Source: a virus. From it: 53,000 bases of DNA. This document shows positions 1-53,000 of the stretch, piece by piece. Positions within the stretch are counted from its first letter, which is position 1, and each line of letters opens with the position of its first letter. The stretch spans positions 1 through 53,000 of IMG/VR virus record IMGVR_UViG_3300023176_007840. One strand, 5' to 3'. The position numbers were made by a program, and so were the translations under genes. The notes beneath the pieces are model-generated. The model had not been told where the DNA came from and searched no databases. It saw only the letters and a list, made by a program, of their open reading frames with translations.

Positions 1-3
1 CTT

Positions 4-357
4 ATGAAACTTTTAGATGGGAAGGAGGTTAATGAAGAAAATGTTAATGCCGCCCTCAAAGAAGATAGAGGCCGCACAATGTCCCATGCTCTTGTTGATT
101 ATTTTGACAGGCTAATCGATACCAAACCAAGTGCTATCTACGATGTGTTTAGAAGAACAACTGAGATGGTTGATCATAAAAACTCTGATATTTCCATTTC
201 CACCCTTATTACCACAACCGTTGGAGAACTCAGAGAAACACTAGAGGATGCTGCCAAAAATAGCATTGGAAGAACTTGGTTTGAGAAACGTGATGTTGTA
301 ATCAGACTAAACTCTGGAGATGAAGAGTATTTTGAACTAGAATGCTTAGATGACTAA
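4..357 (+). CDS. Small hypothetical protein (117 aa), possibly 5'-truncated
   Basis: I do not recognise this 117-residue protein. It is soluble and acidic at the C-terminus, with no signal peptide, membrane segment or Cys cluster. The ATG lies 3 bases from the window edge and the frame is open upstream of it, so the true start could lie outside the window and no ribosome binding site can be judged. Its stop overlaps the phosphomannomutase start by 8 bases, which suggests co-translation. Codon use is like that of its neighbours. Real gene likely; function unknown. Confidence 0.7.
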   Translation: MKLLDGKEVNEENVNAALKEDRGRTMSHALVDYFDRLIDTKPSAIYDVFRRTTEMVDHKNSDISISTLITTTVGELRETLEDAAKNSIGRTWFEKRDVVIRLNSGDEEYFELECLDD

Positions 358-1132
358 AAGAGTATATATATTTGATGTTGATGGAACTCTAACTCCGGCA
401 AGGCAGCCGGCAACACAAGAATTCCTAACTTTCTTTGAGGACTGGGCAAAAGAACATACATTTTATTTATGCTCAGGTTCAGATTTAGAAAAAATAGAAG
501 AGCAGTTACCCTCGGAAATTCTTAGCTTGTCCGAGGGTATTTTTGCTTGTATGGGAAATGCCTTTTACAAGGACAGTAAAAAAGTTTATCAAAGAGATTT
601 CAACCCACCAATTGGTTTTGAAGAGTTTCTTAAATTCCAACTTAGATTTTCTCATTATCCTTTTAAGACTGGAAACCACATAGAGAAAAGGATTGGAATG
701 TGGAATTTTTCTATTGTTGGACGAAATGCAACGCTGCAGGAGCGAAAAGAATACTATACTTGGGATATAATGTCCCGTGAGAGACTAGACTTGGTAAAAA
801 AGATAGAACAAACATTCCCAGAAGTATCTGCTGTTGCCGGCGGGGAGATTTCACTAGACCTAAATAATCCAGGACGAGACAAATCACAAGTCGCTGAGGA
901 GGTCTTAAAACTCCACCCAGATGCAGAATTGGCTTTTATTGGAGATAGAACGCACCCTGGAGGGAATGATTATGCTCTTTCAAAAAAGATTGTTGATGAT
1001 GGGCTAGGAGTTTCTGTTCAAACAAGAGGATGGAAAGAAACAATAAAAATTTTAAATTTTATGGTACAGCTCAATAATTTAGAGCTGGTAGCAAAAAAAC
1101 AAAAGGAAAAATTATGTATGATGAAAAATTAG
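350..1132 (+). CDS. Eukaryotic-type phosphomannomutase (HAD superfamily)
   Basis: Predicted to interconvert mannose-6-phosphate and mannose-1-phosphate, the precursor of GDP-mannose. Seen: HAD motif I DVDGT at residues 9-13 with nucleophile D9 and acid/base D11; a substrate-loop stretch RIGMWNFSIVGR around 114-125, very like RxGMLNVSPIGR of PMM1/PMM2; GGEISLD at 164-170; DK at 177-178; and GDRTHPGGND at 199-208, matching GDKTxPGGND of eukaryotic PMMs. Length (260 aa) fits PMM2-type enzymes (about 250) rather than the ~450 aa bacterial ManB family. It overlaps both neighbours. It may feed the Gmd gene 11 kb downstream. Activity is inferred from motifs. A terminator-like hairpin lies inside the gene at 507-544. 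Confidence 0.9.
   Translation: MTKRVYIFDVDGTLTPARQPATQEFLTFFEDWAKEHTFYLCSGSDLEKIEEQLPSEILSLSEGIFACMGNAFYKDSKKVYQRDFNPPIGFEEFLKFQLRFSHYPFKTGNHIEKRIGMWNFSIVGRNATLQERKEYYTWDIMSRERLDLVKKIEQTFPEVSAVAGGEISLDLNNPGRDKSQVAEEVLKLHPDAELAFIGDRTHPGGNDYALSKKIVDDGLGVSVQTRGWKETIKILNFMVQLNNLELVAKKQKEKLCMMKN
507..544 (+). other. Terminator-like hairpin inside the phosphomannomutase gene
   Basis: A perfect 10-bp stem (left arm 507-516, TACCCTCGGA; right arm 530-539) with a 13-base loop is followed directly by TTTTT at 540-544, the shape of an intrinsic terminator. It lies in codons for LPSEILSLSEGIF. Whether it terminates, pauses or does nothing is unknown. Confidence 0.5.
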
Positions 1133-1308
1133 ATCCTAGCTTTGCTAGAAATATCAATATTGAATTCGACAAGGCAAACTCCTCAGAAAGATGCCTAAAC
1201 TTTATGCTTACAACAAAAACTAACTTTGGAACAACAAAAAGAAAGGTTGTTTTTACTAGTTATTCGGTTCTCCCGAAATCTTATAGAAAAGCCATGGAAA
1301 AGATCTAA
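1114..1308 (+). CDS. Small hypothetical protein (64 aa)
   Basis: A basic 64-residue protein with no recognised domain. The ATG follows an AAAGGAAAAATT stretch that provides a weak ribosome binding site, and the gene overlaps the end of the phosphomannomutase gene by 19 bases, the usual pattern here. It ends 29 bases before the GTG of the PhoH gene. No membrane segment or Cys motif is visible. Existence is likely because nothing else fills this space; function unknown. Confidence 0.55.
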   Translation: MYDEKLDPSFARNINIEFDKANSSERCLNFMLTTKTNFGTTKRKVVFTSYSVLPKSYRKAMEKI

Positions 1309-1310
1309 AT

Positions 1311-1318
1311 ACTATTTA
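1311..1318 (+). promoter_or_regulatory. ACTATTTA element upstream of the PhoH gene
   Basis: ACTATTTA lies 26 bases (from its C) before the GTG start at 1338. The same octamer occurs at comparable distances before the starts at 21574 and 49669. Candidate promoter or regulatory element; function not shown. Confidence 0.3.
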
Positions 1319-1337
1319 AAGGAAGGAGATAAACCAC

Positions 1338-2648
1338 GTGGCAAAAAAAACTTATGTTCTAGATACGAATGTACCTTTGACACATCCGGATTCGCTTTAT
1401 GCGTTTGAAAATAACGATATTTTATTACCTTTTAGGGTCTTAGAAGAGCTAGATAAGCACAAGAAAAGGCAAGATGGAGTGGGCAGAAATGCCAGGGAAA
1501 CAATCCGCATTTTAGACAGCTTGCGAGAAAAGGGATCTCTCTATAAGGGAGTTCGCCTAGGAAAAGGTTTAGGAATTTTAAAAGCAGTTCAATTAGATCC
1601 TGAAAAGTCAGCAGACTGTCCGGAAATCCAACTAAAGGATCCAGACAATGAGATTATTTGTTGTGTTTTCCAAGAGCAAGCCTCCAACCCACGAAGAAAG
1701 CATGTTATGGTTTCCAGGGACATCAACATGCGAGTCAAATGCGACTCCCTTGGTCTTCTATGCGAAGATTACATTCGTTCAAAGGTTGTAAAAGACACAA
1801 GTGAGCTTTATACAGGCTTCTCATCAGTTTTGGTTGATGATGAAGTTATTGATCAGTTTTATGGCGGTGAAGAAGTTTTTGTAGAAGAAACATACCACCC
1901 AAACCAGTTCTTAATGTTGGTTTCCAATGCTAACGATAAGAAAACTGCACTTGCAAGATTTATTAGAGGGTCAGCGCCCCTGCAAAAAGTTCGCTCAGGA
2001 GAACGTGTAAAGATCTTCAATGCTTTGTCTCCAAGAAACAAAGAACAAGCGTTTGCTATTGACTTACTTTTAGATAATACTATTAGTTTGGTAAGCCTTA
2101 TTGGAAAGGCAGGAACTGGTAAAACTTTGACCGCAATTGCTGCTGGCTTGGAGTTAGTGCTGGAAAAGGGAGAGTACGATAAGCTTATTGTATCACGCCC
2201 TGTAACTCCAATGGGCAAAGACATTGGGTTCCTTCCAGGCACGTTAGAAGAAAAAATGCTTCCTTGGCTAGCGCCCGTTCAGGACAACTTAGAAACCCTG
2301 CTCTCTGGCAAAGAAAACTTTAAGATATTCCAAGAGCGAGGAATTATTGAAATTGAAGCACTTACTTACATTCGTGGTCGTTCAATAAACAACGCTTACA
2401 TTATTATTGATGAAGCGCAAAACTTGACAATGCACGAAATAAAAACTATTATTACACGTGTTGGAAATAATACAAAGATTGTTCTCACCGGAGACATTGA
2501 GCAAATCGATAATGACTATACTGACGAGACATCAAACGGACTTGCTTACGCAGTTGAGAAGTTCAAGGAGTATGAAATCTCCGGTCACGTCACACTAGTT
2601 AGAGGCGAGCGTTCTAAGATTGCTACTCTAGCATCCAAGATCTTATAA
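1338..2648 (+). CDS. phoH: PIN domain-PhoH family ATPase
   Basis: A 436-residue PIN-PhoH fusion of the PhoH2/YlaK type, a putative RNase coupled to an NTPase/helicase. Seen: an N-terminal PIN domain (about 1-140) opening with YVLDTNV (D9) and acidic residues around 36-39; Walker A GKAGTGKT at 256-263; Walker B YIIIDEAQN at 354-362; and sensor-like LTGDIEQID near 383-391. The start is GTG at 1338, chosen because GGAAGGAGAT at 1321-1330 sits 7 bases upstream and the next residues match PIN starts. PhoH genes are common in marine T4-like phages; the role in infection is unsettled. An ACTATTTA element precedes it. Confidence 0.9.
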   Translation: MAKKTYVLDTNVPLTHPDSLYAFENNDILLPFRVLEELDKHKKRQDGVGRNARETIRILDSLREKGSLYKGVRLGKGLGILKAVQLDPEKSADCPEIQLKDPDNEIICCVFQEQASNPRRKHVMVSRDINMRVKCDSLGLLCEDYIRSKVVKDTSELYTGFSSVLVDDEVIDQFYGGEEVFVEETYHPNQFLMLVSNANDKKTALARFIRGSAPLQKVRSGERVKIFNALSPRNKEQAFAIDLLLDNTISLVSLIGKAGTGKTLTAIAAGLELVLEKGEYDKLIVSRPVTPMGKDIGFLPGTLEEKMLPWLAPVQDNLETLLSGKENFKIFQERGIIEIEALTYIRGRSINNAYIIIDEAQNLTMHEIKTIITRVGNNTKIVLTGDIEQIDNDYTDETSNGLAYAVEKFKEYEISGHVTLVRGERSKIATLASKIL

Positions 2649-2657
2649 GAGGTAAAA

Positions 2658-3005
2658 ATGTTTTTTGAAAACGATACACCAGGATATAAAACTTTGCCAA
2701 GAATGGTGATTAATCATAGAGATAAAAATGGCAGAGTTGTTGAAGATAAGTGGGTGATTGTAAAGCCTGTTTTAAAGCTTAATAATACAACAAATAAATG
2801 GGAAAAGTTTTCTGTTAAACCAGAAATTAATAAAATTTTAAAAAAAGTTTATCCAAAATCTAACGACCCGGATCAGTTAACTGAAGGGATTGATTATGAT
2901 CATAAGATAGTGACTTATCAAGCAGAGGATTTTAGCTTTAATTATCATTTTTATAAAGAGACAAATGAAAAAGCAAGCGAAGATTATTTAGAGTTGGAGA
3001 TTTAA
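2658..3005 (+). CDS. Hypothetical protein (115 aa)
   Basis: Unrecognised 115-residue soluble protein, rich in Lys, Asp and aromatic residues, with no membrane segment or catalytic motif. The ATG follows AAGAGGTAAAA, a good ribosome binding site, 9 bases after the PhoH stop. Four bases separate it from the next gene. Its place in the run of small genes between PhoH and the metallopeptidase suggests an accessory role, but the sequence shows no function. Confidence 0.7.
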   Translation: MFFENDTPGYKTLPRMVINHRDKNGRVVEDKWVIVKPVLKLNNTTNKWEKFSVKPEINKILKKVYPKSNDPDQLTEGIDYDHKIVTYQAEDFSFNYHFYKETNEKASEDYLELEI

Positions 3006-3009
3006 AATA

Positions 3010-3426
3010 ATGGAAAATATTAAAACAATGGAAGAAGCAATGCGCAACCCTGACCTTGATGAGGTTGTGCAAGTCGACAACGAGCTAAAAACTTTTGTTG
3101 TTGATTATGTTGGAAAAGAACTTCAACCGGAAAACGGCAATGTTACGGTTGAGATGGTTATTGATGTATTAGCTTCACACTTCCCGGAGCTTGTTTTTGC
3201 TCTTGCTGAGGAAAACTTTATTCGTGGCTATGAGCAAGCCGCCGACGATCTAAGTCCGCAAGTAGAAGAGTTCGAACGCTGGAAAATGTCGACTCGTGAA
3301 AATGCTCCCCTCAATCATGTCGAAGGCGCCCTGAGATACACTAGAGCTGATGGTACAGAAGGAATAGCTCTTCCGGCACCGCCGGCACCATACGAATCGA
3401 TTCAAAGCAAGGCTAGTAAGAAATGA
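3010..3426 (+). CDS. Hypothetical acidic protein (138 aa)
   Basis: Unrecognised 138-residue protein. The middle (about 40-85) looks helical and acidic, and the C-terminus is Pro/Ala-rich (LPAPPAPYES near 121-130), probably disordered. No membrane segment. The ribosome binding site is weak (GGAG about 10 bases upstream). The stop overlaps the next gene's ATG as ATGA, so translational coupling with the metallopeptidase is likely. Confidence 0.7.
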   Translation: MENIKTMEEAMRNPDLDEVVQVDNELKTFVVDYVGKELQPENGNVTVEMVIDVLASHFPELVFALAEENFIRGYEQAADDLSPQVEEFERWKMSTRENAPLNHVEGALRYTRADGTEGIALPAPPAPYESIQSKASKK

Positions 3427-4076
3427 GTAGTAACTTTTTTACTTTATACGCCGGTCAAATTGAGGTTTTCATACAAGGAAAGACCAGGTTTGACTTTAGA
3501 CAAGCCTTGGAAAGACTAGAAAAAACCTTGCCGGGTTATTTTCTAATGCAAGGCATCGATGTTATTTATGTTGGTGAGTTTGAGGATCTTAGAGAAAGAG
3601 AGCTAAATGCTGCCTATGCTGACGGCGCTATCTATGTCTTACCTGAACAGTCTTCCGAGCAGGACTTTCTTGACGACATTGTTCACGAGGTTGCCCACTC
3701 TCTTGAAGAGCGCTTCACTGACTTTATCTATGGCGACGGCAAGATCCAACAAGAGTATGAAGAAAAATATTTAAAACTAATCGCTCTAATGAAAAAGCAA
3801 GCTCAAATAGCAATTCCAGAAAAGTTTCTTAAAACTGTTCCATTTGAGTATGATCCAGAGTGGGATAAGTTTCTTTATCAAACTGTTGGCTATGATATCT
3901 TACACATTTTAACTCCAGGCTTGTTCGCCTCCCCGTATGGGGCGACATCTCTAAGAGAATACTGGGCTAACGTTTTTGAGCACTTTTACTTGACAAGCGC
4001 CTCCGCAGCTGCTAGGATCTCACCAGAGGCATTTGAAAAGATAAAGGAGCTAAATGACCGAGCCGAAACTACATAA
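3423..4076 (+). CDS. Putative zincin-type metallopeptidase
   Basis: A 217-residue protein with a zinc-metalloprotease signature: HEVAH at residues 88-92 (two Zn-binding His and the catalytic Glu) inside a helix, and a downstream SLREYWANVFEHFYL stretch (176-190) whose E179 or E186 could be the third ligand, as in gluzincin folds. There is no signal peptide, so action in the cytosol or within the virion is expected. Substrate unknown: virion maturation or inactivation of a host protein are both possible. It overlaps the nuclease gene by 23 bases. The HExxH is convincing; the exact family is not assigned. Confidence 0.65.
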   Translation: MSSNFFTLYAGQIEVFIQGKTRFDFRQALERLEKTLPGYFLMQGIDVIYVGEFEDLRERELNAAYADGAIYVLPEQSSEQDFLDDIVHEVAHSLEERFTDFIYGDGKIQQEYEEKYLKLIALMKKQAQIAIPEKFLKTVPFEYDPEWDKFLYQTVGYDILHILTPGLFASPYGATSLREYWANVFEHFYLTSASAAARISPEAFEKIKELNDRAETT

Positions 4077-4857
4077 ACCACACATTTCTTTTTCTGAACT
4101 TTCCAATTGGCACAAATGTTCTTGGTATCACAAGCTAGTTTATGTTGATGACATTGCTGGCTTCAAGGGCTCTGCCCATACCGCTTTTGGTTCCGCTGTT
4201 CACAACACAGCGGAACAGTTGCTTTTGGAGAACATAGAAGATCCTACTTCTTATTTTCAAAAAGATTTTACAAAGCAAATCAACCAACTCCAAGAGGACG
4301 GTGTAGAATACGATGAAAAACTCGTAGAGCAGATGAAAACACAAGGTGAAGATCTTGTTGAGCTTATTTTGCCTGCTCTTCGCATTGAGTTCGGAAAGTT
4401 TGAGTTAGTTGCTGTAGAGTATCCTCTTTATGAAGACTGCAAAGAAGATCTAGACATTGATTATAACTTTTCTTTTAAAGGCTTTATCGATCTTATTATC
4501 AAAACTTCAGATGGCAAGATTCACATTCTAGATTATAAAACTTGTTCTTGGGGATGGGATGCACAAAAGAAAAGCAGCAAAATGACAAACTATCAGTTAG
4601 TGCTTTACAAGTATTTTTATGCAAAGAAATACAACATTCCACTAAAAGACATTGAGTGTCATTTTGCTCTTCTTAAAAGAACAGCAAAGAAAGATAAAGT
4701 AGAAATATTTAAAATTACTTCAGGGCAAAAAAAAGTTAAAAATGCTCTTGACTTTACAAAACAAGCAGTTTACAATATTCACAAACAGTTATATTTTAAG
4801 AATAGAATGAATTGCACTTATTGTGAATTCAAGAATACAAAACATTGCCCGAGGTAA
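4054..4857 (+). CDS. PD-(D/E)XK nuclease, Cas4/RecB-like with Fe-S cysteines
   Basis: A 267-residue nuclease of the RecB/Cas4 branch of the PD-(D/E)XK superfamily. Seen: N-terminal SFSELSNWHKC with C22; FGSAVH with H50, the usual motif I His; FIDLI with D146; ILDYKT with D160 and K162, the catalytic core; QLVLY with Q181; and C-terminal CTYC and HC giving C254, C257 and C265. C22 plus the three C-terminal Cys is the arrangement that binds a 4Fe-4S cluster in Cas4 and AddB. Likely role: DNA end processing in replication, recombination or host DNA degradation. AAGGAG precedes the ATG. A 10-bp hairpin lies at 4190-4216. Confidence 0.85.
   Translation: MTEPKLHKPHISFSELSNWHKCSWYHKLVYVDDIAGFKGSAHTAFGSAVHNTAEQLLLENIEDPTSYFQKDFTKQINQLQEDGVEYDEKLVEQMKTQGEDLVELILPALRIEFGKFELVAVEYPLYEDCKEDLDIDYNFSFKGFIDLIIKTSDGKIHILDYKTCSWGWDAQKKSSKMTNYQLVLYKYFYAKKYNIPLKDIECHFALLKRTAKKDKVEIFKITSGQKKVKNALDFTKQAVYNIHKQLYFKNRMNCTYCEFKNTKHCPR
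4190..4226 (+). other. Strong hairpin inside the nuclease gene
   Basis: Perfect 10-bp stem: GTTCCGCTGT at 4190-4199 pairs with ACAGCGGAAC at 4207-4216, with a 7-base loop. A TTTT run lies at 4223-4226, six bases past the stem. It is one of several such structures in coding DNA here. Confidence 0.4.
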
Positions 4858-4858
4858 A

Positions 4859-6121
4859 ATGACAGACAAGATTAAGATTCTAACAATATCAGACATGCCT
4901 CTTTCCCCGTCTGGTGTTGGCACGCAAACAAAATACGTAATAGAATCGCTTTTAAAAACAGGAAAGTTCCAAGTTGTTTCACTTGGTGGTGCTATAAAAC
5001 ACCCAAAATACGACCCCATTAGAACAGAAGATTGGGGAGATGATTGGGTTATTTACCCGGTTGACGGGTTTGGAACGCCTGATATGGTCCGGTCGATTAT
5101 GAGAAATCATCGACCGGACCTTTTGTGGTTTATGACAGATCCACGTTTCTTTGGATGGCTCTGGGAAATAGAAGACGAGATTCGCTCTCAAATGCCGATG
5201 GTTTATTACCACGTATGGGACAACTTCCCAGCTCCCCATTACAATGAAAAGTTTTATAACTCAAATGATGTTATTTGTTCAATCTCAAAGGTTACAGATG
5301 CTATTGTGCGAGAAGTTGCGCCAGATGTTGAGTGTCATTACATTCCACATGCAGTTGATGGTGACGTTTTCAAGCCAATGCCAGAAGAAGCCACATTAAA
5401 TCTTAGAAAAGACCAACTAGGAGAGTCCCACGAAAAGTTTGTATTCTTTTGGAACAACCGAAACGCACGACGAAAGCAGTCAGGAACCCTACTATTCTGG
5501 TTTAAAGAGTTCTTGGAAAGAGTTGGAAAGGACAAGGCAACTCTTATTATGCACACAGACCCAAAAGATTCAAATGGTCAAGATCTAGAAGCGATTGCAA
5601 AGGAACTTGATATGCATGAAGATGGTCAAGTGTTCTTTTCAAAGCAAAAGTATCCACCGCAGATTCTTGCGAACATTTATAACATGGTCGACTGCACTAT
5701 CAACATTTCAGATGCTGAAGGTTTCGGCTTAGCAACCCTTGAGTCTCTTTCTTGTGGAACTCCAATCATTGTAAATATGACCGGTGGGCTCCAAGAACAA
5801 GTAACTGATGGAGAGAACTGGTTTGGAATAGGCCTAGAACCGTCCTCAAAGGCCATCATAGGCTCTCAAGACATTCCTTACATCTATGAGGACCGCCTCA
5901 ATAAGGAAGCCTTTATAGAAGCTCTCACGAAGATGTTAGAAATGTCCGAGGAAGACAGAAAAGCACTTGGTGAAGCTGGCCGAGATCACGTACAAAAGAA
6001 CTATAACTTTAATAACTTCTGTGAAAAGTGGCCAACGTTGTTAGAAGACATTCACAACCGTCATGGCTCTTGGGAAAACAGAAAAAATTACACAACTTGG
6101 ACATTTGAGGAGATAGCATGA
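4859..6121 (+). CDS. Family 4-like glycosyltransferase
   Basis: A 420-residue GT-B glycosyltransferase. Seen: an N-terminal Rossmann start with SGVGTQTKY (about 18-26), a typical glycine-rich acceptor loop, and the nucleotide-sugar motif EGFGLATLE with E287 and E295 (the E-x7-E of GT4), followed by SLSCGTPIIV. An upstream in-frame ATG at 4823 exists, but the ATG at 4859 has GAGGTAAA just before it and begins the expected beta strand (KIKILTISD), so 4859 is chosen. No membrane segment: a cytosolic enzyme. First gene of the sugar island. A 12-bp hairpin lies at 5086-5120. Donor and acceptor unknown. Confidence 0.85.
   Translation: MTDKIKILTISDMPLSPSGVGTQTKYVIESLLKTGKFQVVSLGGAIKHPKYDPIRTEDWGDDWVIYPVDGFGTPDMVRSIMRNHRPDLLWFMTDPRFFGWLWEIEDEIRSQMPMVYYHVWDNFPAPHYNEKFYNSNDVICSISKVTDAIVREVAPDVECHYIPHAVDGDVFKPMPEEATLNLRKDQLGESHEKFVFFWNNRNARRKQSGTLLFWFKEFLERVGKDKATLIMHTDPKDSNGQDLEAIAKELDMHEDGQVFFSKQKYPPQILANIYNMVDCTINISDAEGFGLATLESLSCGTPIIVNMTGGLQEQVTDGENWFGIGLEPSSKAIIGSQDIPYIYEDRLNKEAFIEALTKMLEMSEEDRKALGEAGRDHVQKNYNFNNFCEKWPTLLEDIHNRHGSWENRKNYTTWTFEEIA
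5086..5124 (+). other. Terminator-like 12-bp hairpin inside a glycosyltransferase gene
   Basis: Perfect 12-bp GC-rich stem: GGTCCGGTCGAT at 5086-5097 with its complement at 5109-5120, an 11-base loop, then TTTT at 5121-5124. A smaller 5-bp hairpin (5055-5069) sits just upstream. The codons used (CGG, TCG, CGA, CCG) are rare in the surrounding AT-rich genes. Confidence 0.5.
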
Positions 6122-7401
6122 AAAAAGTATTAGTAAGAGGACCAGCCTTATCACAATCAGGATATGGCGAACATACACGACTTGTTCTTCGCTCCCTTCG
6201 TTCAAGGGAAGAAGAATTAGATCTTTATCTTATCTCAACAAGCTGGGGAGCGACAAACTGGATCTTTGAAGACGATGAGGAGCGTGCGTGGCTTGATTCG
6301 CTCATTAAAAAGACGGCTATGTTAATGCAGCAAAGGCAAATGCCGCAGCCGGATGTTTCAGTTCAGGTCACAATACCTCTTGAATGGGAGCGCATCGCAC
6401 CGATCAACATTGGCGTCACCGCAGGTATCGAAACCACAAAGATTGCGGGAGAGTGGATTGAAAAAGCAAACATGATGGATAAAATCATTGTTCCATCTAA
6501 TTTTGCTCGCTATGCTTTTGATGAAACTTCCTACGATGCACAAAATAGCCAAACTGGAGAGATTGTTAAAGATTTCAGGAACAAGACACCTATTGAAGTT
6601 ATTCCTTATCCAAGAAAAGAATGGGACTTTAAAGACAGCCCAGAGTCAATTGAGAACCAAATCTCTTTTGAAACAGACTTTAATTTTCTAGCAGTTGCCC
6701 AGTGGGGGCCACGAAAGAACCTAGAAAACCTTATCAAGTGGTTTATTGAAGAAAACTTTGATCGTGAAAACGTTGGTTTAGTTCTTAAGACGAACCTAGC
6801 CAAGAACTGCGAAATAGATCGTGCTGCTTGCATTGAGAGGCTCAAGGTGCTTCTAGACCACGAAGATTACAAAGATAAGAAATGCAAGATCTACCTTCTT
6901 CATGGATATATGTCAGAAGAAGAAATGGCACGTCTTTATCGCCATAAGGACATTCACGCTTTCATCACAACAACCCATGGTGAAGGTTACGGACTTCCTT
7001 TGTTTGAAGCAGCACAAGCAGGACTTCCTATTATCGCACCAGCTTGGTCAGGGCACGTTGACTTCTTGACAATGCCCGTGAAGGGAAAAAATAAGTTTAT
7101 TCCAATGAAGATTGATTATGACCTTCGCCACGTTCAAAAAGAAGCAGTTTGGCCAAAGGTTATTCAAGAAGACTCAATGTGGTGTTTCCCAAAGGAAGGC
7201 TCATTTAAAATGAAACTTCGCTCAATGATGGAAAATCATGGCGCAATGCAAAAGAAAGCAACCCAGCTAGCAGAACATCTAAGAGAGAACTGGCCAGATG
7301 AAGAAGCAGTGTGGGAGAGCATTGTAGAAACTTTCTATTCAAAAAAAGAAAGAGAAGAACTAGAACAAGAAATTAATAGTCTTTTAGAAGATTTATTATG
7401 A
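6118..7401 (+). CDS. Family 4-like glycosyltransferase
   Basis: A 427-residue GT-B glycosyltransferase. Seen: SGYGEHTR near residues 13-20 as the acceptor loop; AQWGPRKNLENLI near 195 as the start of the C-terminal Rossmann domain; and HGEGYGLPLFEAAQAGLP, the GT4 E-x7-E donor-site motif, around residues 283-300. It is coupled to the previous GT gene (ATGA overlap) and to the next gene (4-base overlap). The C-terminus is helical and charged. Codon use is like the left part of the window rather than the AT-rich genes that follow. Sugar specificity cannot be read from the sequence. Confidence 0.85.
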   Translation: MKKVLVRGPALSQSGYGEHTRLVLRSLRSREEELDLYLISTSWGATNWIFEDDEERAWLDSLIKKTAMLMQQRQMPQPDVSVQVTIPLEWERIAPINIGVTAGIETTKIAGEWIEKANMMDKIIVPSNFARYAFDETSYDAQNSQTGEIVKDFRNKTPIEVIPYPRKEWDFKDSPESIENQISFETDFNFLAVAQWGPRKNLENLIKWFIEENFDRENVGLVLKTNLAKNCEIDRAACIERLKVLLDHEDYKDKKCKIYLLHGYMSEEEMARLYRHKDIHAFITTTHGEGYGLPLFEAAQAGLPIIAPAWSGHVDFLTMPVKGKNKFIPMKIDYDLRHVQKEAVWPKVIQEDSMWCFPKEGSFKMKLRSMMENHGAMQKKATQLAEHLRENWPDEEAVWESIVETFYSKKEREELEQEINSLLEDLL

Positions 7402-8249
7402 TAAAAACAGTATTTGTATCTGATCTTTTTGCTGAACAATATAAAGGTGGCGCCGAACTAACAACAGAGGCGCTAATGAATTGTTCTCCTTATGAAGTCA
7501 TTAAATTAAACAGCAAAAACGTTACTGAAAAATTAATTCAAGATTATGATAAATATTTGTGGATTATTTGTAATTTTTCTCAACTAGAAGATAAAATTAA
7601 AATTAAAATATCTAAAAATTTAAATTATTCTATTATTGAATATGATTATAAATTTTGTAATTTTAGATCAATTGAAAAACATAAACAAATAAAAAATACT
7701 AATTGTGACTGTATAGAAAAAGGACTTTCCGGAAAAATTAATAAAATATTTTATGGACACGCTCAATGTATATGGTTTATGAGTGAAAAACAAAAAAATA
7801 TATTTATTAATTATGTTCCAACAATAAAAAATAAAAAATGCAAAGTTCTAAGCTCTGTTTTTGACGATGGGGATTTAAGATTTATTGATTCAATTAAGGA
7901 TAATGAAAAAAATTCAAAATTTATTATTTTAAACTCAAGCTCTTGGATCAAAGGCACACAAGAATCAGTTGAGTATGCGAAAAACAACAACTTGGACTTT
8001 GAAGTTGTTCAAAACTTGCCTTACCACGAGCTTCTTATAAAACTCTCCACAAGTAAAGGGCTAATATTTTTGCCGCTTGGTGGAGACACATGCCCTAGGT
8101 TAGTAATTGAGGCTAAGTTACTAGGCTGTAAATTAATATTAAACGAAAATGTTCAACATAAAGATGAAGAATGGTTTTTAGGTAATGTTGAAAATTGTTT
8201 TTCTTATTTATTAGAAAATAAAAAACAATTTTGGAATTTTTATGAGTAA
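7398..8249 (+). CDS. Putative glycosyltransferase, AT-rich
   Basis: A 283-residue protein resembling a degenerate GT-B enzyme. The N-terminus TVFVSDLFAEQYKGGAE has the glycine-containing loop seen in GT4 proteins; the C-terminal part SSSWIKGTQ, LPLGGDTCPRLVIEAKLLGC (around 225-246) aligns in style with the GT4 donor-site helix. The first ~500 bases are markedly more AT-rich (many AAA, AAT, ATT codons) than the two GT genes before it, marking the start of a compositionally different block. Assignment is from weak patterns only. Confidence 0.55.
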   Translation: MIKTVFVSDLFAEQYKGGAELTTEALMNCSPYEVIKLNSKNVTEKLIQDYDKYLWIICNFSQLEDKIKIKISKNLNYSIIEYDYKFCNFRSIEKHKQIKNTNCDCIEKGLSGKINKIFYGHAQCIWFMSEKQKNIFINYVPTIKNKKCKVLSSVFDDGDLRFIDSIKDNEKNSKFIILNSSSWIKGTQESVEYAKNNNLDFEVVQNLPYHELLIKLSTSKGLIFLPLGGDTCPRLVIEAKLLGCKLILNENVQHKDEEWFLGNVENCFSYLLENKKQFWNFYE

Positions 8250-8946
8250 AAAAACACTTATAGTTATGGGGAATGGTCCCTCTTTAAAAGATGTAGATTT
8301 TTCATTATTAAATGGCTACGACACATTTGGTCTTAACGCTGCCTACAGAGCATATGAAAGAATGGATTGGTGGCCGACTTATCATGGTTGCTTTGACTAT
8401 AGAGTTACAGAAAATCATAAAGAAAAATTTATAAATTTAATAAATTCTAAAAAAATAAAAAAACATTTTTATATAAAAAACATAAGCTCTGAAAAAAACT
8501 TTCAATTTATCAACTTGTTAAAATATGGTTCAACAAATAAAACAAATAACAGCATAGAAGATTTTAATAACTTTCATGACAATGGGAACAGTGGAGCTAA
8601 CGCATGTTCTGTTGGAATTTGTTTAGGTTATGAAAGAATCATTCTCTTGGGAGTAGATTGCAATTATGTTGAGTTTGTAGAAGGTAGCAAAAGAGATGGG
8701 CCTGGGGGTTTAGTGATGGAGAAGACACCAGAAAAAAATCCAAATTACTGGTTTGACGACTATCAGCAAAAAGGAGATGAGTACAATGTACCAGATGGTC
8801 TTTCTTTTCACATGCCAACATGGAACATGCTAGCTTATAGAGCTGCCCATGCAGGAGTTGAAATTATAAATTGTAGCCCAATTACAAATTTAAGATGTTT
8901 TAAAAAAATAGGCTTAGAGGAGGTTTTAGAAAATGAAAAGAAATAA
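8242..8946 (+). CDS. DUF115/sialyltransferase-like glycosyltransferase candidate
   Basis: A 234-residue protein opening with LIVMGNGPSLKDVDFSLL (residues 6-23) and then DTFGLNAAYRAY. The GNGPSL-(x)n-D pattern is typical of DUF115/MptE-like proteins and of GT42 sialyltransferases (CNGPSLKxID). The C-terminal half contains ILLGVDCNYVE, a Rossmann-like strand with an acidic end. Sugar transfer is therefore likely but not proved. No membrane segment. Overlaps the previous gene by 8 bases and the next by 14; AT-rich codon use. Confidence 0.55.
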   Translation: MSKKTLIVMGNGPSLKDVDFSLLNGYDTFGLNAAYRAYERMDWWPTYHGCFDYRVTENHKEKFINLINSKKIKKHFYIKNISSEKNFQFINLLKYGSTNKTNNSIEDFNNFHDNGNSGANACSVGICLGYERIILLGVDCNYVEFVEGSKRDGPGGLVMEKTPEKNPNYWFDDYQQKGDEYNVPDGLSFHMPTWNMLAYRAAHAGVEIINCSPITNLRCFKKIGLEEVLENEKK

Positions 8947-10156
8947 TTGTATAATATGTGGTTCTAAAAAATTAACAAAAATTCTAGATCTTGGGTCACA
9001 CCCATATGCTGATACCTTCCTCAGCGAAGAGGACCACAACAACATGTTGCCTGTTTACAACTTGTCCTGTGTTATGTGTAAAGAATGTAAACACATACAA
9101 ACCGAATCCATAACTAATCCATCAGAACGGTATAATTTGTTTGATTACTCTTACACATCGTCAAACTCCAGTACATCTAGAAACCACTGGGATAATTTTT
9201 GTAAATCTATAGTGGATAAATTGAGTTTAGACAAAGAATCTAAAATCTGTGAAATAGGATCTAATGATGGTTATCTACTCAGTCAATTTAGAAAACGCCT
9301 AGGAAATAAAATTTTTGGTATTGATGCATCTAAATCCATGTGTGATATTGCTAATAAAAACGGTATTTTAACAAAATGTTGTATTTTTAATAAAACAGAA
9401 GCCTCTAATTTTGTTGATAATTATGGTGAATTTAATTTAGTAATTGCAAACAACGTGTATAACCATTCAGACGATCCAGTTTCATTTACTGAAGGTGCTA
9501 ACCAATTGTTAAAAGAAGGTGGTTTTTTTGTATTTGAAGTTCCTTATTGGAAGAGTACAATTGATTCAAAAAAAATAGATCAAGTATACCATGAGCACGT
9601 TAGTTACTTCACTGTAAGATCTTTATCTAATTTATTAGCAATGTGCGGGTTTAGAATGGAGCATGTAACAGTAGTAGACTACCATGGTGGCTCATTACGT
9701 GTAATAGCTAGAAAAAGTCATCAAACTAATAATTCCGTAGAAATAGAGGATATGATTAAAAAAGAAGAGTATTTGTTTGTAGAAGATCTATACGAAAACC
9801 TCTCTAAAGAACTTAAGCGAAAGAAAACTGCTTTTTTATCTAAAATATTAAATTATAAAACTAGTGGATATAAAATTGTTGCTATTGGAGCTGCAGCAAA
9901 AGGTAACACTCTTTTAAATTATTTAAACTTGAATAATACTATTGTTGATTATATTACAGATGCATCAGAGTTTAAACAAGGCAAAAGATCGCCTTTATCA
10001 AATATTGAAATTTTTAGTGATGATAAAATAAGTGCATCTGATAAGGTTTGTGCAATAATATTGTCTTGGAATTTATCAGAATCTATAAAGAAAAAAATAA
10101 AAAAATTAAATTCAAAAATTGAATATATAAATTTTTATGAACAGGAAATAATATGA
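8933..10156 (+). CDS. Sugar C-methyltransferase (TylCIII/NovU-like)
   Basis: A 407-residue SAM-dependent NDP-hexose C-methyltransferase with the three classical parts: an N-terminal zinc-binding domain (C6, C9, then C46, C49 and C52), a central class I methyltransferase with CEIGSNDGYLL (106-116) and ANNVYNHSDDP, and a C-terminal Rossmann-like part with VAIGAAAKGNTLLNYL and VDYITDASEFKQGK, matching the GYGAxAKGNTLL and NPxKQG motifs of this family. It would add a methyl branch to a 4-keto deoxysugar, consistent with the nearby Gmd. Start: AGGAGG lies about 9 bases before the ATG. Confidence 0.85.
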   Translation: MKRNNCIICGSKKLTKILDLGSHPYADTFLSEEDHNNMLPVYNLSCVMCKECKHIQTESITNPSERYNLFDYSYTSSNSSTSRNHWDNFCKSIVDKLSLDKESKICEIGSNDGYLLSQFRKRLGNKIFGIDASKSMCDIANKNGILTKCCIFNKTEASNFVDNYGEFNLVIANNVYNHSDDPVSFTEGANQLLKEGGFFVFEVPYWKSTIDSKKIDQVYHEHVSYFTVRSLSNLLAMCGFRMEHVTVVDYHGGSLRVIARKSHQTNNSVEIEDMIKKEEYLFVEDLYENLSKELKRKKTAFLSKILNYKTSGYKIVAIGAAAKGNTLLNYLNLNNTIVDYITDASEFKQGKRSPLSNIEIFSDDKISASDKVCAIILSWNLSESIKKKIKKLNSKIEYINFYEQEII

Positions 10157-10566
10157 ATAAAAAAAATGTTTGGGATGATCCTGAATTACCACTTGAGAGA
10201 CATGAAGACCATAGAGGGGCTATTGTTGATGTTTTCTATAAACACAGTATAGACCACGTTGCAGTTATAAAATCAGTAAAGGGGGCGACGAGAGGAGACC
10301 ATTATCACAAGCAAACAACCCAGCACATGCTAATAACAAAAGGGTCTCTAGAATACTGGCATAAACCTCTGGGTTCCGAACAGCCAGCGGCGTGCATTCT
10401 TCTTGAGGAGGGTGATTTTGTGACAACCCCTCCTAATGAAATACATGCGTTAAGAATTGTGGAAGACAATGAATTTATAGTTTTCACCGAAGGCATAAGA
10501 GGTGGAAAAGATTACGAGCAAGATACTTTTAGATTGCAAAGGAGCATTATAGATGAACGAAATTAA
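10153..10566 (+). CDS. Cupin, RmlC/FdtA-like sugar-modifying protein
   Basis: A 137-residue single-domain cupin. Seen: HEDHRGAIVDVF near the N-terminus, like RmlC/WxcM proteins; GDHYHKQTTQHMLITKGSLEYW (about 49-70) with the cupin His residues; and a second motif PNEIHALR (95-102). Such proteins are sugar 3,5-epimerases or 3,4-ketoisomerases acting on 4-keto-6-deoxy nucleotide sugars, which fits the Gmd and C-methyltransferase nearby. Epimerase versus isomerase cannot be decided here. ATGA overlap with the previous gene, 14-base overlap with the next. Confidence 0.7.
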   Translation: MNKKNVWDDPELPLERHEDHRGAIVDVFYKHSIDHVAVIKSVKGATRGDHYHKQTTQHMLITKGSLEYWHKPLGSEQPAACILLEEGDFVTTPPNEIHALRIVEDNEFIVFTEGIRGGKDYEQDTFRLQRSIIDERN

Positions 10567-11116
10567 ATTACATTTAGGATCTGGAAAAAGAAACTTATTA
10601 GGTTATGTCCATGTTGACATAGACAATTTACCTCATATAGACTATTGTAGTGAGATACACGACTTACATATGTTTAAAGATAACAGCGTGTCCGAAATAT
10701 ACAGCTGTGGTGCAATAGGTTATTATGATGCAGAAGGGATAAAAGTTCTTTTAAAAGAATGGCGCAGAGTCTTAAAGCCAAATGGTATTTTAAGAGTATC
10801 TGTTGTCGACTTTGAAAAGCAAGTCCAACTATATGTTAAGAGTAAAAAAATTGATTCTCTAGGAGTCTTGGGTCCAATATACGGAAGGTGGGAGTACACT
10901 GACCCTGCAGGGAACACTGGTGTAGCTTATAAGAAAAATTCTTATGATTATGATTATCTTGTTAAAACACTACAAGAAAACGGGTTTAAAGATTGTAAAA
11001 GATACAATTATGAAAACTTTCTCCCTGATGGCTATGATGATTATTCTGCTGCTTACGTACCTCATAAAGATAAAAATGGAACACACATAATGTTAAATGT
11101 AGAGTGTAGAAAGTGA
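10553..11116 (+). CDS. Class I SAM-dependent methyltransferase
   Basis: A 187-residue methyltransferase of the type common in polysaccharide loci. Seen: motif I LHLGSGKRNLLGYVHVDID (residues 5-23), a central acidic DLHMFKDNSVSEIY, and LLKEWRRVLKPNGILRVSVVD (63-83), the post-motif helix and strand of Methyltransf_11 proteins. AAGGAG lies about 8 bases before the ATG. It sits between two cupin genes. Substrate unknown, probably a sugar. Confidence 0.75.
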   Translation: MNEIKLHLGSGKRNLLGYVHVDIDNLPHIDYCSEIHDLHMFKDNSVSEIYSCGAIGYYDAEGIKVLLKEWRRVLKPNGILRVSVVDFEKQVQLYVKSKKIDSLGVLGPIYGRWEYTDPAGNTGVAYKKNSYDYDYLVKTLQENGFKDCKRYNYENFLPDGYDDYSAAYVPHKDKNGTHIMLNVECRK

Positions 11117-11535
11117 TAAACTATTATTCCAAAACAAGCCCAGAAAAAGTAATATTTACTATGATTAAAAAAGAAAATATTACCAGACAAAGACAGAATC
11201 TTACACCAGACAGCGAGTTTCTGCAGGTGGGCGCCAAGAGAACGTTTGTTGGCGATTTTTTTAAACCACACAAACATTTGCCTTGCGAAAAAAACGCCAC
11301 CACAACACAAGAAGCTTGGGTAATTCTAGAAGGGAGGGCCGAGGGGTGTTTTTATGATTTAGATGATAGTTTTTTATGCTCTGTGATACTATGTGATGGT
11401 GATTGTATAGTGATCTATAACGGTGGCCATTCATTGAGGATCCTAGAAGATAATACTCTATTATATGAGTTCAAAAATGGTCCTTATTTTGGATCGAAAA
11501 AAGATAAGGTTTTTATTAAAAATGACTATAAATAA
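11113..11535 (+). CDS. Cupin-fold protein (WbuC-like)
   Basis: A 140-residue protein starting with GTG in a GTGA overlap with the previous stop. Seen: FVGDFFKPHKHLPCEKNATTTQEAWVILEG, a cupin motif 1 with two His and a later Glu, and CDGDCIVIYNGGHSLRIL as motif 2 with a His. This resembles WbuC-type cupins found in O-antigen loci, whose reaction is not well defined. An internal ATG at residue 17 (MIKKENITR) could be the true start. A weak stem with a T7 run lies at 11232-11262. Confidence 0.65.
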   Translation: MINYYSKTSPEKVIFTMIKKENITRQRQNLTPDSEFLQVGAKRTFVGDFFKPHKHLPCEKNATTTQEAWVILEGRAEGCFYDLDDSFLCSVILCDGDCIVIYNGGHSLRILEDNTLLYEFKNGPYFGSKKDKVFIKNDYK

Positions 11536-12127
11536 AAAAGATTTTACAACAATAAAACAATTTGAAGAGCAAATAGCTGACTTTTTTGGTTCCAAGTATG
11601 CTGTTGCTGTTGATTGTTGCACACACGCAGTAGAGCTTTGTTTAAGACTTAAGAAAATAAAACATTATACTGTACCAAAAAGAACATATATCTCTATTCC
11701 TTTTTTAGCACAAAAGCTTAGTATTTCATTTGATTGGAGAGAGGAAAATTGGAAAGATTATTATTATCTTGGAGGTACAAACATAATTGATGCCGCTGTG
11801 CTTTGGGAAAGAAATTCTTATATTAAAAATACATTTATGTGTGTTAGTTTTCAGTATAGAAAGCATTTATCTTTAGGCAGAGGTGGAATTATATTGACAG
11901 ACAACAAAAAAGATGCTCTAATGTTAAAGAAAATGTCATATGATGGAAGAGTACCAGATCTACCTTGGATGGAGCAAAATATCGACACTGTCGGGTACCA
12001 CTATTATATGACACCAGAAACAGCAGCCTTGGGTTTGGAAAAAATTCAACAAGCTATTCTAACTAAACCAAGAGAATGGACAATAGAAGATTGGCCAGAC
12101 TTAACAAAAATGGAGATTTTTAATTAA
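11522..12127 (+). CDS. Short DegT/DnrJ/EryC1-like protein
   Basis: A 201-residue protein matching only part of the DegT/DnrJ/EryC1/StrS aminotransferase family, whose members are usually about 370 residues. Seen: FEEQIADFFGSKYAVAVDCCTHAVELCLRL (the N-terminal PLP-domain start) and SFQYRKHLSLGRGGIILTD, where the Lys of YRKHL occupies the place of the PLP-binding Lys. The C-terminal domain is almost absent (the protein ends at FN after a short helix). It could be a dehydratase/transaminase-like relic or a minimal active form. The ATG at 11522 was preferred to the upstream ATG at 11465, which would add a non-conserved stretch. Confidence 0.65.
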   Translation: MTINKKDFTTIKQFEEQIADFFGSKYAVAVDCCTHAVELCLRLKKIKHYTVPKRTYISIPFLAQKLSISFDWREENWKDYYYLGGTNIIDAAVLWERNSYIKNTFMCVSFQYRKHLSLGRGGIILTDNKKDALMLKKMSYDGRVPDLPWMEQNIDTVGYHYYMTPETAALGLEKIQQAILTKPREWTIEDWPDLTKMEIFN

Positions 12128-12128
12128 A

Positions 12129-13100
12129 ATGAAAAAAGCACTTATAACTGGTATTGCTGGACAAGATGGAAGTTATTTATCAGAGTATCTTCTTGAGTTA
12201 GGATATGAAGTTCACGGAATTGTTCGAAGACATTCTGTAGCAGAGAACCAAAACCACAGGCTTGATAAGATTGGGTTAAATGACAGGGTACATACTCATT
12301 ATGGAGATCTGCTAGATTATCCTTCTCTGGTAAGAATCGTTAGTGAGGTGAAACCTGATGAGATCTACAACCTAGGTGCTATGAGTCATGTTCGAATTAG
12401 TTTTGATATGCCATCATTTACTATTCAAACAAATGCTCTTGGTGTTTTAAACATGCTTGAAATTTACAGGACAATTTGCCCAGAAGCAAAGTTCTATCAG
12501 GCATCTTCTTCTGAAATGTTTGGCAACTCTGTTGATGAAGATGGAGTTCAAAGACTTACAACACCAATGAACCCTGTTAGTCCATATGGGTGTGCAAAGG
12601 TGATGGGATATAACCTTGTAAGACATTATAGACACGCATACGGCCTTCACGCTTGTAATGGAATTCTTTTCAACCATGAATCTTCTAGAAGAGGTTCAAA
12701 TTTCGTAACCAACAAAGTTGTCAAGGGCGCCGTTGAGATTAAGAAAGGATTACGAGATAAATTGGAACTAGGAAACATGGATTCTTATAGAGACTGGGGG
12801 CACTCAAAAGATTATGTGAGAGCCATGCACATGATCCTTAATCATGATACCCCTGAAGAGTTTATCGTTGCAACTGGTAAAACACACTCTGTAAGAGACT
12901 TGTGCGAAGTTGTGTTTTCTAAGCTAGGATTGAATTACAAAGACTATGTTATACAAAATCCAAAGTTTATGCGCCCCGAAGAACTTAGATATCTTAAAGG
13001 CGATCCTTCAAAAGCTAACAGTGTTCTAGGTTGGAAGCCGGAACACACATTTGAAACTATGCTTGATGAAATGATCGATCGCTGGCAGAAGGAATTATGA
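12129..13100 (+). CDS. gmd: GDP-mannose 4,6-dehydratase
   Basis: Converts GDP-mannose to GDP-4-keto-6-deoxymannose, the branch point to GDP-fucose, GDP-rhamnose, GDP-perosamine and related sugars. Seen: the NADP-binding GIAGQDGSYL (8-17); VRRHS; catalytic SSSE (126-129, with S127 and E129), Y153 and K157 in SPYGCAK; and FNHESSRRGSNFVT (181-194), a GMD hallmark. Length 323 aa, slightly shorter than the bacterial enzymes (about 345-375). No GDP-fucose synthase follows; instead cupin, DegT-like and C-methyltransferase genes are near. Codon use is less AT-extreme than its neighbours. Confidence 0.95.
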   Translation: MKKALITGIAGQDGSYLSEYLLELGYEVHGIVRRHSVAENQNHRLDKIGLNDRVHTHYGDLLDYPSLVRIVSEVKPDEIYNLGAMSHVRISFDMPSFTIQTNALGVLNMLEIYRTICPEAKFYQASSSEMFGNSVDEDGVQRLTTPMNPVSPYGCAKVMGYNLVRHYRHAYGLHACNGILFNHESSRRGSNFVTNKVVKGAVEIKKGLRDKLELGNMDSYRDWGHSKDYVRAMHMILNHDTPEEFIVATGKTHSVRDLCEVVFSKLGLNYKDYVIQNPKFMRPEELRYLKGDPSKANSVLGWKPEHTFETMLDEMIDRWQKEL

Positions 13101-13945
13101 AAAAAAGACTTTGTATATTACAAGTTACTCCAAGAAATCCAAATAAACAACACAAAAAATGGTTCTCTAACGACAGCTGTGATTTTTATTTTGTCACACA
13201 TGATTATGAAAATAGTAAAGCTTTAAAGTTTTGTCCAAATACAGTATGGTCAGAAACTAGAAACACACTTGTTGAGTTAGTGCCAAAAAAATACGATTAT
13301 TATGGTTTTGTTGATCATGATTATATACTGACAAGCAGAACAAACCTGGATCCATGCGAACAAATCATAGAAGATTTAGAGTGGAATCCAGCGATTCTTA
13401 CGTATTACCCAGGAAGCGGATTAATTACGCCCTTTGCAACTGATTTAGACTACCTAAATAGCAAGGAGAGATCTTGCATGCCCTTTGCACACGCAGGTTT
13501 TAAAATAGTACACCATAGCCTTTTAGATTGGTTTTTTCCTTTATATACAAAACATCGGGTCGATATAGATGCTTGTCATATGTTTAATATTCAAGAGATT
13601 CCTTTTTTAAAAAATGTTATTTGTAGTCACAAGATGGTTTATAGTAATGGCGTTTCTGGAGATGGTATATATAACAAAAATGAAGCTTTTGCAAAACATA
13701 AAATGGATGAAATGTGGAGAGAAGTTTCATTATATTACAAAAAAATAAACACACTAAAACTAAGTAACTATGATTTAAATGATTCTTTAAGTATTAAAAA
13801 GTTTTATGTTGATCTTTTTAAAAAAAATAATATTTTAATTCAAAAAAGCAAAAATAACGTAAATTATTTAGATATTAATAAAATTTCTAAATTTTTTGAT
13901 TTGAATAGTGAATGGTTTGCTTCCCACATAAAAGAAGTGAAATGA
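13097..13945 (+). CDS. Putative glycosyltransferase-like protein (282 aa)
   Basis: Not confidently recognised. The N-terminal 200 residues look like a GT-A fold: LCILQVTPRNPN at the start and a central YYGFVDHDYILTS (about 67-79) whose DHD could be the metal-binding DxD. A C-terminal AT-rich, Lys/Asn-rich tail (200-282) follows. AAGGAATT precedes the ATG and there is a 4-base overlap with gmd. Its place among sugar genes supports a glycosyltransferase, but the evidence is contextual. Confidence 0.5.
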   Translation: MKKRLCILQVTPRNPNKQHKKWFSNDSCDFYFVTHDYENSKALKFCPNTVWSETRNTLVELVPKKYDYYGFVDHDYILTSRTNLDPCEQIIEDLEWNPAILTYYPGSGLITPFATDLDYLNSKERSCMPFAHAGFKIVHHSLLDWFFPLYTKHRVDIDACHMFNIQEIPFLKNVICSHKMVYSNGVSGDGIYNKNEAFAKHKMDEMWREVSLYYKKINTLKLSNYDLNDSLSIKKFYVDLFKKNNILIQKSKNNVNYLDINKISKFFDLNSEWFASHIKEVK

Positions 13946-14583
13946 TAATTTTTGTTCCTATAAAAGAAATATCACAAAGAGTACCAAACAAGAACTTTAG
14001 AATGTTTGGTAATGAACCTCTTTACAAGCACACATTGTTGAAGTTAAAAAACCACAATGTTTTTGTTGATACAGATAGTAAAAGACTCATAGAGCAGATA
14101 AATAATGACGCTAGATTGAAGCATGTACATGCTTACCAAAGAGACCAATTGTTGAAAGGACACCATGTCTCTGTTTGTGATTTAATAAAAAACTTTATTA
14201 TTAAGAAAGAAATCAAGGAAGCCATAGCGCAAATCCATGTTACTAGTCCGTTCTTAAAAGTAGAAACATTAGAGAATGCTTTTTTGAATATAGCTCAATA
14301 TGATTCTGTGGTTTCTTGTAATACTTACAACTCTAGATTTTGGAGAAAAGAGCAGTATGGTTTTTGCCCAGTCAACCATAACCCACTAAAAATGGAACAA
14401 ACACAAGATTTGCCCAAGCTTTACGAAGAGAACTCTTCTTTTTACATATTTCAACCAGAAGTAATAATCTCAACTGGCAATAGAATAGGTGCAAATCCTT
14501 TATTTTACCCGCTGACAACACCAGAGAATCTAGATATTGATACTGAGGAAGATTGGAAAATAGTTTTGAAGGAGTTAAAATGA
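13942..14583 (+). CDS. CMP-sugar synthetase-like cytidylyltransferase (NeuA-like)
   Basis: A 213-residue nucleotidyltransferase. Seen: MIIFVPIKEISQRVPNKNFR, close to the IPARGGSKRxPxKN signature of acylneuraminate/KDO cytidylyltransferases, though the glycines of the loop are replaced; VFVDTDSKRLIEQ; and AIAQIHVTSPFLKVETLENA, like QPTSPxRxxxxxxxA. A CMP-activated acidic sugar, such as a nonulosonate, is the expected product. No sialic-acid synthase (NeuB) is in the window. ATG at 13942 was chosen over 13912 because the protein's first beta strand starts there and it overlaps the upstream stop. Confidence 0.7.
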   Translation: MIIFVPIKEISQRVPNKNFRMFGNEPLYKHTLLKLKNHNVFVDTDSKRLIEQINNDARLKHVHAYQRDQLLKGHHVSVCDLIKNFIIKKEIKEAIAQIHVTSPFLKVETLENAFLNIAQYDSVVSCNTYNSRFWRKEQYGFCPVNHNPLKMEQTQDLPKLYEENSSFYIFQPEVIISTGNRIGANPLFYPLTTPENLDIDTEEDWKIVLKELK

Positions 14584-15530
14584 AAAACATAAAGGTTTTT
14601 ATCGTAACCTATAAAAGGTCTGAAGTTTTTAATCAAACGTTGGATAAACTATTCAATGGTACTGACTTTAATTTAATAAAAAACACAGAAGTCATTGTTA
14701 TTAACAACCATTCAGAGTTTTCTCTGGATGATGAATTTAAAGATAGAGTCAAAGTTTTACACAATATGACTAGACCCGATTGGGATGTAGGAAACTTAGC
14801 TAGAAATTGGAATGAGTGTTTGATACACGGATTTAAAGATTTAAATAACCCTGATTCTAAAATTGTTGTAACAATGCAAAATGATATAGTTTTGGATAAA
14901 AATTGGGCAACAAACTTATTAAAACTGCACCAAAAATATACATTCGTCACAGGTATTTTAGGAGACAATATAGTCAGTTACAGACCAGAGGCTGTTAAAA
15001 AAATAGGAATGTGGGATGAAAGGTTTCCTTGTCCTTCTCATAAAGAAGCTGATTATTTTTTAAGAGCTTTAATATACAATAAAGAACACTCTATAATCTG
15101 TGATAGAATACACAACAGGCTTTTAAACTCTCATGATTATCTCCCTCTTGATACTTCAACTTACAGAGGTGGAGATACAGAATGGTGTAATGAATCAAAG
15201 ACAGCAGACGATCCATTGGAAGCTTGGTACCAAGCAACGCAAATTTTTTATTGGAAATGGAAAGATACCTGGAAAGAACAGCCAAACTATTTTGGTTGGA
15301 TTAATGGATGGACAAAAGAATTTGTCGACAACCCGCCAAAACCATCCAGTGCTGTTAACTTTTCTTTATATCCATATTTTGAAAAAAACATTAATTTAAA
15401 AGGAAAAAATGTTGTTGGATGGAGAGACGAAGATTTATGGTTTGATTGTGAAGACTTTGATAAAAGAATCAACAAGACAGGAACCATAAATGAACATCCT
15501 TTTAAAAAAGGAGAAAGGTTTAGAAAGTGA
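14580..15530 (+). CDS. Family 2-like glycosyltransferase (GT-A)
   Basis: A 316-residue GT-A enzyme. Seen: KVFIVTYKRSEVFNQTLDKL (4-23), the GT2 start; EVIVINNHS; NLARNWNECLIHGF; and VTMQNDIVL (about 98-106), where QND takes the place of the DxD metal site. The C-terminal part is rich in Trp and charged residues. GAAGGAGTTAAA precedes the ATG at 14580; an upstream in-frame ATG at 14553 would overlap the previous gene further and adds no domain. Donor and acceptor unknown. Confidence 0.75.
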   Translation: MKNIKVFIVTYKRSEVFNQTLDKLFNGTDFNLIKNTEVIVINNHSEFSLDDEFKDRVKVLHNMTRPDWDVGNLARNWNECLIHGFKDLNNPDSKIVVTMQNDIVLDKNWATNLLKLHQKYTFVTGILGDNIVSYRPEAVKKIGMWDERFPCPSHKEADYFLRALIYNKEHSIICDRIHNRLLNSHDYLPLDTSTYRGGDTEWCNESKTADDPLEAWYQATQIFYWKWKDTWKEQPNYFGWINGWTKEFVDNPPKPSSAVNFSLYPYFEKNINLKGKNVVGWRDEDLWFDCEDFDKRINKTGTINEHPFKKGERFRK

Positions 15531-16894
15531 TAAAATTAATAGTTTTTGATTTAGATGGTGTCCTTGTCGACGCCCGAGAAATACATTATGAAGCACTTAA
15601 TGCTGCTTTAAGAGAAATTGGTGAAGAGTACGTCATCAAAAGACAGGAACATCTATCTTTATATGATGGACTTTCAACAACAAAGAAGCTAAACATGCTT
15701 ACGGAAAATAAAGGCTTGCCTGTGAGCTTACATGAAAAAGTTTGGAAGCTGAAACAAGAAAAAACTTTGGACATTATTAATCAGTTCACACCAGATGAAA
15801 GAATCTGTGGTATTTTAAAAAGGCTTAAGTCTGAGGGCTATACGATTGCGTGCGCCACAAACTCCATTCGCACTACAGCAAAATTACAATTAATAAGAAA
15901 AGGTTTTTTTGAACACATTGATTTTCTTTATTCAAATCAAGATGTACAAAGACCAAAACCAAGTTCTGAAATATATATGCGCTGTATGTTAAAAGCCGGT
16001 GTTGATCCTCATGAAACAGTTATTGTAGAAGATTCTCACCATGGTAGAAAAGCAGCTATAAATAGCGGAGGGCATTTATGCGCTGTAAGAAATAACTCAG
16101 AAGTAACATACAAGAAGATTAAAGAAATAATTGATTCAAAAACAGCCTTAGAAGATATAAGACCGAAATGGCAAGGAGGAAAAATGAATGTATTAATTCC
16201 AATGGCTGGTGCAGGCTCCAGATTCCAGCAAGCCGGCTATACTTTTCCAAAACCTTTAATCGAAGTAAACGGAAAGCCGATGATTCAACTAGTTGTTGAA
16301 AATTTAAATATCGATGCTACTCATATATTTATTGTACAGAAAGAGCACTATGAAAAATATAATTTAAATTATTTATTAAATTTAGTTTCACCAGGTTGTA
16401 AAATTATTCAAGTTGATGGCATGACAGAAGGAGCTGCTTGTACAACTCTTCTAGCAAAAGAATTAATTAATAATGATGATCCACTAGTGTTTGCAAATTC
16501 AGATCAATTTTTAGATTGGGACAGTAATGAATTCATGTATTCTATGGAGGCAGAAGAAGTCGATGGCGGCATGTTAACTTTTACCGCAACACACCCAAAG
16601 TGGAGTTTTGCGAAGACAAATGAAGATGGTTTTGTTACAGAAGTTGCTGAAAAGAAGCCAATAAGCAACGTTGCCACTGCAGGGATTTATTATTGGAAGC
16701 ATGGCAAAGATTACGTCAAATATGCTGAACAGATGATTGAAAAAAATATTAGATTTAATAATGAGTTTTATGTCTGTCCAGTTTTTAACCAAGCGATTGA
16801 AGATGGAAAAAAAATCAAAACATTTCATTTTGATGGAATGTGGGGCATTGGAACACCAGAAGATTTAAAGACTTTCCTTGAGAACCATAAATGA
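15527..16894 (+). CDS. HAD phosphatase-sugar nucleotidyltransferase fusion
   Basis: A 455-residue two-domain protein. Residues 1-215 are a HAD hydrolase of the beta-phosphoglucomutase type: FDLDGVLVDA with nucleophile D8 and D10, the ATNS motif near 109, the Lys in RPKPSSE and the acidic EDSHHG. Residues 220-455 are a sugar-1-phosphate nucleotidyltransferase: MNVLIPMAGAGSRFQQAGY with the glycine-rich GAGSRF and FPKPL, then FANSDQFLDW for metal binding. The start is GTG in a GTGA overlap. An internal AAGGAGG at 16173-16179 and in-frame ATG at 16184 fall exactly at the domain border, so the second domain may also be made alone. Which sugar is activated is not known. Confidence 0.8.
   Translation: MIKLIVFDLDGVLVDAREIHYEALNAALREIGEEYVIKRQEHLSLYDGLSTTKKLNMLTENKGLPVSLHEKVWKLKQEKTLDIINQFTPDERICGILKRLKSEGYTIACATNSIRTTAKLQLIRKGFFEHIDFLYSNQDVQRPKPSSEIYMRCMLKAGVDPHETVIVEDSHHGRKAAINSGGHLCAVRNNSEVTYKKIKEIIDSKTALEDIRPKWQGGKMNVLIPMAGAGSRFQQAGYTFPKPLIEVNGKPMIQLVVENLNIDATHIFIVQKEHYEKYNLNYLLNLVSPGCKIIQVDGMTEGAACTTLLAKELINNDDPLVFANSDQFLDWDSNEFMYSMEAEEVDGGMLTFTATHPKWSFAKTNEDGFVTEVAEKKPISNVATAGIYYWKHGKDYVKYAEQMIEKNIRFNNEFYVCPVFNQAIEDGKKIKTFHFDGMWGIGTPEDLKTFLENHK
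16173..16186 (+). promoter_or_regulatory. Internal ribosome binding site and start within the fusion gene
   Basis: AAGGAGG (16173-16179) sits 4 bases before an in-frame ATG (16184-16186) that opens the nucleotidyltransferase domain (MNVLIPMAG). This is as good a start as many real ones here and suggests a second, shorter product. Confidence 0.5.
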
Positions 16895-17337
16895 TTTTTA
16901 TTTCACACAGAGGAAATCTAAATGGATCAAATCCAATATTAGAAAATAAGCCGGAATATGTTGACAAAGCATTATATAGAGGTTATGATGTTGAGATAGA
17001 TGTCTGGAAAAAGAATGGTGCTTGGTACTTAGGTCATGATGCTCCACAATATAGAATAAACCAGGATTTTTTTTTGAAAAATAAACTTTGGTGTCATGCC
17101 AAAAATCTTGAAGCCTTGGAGGGCTTGTTGATATTGGGGGTGCACTGTTTTTGGCATCAAGAAGATGATTACACAATTACTAGTCGTGGAGTAATCTGGG
17201 CTTATCCAGGAAAAGAGCTGAATAAAAACGCTATCTGTGTCTTACCAGAGTCTCTTGGGGTGACAAAAAGTGTTTCCGACTGTAGAGGCATATGTTCGGA
17301 CTATATAGAAAATTATAGAGAAAAAAATGAATTTTAA
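16891..17337 (+). CDS. GDPD/PLC-like phosphodiesterase-fold protein (148 aa)
   Basis: A 148-residue protein with a short glycerophosphodiester phosphodiesterase-like pattern: ISHRGN (4-9), YDVEIDVW with the E-x-D metal ligands (about 32-39), and YLGHDAP with the second His. True GDPDs are about 250 residues, so this is a truncated barrel. Proteins of this shape occur in phage and capsule gene clusters with unclear function. ATGA overlap with the fusion gene, 11-base overlap with the FkbM gene. Confidence 0.6.
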   Translation: MIFISHRGNLNGSNPILENKPEYVDKALYRGYDVEIDVWKKNGAWYLGHDAPQYRINQDFFLKNKLWCHAKNLEALEGLLILGVHCFWHQEDDYTITSRGVIWAYPGKELNKNAICVLPESLGVTKSVSDCRGICSDYIENYREKNEF

Positions 17338-18010
17338 TTTTAAATGTAACGTGCTAAACCAAGAAAAATATTATGGAAATTACGTTATACCGGATCAAAT
17401 TGATAGAAAGGTGTGCATTGACCTTGGGTGTAATGTGGGTTTTTTTGTAATGGATAATTTTAAAAATTTTGAAAATCTATATGCCATAGATGCAAGCTAT
17501 CAGAATTTTGTTACAACTTTAAGAAAAGTTTTGTATGAAAATCTTAAAAACAATACAGCGACCAATGTTGCTTGTTTTAATTTAGCTTGTTCAAAAAACA
17601 ATGGACAGATAATAAAAATTTACAAACACGATAATAATGGAAACTCAGTTAGCCCAATGACTATTACTGATATGTTCAAAAAACAATATCCACAATGGCA
17701 AGAAGAACAAGAAACATACCACAATGTTTTTACAATCTCACTGGAAGGGCTATATGAATTCTTTAATATTAAATATATTGATTATTTAAAAATAGATATA
17801 GAGGGTGCTGAATATGATTTTCTTTTAGAAAAAGATTTGTCCAAAATTGGATGTCTCGCTTTGGAGATTCATGGTACTTTAGGACAAAAAATGAAAAACA
17901 AAATAAAAAAACATATAGAAAAATATTTTGATATATTTCATATTGAATATGACCTCCCTGCACCTGGACATTCCGTAATTACATATCTAAATAAAAGTTT
18001 TAAATCATGA
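17327..18010 (+). CDS. FkbM-family methyltransferase
   Basis: A 227-residue SAM methyltransferase of the FkbM family. Seen: VCIDLGCNVGFFV (29-41, motif I), LYAIDASYQNF (motif II acidic residue), and YIDYLKIDIEGAEYDFL (about 146-162), the family's diagnostic DxLKIDIEGxE segment. FkbM enzymes O-methylate sugars or other hydroxyls. It sits between the GDPD-like and aldolase genes. The ribosome binding site is weak, so translation is probably coupled to the previous gene. Confidence 0.85.
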   Translation: MNFNFKCNVLNQEKYYGNYVIPDQIDRKVCIDLGCNVGFFVMDNFKNFENLYAIDASYQNFVTTLRKVLYENLKNNTATNVACFNLACSKNNGQIIKIYKHDNNGNSVSPMTITDMFKKQYPQWQEEQETYHNVFTISLEGLYEFFNIKYIDYLKIDIEGAEYDFLLEKDLSKIGCLALEIHGTLGQKMKNKIKKHIEKYFDIFHIEYDLPAPGHSVITYLNKSFKS

Positions 18011-18684
18011 TCTTATCTTGGCAACAAATACCATCACCCTTGATTTCTGAGATTCTATGTCATCAGTTTGATGGAGTTGTGCTTGATACAGAGCATGGTT
18101 GTTATAATAATGAAACTTTGTATTCTTGTATTCAAGTTATCAAATGTTCAGGAAAAAAATGTTTTGTTCGCTTGACTGAAGTATCAAAGACAATGATTCG
18201 CTATTGTCTAGATGCCGGGGTAGATGGTCTTATTTTTTCAACAATAGAGACAGAAGAGCAGTGTAGGCAAATTTTAGAATTTAGTTGTTATTCTCCTAGA
18301 GGAGGGCGTGGCTTAGGCTTGGTTAGGCAAAACTTATGGGGGGAGAAACCTTTGATTTCAAAAGATCCCATTTTGATACCTCAAATAGAAACAAAAAAAA
18401 GTGTTGAAAATTTAGAGCAAATAATAAAATTTAATTTTGACTATTATCTTATTGGACCATATGATTTATCACTTAGTTTAGAAGCACCAGGACAATTTAA
18501 TAATCCTAATTTTTTACTTTACATTGATAAAATTAATGCTATAATACCTGAAGATAAAAGAGCAGTTCACATACCAAAAGACGTTAATCAACAAATTAAA
18601 AAATATAAAAATTATGGATTAAAATGCTTAGGTATGGATACAGTTGCAATTATCGAATACAATAAAGGTATAATAAATGCTTAA
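18007..18684 (+). CDS. HpcH/HpaI-type aldolase
   Basis: A 225-residue protein like the class II 2-keto-3-deoxy acid aldolases (RhmA, GarL, HpaI). Seen: FDGVVLDTEHGCYNN (20-34), the FDxxxxDxEHG family motif; RLTEVSKTMIRYCLDAGVDGLIF (56-78); and SPRGGRGLG (97-105), a match to the conserved arginine loop; IPQIETK has the metal-binding Glu. Such enzymes cleave or form keto-deoxy sugar acids from pyruvate and an aldehyde. In a sugar island it may make or supply an unusual keto sugar. ATGA overlap upstream; 8-base overlap downstream. Confidence 0.8.
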   Translation: MILSWQQIPSPLISEILCHQFDGVVLDTEHGCYNNETLYSCIQVIKCSGKKCFVRLTEVSKTMIRYCLDAGVDGLIFSTIETEEQCRQILEFSCYSPRGGRGLGLVRQNLWGEKPLISKDPILIPQIETKKSVENLEQIIKFNFDYYLIGPYDLSLSLEAPGQFNNPNFLLYIDKINAIIPEDKRAVHIPKDVNQQIKKYKNYGLKCLGMDTVAIIEYNKGIINA

Positions 18685-19654
18685 TTTTGAAAACATTGGA
18701 GAAAAATTTGTACAAGTTATCCACACCAAAGAGTGGGATGCATTACAAGAAAAATTCAATAACTGCAATGATATCTATGTCTTAGGACATGGAGGCAATC
18801 TTGCGGTTGCTGATCACGCTGCGGTCGACATGACTAGGTTATCAAACGGTACCAAGAACGCAATGTGCCCTGGTTCTGGTGTTGTTGCAACATCCCTTAT
18901 CAACGATACGTCTTTTGAAGAATGGATGGTTCACTGGCTTTCTAGTAGAACTTCAACAAGAACTAAAACACAAATGAAGAAAAGTTTAGTACTTGGAATC
19001 TCTTCGTCCGGAAAGTCTATTGATATTTTAAAAGCATTGCAATGGGCTCAAGAACATGGGATGCAAATTGCTATGATATCTTCGAAAGATATTGACATTG
19101 AAATAAAAAATCTAACAAAAGTAATTCTTGGCGCTGAGTATTATCACACAGCTGAGGTGTTAACACTTCTTCTTACTTACCAGTTAACTCATGGGGCCGG
19201 CAGTGTTTGTCCCCCGATCGGGAAAAACACACCAGAAGAATTAGAAAAGCTTAATTGGCGTGGCGATAAAATTAGAGAGCATTCTTATCCAGATGAAAAA
19301 ATCAATGTAGGTATCGATTTTGACGGCGTTATTCACAAATGTTCAAAAGGATATTATGACGGAACAATTTATGATGACCCAGTTGATGGTGTCCATGAAG
19401 CTTTAGAAAAACTCTCATCGCAGTATACTATCATTGTGCACACCTGTAAAGCCAGAGCAGACCGAGGCTTGGTAAATGGAAAAACCGGCGTTGAATTAGT
19501 CTGGGAATGGCTGAAGAATCATGATTTAGCAAAATTTATCAATAAAGTAACTGCAGAAAAACCAAGAGCTGCATTTTATATTGATGATAAAGCAATTAAT
19601 TTTAAGAACTGGAATGAGTGTCTTGATACTCTTAGATCAAAAGAAAAAATTTAA
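18677..19654 (+). CDS. SIS-domain isomerase fused to a HAD-like domain
   Basis: A 325-residue fusion. Residues 1-190 are an SIS domain of the GmhA (sedoheptulose-7-phosphate isomerase) type: YVLGHGGNLAVADH (34-47) and LGISSSGKS (106-114), like GNGGSAADAxH and GISTSGxS. Residues 208-325 are a short HAD-like domain: VGIDFDGVIH with D214 and D216, VHTCKAR, and FYIDDKAI with D303 and D304. In bacteria the isomerase GmhA and the phosphatase GmhB of the heptose pathway are separate; here they may be joined. An HldE-C-like gene follows closely. The specific sugar is inference. Confidence 0.75.
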   Translation: MLNFENIGEKFVQVIHTKEWDALQEKFNNCNDIYVLGHGGNLAVADHAAVDMTRLSNGTKNAMCPGSGVVATSLINDTSFEEWMVHWLSSRTSTRTKTQMKKSLVLGISSSGKSIDILKALQWAQEHGMQIAMISSKDIDIEIKNLTKVILGAEYYHTAEVLTLLLTYQLTHGAGSVCPPIGKNTPEELEKLNWRGDKIREHSYPDEKINVGIDFDGVIHKCSKGYYDGTIYDDPVDGVHEALEKLSSQYTIIVHTCKARADRGLVNGKTGVELVWEWLKNHDLAKFINKVTAEKPRAAFYIDDKAINFKNWNECLDTLRSKEKI

Positions 19655-19668
19655 AAAGGAGAAAACTA

Positions 19669-19872
19669 ATGCAATTATCAAATCAAGCAGCCGGAGCCCT
19701 GTTATTGGCTCTACAGAAGTGCCTTTGGGAGCAAACAGACATTATGCCACTTCTTCAAGAAATGGTTTTTGAAATGTCCGATGATGGACTTGTGGTAACC
19801 AATCCACCTGTTGTATCCGGAGACCTTTCAGAGCTAGAAGAAGAAGCCGAGGCTGAGCGTGAAAGAGAGTAA
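19669..19872 (+). CDS. Small acidic protein (67 aa)
   Basis: A 67-residue protein with a helical N-terminus (SNQAAGALLLALQKCLWEQ) and a Glu-rich C-terminus. The start has a strong AAAAAGGAG ribosome binding site with 7-base spacing, so the gene is real. No function known to me. It overlaps the nucleotidyltransferase gene by 14 bases and is therefore likely co-translated with it. Confidence 0.7.
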   Translation: MQLSNQAAGALLLALQKCLWEQTDIMPLLQEMVFEMSDDGLVVTNPPVVSGDLSELEEEAEAERERE

Positions 19873-20269
19873 AACAGTTGTGGCCAGTGGTTATTTTGAT
19901 CCAATTCACGTTGGCCACATTGAGTATTTAGAGATGGCCGCCAAGCTTGGAGACAAGTTGGTTGTTATTGTTAATAATGATAACCAGGCGGCGCTTAAAA
20001 AGGGCGCCCCGTTTATGACAGAGGAAGATAGACTAAAGATCGTCTCCTCTCTCAAATGCGTTGACGAGGTATTCCTTTCTATCGATGAGGATTCTACTGT
20101 ATGTAGGTCTTTGCAAGCCGTGAGTCCTAACATCTTTGCCAAGGGTGGAGATCGCTTCATCGATGAGATTCCAGAAGCTACAACTTGTAAAGAGATTGGA
20201 GCAGAAATAGTTGATGGGCTTGGAATGAAGATTCGCTCATCTTCTGATTACTACAACAAAGAAGAATAA
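19859..20269 (+). CDS. Cytidylyltransferase-fold nucleotidyltransferase (HldE C-domain-like)
   Basis: A 136-residue nucleotidyltransferase. Seen: GYFDPIHVGHIEYL with H17 and H20 of the HxGH signature; TEEDRLKIVSSLKCVDEV (about 54-71), as in HldE/TagD enzymes; FAKGGDR; and a C-terminal KIRSSSDYY like the ISTS motif. HldE-C transfers AMP to heptose-1-phosphate, TagD transfers CMP to glycerol-3-phosphate; the KGGDR and length favour the former. With the SIS-HAD gene it suggests NDP-heptose synthesis. The start is GTG at 19859. Confidence 0.8.
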   Translation: MKESKTVVASGYFDPIHVGHIEYLEMAAKLGDKLVVIVNNDNQAALKKGAPFMTEEDRLKIVSSLKCVDEVFLSIDEDSTVCRSLQAVSPNIFAKGGDRFIDEIPEATTCKEIGAEIVDGLGMKIRSSSDYYNKEE

Positions 20270-20535
20270 TGCCCATTTACACTTACGAATGCAAAAAATG
20301 TGGGTCAACTTTAAAGGCAATGGTTGGGGCGGATGACAACCCAACCACTTGCTCAGAAATTACCACTTGCGACAAAGATGGCGAAATAACAAAGTATTTA
20401 TCTAAAGTTAACATTCGTCGGGCAGTTGAAGAAAGCGCCAAGAAAACCGGCGAACTAACAAAAGAATTTATTGAAGAAAACAGAAATATTCTTCAAAAAG
20501 AAAAAGATAATTTAGCAAACAGGATGTTGGACTGA
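20269..20535 (+). CDS. FmdB-like zinc-ribbon protein
   Basis: An 88-residue protein beginning MPIYTYECKKCG, the typical FmdB-type start (YxYxCxxCG), with C8 and C11 and a second Cys pair (C28 and C34) at wider spacing. The C-terminal half is charged and helical. Its role is unknown; a DNA/RNA-binding or zinc-structural role is possible. TAATG overlap with the previous gene; one base overlap with the next. Confidence 0.7.
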   Translation: MPIYTYECKKCGSTLKAMVGADDNPTTCSEITTCDKDGEITKYLSKVNIRRAVEESAKKTGELTKEFIEENRNILQKEKDNLANRMLD

Positions 20536-20921
20536 TGATTTATGGCATTATAACAGTTTCTGTACTACTTAATGTAATTTTAACTTGGTATAGCCGCCGC
20601 CTTGTAACAGACCTTTCAGACCTTTCACTAGAAGTCGAGGAAGTGATTACAGACCTTAAACTTTATCATCGCCACGTTGAACAAGTATACCAGCTTGAAA
20701 CCTTTTATGGAGATGAAACCTTACGTGCCTTGCTAGAGCACTCAAAGGACGTCTCAGAGAGAGTTGGAGACTTTACAACCCTGTTTAGCAAGTTAGAGGA
20801 AGACGAGCTTATAGGTACCCTAGAGGAGCAAATAGATGACAGAGAAGGAGAGGAGGAAGAGCAAGTATCCAAAGAAAAAAAACATGTATTTTACGCAGGT
20901 ACACGAAGACGCAATTCTTGA
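20535..20921 (+). CDS. Small membrane-anchored coiled-coil protein
   Basis: A 128-residue protein with one N-terminal hydrophobic segment (IYGIITVSVLLNVILTW, 2-18), then RR and a helical, acidic region (25-110) likely to form a coiled coil, ending in a basic tail. It would be anchored in the inner membrane with the rest in the cytosol. Unrecognised. Its last 86 bases overlap the sigma factor gene in another frame. Confidence 0.65.
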   Translation: MIYGIITVSVLLNVILTWYSRRLVTDLSDLSLEVEEVITDLKLYHRHVEQVYQLETFYGDETLRALLEHSKDVSERVGDFTTLFSKLEEDELIGTLEEQIDDREGEEEEQVSKEKKHVFYAGTRRRNS

Positions 20922-21540
20922 GTACTGTAAATCAAAATCAAAAGCTAGAAGAGAAGAGTTATACGTAACACTAATCCAACCTGCTTTTGACGAGCTGGTT
21001 GATAAGATTGTTTATACGTACAAGTTTAATTCACTTCCAAATTGCGACATTCTAAAAAAAGATTGTAAAGTTTTTTTGGTAACAATCTTAGAAAAGTTTG
21101 ATGTTGAAAAAGGCCATAAAGCTTTTACTTATTTTTCAGTGATCACAAAAAATTGGTTTATTGCCGAGACCAAAAAAAGAAAAAAGAAACTTGAAAAAGA
21201 AGTTGCCTTAGATCTTCCGGATACAGTTCTAGATGAAAGGCTTATTGTGCGAAATACTTATTTTCAAGAACGCACAAAAGCAGAGTTTATTGAAGTACTC
21301 CACGAAGAAATAGAGTGGTGGAAAGAAGAAACAACCAGTTCTCAAGATAGAAAAATCTTAGAAGCAGTTGAAGTTTTATTTGAGTCAGTAGAACAAATTG
21401 AAATTTTCAACAAAAAAGCTGTATATGTTTATCTGCGGGAAATTACCGGCTTTAGCACAAAACAAATAACTTCTTCTCTAACAAAAGTAAGAAAAAAGTA
21501 TCGGAACTTAAGAGCCGAGTGGGACAGCGGAGAAATTTAA
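20836..21540 (+). CDS. Late-transcription sigma factor, T4 gp55-like
   Basis: A 234-residue protein resembling T4 gp55-type sigma factors. Seen: a basic N-terminus then NMYFTQVHEDAILEYC; IQPAFDELVDKIVYTYKF (47-64), the helix typical of this family; FDVEKGHKAFTYFSVITKNWFI (89-110), like the sigma region 2 stretch FxxxKGxxAxxYFxxITxN; and a C-terminal helix-turn-helix-like region (205-228). It would direct host RNA polymerase to phage late promoters, fitting its place just before the virion genes. A second ATG at 20884 is possible; 20836 is preferred because the basic leader resembles related proteins. Confidence 0.8.
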   Translation: MTEKERRKSKYPKKKNMYFTQVHEDAILEYCKSKSKARREELYVTLIQPAFDELVDKIVYTYKFNSLPNCDILKKDCKVFLVTILEKFDVEKGHKAFTYFSVITKNWFIAETKKRKKKLEKEVALDLPDTVLDERLIVRNTYFQERTKAEFIEVLHEEIEWWKEETTSSQDRKILEAVEVLFESVEQIEIFNKKAVYVYLREITGFSTKQITSSLTKVRKKYRNLRAEWDSGEI

Positions 21541-21546
21541 GGCGGA

Positions 21547-21556
21547 ACTATTTATC
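21547..21556 (+). promoter_or_regulatory. AACTATTTAT element before the first virion gene
   Basis: ACTATTTATC at 21547-21556, in the 33-base gap after the sigma gene, starts its core 26 bases before the ATG at 21574. The 10-mer AACTATTTAT recurs before 33470 and 49669. The complementary strand reads GATAAATAG, close to the T4 late TATAAATA box but pointing the wrong way. Candidate phage promoter element. Confidence 0.4.
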
Positions 21557-21573
21557 TTAGAGGTAGTTTTTGC

Positions 21574-23091
21574 ATGGCAAATCGCACAATAAGACCGATA
21601 CTATACGAAAGGTTTGGAACATATAACAACTTAAGATCAAATCCATACTCAGACTCTGAAAAAATCTTAGATGTGAGAAGCGGAGTATTGGATCCGTATA
21701 CTCAAATAGTTCAGAGTGCTTTGCAAAACTCTTATACTGTTGACTCCTTATCTGTGCATGGAAACACATTCAGAGCTAGGGTGTTGGGAGTTATAAAAGG
21801 AAGGCCAGCTAGGCACCTTTATCCGGAGTTATACGCCAATTCAAGAGTAACCCCAGATCAGATTCCTGAATATTTTATATTTTCTTTAAGGGATGAAACA
21901 GACCAATTTGCGCCAGACCCTTTAAGATATGCAGGATCAGTGCAAAGCTACGTGAACATGATTGGTTTGCAAGGTAGAGCAATATCAGAAAAGCCCGCTA
22001 ATGAAACAATAGATGCTTTTGGTCGTGGTGACATTGTTGAGGTATATAAACCAGAACAAAACTCATGGAACGGCGCTGTAGTTAGAAAAGTTGTTGTAAG
22101 AAATAACTTTGAAAATTTTCTTATTGGATCCAACGACATCGCTGCAGAGCTTTTTGGTGGCTCTGCAGGTCAACCGTTCAACAATGGCAGTGGCCAGCCC
22201 AATACAGACTCTTTCACCCCCAGGGTCGCTACCGCTGCGGACGTAGAAGCGCCCAACCGTCTAGGCACGCAAGCAGATTGGGAAGTGTTTAGCCCTGGAG
22301 TTGTCTACCCACCCGGATCCCAACAATTAGTGGATTTGTTCACCGAAGCGGCCATACAGGAAGGCTTGTCCACGGCTTGGGCTCGTCTTCCTGGACTAAC
22401 AGGGGCCAGCAGGGATATCACCGGCGGTGGCTTAGTTTCACGTGAATCTGCTGGCGTCGTTGGCCGATTAAACTATGAATTTGAGAATGTAAATGATCCA
22501 AAATTTAACTTTCCTGAAGCATGGAATGACGGCAAGAACCCTGCCAATATAGAATACGCCATCCGACAGTGGATCCAGAGTGTACCGCCAGCAAGCTATA
22601 TAGATGGCGATGAGACTCAGGGTGTACTCCCACCACAGGGAGTTAATTCGACAGCTATAGGATTAGGACAACTGCTTTCTAGCACTGGCTATAATCGCAT
22701 GCCGAATAACTATGGCGGCTATGGCATACCAATAGCAGAAGCTCGTGGTATGTTAAGATATATCTATGACCGCTATGGACACCCTAATTCTGCCTACTCG
22801 TTTCACAATTTCCCCCCTCGCTACGGCGAACGTGTATATTATATTGGAAACCCTGGTTTTTCCCATACCCACCCCGACAACAAGATCGTTGTGCGGGATG
22901 ACGACGGCAATTGGGTGATCCAAGATACTGGCGAAGTAGTCCCTGGCTACGACTTTATTCTCGACCAAGCCGATCCGCCCAACCGGGTCCGGACCGCCGA
23001 CTTTTTCAGAGGCGCCCGTCTAGGCCAGATAACGTCAGCAGGGTACGACGAATACGGTCGGCCGGAAGTTAAAGCGCACGAAGGATACTAA
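21574..23091 (+). CDS. Baseplate/tail protein with transglycosylase-like module
   Basis: A 505-residue virion protein. Residues 1-195 look like a gp5-type OB-fold start (TFRARVLGVIKGRPA near 65-79). Residues about 250-412 look like a lytic transglycosylase: SRESAG with candidate catalytic E291, STAIGLGQLLSSTGY (359-373), and MLRYIYDRYGHPNSAYSFH (393-411), close to SLT patterns (AxGLGQ, YIxxRYGxPxxA). It would cut peptidoglycan during injection. The DNA from about 22150 on is clearly GC-richer than before, so the C-terminal part may be acquired. A 9-bp hairpin (22142-22168) marks the border. Confidence 0.65.
   Translation: MANRTIRPILYERFGTYNNLRSNPYSDSEKILDVRSGVLDPYTQIVQSALQNSYTVDSLSVHGNTFRARVLGVIKGRPARHLYPELYANSRVTPDQIPEYFIFSLRDETDQFAPDPLRYAGSVQSYVNMIGLQGRAISEKPANETIDAFGRGDIVEVYKPEQNSWNGAVVRKVVVRNNFENFLIGSNDIAAELFGGSAGQPFNNGSGQPNTDSFTPRVATAADVEAPNRLGTQADWEVFSPGVVYPPGSQQLVDLFTEAAIQEGLSTAWARLPGLTGASRDITGGGLVSRESAGVVGRLNYEFENVNDPKFNFPEAWNDGKNPANIEYAIRQWIQSVPPASYIDGDETQGVLPPQGVNSTAIGLGQLLSSTGYNRMPNNYGGYGIPIAEARGMLRYIYDRYGHPNSAYSFHNFPPRYGERVYYIGNPGFSHTHPDNKIVVRDDDGNWVIQDTGEVVPGYDFILDQADPPNRVRTADFFRGARLGQITSAGYDEYGRPEVKAHEGY
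22142..22168 (+). other. 9-bp hairpin at a composition border
   Basis: CTGCAGAGC (22142-22150) pairs perfectly with GCTCTGCAG (22160-22168), with a 9-base loop. It lies where the gene changes from AT-rich to GC-richer sequence. It may be chance, or a trace of the junction. Confidence 0.35.
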
Positions 23092-23382
23092 ATGAAAAAC
23101 TTAGATGAAACCCTATCAAGCGCTCTCGACAACATTGAGGAAGACAGAGCAACAACAAAAGAGCTTCTCCAAGATTTAATGAAATACCTAGGAGCGGCCG
23201 AAGAACGACACAGAGAAGTTGGCCCTGTTGCTGCTAAGTATGTTGAGACCTTGCAAAGATCCAATGAACAGTTAGTAAAGATTGCTGCTTTAATGCAAAA
23301 ACAAAAAACTTCATCTTTTGAGTTTTCATCATCAGATAAAGATCAGTTATACGACATTATAAACGATAAAGAAGAAGAATAA
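23092..23382 (+). CDS. Small coiled-coil protein (96 aa)
   Basis: A 96-residue, mostly helical, acidic protein with no recognised domain (heptad-like spacing across about 5-70). It starts directly after the stop of the transglycosylase-like gene with AAGGA as ribosome binding site and shares one base with the next start (TAATG). In the virion block it may be a minor tail or assembly protein; that is inference. Confidence 0.65.
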   Translation: MKNLDETLSSALDNIEEDRATTKELLQDLMKYLGAAEERHREVGPVAAKYVETLQRSNEQLVKIAALMQKQKTSSFEFSSSDKDQLYDIINDKEEE

Positions 23383-24284
23383 TGCCATTAATAGAAAAAC
23401 TAAATAAAAACAAATCTATTTCCAGAGAAGCCAACAAAGAGATTGAAAGAAAAACCTCTGGGGGTAACAGCACAGGTTCAGGCATTGGATGCTCAGAAAA
23501 ATTTGAGCCTTTACCAGAGTTTATTTCTGCAAAGTGCGAAAAAGTAATCTCAAATGCAAACTCTTACATTGTTTTAGGAAGGGATCGCCCAGGAGACCGC
23601 CTAACCGGTTATGGCGGCATTGGAGCTACGAGTTCCCATTCTATTGATTTAGTTGTTGGTCGTAGAGCACCGGGTGCGCCAGAAGACGAAAAGGTTTTTG
23701 TCGATCCTAATTTTATTACAGACGCTGCCAGGATTTATATTGCTGAAAAAACAGACGTAGATCAAAACTTTAAAATTACCAGCAACAACTCTCCAGATGC
23801 TATTGGGCGCTCAGCCGTCGCTTTAAAAGCAGACGCCATCAGAATAATAGCAGACGACGCTGGAATAAAGCTTGTAACAAAAGTCAATAACAGAAACTCC
23901 AATGGAAAACTAATCAATAGGTCTCTTGGAGTAGATCTAATAGGTGGAAATGATGACTCGGATCTACAGCCAATGGTAAAGGGAGAAAACTTAGTTGAGT
24001 TCCTAAATAGGCTTATAAAACAAATCAGCAATACGAACGGCCTTGTGATGGAAATGTCCAAGGCGATGCTAATTTATGAAGCCGGCATCTTAGCAGCGCT
24101 AGGGGTGCCTTGGCCAGGAAATGGTACTGTTGCAACCGTCCCCACTGTGCTCAAGTCCCTAGAAGATACAAAAATTATCTTAAAAGGCATATCACAAAAA
24201 ATAAGCTTGACGTCAGACACGGTCAACTATTTAACTAGCATTGGCTATAAAGACATACTTTCTAGTTATCATAGAGTAAACTAA
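23382..24284 (+). CDS. Virion-associated protein (300 aa), unknown
   Basis: A 300-residue protein. A conserved-looking segment SYIVLGRDRPGDRLTGYGGIG followed by IDLVVGRR lies near 62-94, and a beta-rich middle contains DAARIYIAEKTDVDQNF. The C-terminal 90 residues are helical. It sits between the tail lysozyme-like gene and a giant gene, so a baseplate hub or spike role is plausible. Family not assigned. Confidence 0.55.
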   Translation: MPLIEKLNKNKSISREANKEIERKTSGGNSTGSGIGCSEKFEPLPEFISAKCEKVISNANSYIVLGRDRPGDRLTGYGGIGATSSHSIDLVVGRRAPGAPEDEKVFVDPNFITDAARIYIAEKTDVDQNFKITSNNSPDAIGRSAVALKADAIRIIADDAGIKLVTKVNNRNSNGKLINRSLGVDLIGGNDDSDLQPMVKGENLVEFLNRLIKQISNTNGLVMEMSKAMLIYEAGILAALGVPWPGNGTVATVPTVLKSLEDTKIILKGISQKISLTSDTVNYLTSIGYKDILSSYHRVN

Positions 24285-27200
24285 TGATTTTTGAAGAATT
24301 AATACTAAATGAAGTTAGCGAATTAGAAACGCCTAATCCTGGAGGTTTATCCTCAGTTGCAGCAATCTATGTAGAAACTAGATTCAGCATGCAGGACTCA
24401 GGAGGAATCAACTTACCTTCTTTAAGGACTAGTCTAAAAGCAGAAGCCGTTAACATTTTTTCTTTGTATTACGCAAGCCTCGGAAAGCCGCCGACCTTCT
24501 TTATAGATAACACAGTTAACGGAACTGCAATAACGTCAGAGGGGGAAACAATCACATTAGAAAGAGTTGAGTTCATAAATCTAGGCGAAGAAGAATGTGA
24601 AGATGTTGTATTTAAAAAAGTTTTCTTTATACCATTAAACTTACTAAGCCCCCCTGCTGGCGAAGACTTTACAATTCCTAGTATATTTCCTAGCCGTGAT
24701 TTACCGACAACTGCCCTATTAAAGATCTGCAACTACAGAGATTTTAAAGACAAAGCTAAATTCATACAAACGTTTATGAAGATTAACTTTCTAGCGTTAC
24801 AAAGGCCAACAAATCGTAGCATAGTAAAGGGAATCAATTTTAGAAAGTTCTCAACCAAAAAGAAGCAAATAACTAAGTTTATAGACTTTTTAGATGATGT
24901 TGTCCCAAATAAACCAAGCAAATTTGGTGAAAGTATAATCATACACTTTGCAGAAAACTTTCAGACCGTATCTAAGATCGAGTATCTAAACGAAAATGTA
25001 AGTAACGAAACACAACTAGTTTGGCAACAATCAAAAGAAGAATTTGAGGTCAGGAAATATAAAGCTTTTAATGATGCCCGAGTAAACTTTTATCTTTATA
25101 ACTTTGAATCAATTTATCCAGATCTATTTGCGACAACTTTTAGAGGGATAAACATAAAGTTTGACAACCTTGTAAGAAGAAACTTTATAGCGCCAAATGT
25201 AGAAATCGTACAAAATGATTGTTTGGCCTCTGCCAACTCCCGCCAGAACGCATCCGCTGCTGATGTTACAAAAAGACTTAGACAAAGTTTATCAAACGTA
25301 TACGCTAAAGAGGCAAGGTCTCTTCTAAGTAACAACCCCTTTAAGACCGCTGAAGATCTTATAGAAGAAAGTGGCTTTCTAGAAAGTAAAGATATTGCGG
25401 CCGATGTGAAGCGAACTTTGAGTAAAGAATTTATCCAGGCCGGTCACTCAATAGCGGACGAGGTGTCAGACTTTTTCGAACAACTTCAGAAGGCCGGTGA
25501 CTTTCTTAGCACCGATCAAGATTCAAAAAAGCTCTCAAAGTTTGGCCAGTTTGCAAACTCTATAGAATGGCAGCAGATCCTAGCAATTGCGGCCGCTAGC
25601 GTCGCCTCAAGATACGGTATCGATGAGATCTTAGATGAAAGCTTTATCAAGAAACAGATGGCTGAGCGCATTTCTAAGTTTTTCAAAGATCCAAAAACTA
25701 TAAACGCTTTAATGTCAGGGCTTCCAACTTCCGCTCTGCAGAGGGCTGCTTTATTTTTTGCAACTATCGACTTAGCCAACTCGGTAGGTAGCGGAGTTTC
25801 GATAGAAGAAAGAAGACTCCGAAGACTGAACAACTTGCTTAGTGAGCGTGCAGGACTACTAGATAAAATACAAAAAGGAGTAGCAGAAGAAGGAGCAACA
25901 ATCCCGACTCTTCGGGGGGAGCAAGGAAGACTAGAAAGGCTAGAGGCTAGGATCGAAAGAGCAAAAGAAAGGCTAAACAGGCCAACTAGTTTAGCTGGAC
26001 TTCTGGCAGAACTCACCGTTGAACTGGATGAAGAAGATAAAGACGAAGAATATATTGGTGATTTGCAGGCTACAATTGAAGCGGAGCAAGCTAGGTTCGG
26101 TTTGGATTTAGATAGCCAATCTGCAGAAGAGGAAGAACCTTTCCTTGCAAGACAATTCTTTGGTATTGATTTAGACGAATCCACCACCTCTGAAGACGAG
26201 CTTGACGAAGTAAAACCTGGAGCTGGTAATTCACGCAAACCCCCAGCTGTTTCTCTGAATTCTACCAAAAAAGAACAAAGGGAAAGACTAGTCAACATAG
26301 CAACGGGCGGAGTGTCTGGTGAGTTTACAGCCGAAACAAAAAACGAACTAATCGATTTGATTATTGGTTTGTCAAACTGCGACCGTCAAAATAACGCTGA
26401 GGTTTATACAGAGTTTATAATGTTCTTGGTCGATGAACTAGGTGCACCAATCTTAGAATACTTTGATGAGTGGTCTGAATGGTTAAATGCTTGGGATGTG
26501 AAAAATTTAGATTTTTGTAACTTACCAGATCTAAACTTGCCAAAATTTAAGTTATTCCCCCTAAACATTAGATTGCCAGATATATCAATGCCTGACATTT
26601 TTGGCTTCATTTTAGGATCGATTCTATCAATTCTGTATGCCCTCTTGCTAAGGTTGATCAGGGCATTGGTTCAGTTCTTGTTGTCACTGATACCTGACTT
26701 TATTTTTGATTTTGAGCCCTGCGAGTTTGCAAACGCCTTGCGTGATTTTGGCCAAGTTCTTGGCGGCGCTATCTGTGCTGGTATAAATGGCGTTAATCTG
26801 CCGGCCGTTGCTGCCTGTAGTGTTCTAACACCGAGAATAGGTAATCAAAGAAACAATCGTGACTTGCTCAACTTTTTTAAAGATGCTTGCGGAAAAGGTA
26901 TTTTACCTGGACCCGATCTAGCACGCCTACTTGATGGTGATGCTAATGAAGAAACCTTCCAAAGAGCAGATGTGTATTTCAAAGCAATTAATCCCGACTT
27001 GGCATCTGAAATAAAGCAAAACCCAAGTATACTTTCAGATGCCGGCTCAGCAATGGGTAGTATTATTGGAATAGGTGACTTGCTTGACACGTTAGATGAT
27101 TTCACACCCAGGTTGCCGGGCTTGAGTGCAAACGGCTTTGTTGACAATTTAGATTTATGTTCAGATCCTAATGTTTCTGACTTGATCGATCAGCTGTGCA

Positions 27201-29689
27201 CAGAGCCAAACCCAGCACTAAGAGAGGAGTTAGAAAGAATCTTGCAGCAACAGAGAGAAGCAGATAAAGACGATGCTGCAAAGATCTTTAGATACCTCAC
27301 AGACCCAGAAAGCCTTGCAAGAGAAATAGAAGACCAACTTCCAAACCAAGCTCACCCTTCATTGGTGATCCCGCAGATGGCAGCTGATGGGCTTTTTAAC
27401 GAACTCCCGGTAATCAAGAACACGCCAAGATTCGCTCTAAACAGAGATCAGGAAACCCTAGGAGAATTTCATGAAGATAACATAAAAGCATCACTAGGAA
27501 ACTTAGACGCATGTATTACAGCGTACGCTACGTCCCTTTTGGAAAGTGCGAGGAGATACGAGGATATAATATCAACCACTGACGCTGATGGGGATGTGGA
27601 AGAGGGCGGTGATGATGAAGTTAGCCTGATCAATATAATAGAAATAATAGATAAGGCATTTGCAAATAATTTATTTTATCTAGACGAAATGCCAGAAGAG
27701 GCAAAGGAGGAAGCATACAGAATTATAGAAGACCCAGACAACCCAGAGATCAACGAAAGTAGCAAAAAAAGCTTTGATATAGGCATAAAGTTTTATGAAC
27801 AGCAAGTAAATACCCCTCTTCTTAATATAATAGGGTCAGATACGTTTGAAAGCTCTTCTCTTTTTGGACTAATTGGCAGCTACACCGTGGCCGATGGCGG
27901 CCCGTTAAGTGTGAGCATGTTCGAACAAGGGCTTTTGGTCAAACAAGTTTTGGATAAGGTTTCTTTCAATGAAGAGGTTGACTCCGATGAACTTGCCGGG
28001 CAAATGAAGGCGACGGGTAAAAGTATAGCTGCTGCCTCTCTAAAAAACAAATTGGAAAATTCCGGTATTGACTTAGACGAAGGTGAGAATATTGAACTTT
28101 TAGGCGTGGATACGACGCAAGAGACTGGCGTGGGAGACGCCTCAAGTCTTCTACCATCTTCGCAGCTAGAAGACGTAATGGAAGATTATCTGAATGGTGC
28201 TTTAAAACAAGAGAACACTTATAAAAGGTTCATCAGGGAACTTCCGGAATACTCTCAGCTTTTATTGGTAAAAACAGATAATGAGATTGTATCGATAAAC
28301 GAGAACATAAAAACAATCTTTAAGTGCATTATTTTAGAAGACGCCCATCTAAGATTTGCGGTTTTGAACACATCAGGAAACATCTTTTCGACTAATAACT
28401 TCTCAACTGCAATTTACAATCGATCAAGTTTAGCACAGAAAATAAAAGCAAGAATCAGTGGACTATTTTCTGATTTTGAGGTTAATTATCTTAATAATAA
28501 AATCTATGGTTGGAATGCCATCTCTTATTATGTATACGAAATAGCAAAAATAACCGGCCAACTATCTTCTCTAAGTAACTCATTAGGACGCCGTGCCACG
28601 CCACAGGATCTAATGTTCGAGTTGATAGAGAATGCTGTTGAGGATGTTAATAACTCGTTTGTTACAGACTTATCCGCAGAGAACCAGCTTCTTTATTCGA
28701 CCATTGAAGGAAGCAGCCGATCTTCAATTATTATTAATTTTGAAACGCCGAAACTTTTAGAAGGCCGAGATCGGTTTCTACAATTAAACAACTTCCTTGA
28801 AAGGTCTGCCACTCCTGATGGCGCTTCGCAGCCCTTCCTAACTTCAAATATGTGTTTTGCCGTCACCCTCAAAGCAGGTGCGTTGGCTGATTCCCTTGAT
28901 ACACTAACACTTGCTGACATTACTTCAGAAGAGCAGCGCAGCGGCACAAACTCGTCAGGCTTTGTCGTCTCCTCCAGCGCCGCAGGCAAGGGCGCTTTAC
29001 AGACTGCGGTTCTTGAATCTCTTAAGGCCCGCCAAACCGTTCTTTTAAGCTATGATGATGTTTTTTTCGAGGACGACCGCTTAAATTTATCTTTGATGCG
29101 TAGGCTGCAGGAATATGTTGGATTCGATCAGTCCTTGAATGATTTTGTATTTGATAATTTTGATGTTAAAATAAAATATAGAGTGTTTGTCTCTTATGCA
29201 ACAAGACGCCTAGAAGAGAGCCGAGGTACTGATCTCGCAAATTCTTATATTGGTCACGATTCAGAAGTTAAGTCTTTAGGCCTATACAAAGATCAAAAGA
29301 TAAGTACTATGTTTGTGAGGAGCTCCGCTTCGAGGGATACATCGGGGGCTACTTTTATAATGACTGAGCTTTGTACGTTTGAGAAAGAAATTGAGGAGCT
29401 CCCAGACAATAACCTACAACTTAATCAAAATAACCGATTTATTTCTAAATTAATGCAAGCTAGCAACACCTCGCCACTAGCTAACGAGTTTAAAGCAAAC
29501 GCTTCTATTAATATTTTCTTATCTTGTATGCTACCATTCCCAAACATTATAAATGAAGCAACTAGTTATTCTGTAGAACAGGCAAGTTCAGCTGCAGATG
29601 AAGAAGTTAAAGATATAATTTTTAAACCTGTAACGATGCAAAACAGGATCTGCACAAGAGTAAGCAAACACTTCTTAAAAAATGTCTAA
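24284..29689 (+). CDS. Giant virion protein (1801 aa) with hydrophobic segment
   Basis: An 1801-residue protein of unknown family, upstream of gp25 and gp6 genes, so probably part of the baseplate or tail. Seen: a charged N-terminal half; a long coiled coil at about 505-640 (RRLRRLNNLLSERAGLLDK and a Glu/Arg-rich stretch); a marked hydrophobic segment at about 770-805 (FGFILGSILSILYALLLRLI) followed by FLLSLIPDFIF; and a C-terminal 900 residues rich in acidic and Asn residues. The coiled coil plus hydrophobic stretch recall tape-measure proteins, but position and sequence are not decisive. It could also form a membrane-contacting part of the baseplate. Confidence 0.6.
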   Translation: MIFEELILNEVSELETPNPGGLSSVAAIYVETRFSMQDSGGINLPSLRTSLKAEAVNIFSLYYASLGKPPTFFIDNTVNGTAITSEGETITLERVEFINLGEEECEDVVFKKVFFIPLNLLSPPAGEDFTIPSIFPSRDLPTTALLKICNYRDFKDKAKFIQTFMKINFLALQRPTNRSIVKGINFRKFSTKKKQITKFIDFLDDVVPNKPSKFGESIIIHFAENFQTVSKIEYLNENVSNETQLVWQQSKEEFEVRKYKAFNDARVNFYLYNFESIYPDLFATTFRGINIKFDNLVRRNFIAPNVEIVQNDCLASANSRQNASAADVTKRLRQSLSNVYAKEARSLLSNNPFKTAEDLIEESGFLESKDIAADVKRTLSKEFIQAGHSIADEVSDFFEQLQKAGDFLSTDQDSKKLSKFGQFANSIEWQQILAIAAASVASRYGIDEILDESFIKKQMAERISKFFKDPKTINALMSGLPTSALQRAALFFATIDLANSVGSGVSIEERRLRRLNNLLSERAGLLDKIQKGVAEEGATIPTLRGEQGRLERLEARIERAKERLNRPTSLAGLLAELTVELDEEDKDEEYIGDLQATIEAEQARFGLDLDSQSAEEEEPFLARQFFGIDLDESTTSEDELDEVKPGAGNSRKPPAVSLNSTKKEQRERLVNIATGGVSGEFTAETKNELIDLIIGLSNCDRQNNAEVYTEFIMFLVDELGAPILEYFDEWSEWLNAWDVKNLDFCNLPDLNLPKFKLFPLNIRLPDISMPDIFGFILGSILSILYALLLRLIRALVQFLLSLIPDFIFDFEPCEFANALRDFGQVLGGAICAGINGVNLPAVAACSVLTPRIGNQRNNRDLLNFFKDACGKGILPGPDLARLLDGDANEETFQRADVYFKAINPDLASEIKQNPSILSDAGSAMGSIIGIGDLLDTLDDFTPRLPGLSANGFVDNLDLCSDPNVSDLIDQLCTEPNPALREELERILQQQREADKDDAAKIFRYLTDPESLAREIEDQLPNQAHPSLVIPQMAADGLFNELPVIKNTPRFALNRDQETLGEFHEDNIKASLGNLDACITAYATSLLESARRYEDIISTTDADGDVEEGGDDEVSLINIIEIIDKAFANNLFYLDEMPEEAKEEAYRIIEDPDNPEINESSKKSFDIGIKFYEQQVNTPLLNIIGSDTFESSSLFGLIGSYTVADGGPLSVSMFEQGLLVKQVLDKVSFNEEVDSDELAGQMKATGKSIAAASLKNKLENSGIDLDEGENIELLGVDTTQETGVGDASSLLPSSQLEDVMEDYLNGALKQENTYKRFIRELPEYSQLLLVKTDNEIVSINENIKTIFKCIILEDAHLRFAVLNTSGNIFSTNNFSTAIYNRSSLAQKIKARISGLFSDFEVNYLNNKIYGWNAISYYVYEIAKITGQLSSLSNSLGRRATPQDLMFELIENAVEDVNNSFVTDLSAENQLLYSTIEGSSRSSIIINFETPKLLEGRDRFLQLNNFLERSATPDGASQPFLTSNMCFAVTLKAGALADSLDTLTLADITSEEQRSGTNSSGFVVSSSAAGKGALQTAVLESLKARQTVLLSYDDVFFEDDRLNLSLMRRLQEYVGFDQSLNDFVFDNFDVKIKYRVFVSYATRRLEESRGTDLANSYIGHDSEVKSLGLYKDQKISTMFVRSSASRDTSGATFIMTELCTFEKEIEELPDNNLQLNQNNRFISKLMQASNTSPLANEFKANASINIFLSCMLPFPNIINEATSYSVEQASSAADEEVKDIIFKPVTMQNRICTRVSKHFLKNV

Positions 29690-30215
29690 TATAAAACAAA
29701 CAACAAATATTGATTTTGATATTTTTGAAAACGATCAGGTTTTTGATACAGCCACTGATGCTGACCGGTTAGTAGACAATTCGCTTATAATCCCATCGGA
29801 CGATCAAATACTAACAGCAGCGCCATTTTTATCTGTTAGTTTGCCAATAGACAAAAACTCAACGAACGCATCTTCGGACGGCTATCAAATGATTCGTGGT
29901 TATAGAAATCTAGTTAAGCAGAACTTCAAAAACCTAATGCTAACATCACCAGGCGAAAAGATTATGGATCCTTTATTTGGAGTTGGCGTAAAAAGATATT
30001 TGTTTGAGCTGAAACAACGTGGGTTGGAATCAAGGCTAGAAGGCCGCATCTATTCACAAACTAAGAAATACTTATCTTATATAACAATCAGAAAAGTAAG
30101 CTTTAGGCAAGAACAAAACGATAACCGTTTGGGCGTGAGCGTATCTTATTTTATCAACCCGCTAAATATTAATGAGTTTTTTAATTATTCTACAAACACC
30201 GAGCAAAGTTTATAG
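29682..30215 (+). CDS. Baseplate wedge protein, T4 gp25-like
   Basis: A 177-residue protein of the GPW/gp25 family, which forms part of the baseplate wedge and starts sheath polymerisation. Seen: RNLVKQNFKNLMLTSPGEKI (71-90) with the family's LLTxPGE motif, then MDPLFGVGVKRYLFE, as in gp25 (xNPxFGxGxxxxLFE). An N-terminal extension of about 60 residues is present. It overlaps the giant gene by 8 bases and is followed by the gp6-like gene. Confidence 0.9.
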   Translation: MSNIKQTTNIDFDIFENDQVFDTATDADRLVDNSLIIPSDDQILTAAPFLSVSLPIDKNSTNASSDGYQMIRGYRNLVKQNFKNLMLTSPGEKIMDPLFGVGVKRYLFELKQRGLESRLEGRIYSQTKKYLSYITIRKVSFRQEQNDNRLGVSVSYFINPLNINEFFNYSTNTEQSL

Positions 30216-30234
30216 GGACTAGAGGAGAAATCAA

Positions 30235-32049
30235 ATGCCAAAGGTTACAAGACCAGCGATACGTTATACATCAAGAGAGTTTGAAACAATCAAGCAGGAT
30301 TTGGTGTCTTTCATTAAAAGATATTATCCGGATACTTTCCAAGACTTCCAAGAGGCTGGCTTTGGCTCAATGATCCTTGACACCACTGCTTATGTTGGTG
30401 ACATTCTTTCTTTTTACTTAGATTACTCTGTTAATGAGTCCTTTTTGGATACAGCCGGTGAGTTTGAGAATATAATAAAGATCGCTAGGCAGATGGGCTA
30501 CCGCTACCAGCCAAACAAAACATCAACCGGCATTTGTTCGTTCTATGTTTTAGTGCCAGCAACAACCTCCAGCGACTTAGAAGGCGGCGCAGCACCAAAC
30601 TATAGCTATGCTCCCGTGTTATCAAGAGGGACTTCACTCAAAACATCTTCAGGGATAGCGTTCACGTTAGCAGTAGACGTTGACTTTTCCAACCTTAATA
30701 ACGAAGTCGTTGTGGCCGAAAGAGATGATGAAACAGGCCGACCCACACGATTCGCAATAAAAGCATTTGGCCGTGTTATTTCCGGAAAAACATCGGTCCT
30801 ACAAAGAACCATTGGAGAGTTTAAACCATTCCAGAAAGTCAGGTTAAACAATAACAACATTATTGAGATACTTTCTGTCTCTGACTCAAATAATAACGAA
30901 TACTTCCAAGTACCAAACTTAGCTCAGGACACAATTTATAGACAAGTGCCTAACAACGGCCCAGATAAAGCATTTGTAAAGTACCTCCTACAACCAAAAG
31001 CAACCCCGAGAAGGTTTGAGGTTCTTAGAGAACAGGGGGCGATTTATCTTAGATTTGGATACGGCTCAGAAGAAGAGGTCGAGAGTCAAGAAAAAACAAT
31101 CATACCAAGCAAGAAAACACTAGATTTATTTGGTAAAGAATATATTTCAGATACTTCATTTGATCCAAACGTTCTTCTAAAGAGTGGTAAGTTTGGAGTA
31201 TCTCCAGCAAACACGGTCTTAAACATAATCTACAGAGAGAACACCAATGCGAATGTCAACATTGCCGCCGGTGCCTTAAACGCAATTGCGAGACCTTTTT
31301 TTAAGTTTACTGATGCTGCAACCAACGACAGCTTAAAAACACAAGTAATAAACAGCTTAGAAGTTACCAATGAAGAACCTATTACTGGCGATCTGTCCCC
31401 GTTAACAACTAGTGACATAAAAGTTCTTGCTTCTAATTCTTTGTTTGCACAGAACAGAGCAGTAACGGCAGCCGACTATAAAGCCTTGATATCAGCAATG
31501 CCTTCTGGTCTCGGAGGAGTTAAGCAAGTTGCAGCTTATAAAGATTCTGCTAGTCTGAAAAATAACATAAACTTATTTATCTTGTCAGAGGATGATTCCG
31601 GAAAGCTTTCTGTACCTACCGACTCAATGTTTAATAATATCAAAGCATGGCTGACCAGATACAAACTAATAAACGATTCAGTTGACATCTTTTCTGCAAA
31701 AATCGTAAATGTTAAAATAGACTTTGTTGCTGTAGCCGAGGATGGCTATGACAGGGCATCCGTTTTAGCAAGAATCAAAAGAGATTTAGCAAGATACCTA
31801 CGACAAAATCCAAATCAAATAGGTGACCCAATTCACGTAACAAAGCTTACAAATGTTATTAATGAAACAGAAGGTGTTGCTGATGTAATACGTATTTTCC
31901 TGGAAAGAAAAACAGGAGTAGATTATTCCTCAACTGTATACAACTTAAATGCAAACTATTCATCAGATGGCAGGAAGATCTTTATACCAAAAAATGTTAT
32001 TTGGGAAGTTAAGTTTCCAAACCAAGACATCAATGGAGAGGTAAGATAG
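30235..32049 (+). CDS. Baseplate wedge protein, T4 gp6/J-like
   Basis: A 604-residue protein matching the T4 gp6 family (related to phage Mu/P2 baseplate J). Seen: RYTSREFETIKQDLVSFIKR (10-29) and DFQEAGFGSMILDTTAYVGD (42-61), the conserved N-terminal signature; NESFLDTAGEFENIIKIARQMGY; and a C-terminal part with VTAADYKALI (about 413-422), common to gp6/J proteins. It forms the inner baseplate ring that connects wedges. AGAGGAGAAAT lies before the ATG. Confidence 0.9.
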   Translation: MPKVTRPAIRYTSREFETIKQDLVSFIKRYYPDTFQDFQEAGFGSMILDTTAYVGDILSFYLDYSVNESFLDTAGEFENIIKIARQMGYRYQPNKTSTGICSFYVLVPATTSSDLEGGAAPNYSYAPVLSRGTSLKTSSGIAFTLAVDVDFSNLNNEVVVAERDDETGRPTRFAIKAFGRVISGKTSVLQRTIGEFKPFQKVRLNNNNIIEILSVSDSNNNEYFQVPNLAQDTIYRQVPNNGPDKAFVKYLLQPKATPRRFEVLREQGAIYLRFGYGSEEEVESQEKTIIPSKKTLDLFGKEYISDTSFDPNVLLKSGKFGVSPANTVLNIIYRENTNANVNIAAGALNAIARPFFKFTDAATNDSLKTQVINSLEVTNEEPITGDLSPLTTSDIKVLASNSLFAQNRAVTAADYKALISAMPSGLGGVKQVAAYKDSASLKNNINLFILSEDDSGKLSVPTDSMFNNIKAWLTRYKLINDSVDIFSAKIVNVKIDFVAVAEDGYDRASVLARIKRDLARYLRQNPNQIGDPIHVTKLTNVINETEGVADVIRIFLERKTGVDYSSTVYNLNANYSSDGRKIFIPKNVIWEVKFPNQDINGEVR

Positions 32050-33470
32050 TGGCTTATAAAAAGTTTTTTGCAAATAAAGACAACACAATAACAAATGCCT
32101 CAAAGTTTGGTGACTCAACAAGAGCGACCGGTTCCAATATGGGTCTAGCAGACTCTGTTGAGATCTTTAAGCTCTATGGCAACATAACAACTTCGTCAGT
32201 GGAACAAAGCCGTGCCTTGTTTGAGTTTGACACCGCAGAAATAAACACAGCAAGAACTAACAGCCAGATTCCTGCCTCTGGTTCCGTTTCGTTTTATCTT
32301 AACTTGTTTAATGCTAAAACCCCATTCACAACACCAAGAAACGTCGATCTAATAGTCCAAGCTGTTTCTAGATCGTGGGACGAAGGCCGTGGAATGGACA
32401 TGGACGAATACAAAGATCTAGGCGTATCAAACTGGGTCTCTGCTTCCACTACTGCCGGCTGGACAACTGCAGGCGGTGACTTTCTTGATTCAGCCATTTA
32501 CAACAAAACTTATCGCCTAACAGAAGGAACAGAAGATTTGTCCATTGATATATCAGATCTTGTAGAAGATTGGATTGATGGCACCCAAGCGAACTATGGA
32601 GTTATTGTAAGGCTCTCAGGTTCTTTGGAGACCGACTCTGACTCTTATTACACAAAGAAGTTTTTTGCTCGTTCATCAGAGTTCTTTTTCAAGCGCCCAA
32701 CAATAGAAGCTCGTTGGAACTCTTCTGTCAAGGACCAAAGAGGAGACTTTTATGTTTCTTCTTCAATGTTGTCATCAGAAAACCTCCACACTGTTTATCT
32801 TTACAACAACTTTCGTGGTGTTCCAACAAACATTCCTGCGATAGGCACTGGCGAGATTTATGTAAAGATCTTTGACGCAGCATCAGGCGGCACAGAACTA
32901 AGCTCAGCAGTATCTGTTAGTTACCCAATAACTGGCGGCTATGCTGATACCGGTCTTTATTCTTGCTCGTTTGATCTAAATACAACGTCATCAACAGTGT
33001 ATGATCGATGGTTTAACGCAGATTACTCAACTTGTTTCCACACTGGCACAATAGAACTAAGCACTTATAATGCGCAAGAAGATAATAAAATAGAGCCCTT
33101 GATTCTTTCTATTACAAACTTAGAAGATTCTTATAGTCGGGCAGAAACAGACACAAGAATAAGGCTATTTACCAGAAAGCGCAACTGGTCCCCAACTGTC
33201 TATACGGTGGCGAGCACAGCAATAGAAAACTATTTTGTCGACAACATTTATTATAAAGTAATAAGAAAAGTTGATAATGTTGATGTTGTTCAGTATGGCA
33301 CAGGCTCAGCACAACACACTCTTTTGTCTTATGATAAGCAAGGCTCTTATTTCGATTTTGACTTCTCTAGCTTAGAGGCTGGTTATATGTATGAGTTCAA
33401 GTTCATTATTAAAGAAGGAACTATTTATAATGAATACCCAACCGGCTTTAAGTTTAGAGTAGACGAATAA
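32049..33470 (+). CDS. Tail/baseplate protein with DNRLRE-like domain (473 aa)
   Basis: A 473-residue protein starting with GTG that shares one base with the upstream stop. The first 210 residues look like a DNRLRE/CBM96-type beta domain: SRALFEFDTAEI, AVSRSWDEGRGMDMDEY, then LSIDISDLVEDWIDG and NYGVIVRLSGS, a pattern known from secreted and cell-surface proteins. The rest is beta-rich, Ser/Thr-rich. It probably attaches to the wedge; sugar binding is possible. An AACTATTTATA element lies in its last codons (33419-33429). Confidence 0.55.
   Translation: MAYKKFFANKDNTITNASKFGDSTRATGSNMGLADSVEIFKLYGNITTSSVEQSRALFEFDTAEINTARTNSQIPASGSVSFYLNLFNAKTPFTTPRNVDLIVQAVSRSWDEGRGMDMDEYKDLGVSNWVSASTTAGWTTAGGDFLDSAIYNKTYRLTEGTEDLSIDISDLVEDWIDGTQANYGVIVRLSGSLETDSDSYYTKKFFARSSEFFFKRPTIEARWNSSVKDQRGDFYVSSSMLSSENLHTVYLYNNFRGVPTNIPAIGTGEIYVKIFDAASGGTELSSAVSVSYPITGGYADTGLYSCSFDLNTTSSTVYDRWFNADYSTCFHTGTIELSTYNAQEDNKIEPLILSITNLEDSYSRAETDTRIRLFTRKRNWSPTVYTVASTAIENYFVDNIYYKVIRKVDNVDVVQYGTGSAQHTLLSYDKQGSYFDFDFSSLEAGYMYEFKFIIKEGTIYNEYPTGFKFRVDE
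33419..33429 (+). promoter_or_regulatory. AACTATTTATA element before the 3062-aa gene
   Basis: AACTATTTATA starts 51 bases before the ATG at 33470, inside the end of the previous gene. It matches the elements at 21546 and 49639. The spacing differs, so this one is less sure. Confidence 0.25.
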
Positions 33471-36400
33471 TGACAATAAAAAAGTATTTTGAAAACAATT
33501 CTTTTTCAAATAACTCATTAACTGATCTAGAAAACAAGGAAGGAATAGACTTTGAGTCATTTGAGTATCTTGATGAGTTAGAAAAGCAAAGAACAAGATT
33601 TATCCCCAACGTTGACTTTTCTAAGCCGGAAAACTTTGCTTTTTACGGTCTTGCCGAACAGTATTACAAAGATGCAATTGCCCGAGTCATTAATAACTAT
33701 CCTTATGATGGCTCTAAAAAAGAGTTGACCGAATGGTATAATGATTCAACTTACTTTGACTTATACGTTTTTGAGAATGAATACCCCAGGTCTAATGGTT
33801 ATGGCATCTTTTCCGCAGATGGTTGGGGCACGCAAACATCAACAGTGGATGGTTATGGCCTTCCAGCAACCTTAGAATACATTTTTATCAAGGGCGGTCC
33901 AAACGCAGGCCCCAACAACACATACGTCGGCGGCAACATTTATGACCCGTCTAAACAAAGAAATTCAAACTTAGCGCTAAATCTAGACACAAAAGGCGCC
34001 ACAGTTGAGTTCTGGCTTAAAAAAGACGAGTTCATCCCCAGTTCAACAGCCCGAGAGGTTGTTTTTGATCTTTGGAACAATGAACTAAGCAGTTCTGATG
34101 ATTATGGTCGGTTTAGAATCGAACTAAACACCTCAAGCGCCGGCGCCGGTAATTTTGCTTCCTCTAAGGCTTTCAGAGCCATTATTCACTCTGGTTCCAA
34201 CAGACAAGAAGTTCTACTGGGCGACTATACAACAACCGCCTCGTTTATCTCTCAAGGATGGACGCATTTTGCTTTTGCGACATCAAAAAGCACCATAAAA
34301 CTTTATAAGAACGGCGAACTAGACTCTTCTGCGACTTACGGATCAGACTTTGGGAATGTCTCTGGCACGCTAAACGCTTTTGTGGGCGCACTTATAACAA
34401 ACCCTTCCGGTTCTACCGCAACAACCGGCTCTGGTAAGCTTTCAGGATCTGTTGATGAGTTTAGATACTGGAAAACCACCAGAACTGAGCGAGACATAGA
34501 AAGAAATTGGTTTACAAACGTTTATGGCGGAACCAATACAGACGACGCAAACACAGACCTCGGCGTTTACTTCAAGTTCAACGAAGGAATAACAGGGGAT
34601 ACAACAATAGATGCAACTGTCCTAGACTATTCAGGACGTATTTCTAATGGCGCTTGGACCGGTTATACCTCCAACTCACGCAACATAGGCTCAGCGATTG
34701 TTTCAGCCTCTGCCGCCGAGAAAGAGTTTAAAGATCCAATCTTAAGAACCACAAACGCTCTTTATACCACTTATTATAACAACTCCCTGGAGAAAGGAAA
34801 GCGCCATGATCTAAATAACTCATCAAATATTTACTTTTCATTCCCTGATTGGATTATTGATGAAGACCTAGAAAGTGGAGAGAAACTGCTCCAATTAGCA
34901 CAAGCAGCTGCAAGTTATTTTGATACGGCACAACTGCAAGTTCAGTCTCTTAGAGAACTAAAGGACATAGAGTATTCTTCGCAAACTGACGTACTAGACG
35001 ATAAACCAAATCCTTTTGCAGAGCGTTTATTGACTGAAAGAGGAATGATAGCGCCCGACTTCTTTGTCGAGAGAACAGTATTAGAAGACCTTTCTCAAAA
35101 AACATCAGGAGAAACTCTAGAATCAGATTTATTTGATCTAAAGAATCTTATTTATCAAAACATCTATAACAACTTAGCGGATCTAGTAAAACAAAAAGGC
35201 ACAAGAGAAGCAATACGAAACATCCTCCACACCATGGGAGTCGGTGAAGAGCTAGTTTCTGCCAAGACTTACATAGACAGTGAAAAACTAGTATTAGAAG
35301 ACGAAAAATCTTACAACAATCAAAGCATAAGGTTCATTGATTTCTCTAAGATAAACTTTAGAGATGCTGTTGTTTATCAGACTGGCTCAACCTCAAACGA
35401 ACTAGGATACATAAGTTCTTCATCAGATAAAAATGCATTATGTGTAGAATCTTTTGTTCGGTTCCCAAAAATAGATGAAAATACAAACATTGATCTTATA
35501 CCAAACTTTTTAGTTTCTTCTCTTTTTGGCTTTCACGACATTGATGATACTTCAGCACCATACAACACTTGGCAATCACCGGCTGCTGCTAGTGCTTTCG
35601 TAAGAGCGGTCAAGAATAACTATCTTGCTGAGCAAGTATACTTTGAGCTTAGTTCTTCCGTAGTAGGTGTCACCGCTCTGACATCTTCTAACTTCTACAA
35701 CGTATACAACAACAGCGACTGGTACTTCTCGGTTCAGCTGCAGCCGCAAGACATTTTATTTCCTTCTTCGTCAGCCCCTGATTACGATCTAATCTTTAGT
35801 GGGTACTCATACTCAGGAAACAATCTAAATGAGTCATTTGTTGTATCATCATCAGTAAGCCGAGCAACAGCACTTTCATTCCTGCAGACTAACCAGAAAG
35901 CCTACATCGGCGCAGAGCGAACAAACTTTACTGCCGGAACGGTATACAGTTCAGATGTTAGAAACGCCGGTTTGAGATTTTGGCTTAGAAATCTAACAGT
36001 TGACGAGCAGAAAGATCACGCTCAGGACTTCTTAAACTATGGATCTTCAACCAGGCTAGATAATGCATATTCTTTGACCAGTTCCGTAAGACAAGGAGAT
36101 CTAGCACCAACTGACTATCTTGCTCTCAACTGGCAGTTTGACAAAATCACCACAACAGATGCATCCGGATTGATTGAGGTATTAGACTCAACTTCTGGCT
36201 CTTCCGAAAGAAGAACAAGAGGAACATACGTCAATGAAATAGCCGGGTATCACCATCCAGCCACATCATACGAGTTTCCAACATCTTCAACAGATGTTGT
36301 GCAGACTTTGTTTATTGACTCTTACTCACCTGTAGAGTTTGATGGCTACAACTCTGACAACTTGATTCAGATCAAGACAACAGAAAACGAAAAATACGGC

Positions 36401-39400
36401 CTAAACTCACGCTTTGTTTCATTTGTGAGCACGGTAGAGAAAAGTGCGCAAGCGGGCATCAACGAAGAAATGCTAAAAATGTTTGGCTCCGTCAAGGAAC
36501 TAGCATCAAACTTTGCCCAGCCAGCAGATCGATACAAAAAAGAATATAAAAACCTAAGATTCCTAAGAGAGCGATTCTTTAAGAACGTTGCAAACGACGT
36601 TGATGTTGAAGACTTCCTGCATTTCTATAGGTGGATTGACAACGCAGTCCAGGCGCTCGTCGGGCAGTTCATACCTGCTGCAGCAAACTTTAATGAAGAT
36701 GTATTTAACGTTATAGAATCGCATGTTCTTGAAAGAAACAAATACCAAACCAAGTTCCCAACTTTGGAACATCGTCAGCCAGGCCTAATAGGCTCAGCGC
36801 AAAGCCTTAGTTCTCTTTCTCCTATTTGGAGATTAGGCCACGCTCCAATTCCAGAGGCCCAAAATACAAACAGTGTGTGGTGGAAGCTTAGAGTTGAGCG
36901 CTCAAATCCCGTTATTACCTCTGGGGATTCTAACGTTGATGCTGACCGAGAACAGATAAGGCTAGTTAAACTTTCAACTGTAAATAGATCTTATACAACC
37001 CCACAAAGTTTTAAGGTTGATGATTTTTATACCGAAAAAGACACAAGAAAAGCAACTTATTGGGATTCAGCAATAAAAGAGTTTGGAACAATCGTAGGCA
37101 GTGAAACTGAAGATTATCTTGTTTCTTATGCCAATGATGTTGCTTCTCTTGAAGATAGCAATGATGTTGTGGAACCAAATAAAAAAGTTAGAATGGACTT
37201 TAAAGTTCAGAATAACAGAGAGTCCAGCGAGTCATACTCTTACGGTAAAGGTCATTTGCTTGCACCATACACAATGTGGAGTTCTTCTATTGACACAGGA
37301 TACCAAGCAGACTTATCAAGCAACTTTAAAACAGACATTGGTATCAACAATCAACACGACGATACATACTCAAAGTTCCGCAATGCCCCTCTACAGTCTC
37401 CATTCACTGAAGGGTGGGTAGGTGGTAGGCAGTACCGTCACATTGCTTTAAACAACGGCTCAGACGCATTTGGAACACGTCCGGAAGGCTTTTATTTAAC
37501 TCTTACTGGAAGCTCAAACAAGCAGATCAGAGTCACAAAAACATCTTATACCAACGATGGAACAGCCGATTCTGATACACCTCGTGCTTCTTTATTCCGT
37601 GATGAACTAGCAAAAAGACCTATAAACATAGCAAACAGGCAATACTCAACCGCCTCTTCACGCTTGGGCAACTTCCGGAATGAATACGAAGTTGTAATGA
37701 CCAACGGAAGAACCAAAAACAATCTTTGGTTCCACGATAACTTTGCAAGTGTTTTGTCACAAACAGAGATCTGGAACTTAAACCTAGAGCCGGGTGTTGC
37801 CGCAGTTACTGCCGAGGCTGCTAGCGGCCAAATAGTAATCAACAACAACTCTCTCAATGGAGAAACACTAACAATACCTTATACTGATGTCGACTCTGTT
37901 ACATTCACTTATAAACCTAGCCCAACTGGGCCGCTAGACATTCAAATAGGCGGTGGTGCCGGTGTTACTGCTACCAACACTAGAAACAAGATTGCGTCTG
38001 CCGCCGCTGCTCCTTTAAATACCCTGCTGAACGTTGGAGGATCTAGTGCTACTATAACACTAGAATTCAAAACTGCATATGTCGGCGCCGATCGGAACAA
38101 CACGATAACATCAACAGCCGGCGGAAAGCTAAGCCTCAGTGGTTTTTCTGGCGGAGTAGACGGAGTTGATTATGTGCCAGCAACCCCATACGCAAACGGA
38201 ACACTGCCTACAAGAGAAGTTGTAAAATCAGTTATAGTCAACCGCTTCTCTGCTCCTGGAGGTCCTGAGATCCAATCTCGTGGCTATTTAGAGCCTACTG
38301 GTGAAGAATTCTCACCTTATAATGCTTATCCTTTCCGAAACACAAGCGTTATTTACTCAAGCGGATCAGGAAACAATGATTTCACTGGCGCACTAGGTCC
38401 AAGAGTAAACACTTACACAAACATCCACACACAAAATGATGGATTGAGAGTGCTTCTTTCTAGGCGAAGAGGCAAGTATGGTGTCGACTCTGTTTTTGGT
38501 TCAGTAAGAGAACTTGACTACAACACAACTGGCTCTTATCAACAAGTCTATGATAACCCCATAAGCCAATCAACAGGAATCAACTACGACAACTTTTTTG
38601 TTTCACACCAAATCCCAAGAACCCCAGCCAACTATTCTTGGGTTGCGAATGCCCTAAATGGTTCTAGCGGATCTTTCTCATACTCTAGAAACGCAACAAT
38701 CCCAAGCGGCTCAACTTCGCAAGCAGTTCCATTTGCCGAGTTGATTAGTTCCATAGAAAGAACTACAACAGACAACAGAGCATTCACTGGTTTGTTTAGT
38801 GGCTCATCAACGCCAACTAGTGCGGTATTGACCTCTTCCATTTACGCCTCAATGGTTGATCAGGGAACCACAGAAATCACAAACGAACTTACTGCCTCGA
38901 ATGTTGGTATAAACAACTTCCACATTTATACACACGCAATAAACAACTCTATCTTTGGGCATAACTCATTTAGCCAAATAAGAGGCGGAGATACAAGACA
39001 AGCAAGATCACTAAGAGAAAATAATACTTTATCATTTAGTTACTTAGGATCCCGTCGAAAAGTTGACGGCGGCAGCATACCAATAGAACTGGTCAAAAAC
39101 ATCTCAATGGCGCCGATAGTGGAGCATTACCCTGTAAAACATCAGTTGTTGATTGGGGACAAGAAACCAAACTTCCAGTATTCATTTGGGAACGAACTTG
39201 AGTATCTTCCGTTATCAGACAAGCAAATAAATGCTATAGCCGGCACAACCGAGATACGAAGAAAGAAAAAAACAAACTTCAATTATATTTCTGATTCTTA
39301 TGTTTTAGGTACCTCAACACAACTAAGAAACATTGTATACAAGCAAAACATTTGGCCAAAAGCTGAAAGAACATTTATAAAAGAAAGCCGACAAAGAACA

Positions 39401-42400
39401 CAGTTTGCAATCAATTGGTGGAGTTCTGGAAGATCAACAAGAAGTAGAAATGATGTTGATAACTCCCTAGGGAATAACGTTCTAACACAGTCTATTTGGG
39501 CTTTAGACGGTGTATTGAATCCAACTGACCAACCCCAAAATTTATTTACGACTTTTGTTTCCAGCAGTACAGATCAATACAGCAATAAATATATCTTTGG
39601 CGCTGGTGAGTTAAATAACGACTGTAGTCTTTCCTATGCAGTGTTAGCTTTCGCCTCCAGTGGCAGTCTGCGGTTTGGAGGTATACCACCAAGTCCCTTC
39701 GAACAACTCACCGCTGATCAGGTATTGATGGAATCCAAGGTAAAGTCATCTACACTTTATTCTAGACCGTTTACAATAAACGTTCAAAATCTAATCTACT
39801 CCTACACTGGATCGGGATTTCCGGATGTTCAGGCATTCGTTCCACATCAAATAATAGGCGCCACGCCATGGACCGCAGCCGAGGAAGCAGGAAAAGAACC
39901 TTTCTACTATGAGGACTATGATGCTTATGTGCAAGAAGCAAGATCTGCCGGAAAAGAATATTCCGTCATTCCGGAATTTAGAATAAGCGAAACAATAGAT
40001 CAGATCCTAACCGGAGAAGATGGCCTGTCGACTATCTTGTCTCCAATGCTTTCAATCACCGGAGGGTACTTGGTCGATGACACAAATAATGCTTTCTATA
40101 CTGATTATGTAAACTCAGACTTTCTAAAATATTTCAATGTCATAAAGAACAAGCACGATTCGGCCGGAATAGAAAACGCCGGTGTTCTCAAGCTTTCCTG
40201 TAAAGCAATTAAAAAGTTCTTACCTTATGAAGGTTTTTATCCGGCGCAGCGTGTTCTGCAATTAGGTACTTTATTCAGCCAGTCCTTTAGTGACGTCATA
40301 ACAACTAACGGCACCGGGCACCCATTAAGAACCAATGGAGTCAATGCTGGTGGTTCGTTTAGAACTGCCATGGCGCCATTCTTTAGTCCGGGTGTTCTTT
40401 GTAACAGTATCAAATCAGGAATCTCAGTCGGATATCCAATATTCACATCAAGTTTTGACGTTCTAACACAGTGTACCGGAACTTATTTAGGCAATGGCTC
40501 CACTGCAGTTTATGATGGGTTCTCCGCTAGAATCTCTGCCTCGTTCAATTATAGAATGCCATTTGAGTCGGTGACAGATCCACTAAGTTTCATCACTACA
40601 ATTATTGATTCCGAGCCTGATGAATCAGCAGTATTATACAGCACTGCCTCGTATGACTCAAGTCGTGCTGGTTCTCCATTATACTCATACGCTGTAAACA
40701 ACTTCCTAGCAGAAACAATGAATCTGTTTTTGGCTAACCGCTCTGTTTCTTCTTTGGTATCATCCGGAGAAAATGATTTCGGGCCTTTTATCCCTGGCAA
40801 TGAATACAGGATGAAAGTTAGAGTCTTTGAGGAGGGTATCGATATGTACACCGGCGATCGTTCCTTCGGTCCGGCTGTTGATGATGCCAATAATACAAAT
40901 GGGACACCGGTTTCTTACCTTCCTTTCTTACCTCCTTATGACATTGGAAGCACAACCCAGGAAGAAGGTGTAGAGCTAGTCTTCAAACCAACTGCCGAGA
41001 TTCACTCAATTGACTACATACTAAGCAATCTTACTGAATCATTTACAATTTATGATGATCTTGGTATTGCCGAAGGCGATTCTTTTGGAGTCGATGGCCG
41101 AACTAAACTAACAGATTCTATACAACTCAAAAGGAAAGTAGAGGTTGGAAAATCCTCTCGTGCAGTTCCATCGGCGCCAGAATACGCAATCTCAATACAA
41201 CCAAAGTGGGAAACGCCAGTATTAGACTTCAGCCATAGAACATCTTCTATGAACGTCACTAATACAAGTGCACAGCTGACATTTGAAGTTGACTATAGCC
41301 AATTAAGTTCAGGCGACACGGTAACTCTGCCAGATGGTAACATTGGCGTTACGTTTACAGCCAAAAATGCAAACAGTTTCTCAGACGGCGAGGTTAGAAT
41401 AGGTGTGTCTGCCAACGAATTTTTGCAAAACCTTCATGCATGCATAACTTCTAGCGTCGGCGGCATCTACTCAAAGGCAACCACGCTGAACAACAATTTT
41501 ACCTGCTCGGTTAACTCCAATGCATTTACCATGTCAGCCCGAGTGCCGGGTGCGCTAGAAAATGTTGTATACAGCACCAGTGATGCAAACGCATTCTTCA
41601 ATTTTAACGAAACCATCGGCTCTGGCTTTTATGATAACTCCTCTGTGTCCGACAACTATTATGTTGGAATGTGGCATCAGTACGGCCGGATCCCAACCGG
41701 GTCTCAAGGCATCAAGATGCAGATCACAGAGCCAATAATAACAGACACAACCGGCTCACTAGCACAAGCACTTGGCTTTACGAACACGCCGGTAAAAATA
41801 GGTGAAATTGCTGACAAAAGAACCGTAAAAGAAGCTATCGTCGCCATTCCGTATACGATTGTCGAAGGAGAAAAAAGATTATTCCCCATAGACTACGCAC
41901 AGTTCCAATCTGCAAAAACCTTTGTTAGAAACGGCGAGAGGAACGAAAGGCCACCAGTAAGAGATGAGTATATCAATTTAGCAAGAAAAGGACAGGAGTA
42001 TGTTCTACCACCTAAGTATGACTTTTTCTATAACACCATGCGTCTGTCTCCTTCGCCATCAGCTGCAGGGCTGCGTGAAGGAATAGCGCCATTCGCAATG
42101 TTTATTTTTGAATTCAATATGACACTCAACAGACAAGATCTTGCGGATATTTGGCAGAACTTACCACCAACATCAACAAGCGGTAAAAAAGATCTAACTT
42201 CTGGGTTTGACAAAGAAGAAAGCACTGTAGACGTAGCTTATGGTGAAGAAGGTTCTTGGTTCCCTGAAGGTCTCCCGGCTAATACTCGCTGGATGGTGTT
42301 TAAAGTCAAACAAAGAGCTGCTTATGATTATTACGAACAAGTAAGAAACTCCTCACTGGCGAAAGGGCTCGGAGAGAGAGTCAACGCACAAGGTGCATTC

Positions 42401-42658
42401 GTCAATCCAACCTACAGTTATAACTGGCCTTATGATTTCTTTTCTTTTGTGGAGTTGGCCAAGGTCGACGTTGAAGTCGCTAACAACACCACAGAAGCAA
42501 CTACACCAAGTAGATTTGCAGCTGCCGCAAGTGGACGAGGGGCCACAAGACGACGAGGCGATTCCGGCGCTGCTGAAGGTGGAGCAACATCAAGAACAAC
42601 ACCCGAACGGGCGGGTGTACCAAGGGGCACCGCCCCGGATTCCCCTACCGGTGGATAA
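33470..42658 (+). CDS. Giant tail/baseplate protein (3062 aa) with LamG-like domain
   Basis: A 3062-residue protein, the largest in the window. Residues about 165-380 form a concanavalin/LamG-like domain (GATVEFWLKKDEFIPSS, WTHFAFATSKSTIKLYKNGE, SGSVDEFRYWKTTRTERDI), a fold that often binds sugars. The following 2,600 residues are beta-rich and Ser/Thr/Asn-rich with no motif I can name. The last 50 residues are Gly/Arg/Ala-rich (RGATRRRGDSG) and probably disordered; that DNA is GC-richer. It probably forms a large baseplate or receptor-binding structure. TAATG coupling with the previous gene. Confidence 0.65.
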   Translation: MTIKKYFENNSFSNNSLTDLENKEGIDFESFEYLDELEKQRTRFIPNVDFSKPENFAFYGLAEQYYKDAIARVINNYPYDGSKKELTEWYNDSTYFDLYVFENEYPRSNGYGIFSADGWGTQTSTVDGYGLPATLEYIFIKGGPNAGPNNTYVGGNIYDPSKQRNSNLALNLDTKGATVEFWLKKDEFIPSSTAREVVFDLWNNELSSSDDYGRFRIELNTSSAGAGNFASSKAFRAIIHSGSNRQEVLLGDYTTTASFISQGWTHFAFATSKSTIKLYKNGELDSSATYGSDFGNVSGTLNAFVGALITNPSGSTATTGSGKLSGSVDEFRYWKTTRTERDIERNWFTNVYGGTNTDDANTDLGVYFKFNEGITGDTTIDATVLDYSGRISNGAWTGYTSNSRNIGSAIVSASAAEKEFKDPILRTTNALYTTYYNNSLEKGKRHDLNNSSNIYFSFPDWIIDEDLESGEKLLQLAQAAASYFDTAQLQVQSLRELKDIEYSSQTDVLDDKPNPFAERLLTERGMIAPDFFVERTVLEDLSQKTSGETLESDLFDLKNLIYQNIYNNLADLVKQKGTREAIRNILHTMGVGEELVSAKTYIDSEKLVLEDEKSYNNQSIRFIDFSKINFRDAVVYQTGSTSNELGYISSSSDKNALCVESFVRFPKIDENTNIDLIPNFLVSSLFGFHDIDDTSAPYNTWQSPAAASAFVRAVKNNYLAEQVYFELSSSVVGVTALTSSNFYNVYNNSDWYFSVQLQPQDILFPSSSAPDYDLIFSGYSYSGNNLNESFVVSSSVSRATALSFLQTNQKAYIGAERTNFTAGTVYSSDVRNAGLRFWLRNLTVDEQKDHAQDFLNYGSSTRLDNAYSLTSSVRQGDLAPTDYLALNWQFDKITTTDASGLIEVLDSTSGSSERRTRGTYVNEIAGYHHPATSYEFPTSSTDVVQTLFIDSYSPVEFDGYNSDNLIQIKTTENEKYGLNSRFVSFVSTVEKSAQAGINEEMLKMFGSVKELASNFAQPADRYKKEYKNLRFLRERFFKNVANDVDVEDFLHFYRWIDNAVQALVGQFIPAAANFNEDVFNVIESHVLERNKYQTKFPTLEHRQPGLIGSAQSLSSLSPIWRLGHAPIPEAQNTNSVWWKLRVERSNPVITSGDSNVDADREQIRLVKLSTVNRSYTTPQSFKVDDFYTEKDTRKATYWDSAIKEFGTIVGSETEDYLVSYANDVASLEDSNDVVEPNKKVRMDFKVQNNRESSESYSYGKGHLLAPYTMWSSSIDTGYQADLSSNFKTDIGINNQHDDTYSKFRNAPLQSPFTEGWVGGRQYRHIALNNGSDAFGTRPEGFYLTLTGSSNKQIRVTKTSYTNDGTADSDTPRASLFRDELAKRPINIANRQYSTASSRLGNFRNEYEVVMTNGRTKNNLWFHDNFASVLSQTEIWNLNLEPGVAAVTAEAASGQIVINNNSLNGETLTIPYTDVDSVTFTYKPSPTGPLDIQIGGGAGVTATNTRNKIASAAAAPLNTLLNVGGSSATITLEFKTAYVGADRNNTITSTAGGKLSLSGFSGGVDGVDYVPATPYANGTLPTREVVKSVIVNRFSAPGGPEIQSRGYLEPTGEEFSPYNAYPFRNTSVIYSSGSGNNDFTGALGPRVNTYTNIHTQNDGLRVLLSRRRGKYGVDSVFGSVRELDYNTTGSYQQVYDNPISQSTGINYDNFFVSHQIPRTPANYSWVANALNGSSGSFSYSRNATIPSGSTSQAVPFAELISSIERTTTDNRAFTGLFSGSSTPTSAVLTSSIYASMVDQGTTEITNELTASNVGINNFHIYTHAINNSIFGHNSFSQIRGGDTRQARSLRENNTLSFSYLGSRRKVDGGSIPIELVKNISMAPIVEHYPVKHQLLIGDKKPNFQYSFGNELEYLPLSDKQINAIAGTTEIRRKKKTNFNYISDSYVLGTSTQLRNIVYKQNIWPKAERTFIKESRQRTQFAINWWSSGRSTRSRNDVDNSLGNNVLTQSIWALDGVLNPTDQPQNLFTTFVSSSTDQYSNKYIFGAGELNNDCSLSYAVLAFASSGSLRFGGIPPSPFEQLTADQVLMESKVKSSTLYSRPFTINVQNLIYSYTGSGFPDVQAFVPHQIIGATPWTAAEEAGKEPFYYEDYDAYVQEARSAGKEYSVIPEFRISETIDQILTGEDGLSTILSPMLSITGGYLVDDTNNAFYTDYVNSDFLKYFNVIKNKHDSAGIENAGVLKLSCKAIKKFLPYEGFYPAQRVLQLGTLFSQSFSDVITTNGTGHPLRTNGVNAGGSFRTAMAPFFSPGVLCNSIKSGISVGYPIFTSSFDVLTQCTGTYLGNGSTAVYDGFSARISASFNYRMPFESVTDPLSFITTIIDSEPDESAVLYSTASYDSSRAGSPLYSYAVNNFLAETMNLFLANRSVSSLVSSGENDFGPFIPGNEYRMKVRVFEEGIDMYTGDRSFGPAVDDANNTNGTPVSYLPFLPPYDIGSTTQEEGVELVFKPTAEIHSIDYILSNLTESFTIYDDLGIAEGDSFGVDGRTKLTDSIQLKRKVEVGKSSRAVPSAPEYAISIQPKWETPVLDFSHRTSSMNVTNTSAQLTFEVDYSQLSSGDTVTLPDGNIGVTFTAKNANSFSDGEVRIGVSANEFLQNLHACITSSVGGIYSKATTLNNNFTCSVNSNAFTMSARVPGALENVVYSTSDANAFFNFNETIGSGFYDNSSVSDNYYVGMWHQYGRIPTGSQGIKMQITEPIITDTTGSLAQALGFTNTPVKIGEIADKRTVKEAIVAIPYTIVEGEKRLFPIDYAQFQSAKTFVRNGERNERPPVRDEYINLARKGQEYVLPPKYDFFYNTMRLSPSPSAAGLREGIAPFAMFIFEFNMTLNRQDLADIWQNLPPTSTSGKKDLTSGFDKEESTVDVAYGEEGSWFPEGLPANTRWMVFKVKQRAAYDYYEQVRNSSLAKGLGERVNAQGAFVNPTYSYNWPYDFFSFVELAKVDVEVANNTTEATTPSRFAAAASGRGATRRRGDSGAAEGGATSRTTPERAGVPRGTAPDSPTGG

Positions 42659-42661
42659 AAA

Positions 42662-43669
42662 ATGAGCTTATTCGATTCAAAACAAGAAGTAATAAACATA
42701 GAACTAACTTCATATGGAAAAAAGAAGCTAGCATCAGGAAAGTTTAGGCCTTCCTTCTATGCTTTTTTTGATGATGACGTTATTTATGATGGAGCTTATG
42801 CTGCCTTGACAGAAAGCGCAAATGGCGAAGCAGACGATCGTGTAAGAAAAGAAACACCATACTTAAAAACAACTTATTCTATTGTTGGCGCTGATACCAA
42901 ACTAAATAAAGGCAACGGCGACCAAGAACTTTTTGACAACATTCGCTTATATGAAAACAACAACTTACTCAAATATGGCTTAGGAACATCAAAAATAGGC
43001 GAAGTAACCGGATCTCAAATCAGTGTTAACTTTTTAGATGGCACACTAACAAATGTATATACTACTGCTTCTGCATTTATCTTTGGGGAGAAAACTGCTT
43101 ACGACAAGCCTCAGACAAAACTGGTTACACAAAACTTGGATTTATCCCCACACATAAGAAGCTTGCCGGACCCGTCAATGACATTCCCACCAGAGTTGAC
43201 TGACCCTGATAGAATAGAACCGGCCATTGTTTCTCCGGTTCTCCAAGATAATAAGTATGTTTTTCTTGAAGTTGACGAGCTGCTCTTAGCGGTTGACGAA
43301 CTAAACTCTATTGAGGCTTATGACAACTTTGAAATAAGCGTCTACAAGATCGAAACAAACGAAAATGACGAAGAAGAATATAGAAAACTAAACTTTAAAA
43401 CCAAGCAAGAACAAGTCAATGAAGAAGGGTTTTTGATGGATGAAGCTGAAATCTCAGCACAAAACTCTACAATAACACCAGATGATGTTGAATATTATTT
43501 TGACATACAAATCGACGAAGAAATAGACCCGGCACTACTTACTAGTAAAGTTCCAAGAGATTCACTTGGGTACCCGATTTTAGACAATCCCTTGATTCAG
43601 AATACGTTTGATATAAGACTAGATGCGGACTTCTCCAGAAAAAGAGATGACGCTGGGGAGCCTTGCTAA
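42662..43669 (+). CDS. Virion protein (335 aa)
   Basis: A 335-residue protein of a type I associate with marine T4-like phages, without a specific name. The N-terminus ELTSYGKKKLASGKF followed by AFFDDDVIYD (15-44) resembles that of the product at 49669 (LTDEGRRRLAEGK, LGDDEIDY), suggesting a common attachment module. The rest is acidic and mostly beta. The start has GGTGGAT upstream. The downstream gene overlaps its stop by one base. Confidence 0.6.
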   Translation: MSLFDSKQEVINIELTSYGKKKLASGKFRPSFYAFFDDDVIYDGAYAALTESANGEADDRVRKETPYLKTTYSIVGADTKLNKGNGDQELFDNIRLYENNNLLKYGLGTSKIGEVTGSQISVNFLDGTLTNVYTTASAFIFGEKTAYDKPQTKLVTQNLDLSPHIRSLPDPSMTFPPELTDPDRIEPAIVSPVLQDNKYVFLEVDELLLAVDELNSIEAYDNFEISVYKIETNENDEEEYRKLNFKTKQEQVNEEGFLMDEAEISAQNSTITPDDVEYYFDIQIDEEIDPALLTSKVPRDSLGYPILDNPLIQNTFDIRLDADFSRKRDDAGEPC

Positions 43670-46377
43670 TGATTATAACTACAACTGGCCAGGGCGCCGC
43701 AAAAATAAACTTTGATAAGTTGTATGTTTCTGAATCGGGGACGAAAGTAGATCTAAGTCTTGAAATTCCAACAAGGTCAGCCGTTAAATATGCCCGACTA
43801 GGCATACAGATGCAGTTCCGGCTGACAACTGTTGCTATCCCTGATGACTTACAATACAATGCGTACAAAGAAGACCAAGACCGGCTAAAAAGAGATGTTC
43901 TGCAAAAAAGCCTCCCAACAGAATCAAAATACGTTGATATTGATTTTTCTTTTTTAGATAGCGCACCCATAAGAACAACACCAGATGGCAACAGCGTATA
44001 TAGGATAGGTACTTTTGATGTCCAACACACACAAGAAGCATTTAAAAGAAGAAACATTTTTGCTTTTTGTACTAGGATAATCGACTATTCTCCATCATTT
44101 CTTTCCAGAGTCACAAGATTTATAAGTTCTACTTTTTTTTCAATAAAAGAAGGAAATGAAATATACACGCCGCCAAACCCTGACGTCTTAGTACTGGAAG
44201 CTTCTTTGAACACCCTGTTAAGAAACGCACTGGAGGTTGAACCCGAAACCACCGTATCCAAGCCGACAGCGTTCTCTCAGCTGTTTCCAAGCATAAAAGA
44301 TGATGGATTTAACTTTTTATATTTCCTTGATTTAAGACAGGTCCTAGAAAACAACTCTGATTTATTTTCTTTGTTATCTAAAAACGAGCAAGAAAGAGCA
44401 ATAGAATCAACAATCATCAAAGATCAGTTGTTTTTAAAAGAAAGCAATGTTAAACCTACAGCGCCAGAGTTCTTGAATAACGCTTTACAAGTTTCACAAG
44501 CAACCGGTCGCACGATCTTAAACCTCCCAGAGAACGTTATAGCTTTTACCGGCGGCGACGAGATAAAAGAATACTCAAAAAATCTAAAATACAAATTTAA
44601 TACAAACATTATTTTTCTTAATGGCATTTATCCTGTTATAGAGCGACTAATAAATAACATAAGAGAGATTGAAAGCTTTAGATCCTTTATGGACGACGCT
44701 TTTGCCAGGACAGTTTTTTATAATAGAAGAACACAAGCTTTTTACCGAAATGGCTTGCCAACATTACGAGAAGATCTTCGGAGAGAGTTTAACATCAGCA
44801 AAGCTCAAGATTATCCGGATCGCATAGACTATTTTATCAAAGTCATGGAAGAGATAATCCAAGCAACTGCAAAGTTTGATTCTGTTTTTCTGGAGCCGAT
44901 TGTGCGACGAGCTGTTGAACAACTAAGAAAACTAATCTCTTTGGATGAAAATGCGAACACAAATGAATACTCTTTTGAGTTATTCTTTAGGTTCTTTGAT
45001 AGCCTAGTGAAAGAACTTCAGCAAGTTTTCCTTGGGGTTGGTTTCCAATTATCGGGCGCCTTTAGCGGGAAGGGAAAGAGTGGGAGCTCAACAAACCCTG
45101 AGAAAACTCTAATCAAAGTCAAGCACTTTTTTGGATATGAGTTTAAGCCAGAAGATTATTATTTAAAGTATTCTTACATGGACAACACGACACAGGCCAG
45201 CTTCCCGACGATACCCGAAAGCACTTATAGGCTTTTGATGAACAGAAATATACGCAAGTATTTCACATCAGACACCCCCACAAGGTCTCCTGCCATAGCC
45301 GGTGAAGAGAATAAGGATCGTTATAGTGTAGTGCCAACAATGAACTATCTTACTGTCCGATCGGTAAAGAAGCGAAACGAAGTTGTTTTTGATAACACTA
45401 GTCCAAATTTTTCTTCGGAGATGTCAGAAGTCCAAGGCGCAAAATCTAGTTATCTAACAGCATTAAACATCATCAAAAATAAACTGCTAAGCATCAACAT
45501 TGAGCGCCTTGAAGACATATCACCAGAAAGCCCAGCGCTAAAAGCCAGCTTATACAATGCGATAAACGAAGTATACAACCTTATTTCCTTTATTCCATTT
45601 CCTTTCGTTGTCGACAAATCTGATGACTTTAGAAGAGAAACAACCGATTCTATCCTAGAAAGCGCAGTATCAAATGATGTTTTGCGTCCATCGGAAGACG
45701 AAAATAACGAAATCGTAGAAGCAATCTACAATCTGGATGGAGATTTTGAGAATCTAGACGAACTAAACGCAACCATTGAGAACAGACTAAGTGTCCTAAC
45801 TCTATTTCTAGATTATGTTGAGAATCTAATAGAGCACCCAGCCAATCATGACTTCGCCTTGTTAAATGCTAGATTGAGAAATTCAGATCAATTTTTAAGA
45901 TCCATAAGATCAATCAGTGGAATTGAGACAGTTAACGGCGAGGGTAGGACTACCTCAGAGATTAGATTACCATATCCTTTATATTCGCTTTATGAGACAT
46001 TCCAAACAACTCCAGCTGGAGGAAGAATAACTTTCTTTTGGGGCGGGCGGTCAGTCTTGGAAAACCCTCTCAATTCATCGTTTATCAGGCTCAACTTCGC
46101 AAACATCAAAGAAATACAAGTCTTAACAGGATTTAACACCCTAGAAGGCGGCCGCCCAAATCTTGCCAGTCCTGTTTTTGAGGCTGTATCGCCATTTGAA
46201 ATTTTTGAGCCGAACAGCGCACTATTTTGTAAGATGTCTAATTATAACATAGGGTATAAAAATACTATGTGGTATTTGAACAGCAATAACCTTTTGGGGC
46301 TCAAGGGAGAAGCAGAGCATTTCCTCATGATCAACATTGAGTCAAGTCCCGTAGTGTCCATCGAGCCCGGTACTTAA
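43669..46377 (+). CDS. Large virion protein (902 aa)
   Basis: A 902-residue protein of unknown family in the tail block. Two possible starts exist: TTG at 43663 and ATG at 43669 (MIITTTGQGAAKINF). The ATG is chosen because GGGGAG ends 9 bases upstream, whereas the TTG would have only 3 bases. The middle is helical (about 180-420) and the C-terminus beta-rich with YPLYSLYETFQTT. No catalytic motif is seen. Expected to be a structural baseplate or tail component by position. Confidence 0.6.
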   Translation: MIITTTGQGAAKINFDKLYVSESGTKVDLSLEIPTRSAVKYARLGIQMQFRLTTVAIPDDLQYNAYKEDQDRLKRDVLQKSLPTESKYVDIDFSFLDSAPIRTTPDGNSVYRIGTFDVQHTQEAFKRRNIFAFCTRIIDYSPSFLSRVTRFISSTFFSIKEGNEIYTPPNPDVLVLEASLNTLLRNALEVEPETTVSKPTAFSQLFPSIKDDGFNFLYFLDLRQVLENNSDLFSLLSKNEQERAIESTIIKDQLFLKESNVKPTAPEFLNNALQVSQATGRTILNLPENVIAFTGGDEIKEYSKNLKYKFNTNIIFLNGIYPVIERLINNIREIESFRSFMDDAFARTVFYNRRTQAFYRNGLPTLREDLRREFNISKAQDYPDRIDYFIKVMEEIIQATAKFDSVFLEPIVRRAVEQLRKLISLDENANTNEYSFELFFRFFDSLVKELQQVFLGVGFQLSGAFSGKGKSGSSTNPEKTLIKVKHFFGYEFKPEDYYLKYSYMDNTTQASFPTIPESTYRLLMNRNIRKYFTSDTPTRSPAIAGEENKDRYSVVPTMNYLTVRSVKKRNEVVFDNTSPNFSSEMSEVQGAKSSYLTALNIIKNKLLSINIERLEDISPESPALKASLYNAINEVYNLISFIPFPFVVDKSDDFRRETTDSILESAVSNDVLRPSEDENNEIVEAIYNLDGDFENLDELNATIENRLSVLTLFLDYVENLIEHPANHDFALLNARLRNSDQFLRSIRSISGIETVNGEGRTTSEIRLPYPLYSLYETFQTTPAGGRITFFWGGRSVLENPLNSSFIRLNFANIKEIQVLTGFNTLEGGRPNLASPVFEAVSPFEIFEPNSALFCKMSNYNIGYKNTMWYLNSNNLLGLKGEAEHFLMINIESSPVVSIEPGT

Positions 46378-46391
46378 GAATAAAAATTATA

Positions 46392-49300
46392 ATGCCAGCA
46401 TCTTTATCAAATAGAAGTTTACAGTTTTACAACAATGAAACTGTTTTTGATTTAAACTTAAAGCAGACAGTCTTCCTTCCGACGGACGCCAGCGTCGACG
46501 TTTTCCGTTATCTAACCGGACTGGCCAGATACAAAACAACAACCGGTGAAGAAGTCACGTTAGGTAACATTACTGAGTTTGCCGTCGACGGCGGCGCAGA
46601 GATTATTGACAGTTCCGGCGGGGGTACCGTTGTAAGATTTGATGAGGGCTTTCAGCGTGATTACCGCATACCTTTCTCAGAGATCGCATTTATAAGAAAC
46701 AGAACAACCCAAAAGGTTGATAACGATCCAGGATCTTTATTTTATGAGTCTTTTCAAGACATTAGATTTTACTTTCGAAGTTTAGATTGGGTGAAAATCT
46801 TTTATTCAAAGGAGGTCTTCGAAGAGTTTCTTCAGAGGGGCGATTTCGAAGGAGAACTGTACGTCTCCGCCAGTGAGGACGTACCCGACATCGAGGGCGA
46901 GCGAATGCTGATGGAGAAGTGTGAGGCGACAATATCTGACTTGGCGCCGAGAACCGCCGGACTTAGTTCGATAGGATTCGTTCGTCGCCCGGCATCCATG
47001 TCGACGTGGTTAGATACATTTACGATCAATTCATATTCAGACCTAAACATCAACACTAAAGCGCCAGTGCCCGAGACGCTAATAAAGATGGAGAAAGAGT
47101 CAAATTTAGAAGCAGTATCTGATTTAAGATTTATTGTCGACGAGAACTACAATTTCTTATCTAGAGAGTTCGAATTCGGAGAAAGAGCGCCGGCAAACCG
47201 ATTCTACACAGGCTTTGAGGAAAGTTTGATGCCATCAAGCTATCTTTTAAGTGTAATATCATATTTAGAGGGGTTGCTACAAGATGCTGAGGCCGAGAGA
47301 CCAAGAACGAGAACTGAAGGCGAAATAAAAAGTATTGGTATGTATATTGGTGTTCTCAAGAGTGCACTCTTTTTTGGTGATAATAATTTTGAACAACCAC
47401 TACAATCAAGGTTTGGCCCGAAATCTAAAGATAAACTAACAAGAGATTTATACAACAAGTTTGGCATTTCAATCAAAAACCTTGATGATTTTCAGTTCCA
47501 AGTGGCATATGGAGATTTGGCTGAACAACAAAAGAGAAGATTAATCTTGATTGATCCGACAGTCTCACAAAACTTTAATTTTCAATCGCTCTTCCCATTC
47601 GGCAACAGAATAGAGATCTCGGATCTTCCTTCAAGTCAGCCTAATTTGCACCTGTTGGACACCCTGACACGCTATAGCCTAGAAACAGAAATAATGCTTA
47701 ACTTGATGGATGGCACGACAACACCTGGCAGTGTGATAACATCAAGACGAAAAAATCTCTTCATTGCTGATTACTTTACCGGACGACGAACAACAACCTC
47801 GTCTAGATCAACAAGAGAGTTTGATTTTTCTACAATCTTCGACAACACAACACAACCATATACCATTAATAGTTTGACCGGAAGAATTGGATTTTTTGAT
47901 AAATCCGACATTCTTGATCAAATAGTTCAGTTTAACTCAAACTTTACAACACCCTACAAGAATAATCTCAACTTAACCAACTATAGAGATGAAGGATTTG
48001 CTTCAAACCTTGAATTTCTTAATCAACTTAGAATAACCATCCAAAACATTTCATCAGACAGCCTTCCGAGCCTTCAAGACCTATTTTTGTCAAGAAAGAA
48101 CAATTATTTTGAGATTTTTGCTTACAAGGTTGTTAAAAGAAACATTTCAACAGGAGCCCAACAGCAATTCTTTATTCTCAACAGACAAAAAGAACTTGTA
48201 GAGTTTTTTGATACTCAAGTTAAGCCAAATCAAGAATACGAATACTCTTTATCTGCATTAGCATTTGTTTTAGAAAATTCTTATCGCTATGAGAAGCCTC
48301 TAGATGAAGATATAGAATCTGGTGTTGACCTTGATGGAGGTTTTCGTTCCGAACAAAACAGATACATTTTAGGCTCAAGGGTAAGAATCAGACAACAACC
48401 AAAGATAATAGAACTTCCATTGGCTTTTGAGAACTCAGTTTTAACAGACGCTCCTCCAGTTAGGCCGAACGTTGAGTTTTATCCAGTAAAAGACTTTAAT
48501 GACAGAGTTAAGATTAGACTCTCATCAATGAACGCAACAGAGCACGCATTGCCTGTGGCGATTGAGAGCGGAGATGTAGCTTTATTCCAAAAGATAAGAC
48601 GATCTCAAAAAGTAAATACAAATGAAAAGATAAGATTCCACTCAGACGAGACCCCAGCAGCCTTTGAGGTGTTCAGGTTGGAACAAAAGCCAGAATCAAT
48701 TCAAGATTTTGTTAGAGGAAAAAGAATCATAAGAAGTGTAACATCAAATGATCAAAGCACAGATGGCACTTCCTTTATGGATGGTATAGTTGCTAATGTA
48801 GACTATTACTATCTTTTCAGAACCTTGGACTTTCACGGAAACATCTCCAACCCAACTGAAGTATTTAAGTTTACGTTAGTTGATAACGAAGGAGCGCTCC
48901 AGCCTTTACTTTCTACGTTTTCTCTTGAAGAAATGTTTGGCACTCTACAGGAATTCGGACTTTTCTTCAGAAAAAAGAAAAAAGATACTAACTCCAAAAA
49001 TGTAAGAAGGTTTATAAAGATTAGGCCTAACGCTCAAGAAATCTCTTTTGTTCCTGGACAATTTAATGGAAAGAGATCAGAGGATGTTTCATCAGTAACT
49101 CTTGGTAGAGTCGTTGTACCATCATTTTTTCCAGGAAGTGAAGGGCCAGATAGGGTAGAAACACAAAACAACATTATCAATCAAAGATACATGCTTGAAT
49201 TAAAATCTAAAAAAACAGGCAAGTCAATCTTTATTGAGTTTAAATATGTTCTAAACAATTTTAACATTGCAACATTGGAAAGAAGAACCATGGTACCGGA

Positions 49301-49580
49301 TACTGTCACAGAAAGAGACATACAAGATGCCATAGCAAGAAGAAACGAAGGCGGACCGGACGGTGGGTACCGTGGAGGGGAAGTCTCCGAAATTCTGCCA
49401 CCGGGTACCAGCACAAGAACGATCCCCGCAGGCAGCAGCGACGGCGACTCCGGAGGTGGTGGCAAACTTCCCGACGATAGACGTGACACCGGCGAGCGTA
49501 GTGACTTTGGAGGATACGGAGGTGGTGGCAAACTTCCCGACGATAGACGTGGCACTGGCGATCGACGATTCCTTCCGTGA
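46392..49580 (+). CDS. Large virion protein (1062 aa) with Gly-rich repeat tail
   Basis: A 1062-residue protein, unrecognised. Most is beta-rich. The DNA for about residues 30-220 (46480-47050) uses GC-richer codons than the rest, and the C-terminal 70 residues form a low-complexity tail with GGGGKLPDDRR repeated twice (66-base period). The ribosome binding site is weak. Its place between other structural genes suggests a tail-surface protein. Another frame stays open over the tail and runs on to 49626. Confidence 0.6.
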   Translation: MPASLSNRSLQFYNNETVFDLNLKQTVFLPTDASVDVFRYLTGLARYKTTTGEEVTLGNITEFAVDGGAEIIDSSGGGTVVRFDEGFQRDYRIPFSEIAFIRNRTTQKVDNDPGSLFYESFQDIRFYFRSLDWVKIFYSKEVFEEFLQRGDFEGELYVSASEDVPDIEGERMLMEKCEATISDLAPRTAGLSSIGFVRRPASMSTWLDTFTINSYSDLNINTKAPVPETLIKMEKESNLEAVSDLRFIVDENYNFLSREFEFGERAPANRFYTGFEESLMPSSYLLSVISYLEGLLQDAEAERPRTRTEGEIKSIGMYIGVLKSALFFGDNNFEQPLQSRFGPKSKDKLTRDLYNKFGISIKNLDDFQFQVAYGDLAEQQKRRLILIDPTVSQNFNFQSLFPFGNRIEISDLPSSQPNLHLLDTLTRYSLETEIMLNLMDGTTTPGSVITSRRKNLFIADYFTGRRTTTSSRSTREFDFSTIFDNTTQPYTINSLTGRIGFFDKSDILDQIVQFNSNFTTPYKNNLNLTNYRDEGFASNLEFLNQLRITIQNISSDSLPSLQDLFLSRKNNYFEIFAYKVVKRNISTGAQQQFFILNRQKELVEFFDTQVKPNQEYEYSLSALAFVLENSYRYEKPLDEDIESGVDLDGGFRSEQNRYILGSRVRIRQQPKIIELPLAFENSVLTDAPPVRPNVEFYPVKDFNDRVKIRLSSMNATEHALPVAIESGDVALFQKIRRSQKVNTNEKIRFHSDETPAAFEVFRLEQKPESIQDFVRGKRIIRSVTSNDQSTDGTSFMDGIVANVDYYYLFRTLDFHGNISNPTEVFKFTLVDNEGALQPLLSTFSLEEMFGTLQEFGLFFRKKKKDTNSKNVRRFIKIRPNAQEISFVPGQFNGKRSEDVSSVTLGRVVVPSFFPGSEGPDRVETQNNIINQRYMLELKSKKTGKSIFIEFKYVLNNFNIATLERRTMVPDTVTERDIQDAIARRNEGGPDGGYRGGEVSEILPPGTSTRTIPAGSSDGDSGGGGKLPDDRRDTGERSDFGGYGGGGKLPDDRRGTGDRRFLP
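49451..49485 (+). repeat. Tandem repeat unit 1 in the 1062-aa gene
   Basis: A 35-base unit starting CGGAGGTGGTGGCAAACTTC is repeated exactly 66 bases later at 49517-49551; weaker similarity continues for about 14 bases beyond each copy. It encodes GGGGKLPDDRR in the gene frame. Confidence 0.85.
49517..49551 (+). repeat. Tandem repeat unit 2 in the 1062-aa gene
   Basis: Exact second copy of the 35-base unit at 49451-49485. The 66-base period is a multiple of three, so the reading frame is kept. Confidence 0.85.
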
Positions 49581-49668
49581 ACTCAATCCGACAACTGATG
49601 ACGATACAACTTATATAATAGAATAAAAATTATTTAACAACTATTTATAGTAAGAAAAGGAGTAACTC
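49581..49668 (+). promoter_or_regulatory. 88-base gap with AACTATTTATAG element
   Basis: The longest gap between genes. It contains AACTATTTATAG (49639-49650), whose core begins 28 bases before the ATG at 49669, and a strong AAAAGGAG ribosome binding site. The complementary strand reads CTATAAATAG, an exact T4 late box in the opposite direction. No terminator stem is seen. The first 46 bases remain open in another frame as a continuation of the 1062-aa gene's tail. Confidence 0.4.
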
Positions 49669-50616
49669 ATGGCATTTTTAGACAATTCAGGCGACATTAT
49701 ACTCGATGCAGTCTTGACAGATGAAGGGCGACGACGCCTAGCAGAAGGAAAAGGAACATTTAGAATCACAAAGTTTGCTTTAGGCGACGATGAGATTGAT
49801 TATGGACTTTACGACAAGGACCACCCAAGTGGGTCTGCCTATTTCGATCTAGAGATCCTTCAAACTCCTATTTTTGAAGCATTCACGAACAATGGGTCGT
49901 CAATGAAGTCAAAAATCATAACAATCAACAATCCAAACTTGCTTTACCTGCCGGTCATCAAACTCAACGATACGGACAGCCGAGGACCAGTAGCATCAAA
50001 TTTTGGTGCAGATACATTTTTAATCCCTGTCGATAAAACAACAAACGATAAATTCTCAGGGGATACCATTGGCATCTTGCGCTCTCCTGCTGACGATGAA
50101 CTATCCTCTACCGGCGATAAATTCATTAGGGTAGATCAGGGTCTAGATACTACGTCTATTAGCCCCGGCGCTGGCCTATCATCCGATCTTAGAGAAGATA
50201 CATTTATAATCGAGATGGACAATCGATTAGGTGGTCTAATTTCTGGCGAAGGAAAGACCCCGACAGAAAAGACCCCAAGTAACGTTGATGATGATGATAT
50301 TGCAACTTACATGGTCAGTGCAACAACAGACAGAACCTTTGTAACAGCGAATGAAAATACAACTGGACAAACTGATCAGGTTATTTCAGGTCCTAGAGGA
50401 AATATTTTGCAGTTCCGTATTCGTCCGAAGATTGACTTGGCAGAATCAGATTACTACTTTGACTTATTCGGTTCTGTTGATACTAGCGCCACAATTGACA
50501 ATTACGAAGATCTATCAGCCAATGTTAAGTATATTGACTCATTTGTTACAATCTATGGTGCGTCAACCGGTTATACCGTCCAGATACCAATCAGGTTCTT
50601 AAAAGATAATTCATAA
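49669..50616 (+). CDS. Virion protein (315 aa)
   Basis: A 315-residue protein with an N-terminus (MAFLDNSGDIILDAVLTDEG, then RRRLAEGKGTFRITKFALGD) of a kind I associate with virion proteins in marine T4-like phages. Its LTxxGRRRLAxGK and DDEIDY parallel the start of the 42662 product. Rest beta-rich, acidic. Strong ribosome binding site (AAAAGGAG). Function within the virion unknown. Confidence 0.65.
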   Translation: MAFLDNSGDIILDAVLTDEGRRRLAEGKGTFRITKFALGDDEIDYGLYDKDHPSGSAYFDLEILQTPIFEAFTNNGSSMKSKIITINNPNLLYLPVIKLNDTDSRGPVASNFGADTFLIPVDKTTNDKFSGDTIGILRSPADDELSSTGDKFIRVDQGLDTTSISPGAGLSSDLREDTFIIEMDNRLGGLISGEGKTPTEKTPSNVDDDDIATYMVSATTDRTFVTANENTTGQTDQVISGPRGNILQFRIRPKIDLAESDYYFDLFGSVDTSATIDNYEDLSANVKYIDSFVTIYGASTGYTVQIPIRFLKDNS

Positions 50617-50635
50617 TAAATAAAAGAGAGAAAAA

Positions 50636-51661
50636 ATGGCATCAACATTTAAAACATTCGGAACTGACGACCAAACAGTAACAACAACAAACCTTCACGA
50701 GGTTATTCCAATTACTGGCACAATTGTATCAGGAACTTATTCTGACAACAATATCAAAAACTATGCTCACGGTATGTTTCAGTCTGTTTATGATTATCCC
50801 TATCTAAGCTCCTCAGCAAATCATATATTTGATATAACTGTTGGTTACTCTGCAAATTCATCATTATCTGGCGCTGCTAATACCCAGAACGCCAAGAAAA
50901 TAAATATTTATAATCAATTTGCAAAAGTTTTAGTTCAGCCTGATGTTACTGGCTCAATTCAAGATTTCGATCAGGACGGTAATATATCAGCCGGCGGAAC
51001 TAAAATGCAAGAATGTTTCTTTTTTCCCTTCTCACGTCTACTTGTGAAAGATGAGATTAAAAAAGGCTCATTCCAAATGACTGCTTATTTGAGTGGTACT
51101 TACACTAGTTTGACAGCTTCTGGTACTGTTTATGATGCGTACGCTGAGACTGATTATAAAGTCAACTCGCCTGCTGGAGAGTACGGTTTGTTATACACCA
51201 GCTCAGAGGGTACCGGCACTCCAGTTGGCCACGTTTATTATCAAGCGGGAATTGCTGTTTTGACAGCCAGTGTCTTTAACCTTTATGCTCAACCTGCCGG
51301 CTTTAATGCTGACGATGAAGACATTGATGCAGTTTTAACCGGATCATCAATATCTGGCTCGGCTGATGGTTTTAGACACAGGCTTGTGAATGTCCAGTTT
51401 AACAACACAACGGAACTCAACTCAAGTATCTACTTCTGCCGTGCCGGTTCCAACGAGTTTAATTATTCCTCAAACCCAACTTATCTATCTGGCTCACAAG
51501 TTGTCATTAAGAACGCTAGAACAGATACTCCTGCGTCTTATGTTACTTCCATTGGTCTATACTCATCAGACAATGTTCTTTTAGCTACCGCAAAGCTTTC
51601 AGAGCCACTCAAAAAAGATCCAACAAACGAGCTTACATTACGAGTCAGACTAGACTACTAA
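50636..51661 (+). CDS. Virion protein (341 aa), paralogue of the next gene
   Basis: A 341-residue beta-rich, Ser/Thr-rich protein. Its C-terminal third (IYFCRAGSNEFNYSSNPTYL, then SIGLYSSDNVLLATAKLSEP and LKKDPTNELTLRVRLDY) aligns with the C-terminus of the next product (MFCTAPRGELNQSENPTFY, KIGLYDEDKNLIAIASLARP), so the two are paralogues. Probably repeated surface subunits such as fibre or decoration proteins. Start preceded by AAAAGAGAG. Confidence 0.65.
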   Translation: MASTFKTFGTDDQTVTTTNLHEVIPITGTIVSGTYSDNNIKNYAHGMFQSVYDYPYLSSSANHIFDITVGYSANSSLSGAANTQNAKKINIYNQFAKVLVQPDVTGSIQDFDQDGNISAGGTKMQECFFFPFSRLLVKDEIKKGSFQMTAYLSGTYTSLTASGTVYDAYAETDYKVNSPAGEYGLLYTSSEGTGTPVGHVYYQAGIAVLTASVFNLYAQPAGFNADDEDIDAVLTGSSISGSADGFRHRLVNVQFNNTTELNSSIYFCRAGSNEFNYSSNPTYLSGSQVVIKNARTDTPASYVTSIGLYSSDNVLLATAKLSEPLKKDPTNELTLRVRLDY

Positions 51662-51662
51662 A

Positions 51663-52820
51663 ATGAAGTTCTATCAGTTCAAGCAAAACGATGTGGTTGA
51701 CCAACTTCGAGTGGTCAACCCATCGTGCTCCTTTTTTGTTAACGATAGAACTGTTTATTATAACGGAGCGTCAAATAGCCCTGCCTCGCTTGGTTCAACA
51801 ATAAACAGTGTTCCATCCGGCTTCGTTTCCCTTTACGAGATGAATGTTGATCGTGCTAGCGATAATTTGATTTATCCTGTTATTACCAAGGGCTCCTCCC
51901 TGGACTACATAGGCACTGTTACCACGGCTTCTTATGATGCGCTTCTTTATGGAGATGAGATTACAGGATCTTACCCTCTTTCCGCTAGCATTACAAGAAA
52001 TTTTTATACGGGATCAACAAGAAGAGAAATAGTATCTTTAAAAAATACTCTAAACAGACGTAGGCTTTATTCTAACCATTTTGCGTATTCTTCATCACTT
52101 GGAGATAAGGACACACAAGACATAGCGCTTATTGATGTTCCTTCCATCTTCTTTGGGTCAGGAATAAAAGCAAACACTCTGAAATTAGATTTTTATGTTA
52201 CTGGAACACTCACAGGGCGTCTAGAAGCAAATGCTAAGGGCGAACTAGTTCAGACACTTCCACAAGATGCAAATAGCGGTTCAGTTGCTGGGGTGGTGCT
52301 AGGAGACATGGGCGCTATACTAATAACCGGCTCTTGGGACGTAACAACTTCCGCAATAGAAGACTATGATCAAAATGCTGGCGATGATAAATTTAAATGG
52401 TATTATTATTTAGCCGGCATACAAGGGAATATAGAGTACTCAGCAAACACACTGCCATCCTCTTCTTTCCATCTTCATTTTGAATCTACCAGCGAAGTCA
52501 ATACAAAGCTAATGTTTTGCACAGCACCTCGTGGAGAATTAAACCAATCTGAAAACCCAACATTCTATACAAAAGATAGTCACAAACCTATAGAATTCAC
52601 TGGGTCTGTTAGTAGTTTTAGAGAACCAGTAAGGATAATAAAAAATATAACATCAGCATCTTATCAAGATCCAACAGCGCCATTTGAGAAAACAACTTAT
52701 ATTTCTAAAATAGGCTTATACGATGAAGATAAAAACCTTATTGCAATTGCTTCTTTAGCTAGGCCAGTAAAGAAAACTGAATCAAGAGACATAACTTTTA
52801 AATTAAAGCTTGACATCTAA
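51663..52820 (+). CDS. Virion protein (385 aa), paralogue of the previous gene
   Basis: A 385-residue protein with the same C-terminal module as its neighbour (see the shared IGLY and VKK motifs at about residues 346-372) but a different N-terminus (MKFYQFKQNDVVDQLRVVNP). No clear ribosome binding site; one base after the previous stop, so translation is probably coupled. A strong hairpin lies just after the start codon (51688-51726). The TTGACA of the next gene's promoter overlaps its last codons. Confidence 0.65.
   Translation: MKFYQFKQNDVVDQLRVVNPSCSFFVNDRTVYYNGASNSPASLGSTINSVPSGFVSLYEMNVDRASDNLIYPVITKGSSLDYIGTVTTASYDALLYGDEITGSYPLSASITRNFYTGSTRREIVSLKNTLNRRRLYSNHFAYSSSLGDKDTQDIALIDVPSIFFGSGIKANTLKLDFYVTGTLTGRLEANAKGELVQTLPQDANSGSVAGVVLGDMGAILITGSWDVTTSAIEDYDQNAGDDKFKWYYYLAGIQGNIEYSANTLPSSSFHLHFESTSEVNTKLMFCTAPRGELNQSENPTFYTKDSHKPIEFTGSVSSFREPVRIIKNITSASYQDPTAPFEKTTYISKIGLYDEDKNLIAIASLARPVKKTESRDITFKLKLDI
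51688..51737 (+). other. Long hairpin with T-run near the start of a gene
   Basis: ACGATG (51688-51693), a bulged T, and GGTTGACCA (51695-51703) pair with TGGTCAACC (51712-51720) and CATCGT (51721-51726): 15 base pairs, one bulge, 8-base loop. TTTTTT follows at 51732-51737. It starts 26 bases after the first base of the start codon. Confidence 0.5.
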
Positions 52821-52838
52821 TAAAATATATGATAAGAT
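52810..52838 (+). promoter_or_regulatory. Sigma70-like promoter for the RuvC-like gene
   Basis: TTGACA (52810-52815), a 17-base spacer and TAAGAT (52833-52838) match the host sigma70 consensus closely. The expected start site, about 7 bases on, falls at or next to the ATG at 52845, so the message could be leaderless. No ribosome binding site is visible. Confidence 0.6.
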
Positions 52839-52844
52839 CATTAT

Positions 52845-53000
52845 ATGATTTTAGGTTTAGATATAAGTACAAGTATAACAGGTGTAACGTTATTAGATTA
52901 TAATAATAACATTATTTTAAATAATTCTATAGATCTTCGTAAGTATAAGAATTTCTTTTTAAAGAGTGAAAAAGTTGCTGAGTATTTTAAAAATCTTTCT
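52845..53000 (+). CDS. RuvC/RNase H-fold protein, 5' part (cut by window end)
   Basis: The first 52 codons of a protein that runs out of the window. The start MILGLDISTSITGVTLLD matches the RuvC-type resolvase strand GxDxSTxxTGxxxLD with D6 as a metal-binding acid. Holliday-junction or RNase H-like nucleases of this type occur in many phages (packaging, recombination). It follows the 24-base gap and the promoter above. The rest cannot be seen. Confidence 0.75.
   Translation, partial: MILGLDISTSITGVTLLDYNNNIILNNSIDLRKYKNFFLKSEKVAEYFKNLS

Follow-up and report, generated by a model that had tools for sequence, protein, structure and literature searches.

A probable phage baseplate hub protein with an SLT-type transglycosylase module, and exchange of its enzyme part within a phage family

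Tail lysozymes, VgrG-like plug-in of enzymes and mosaic phage lysins are already known (PMC3004832, PMC4067218, PMC10684548). In the tail-associated lysozyme gp5 of T4, an N-terminal OB-like domain is fused to a peptidoglycan-cutting domain, and the gene lies in a baseplate neighbourhood (PMC3004832). The VgrG spikes of type VI secretion likewise join a gp5-like spike core to interchangeable C-terminal enzymes; their C-terminal effector domains are mentioned in PMC3004832, and their 'a la carte' delivery in PMC4067218. A survey of domain mosaicism found catalytic domains shuffled in host-contact proteins, namely phage baseplate proteins and endolysins, and noted lysozyme in baseplate spikes (PMC10684548); its text contains no 'hub', 'tail-associated' or 'SLT' case.

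We analysed positions 1 to 53,000 of the IMG/VR virus record IMGVR_UViG_3300023176_007840 (53,000 nucleotides, hereafter the window), together with related loci (L-numbers below). The gene under study and its principal neighbours are as follows.

21574-23091, + strand: 505-aa ORF of two parts, an OB-like N-domain and then an SLT-type module
21574-22110, + strand: N-terminal hub domain, OB-like and gp5-type (residues 1-179; from alignment A9, a model and fold matches)
22159-23091, + strand: SLT-type lytic transglycosylase module (residues 196-505; from hhalign against PF01464 actinophage proteins)
20836-21540, + strand: late sigma-like gene (phrog_234), the left neighbour, 90-97% identical in DNA within the clade
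23092-23382, + strand: conserved right neighbour of 96 aa, its ATG being the right border of exchange
23382-24284, + strand: conserved neighbour of 300 aa (SDLQPM family), the marker for syntenic loci
30235-32049, + strand: baseplate wedge protein (phrog_219, Baseplate_J), which puts the cluster in the baseplate

The wedge/Baseplate_J protein, which isolates Mel-JY01 and immuto have in common by sequence, places the hub gene in a baseplate cluster. The proposed layout resembles that of T4 gp5, with three differences: the window protein has an SLT transglycosylase where T4 gp5 has a GH24 lysozyme, its enzyme part extends to the C-terminus, and sequence similarity between the two is undetectable. 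Inspection of residues 430-505 found none of the VXGXXXXX beta-helix needle repeats that are a feature of T4 gp5. Compared with VgrG, the window protein would be a phage entry tool, the enzymes seen in its family are almost all wall hydrolases, and its OB core comes without the gp27 part. Compared with the mosaicism survey (PMC10684548), a single syntenic gene here holds many enzyme families and includes a near-isogenic swap pair.

Several features of the neighbourhood were recorded in passing. The sigma-like gene begins within the preceding 128-aa gene (86-nt overlap, 20836-20921), an arrangement kept in L010/L011. The 300-aa gene is followed by one for an 1801-aa protein (24284-29689), and many syntenic loci have an ORF of about 1600-2000 aa there. 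A fibre-like 3062-aa ORF (33470-42658) has a Laminin_G_3 lectin-like stretch at residues 170-343. The block at 350-19654 holds phosphomannomutase-like, glycosyltransferase and methyltransferase genes; what lies upstream of the sigma factor varies from one syntenic locus to another, which suggests a variable, sugar-related cargo. The hub gene precedes the 96-aa gene in the window, L001, L003, L042 and L043 and follows it in the L014-L034 loci examined, so it has changed place relative to that gene.

Residues 1 to about 180 of the window protein match L001, L003, L042 and the two L043 hub genes at E no worse than 2e-34, and match L041 over the last stretch of the domain only, because the L041 contig begins there. 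Alignment A9, with 38 sequences including 32 syntenic genes from other phages, showed the common pattern G.LN, G.VLRV, RIPE.H..LP.P and GDIV.VDF.N; homology of the window clade to this larger syntenic family rests on a weak profile link (E about 4e-4, single best 5e-5) together with gene position. An AlphaFold model of the domain built from A9 (pLDDT 73, pTM 0.64) has strands plus helices, and its top Foldseek match in the PDB was a P1 baseplate chain (prob 0.98, E 0.02, TM 0.29); the baseplates of Mu and E217, the puncturing protein Orf41 and numerous proteins with an OB fold also matched. Matches among BFVD viral models were annotated 'baseplate hub + tail lysozyme' or were gp5 OB-domain entries. 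These matches are weak but consistent, with TM-scores that are all low (0.26-0.47), and they suggest an OB-like fold for residues 1-180, akin to the OB domains of baseplate spikes and gp5, as the original prediction held for this part.

For the second part, the original prediction had named SLT-like motifs; the ORF, its coordinates and the motifs SRESAG, AIGLGQLL and YIYDRYGHPNSA are all as first described, and the core residues are invariant in L001.

22441-22449, + strand: RES motif (residues 290-292, invariant in L001), with candidate catalytic Glu E291 at 22444-22446
22654-22677, + strand: AIGLGQLL, SLT motif II (from the L001 comparison and profile alignment)
22759-22809, + strand: YIYDRYGHP...YSFHN, third SLT stretch (from the L001 comparison, tblastn and profile alignment)

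Searches with the window protein gave no significant match in Pfam, PHROG, PDB sequences or INPHARED proteins; in particular there was no PF01464 match above gathering score, and no match to Phage_lysozyme (GH24 T4-type), a family that was found in siblings L034 and L044. When residues 241-430 of the window protein plus L001 were compared by hhalign with four actinophage proteins confirmed as PF01464, the score was 52.9 (E 1.7e-7, Prob 93.8); the 153 sibling-module decoy segments, the top-scoring of which came from a muramidase module, stayed far lower at 24.6 or less, and the reversed core scored 12.9. The RES motif is present, and a GLGQLL-like motif II and GYGIP...EA..YI..RYG.P..A align. 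Matches by tblastn with the C-part were weak (best E 0.07) and nearly all to actinophage proteins, several of them annotated SLT/lytic transglycosylase or tape measure; NCBIfam AggPromo_Cterm (aggregation-promoting-factor C-terminal domain) matched residues 357-412 at E 4.9e-4, under cut-off. A full-length AlphaFold model from three sequences reached pLDDT 31, too low to show a fold, and was set aside. Judged by profile similarity, a lytic transglycosylase of the SLT type lies within residues 196-505, and the proposed identity of the second part stands. The module departs from PF01464 in lying under Pfam detection and in a long insertion, about 55 residues, that precedes motif II and sets RES and GLGQ about 70 residues apart instead of the roughly 16 in actinophage SLT; with the insert excised, the score exceeded that of the control by a small margin only. 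As catalytic Glu, E291 of the invariant RES motif is the most likely, with E347 a possible alternative in the window protein, an assignment that we infer because this spacing exceeds that of actinophage SLT. A search of IMG/VR with the module alone, for other contexts, found only the contig of L001 and its duplicate. The window protein and L001 share the same full-length layout (N-domain 65-68%, C-part 59% identity).

Other relatives differ at the same joint: L003, L041, L042 and L043 have different modules behind homologous N-domains. L003 shares 74% over residues 1-208 and then runs on for about 570 residues that are unrelated, the enzyme part of L041 is Amidase_2 by Pfam, and L043 has tandem hub genes, one with GH25 and the second with M15_3. 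The original prediction had made an identical domain layout in all relatives its refutation; layouts differ, and the exchange of the wall-cutting module that it proposed is borne out. Of two further module assignments, M15-type for L003 is a weak candidate, with a short HxxxxxxD-like match (E 0.002) and nothing more, and DUF2272-like for L042 was unsupported. The tandem genes of L043 (889-3786) have homologous N-domains that are 77% identical in DNA over 585 bp, followed by no match.

More loci were collected via the 300-aa neighbour, whose relatives are encoded on at least 569 IMG/VR stretches. Among 77 syntenic hub-position genes, 12 wall-hydrolase families were recognized by Pfam, where one gene may enter two families: VanY (20), Amidase_2 (14), M23 (7), Muramidase (4), M15_3 (3), M15_4 (3), phage lysozyme (2), M74 (2), CHAP (2), GH25 (1), GH19 (1) and phage tail lysozyme (1). 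Besides hydrolases there was a single GDSL and a single DUF2272 match. With so many enzyme families attached to one type of hub domain, these phages therefore appear to swap the wall-cutter and keep the socket, and the comparison of sequences confirms that this phage family exchanges the enzyme part freely behind the hub N-domain. Hub genes of 192-210 aa that lack an enzyme module also occur (L016 5404-5985, L056 5381-5968, L067 5375-5953 and L087 328-960).

The place of exchange could be narrowed with the following features.

22024-22110, + strand: conserved joint tract of 87 bp (residues 151-179, ending GDIVEVYKPEQNSWNGAVVRKVVVRNNF)
22111-22158, + strand: border/linker, the switch point to unrelated modules (from the blastn stop and the stop in the L043 paralogues)
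22142-22168, no strand assigned: 9-bp hairpin at the border (arms 22142-22150 and 22160-22168, 9-nt loop)

L001 and L003 are 95-98% identical in the DNA of their flanks (sigma, 96-aa and 300-aa genes) and 75% identical in that of the hub N-domain, and their modules, unequal in length, are unrelated; flanks being near-identical while N-domain and modules are not, the exchange between the L001 and L003 lineages is young relative to the neighbouring genes. Each arrangement is backed by a pair of records that come from separate datasets (L001/L002 and L003/L004), which makes assembly chimaeras unlikely. Informative sites disagree along the sequence: 145 of 188 in the flanks group L001 with L003, whereas 82 of 151 in hub codons 1-150 group the window with L003 (P = 9e-18). 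Codons 151-179 are back at backbone-level identity, with a three-way DNA identity of 0.93 against 0.56-0.67 in codons 1-150, and with 1 of 28 synonymous differences between L001 and L003 against 50 of 100 upstream (P = 2e-6). The N-domain thus has a history different from that of its flanks, except in the 87-bp tract before the border, and this tract would be the natural candidate for a recombination joint, the alternative being constraint on the tract. A search with the DNA pattern of the tract returned known contigs only. The blastn match between the window and L010 ends at 22110, and the L043 paralogues lose DNA similarity past 585 bp (codon 195); the joint, first put at the hairpin (22150), is instead at about 22110-22158, directly past the conserved tract.

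That hairpin exists, as the original prediction noted, but the window has 10 perfect stems of its kind, a number within the 2-11 that simulated sequence produces, and L010/L011 lack the hairpin. With a chance-level stem count and no conservation in these relatives it carries no weight, and a role as a recombination site is rejected. The predicted contrast in composition across the border is likewise real (residues 1-195: GC 0.390, GC3 0.303; residues 196-505: GC 0.519, GC3 0.481), with the best GC3 split at codon 185 (z=4.1), but is not unique: this split ranks second among the 25 window ORFs of at least 250 aa, after that of the 1062-aa ORF at 46392-49580, where GC3 falls near codon 280 in the window's strongest internal step (z=4.3). 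Because another ORF has the stronger split, composition by itself is insufficient as proof of a module swap. The original prediction had gone further, reading the contrast as the mark of a recent arrival of the SLT module in the window phage from a GC-richer source and conjecturing that the swap suited a new host. The GC3 step across the border is what such an arrival would leave, but L001 carries this module too, about 59% identical, and its contrast in GC is milder (0.50 v 0.42), L003 shows a composition contrast with an unrelated module, and the larger step elsewhere in the window again weighs against it; we regard a recent arrival as unlikely.

The opposite reading, that there was no exchange and the N- and C-parts diverged jointly, with L003 and others having diverged past recognition, would fit the shared layout and similar identities of the window protein and L001. 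It is refuted, and hardly credible to us, given the near-identical neighbours of L001 and L003 with unrelated modules of unequal length, the match of siblings to different Pfam families, and the conflicting site patterns. That the SLT-like module is a catalytically dead wall-binding or structural domain seems improbable: the wide RES-GLGQ spacing and the sibling genes without a module would suit such a domain, but the RES, GLGQLL and RYGHP motifs are invariant in two proteins 59% identical, and sibling modules are hydrolases. Several of these sibling modules bear the PHROG label 'endolysin', as expected if the product were a cell-lysis enzyme outside the virion, yet an N-domain precedes every module, the gene keeps the same conserved structural neighbourhood across the loci examined, and the fold search pointed to baseplate spikes, so that a lysis role is very improbable.

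From its domain anatomy, baseplate neighbourhood and SLT profile similarity, the product is very probably a hub/spike protein with an SLT transglycosylase, whose enzyme part is an exchangeable cassette in this phage family. We propose that it is the central baseplate hub/spike protein, presumably trimeric, of a contractile-tailed phage, that its OB-like N-domain docks in the baseplate and bears the C-terminal module, and that this module would cut peptidoglycan glycan strands at entry as the T4 gp5 lysozyme does. The cassette would begin just past the OB domain and extend as far as the stop codon. While the mosaicism is directly visible in the alignments, its likely route would be homologous recombination, with the conserved neighbours and the 87-bp tract as its sites. 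Tentatively, the hub gene may be a cassette slot, in which the near-invariant tract serves as the joint for trading complete wall hydrolases and the tandem copies of L043 represent an intermediate, or supply mixed trimers that cut two bond types. What is new is how broadly a single syntenic gene exchanges its enzyme, together with the near-isogenic pair, the tandem hub genes and the sharp joint.

The wall bond cut at phage entry is usually regarded as fixed per lineage. Here near-identical phages differ exactly in the predicted entry enzyme, and comparison of such natural sister phages could test its role in host range. The family also offers a ready-made collection of wall hydrolases, attached in nature to a single type of hub domain.
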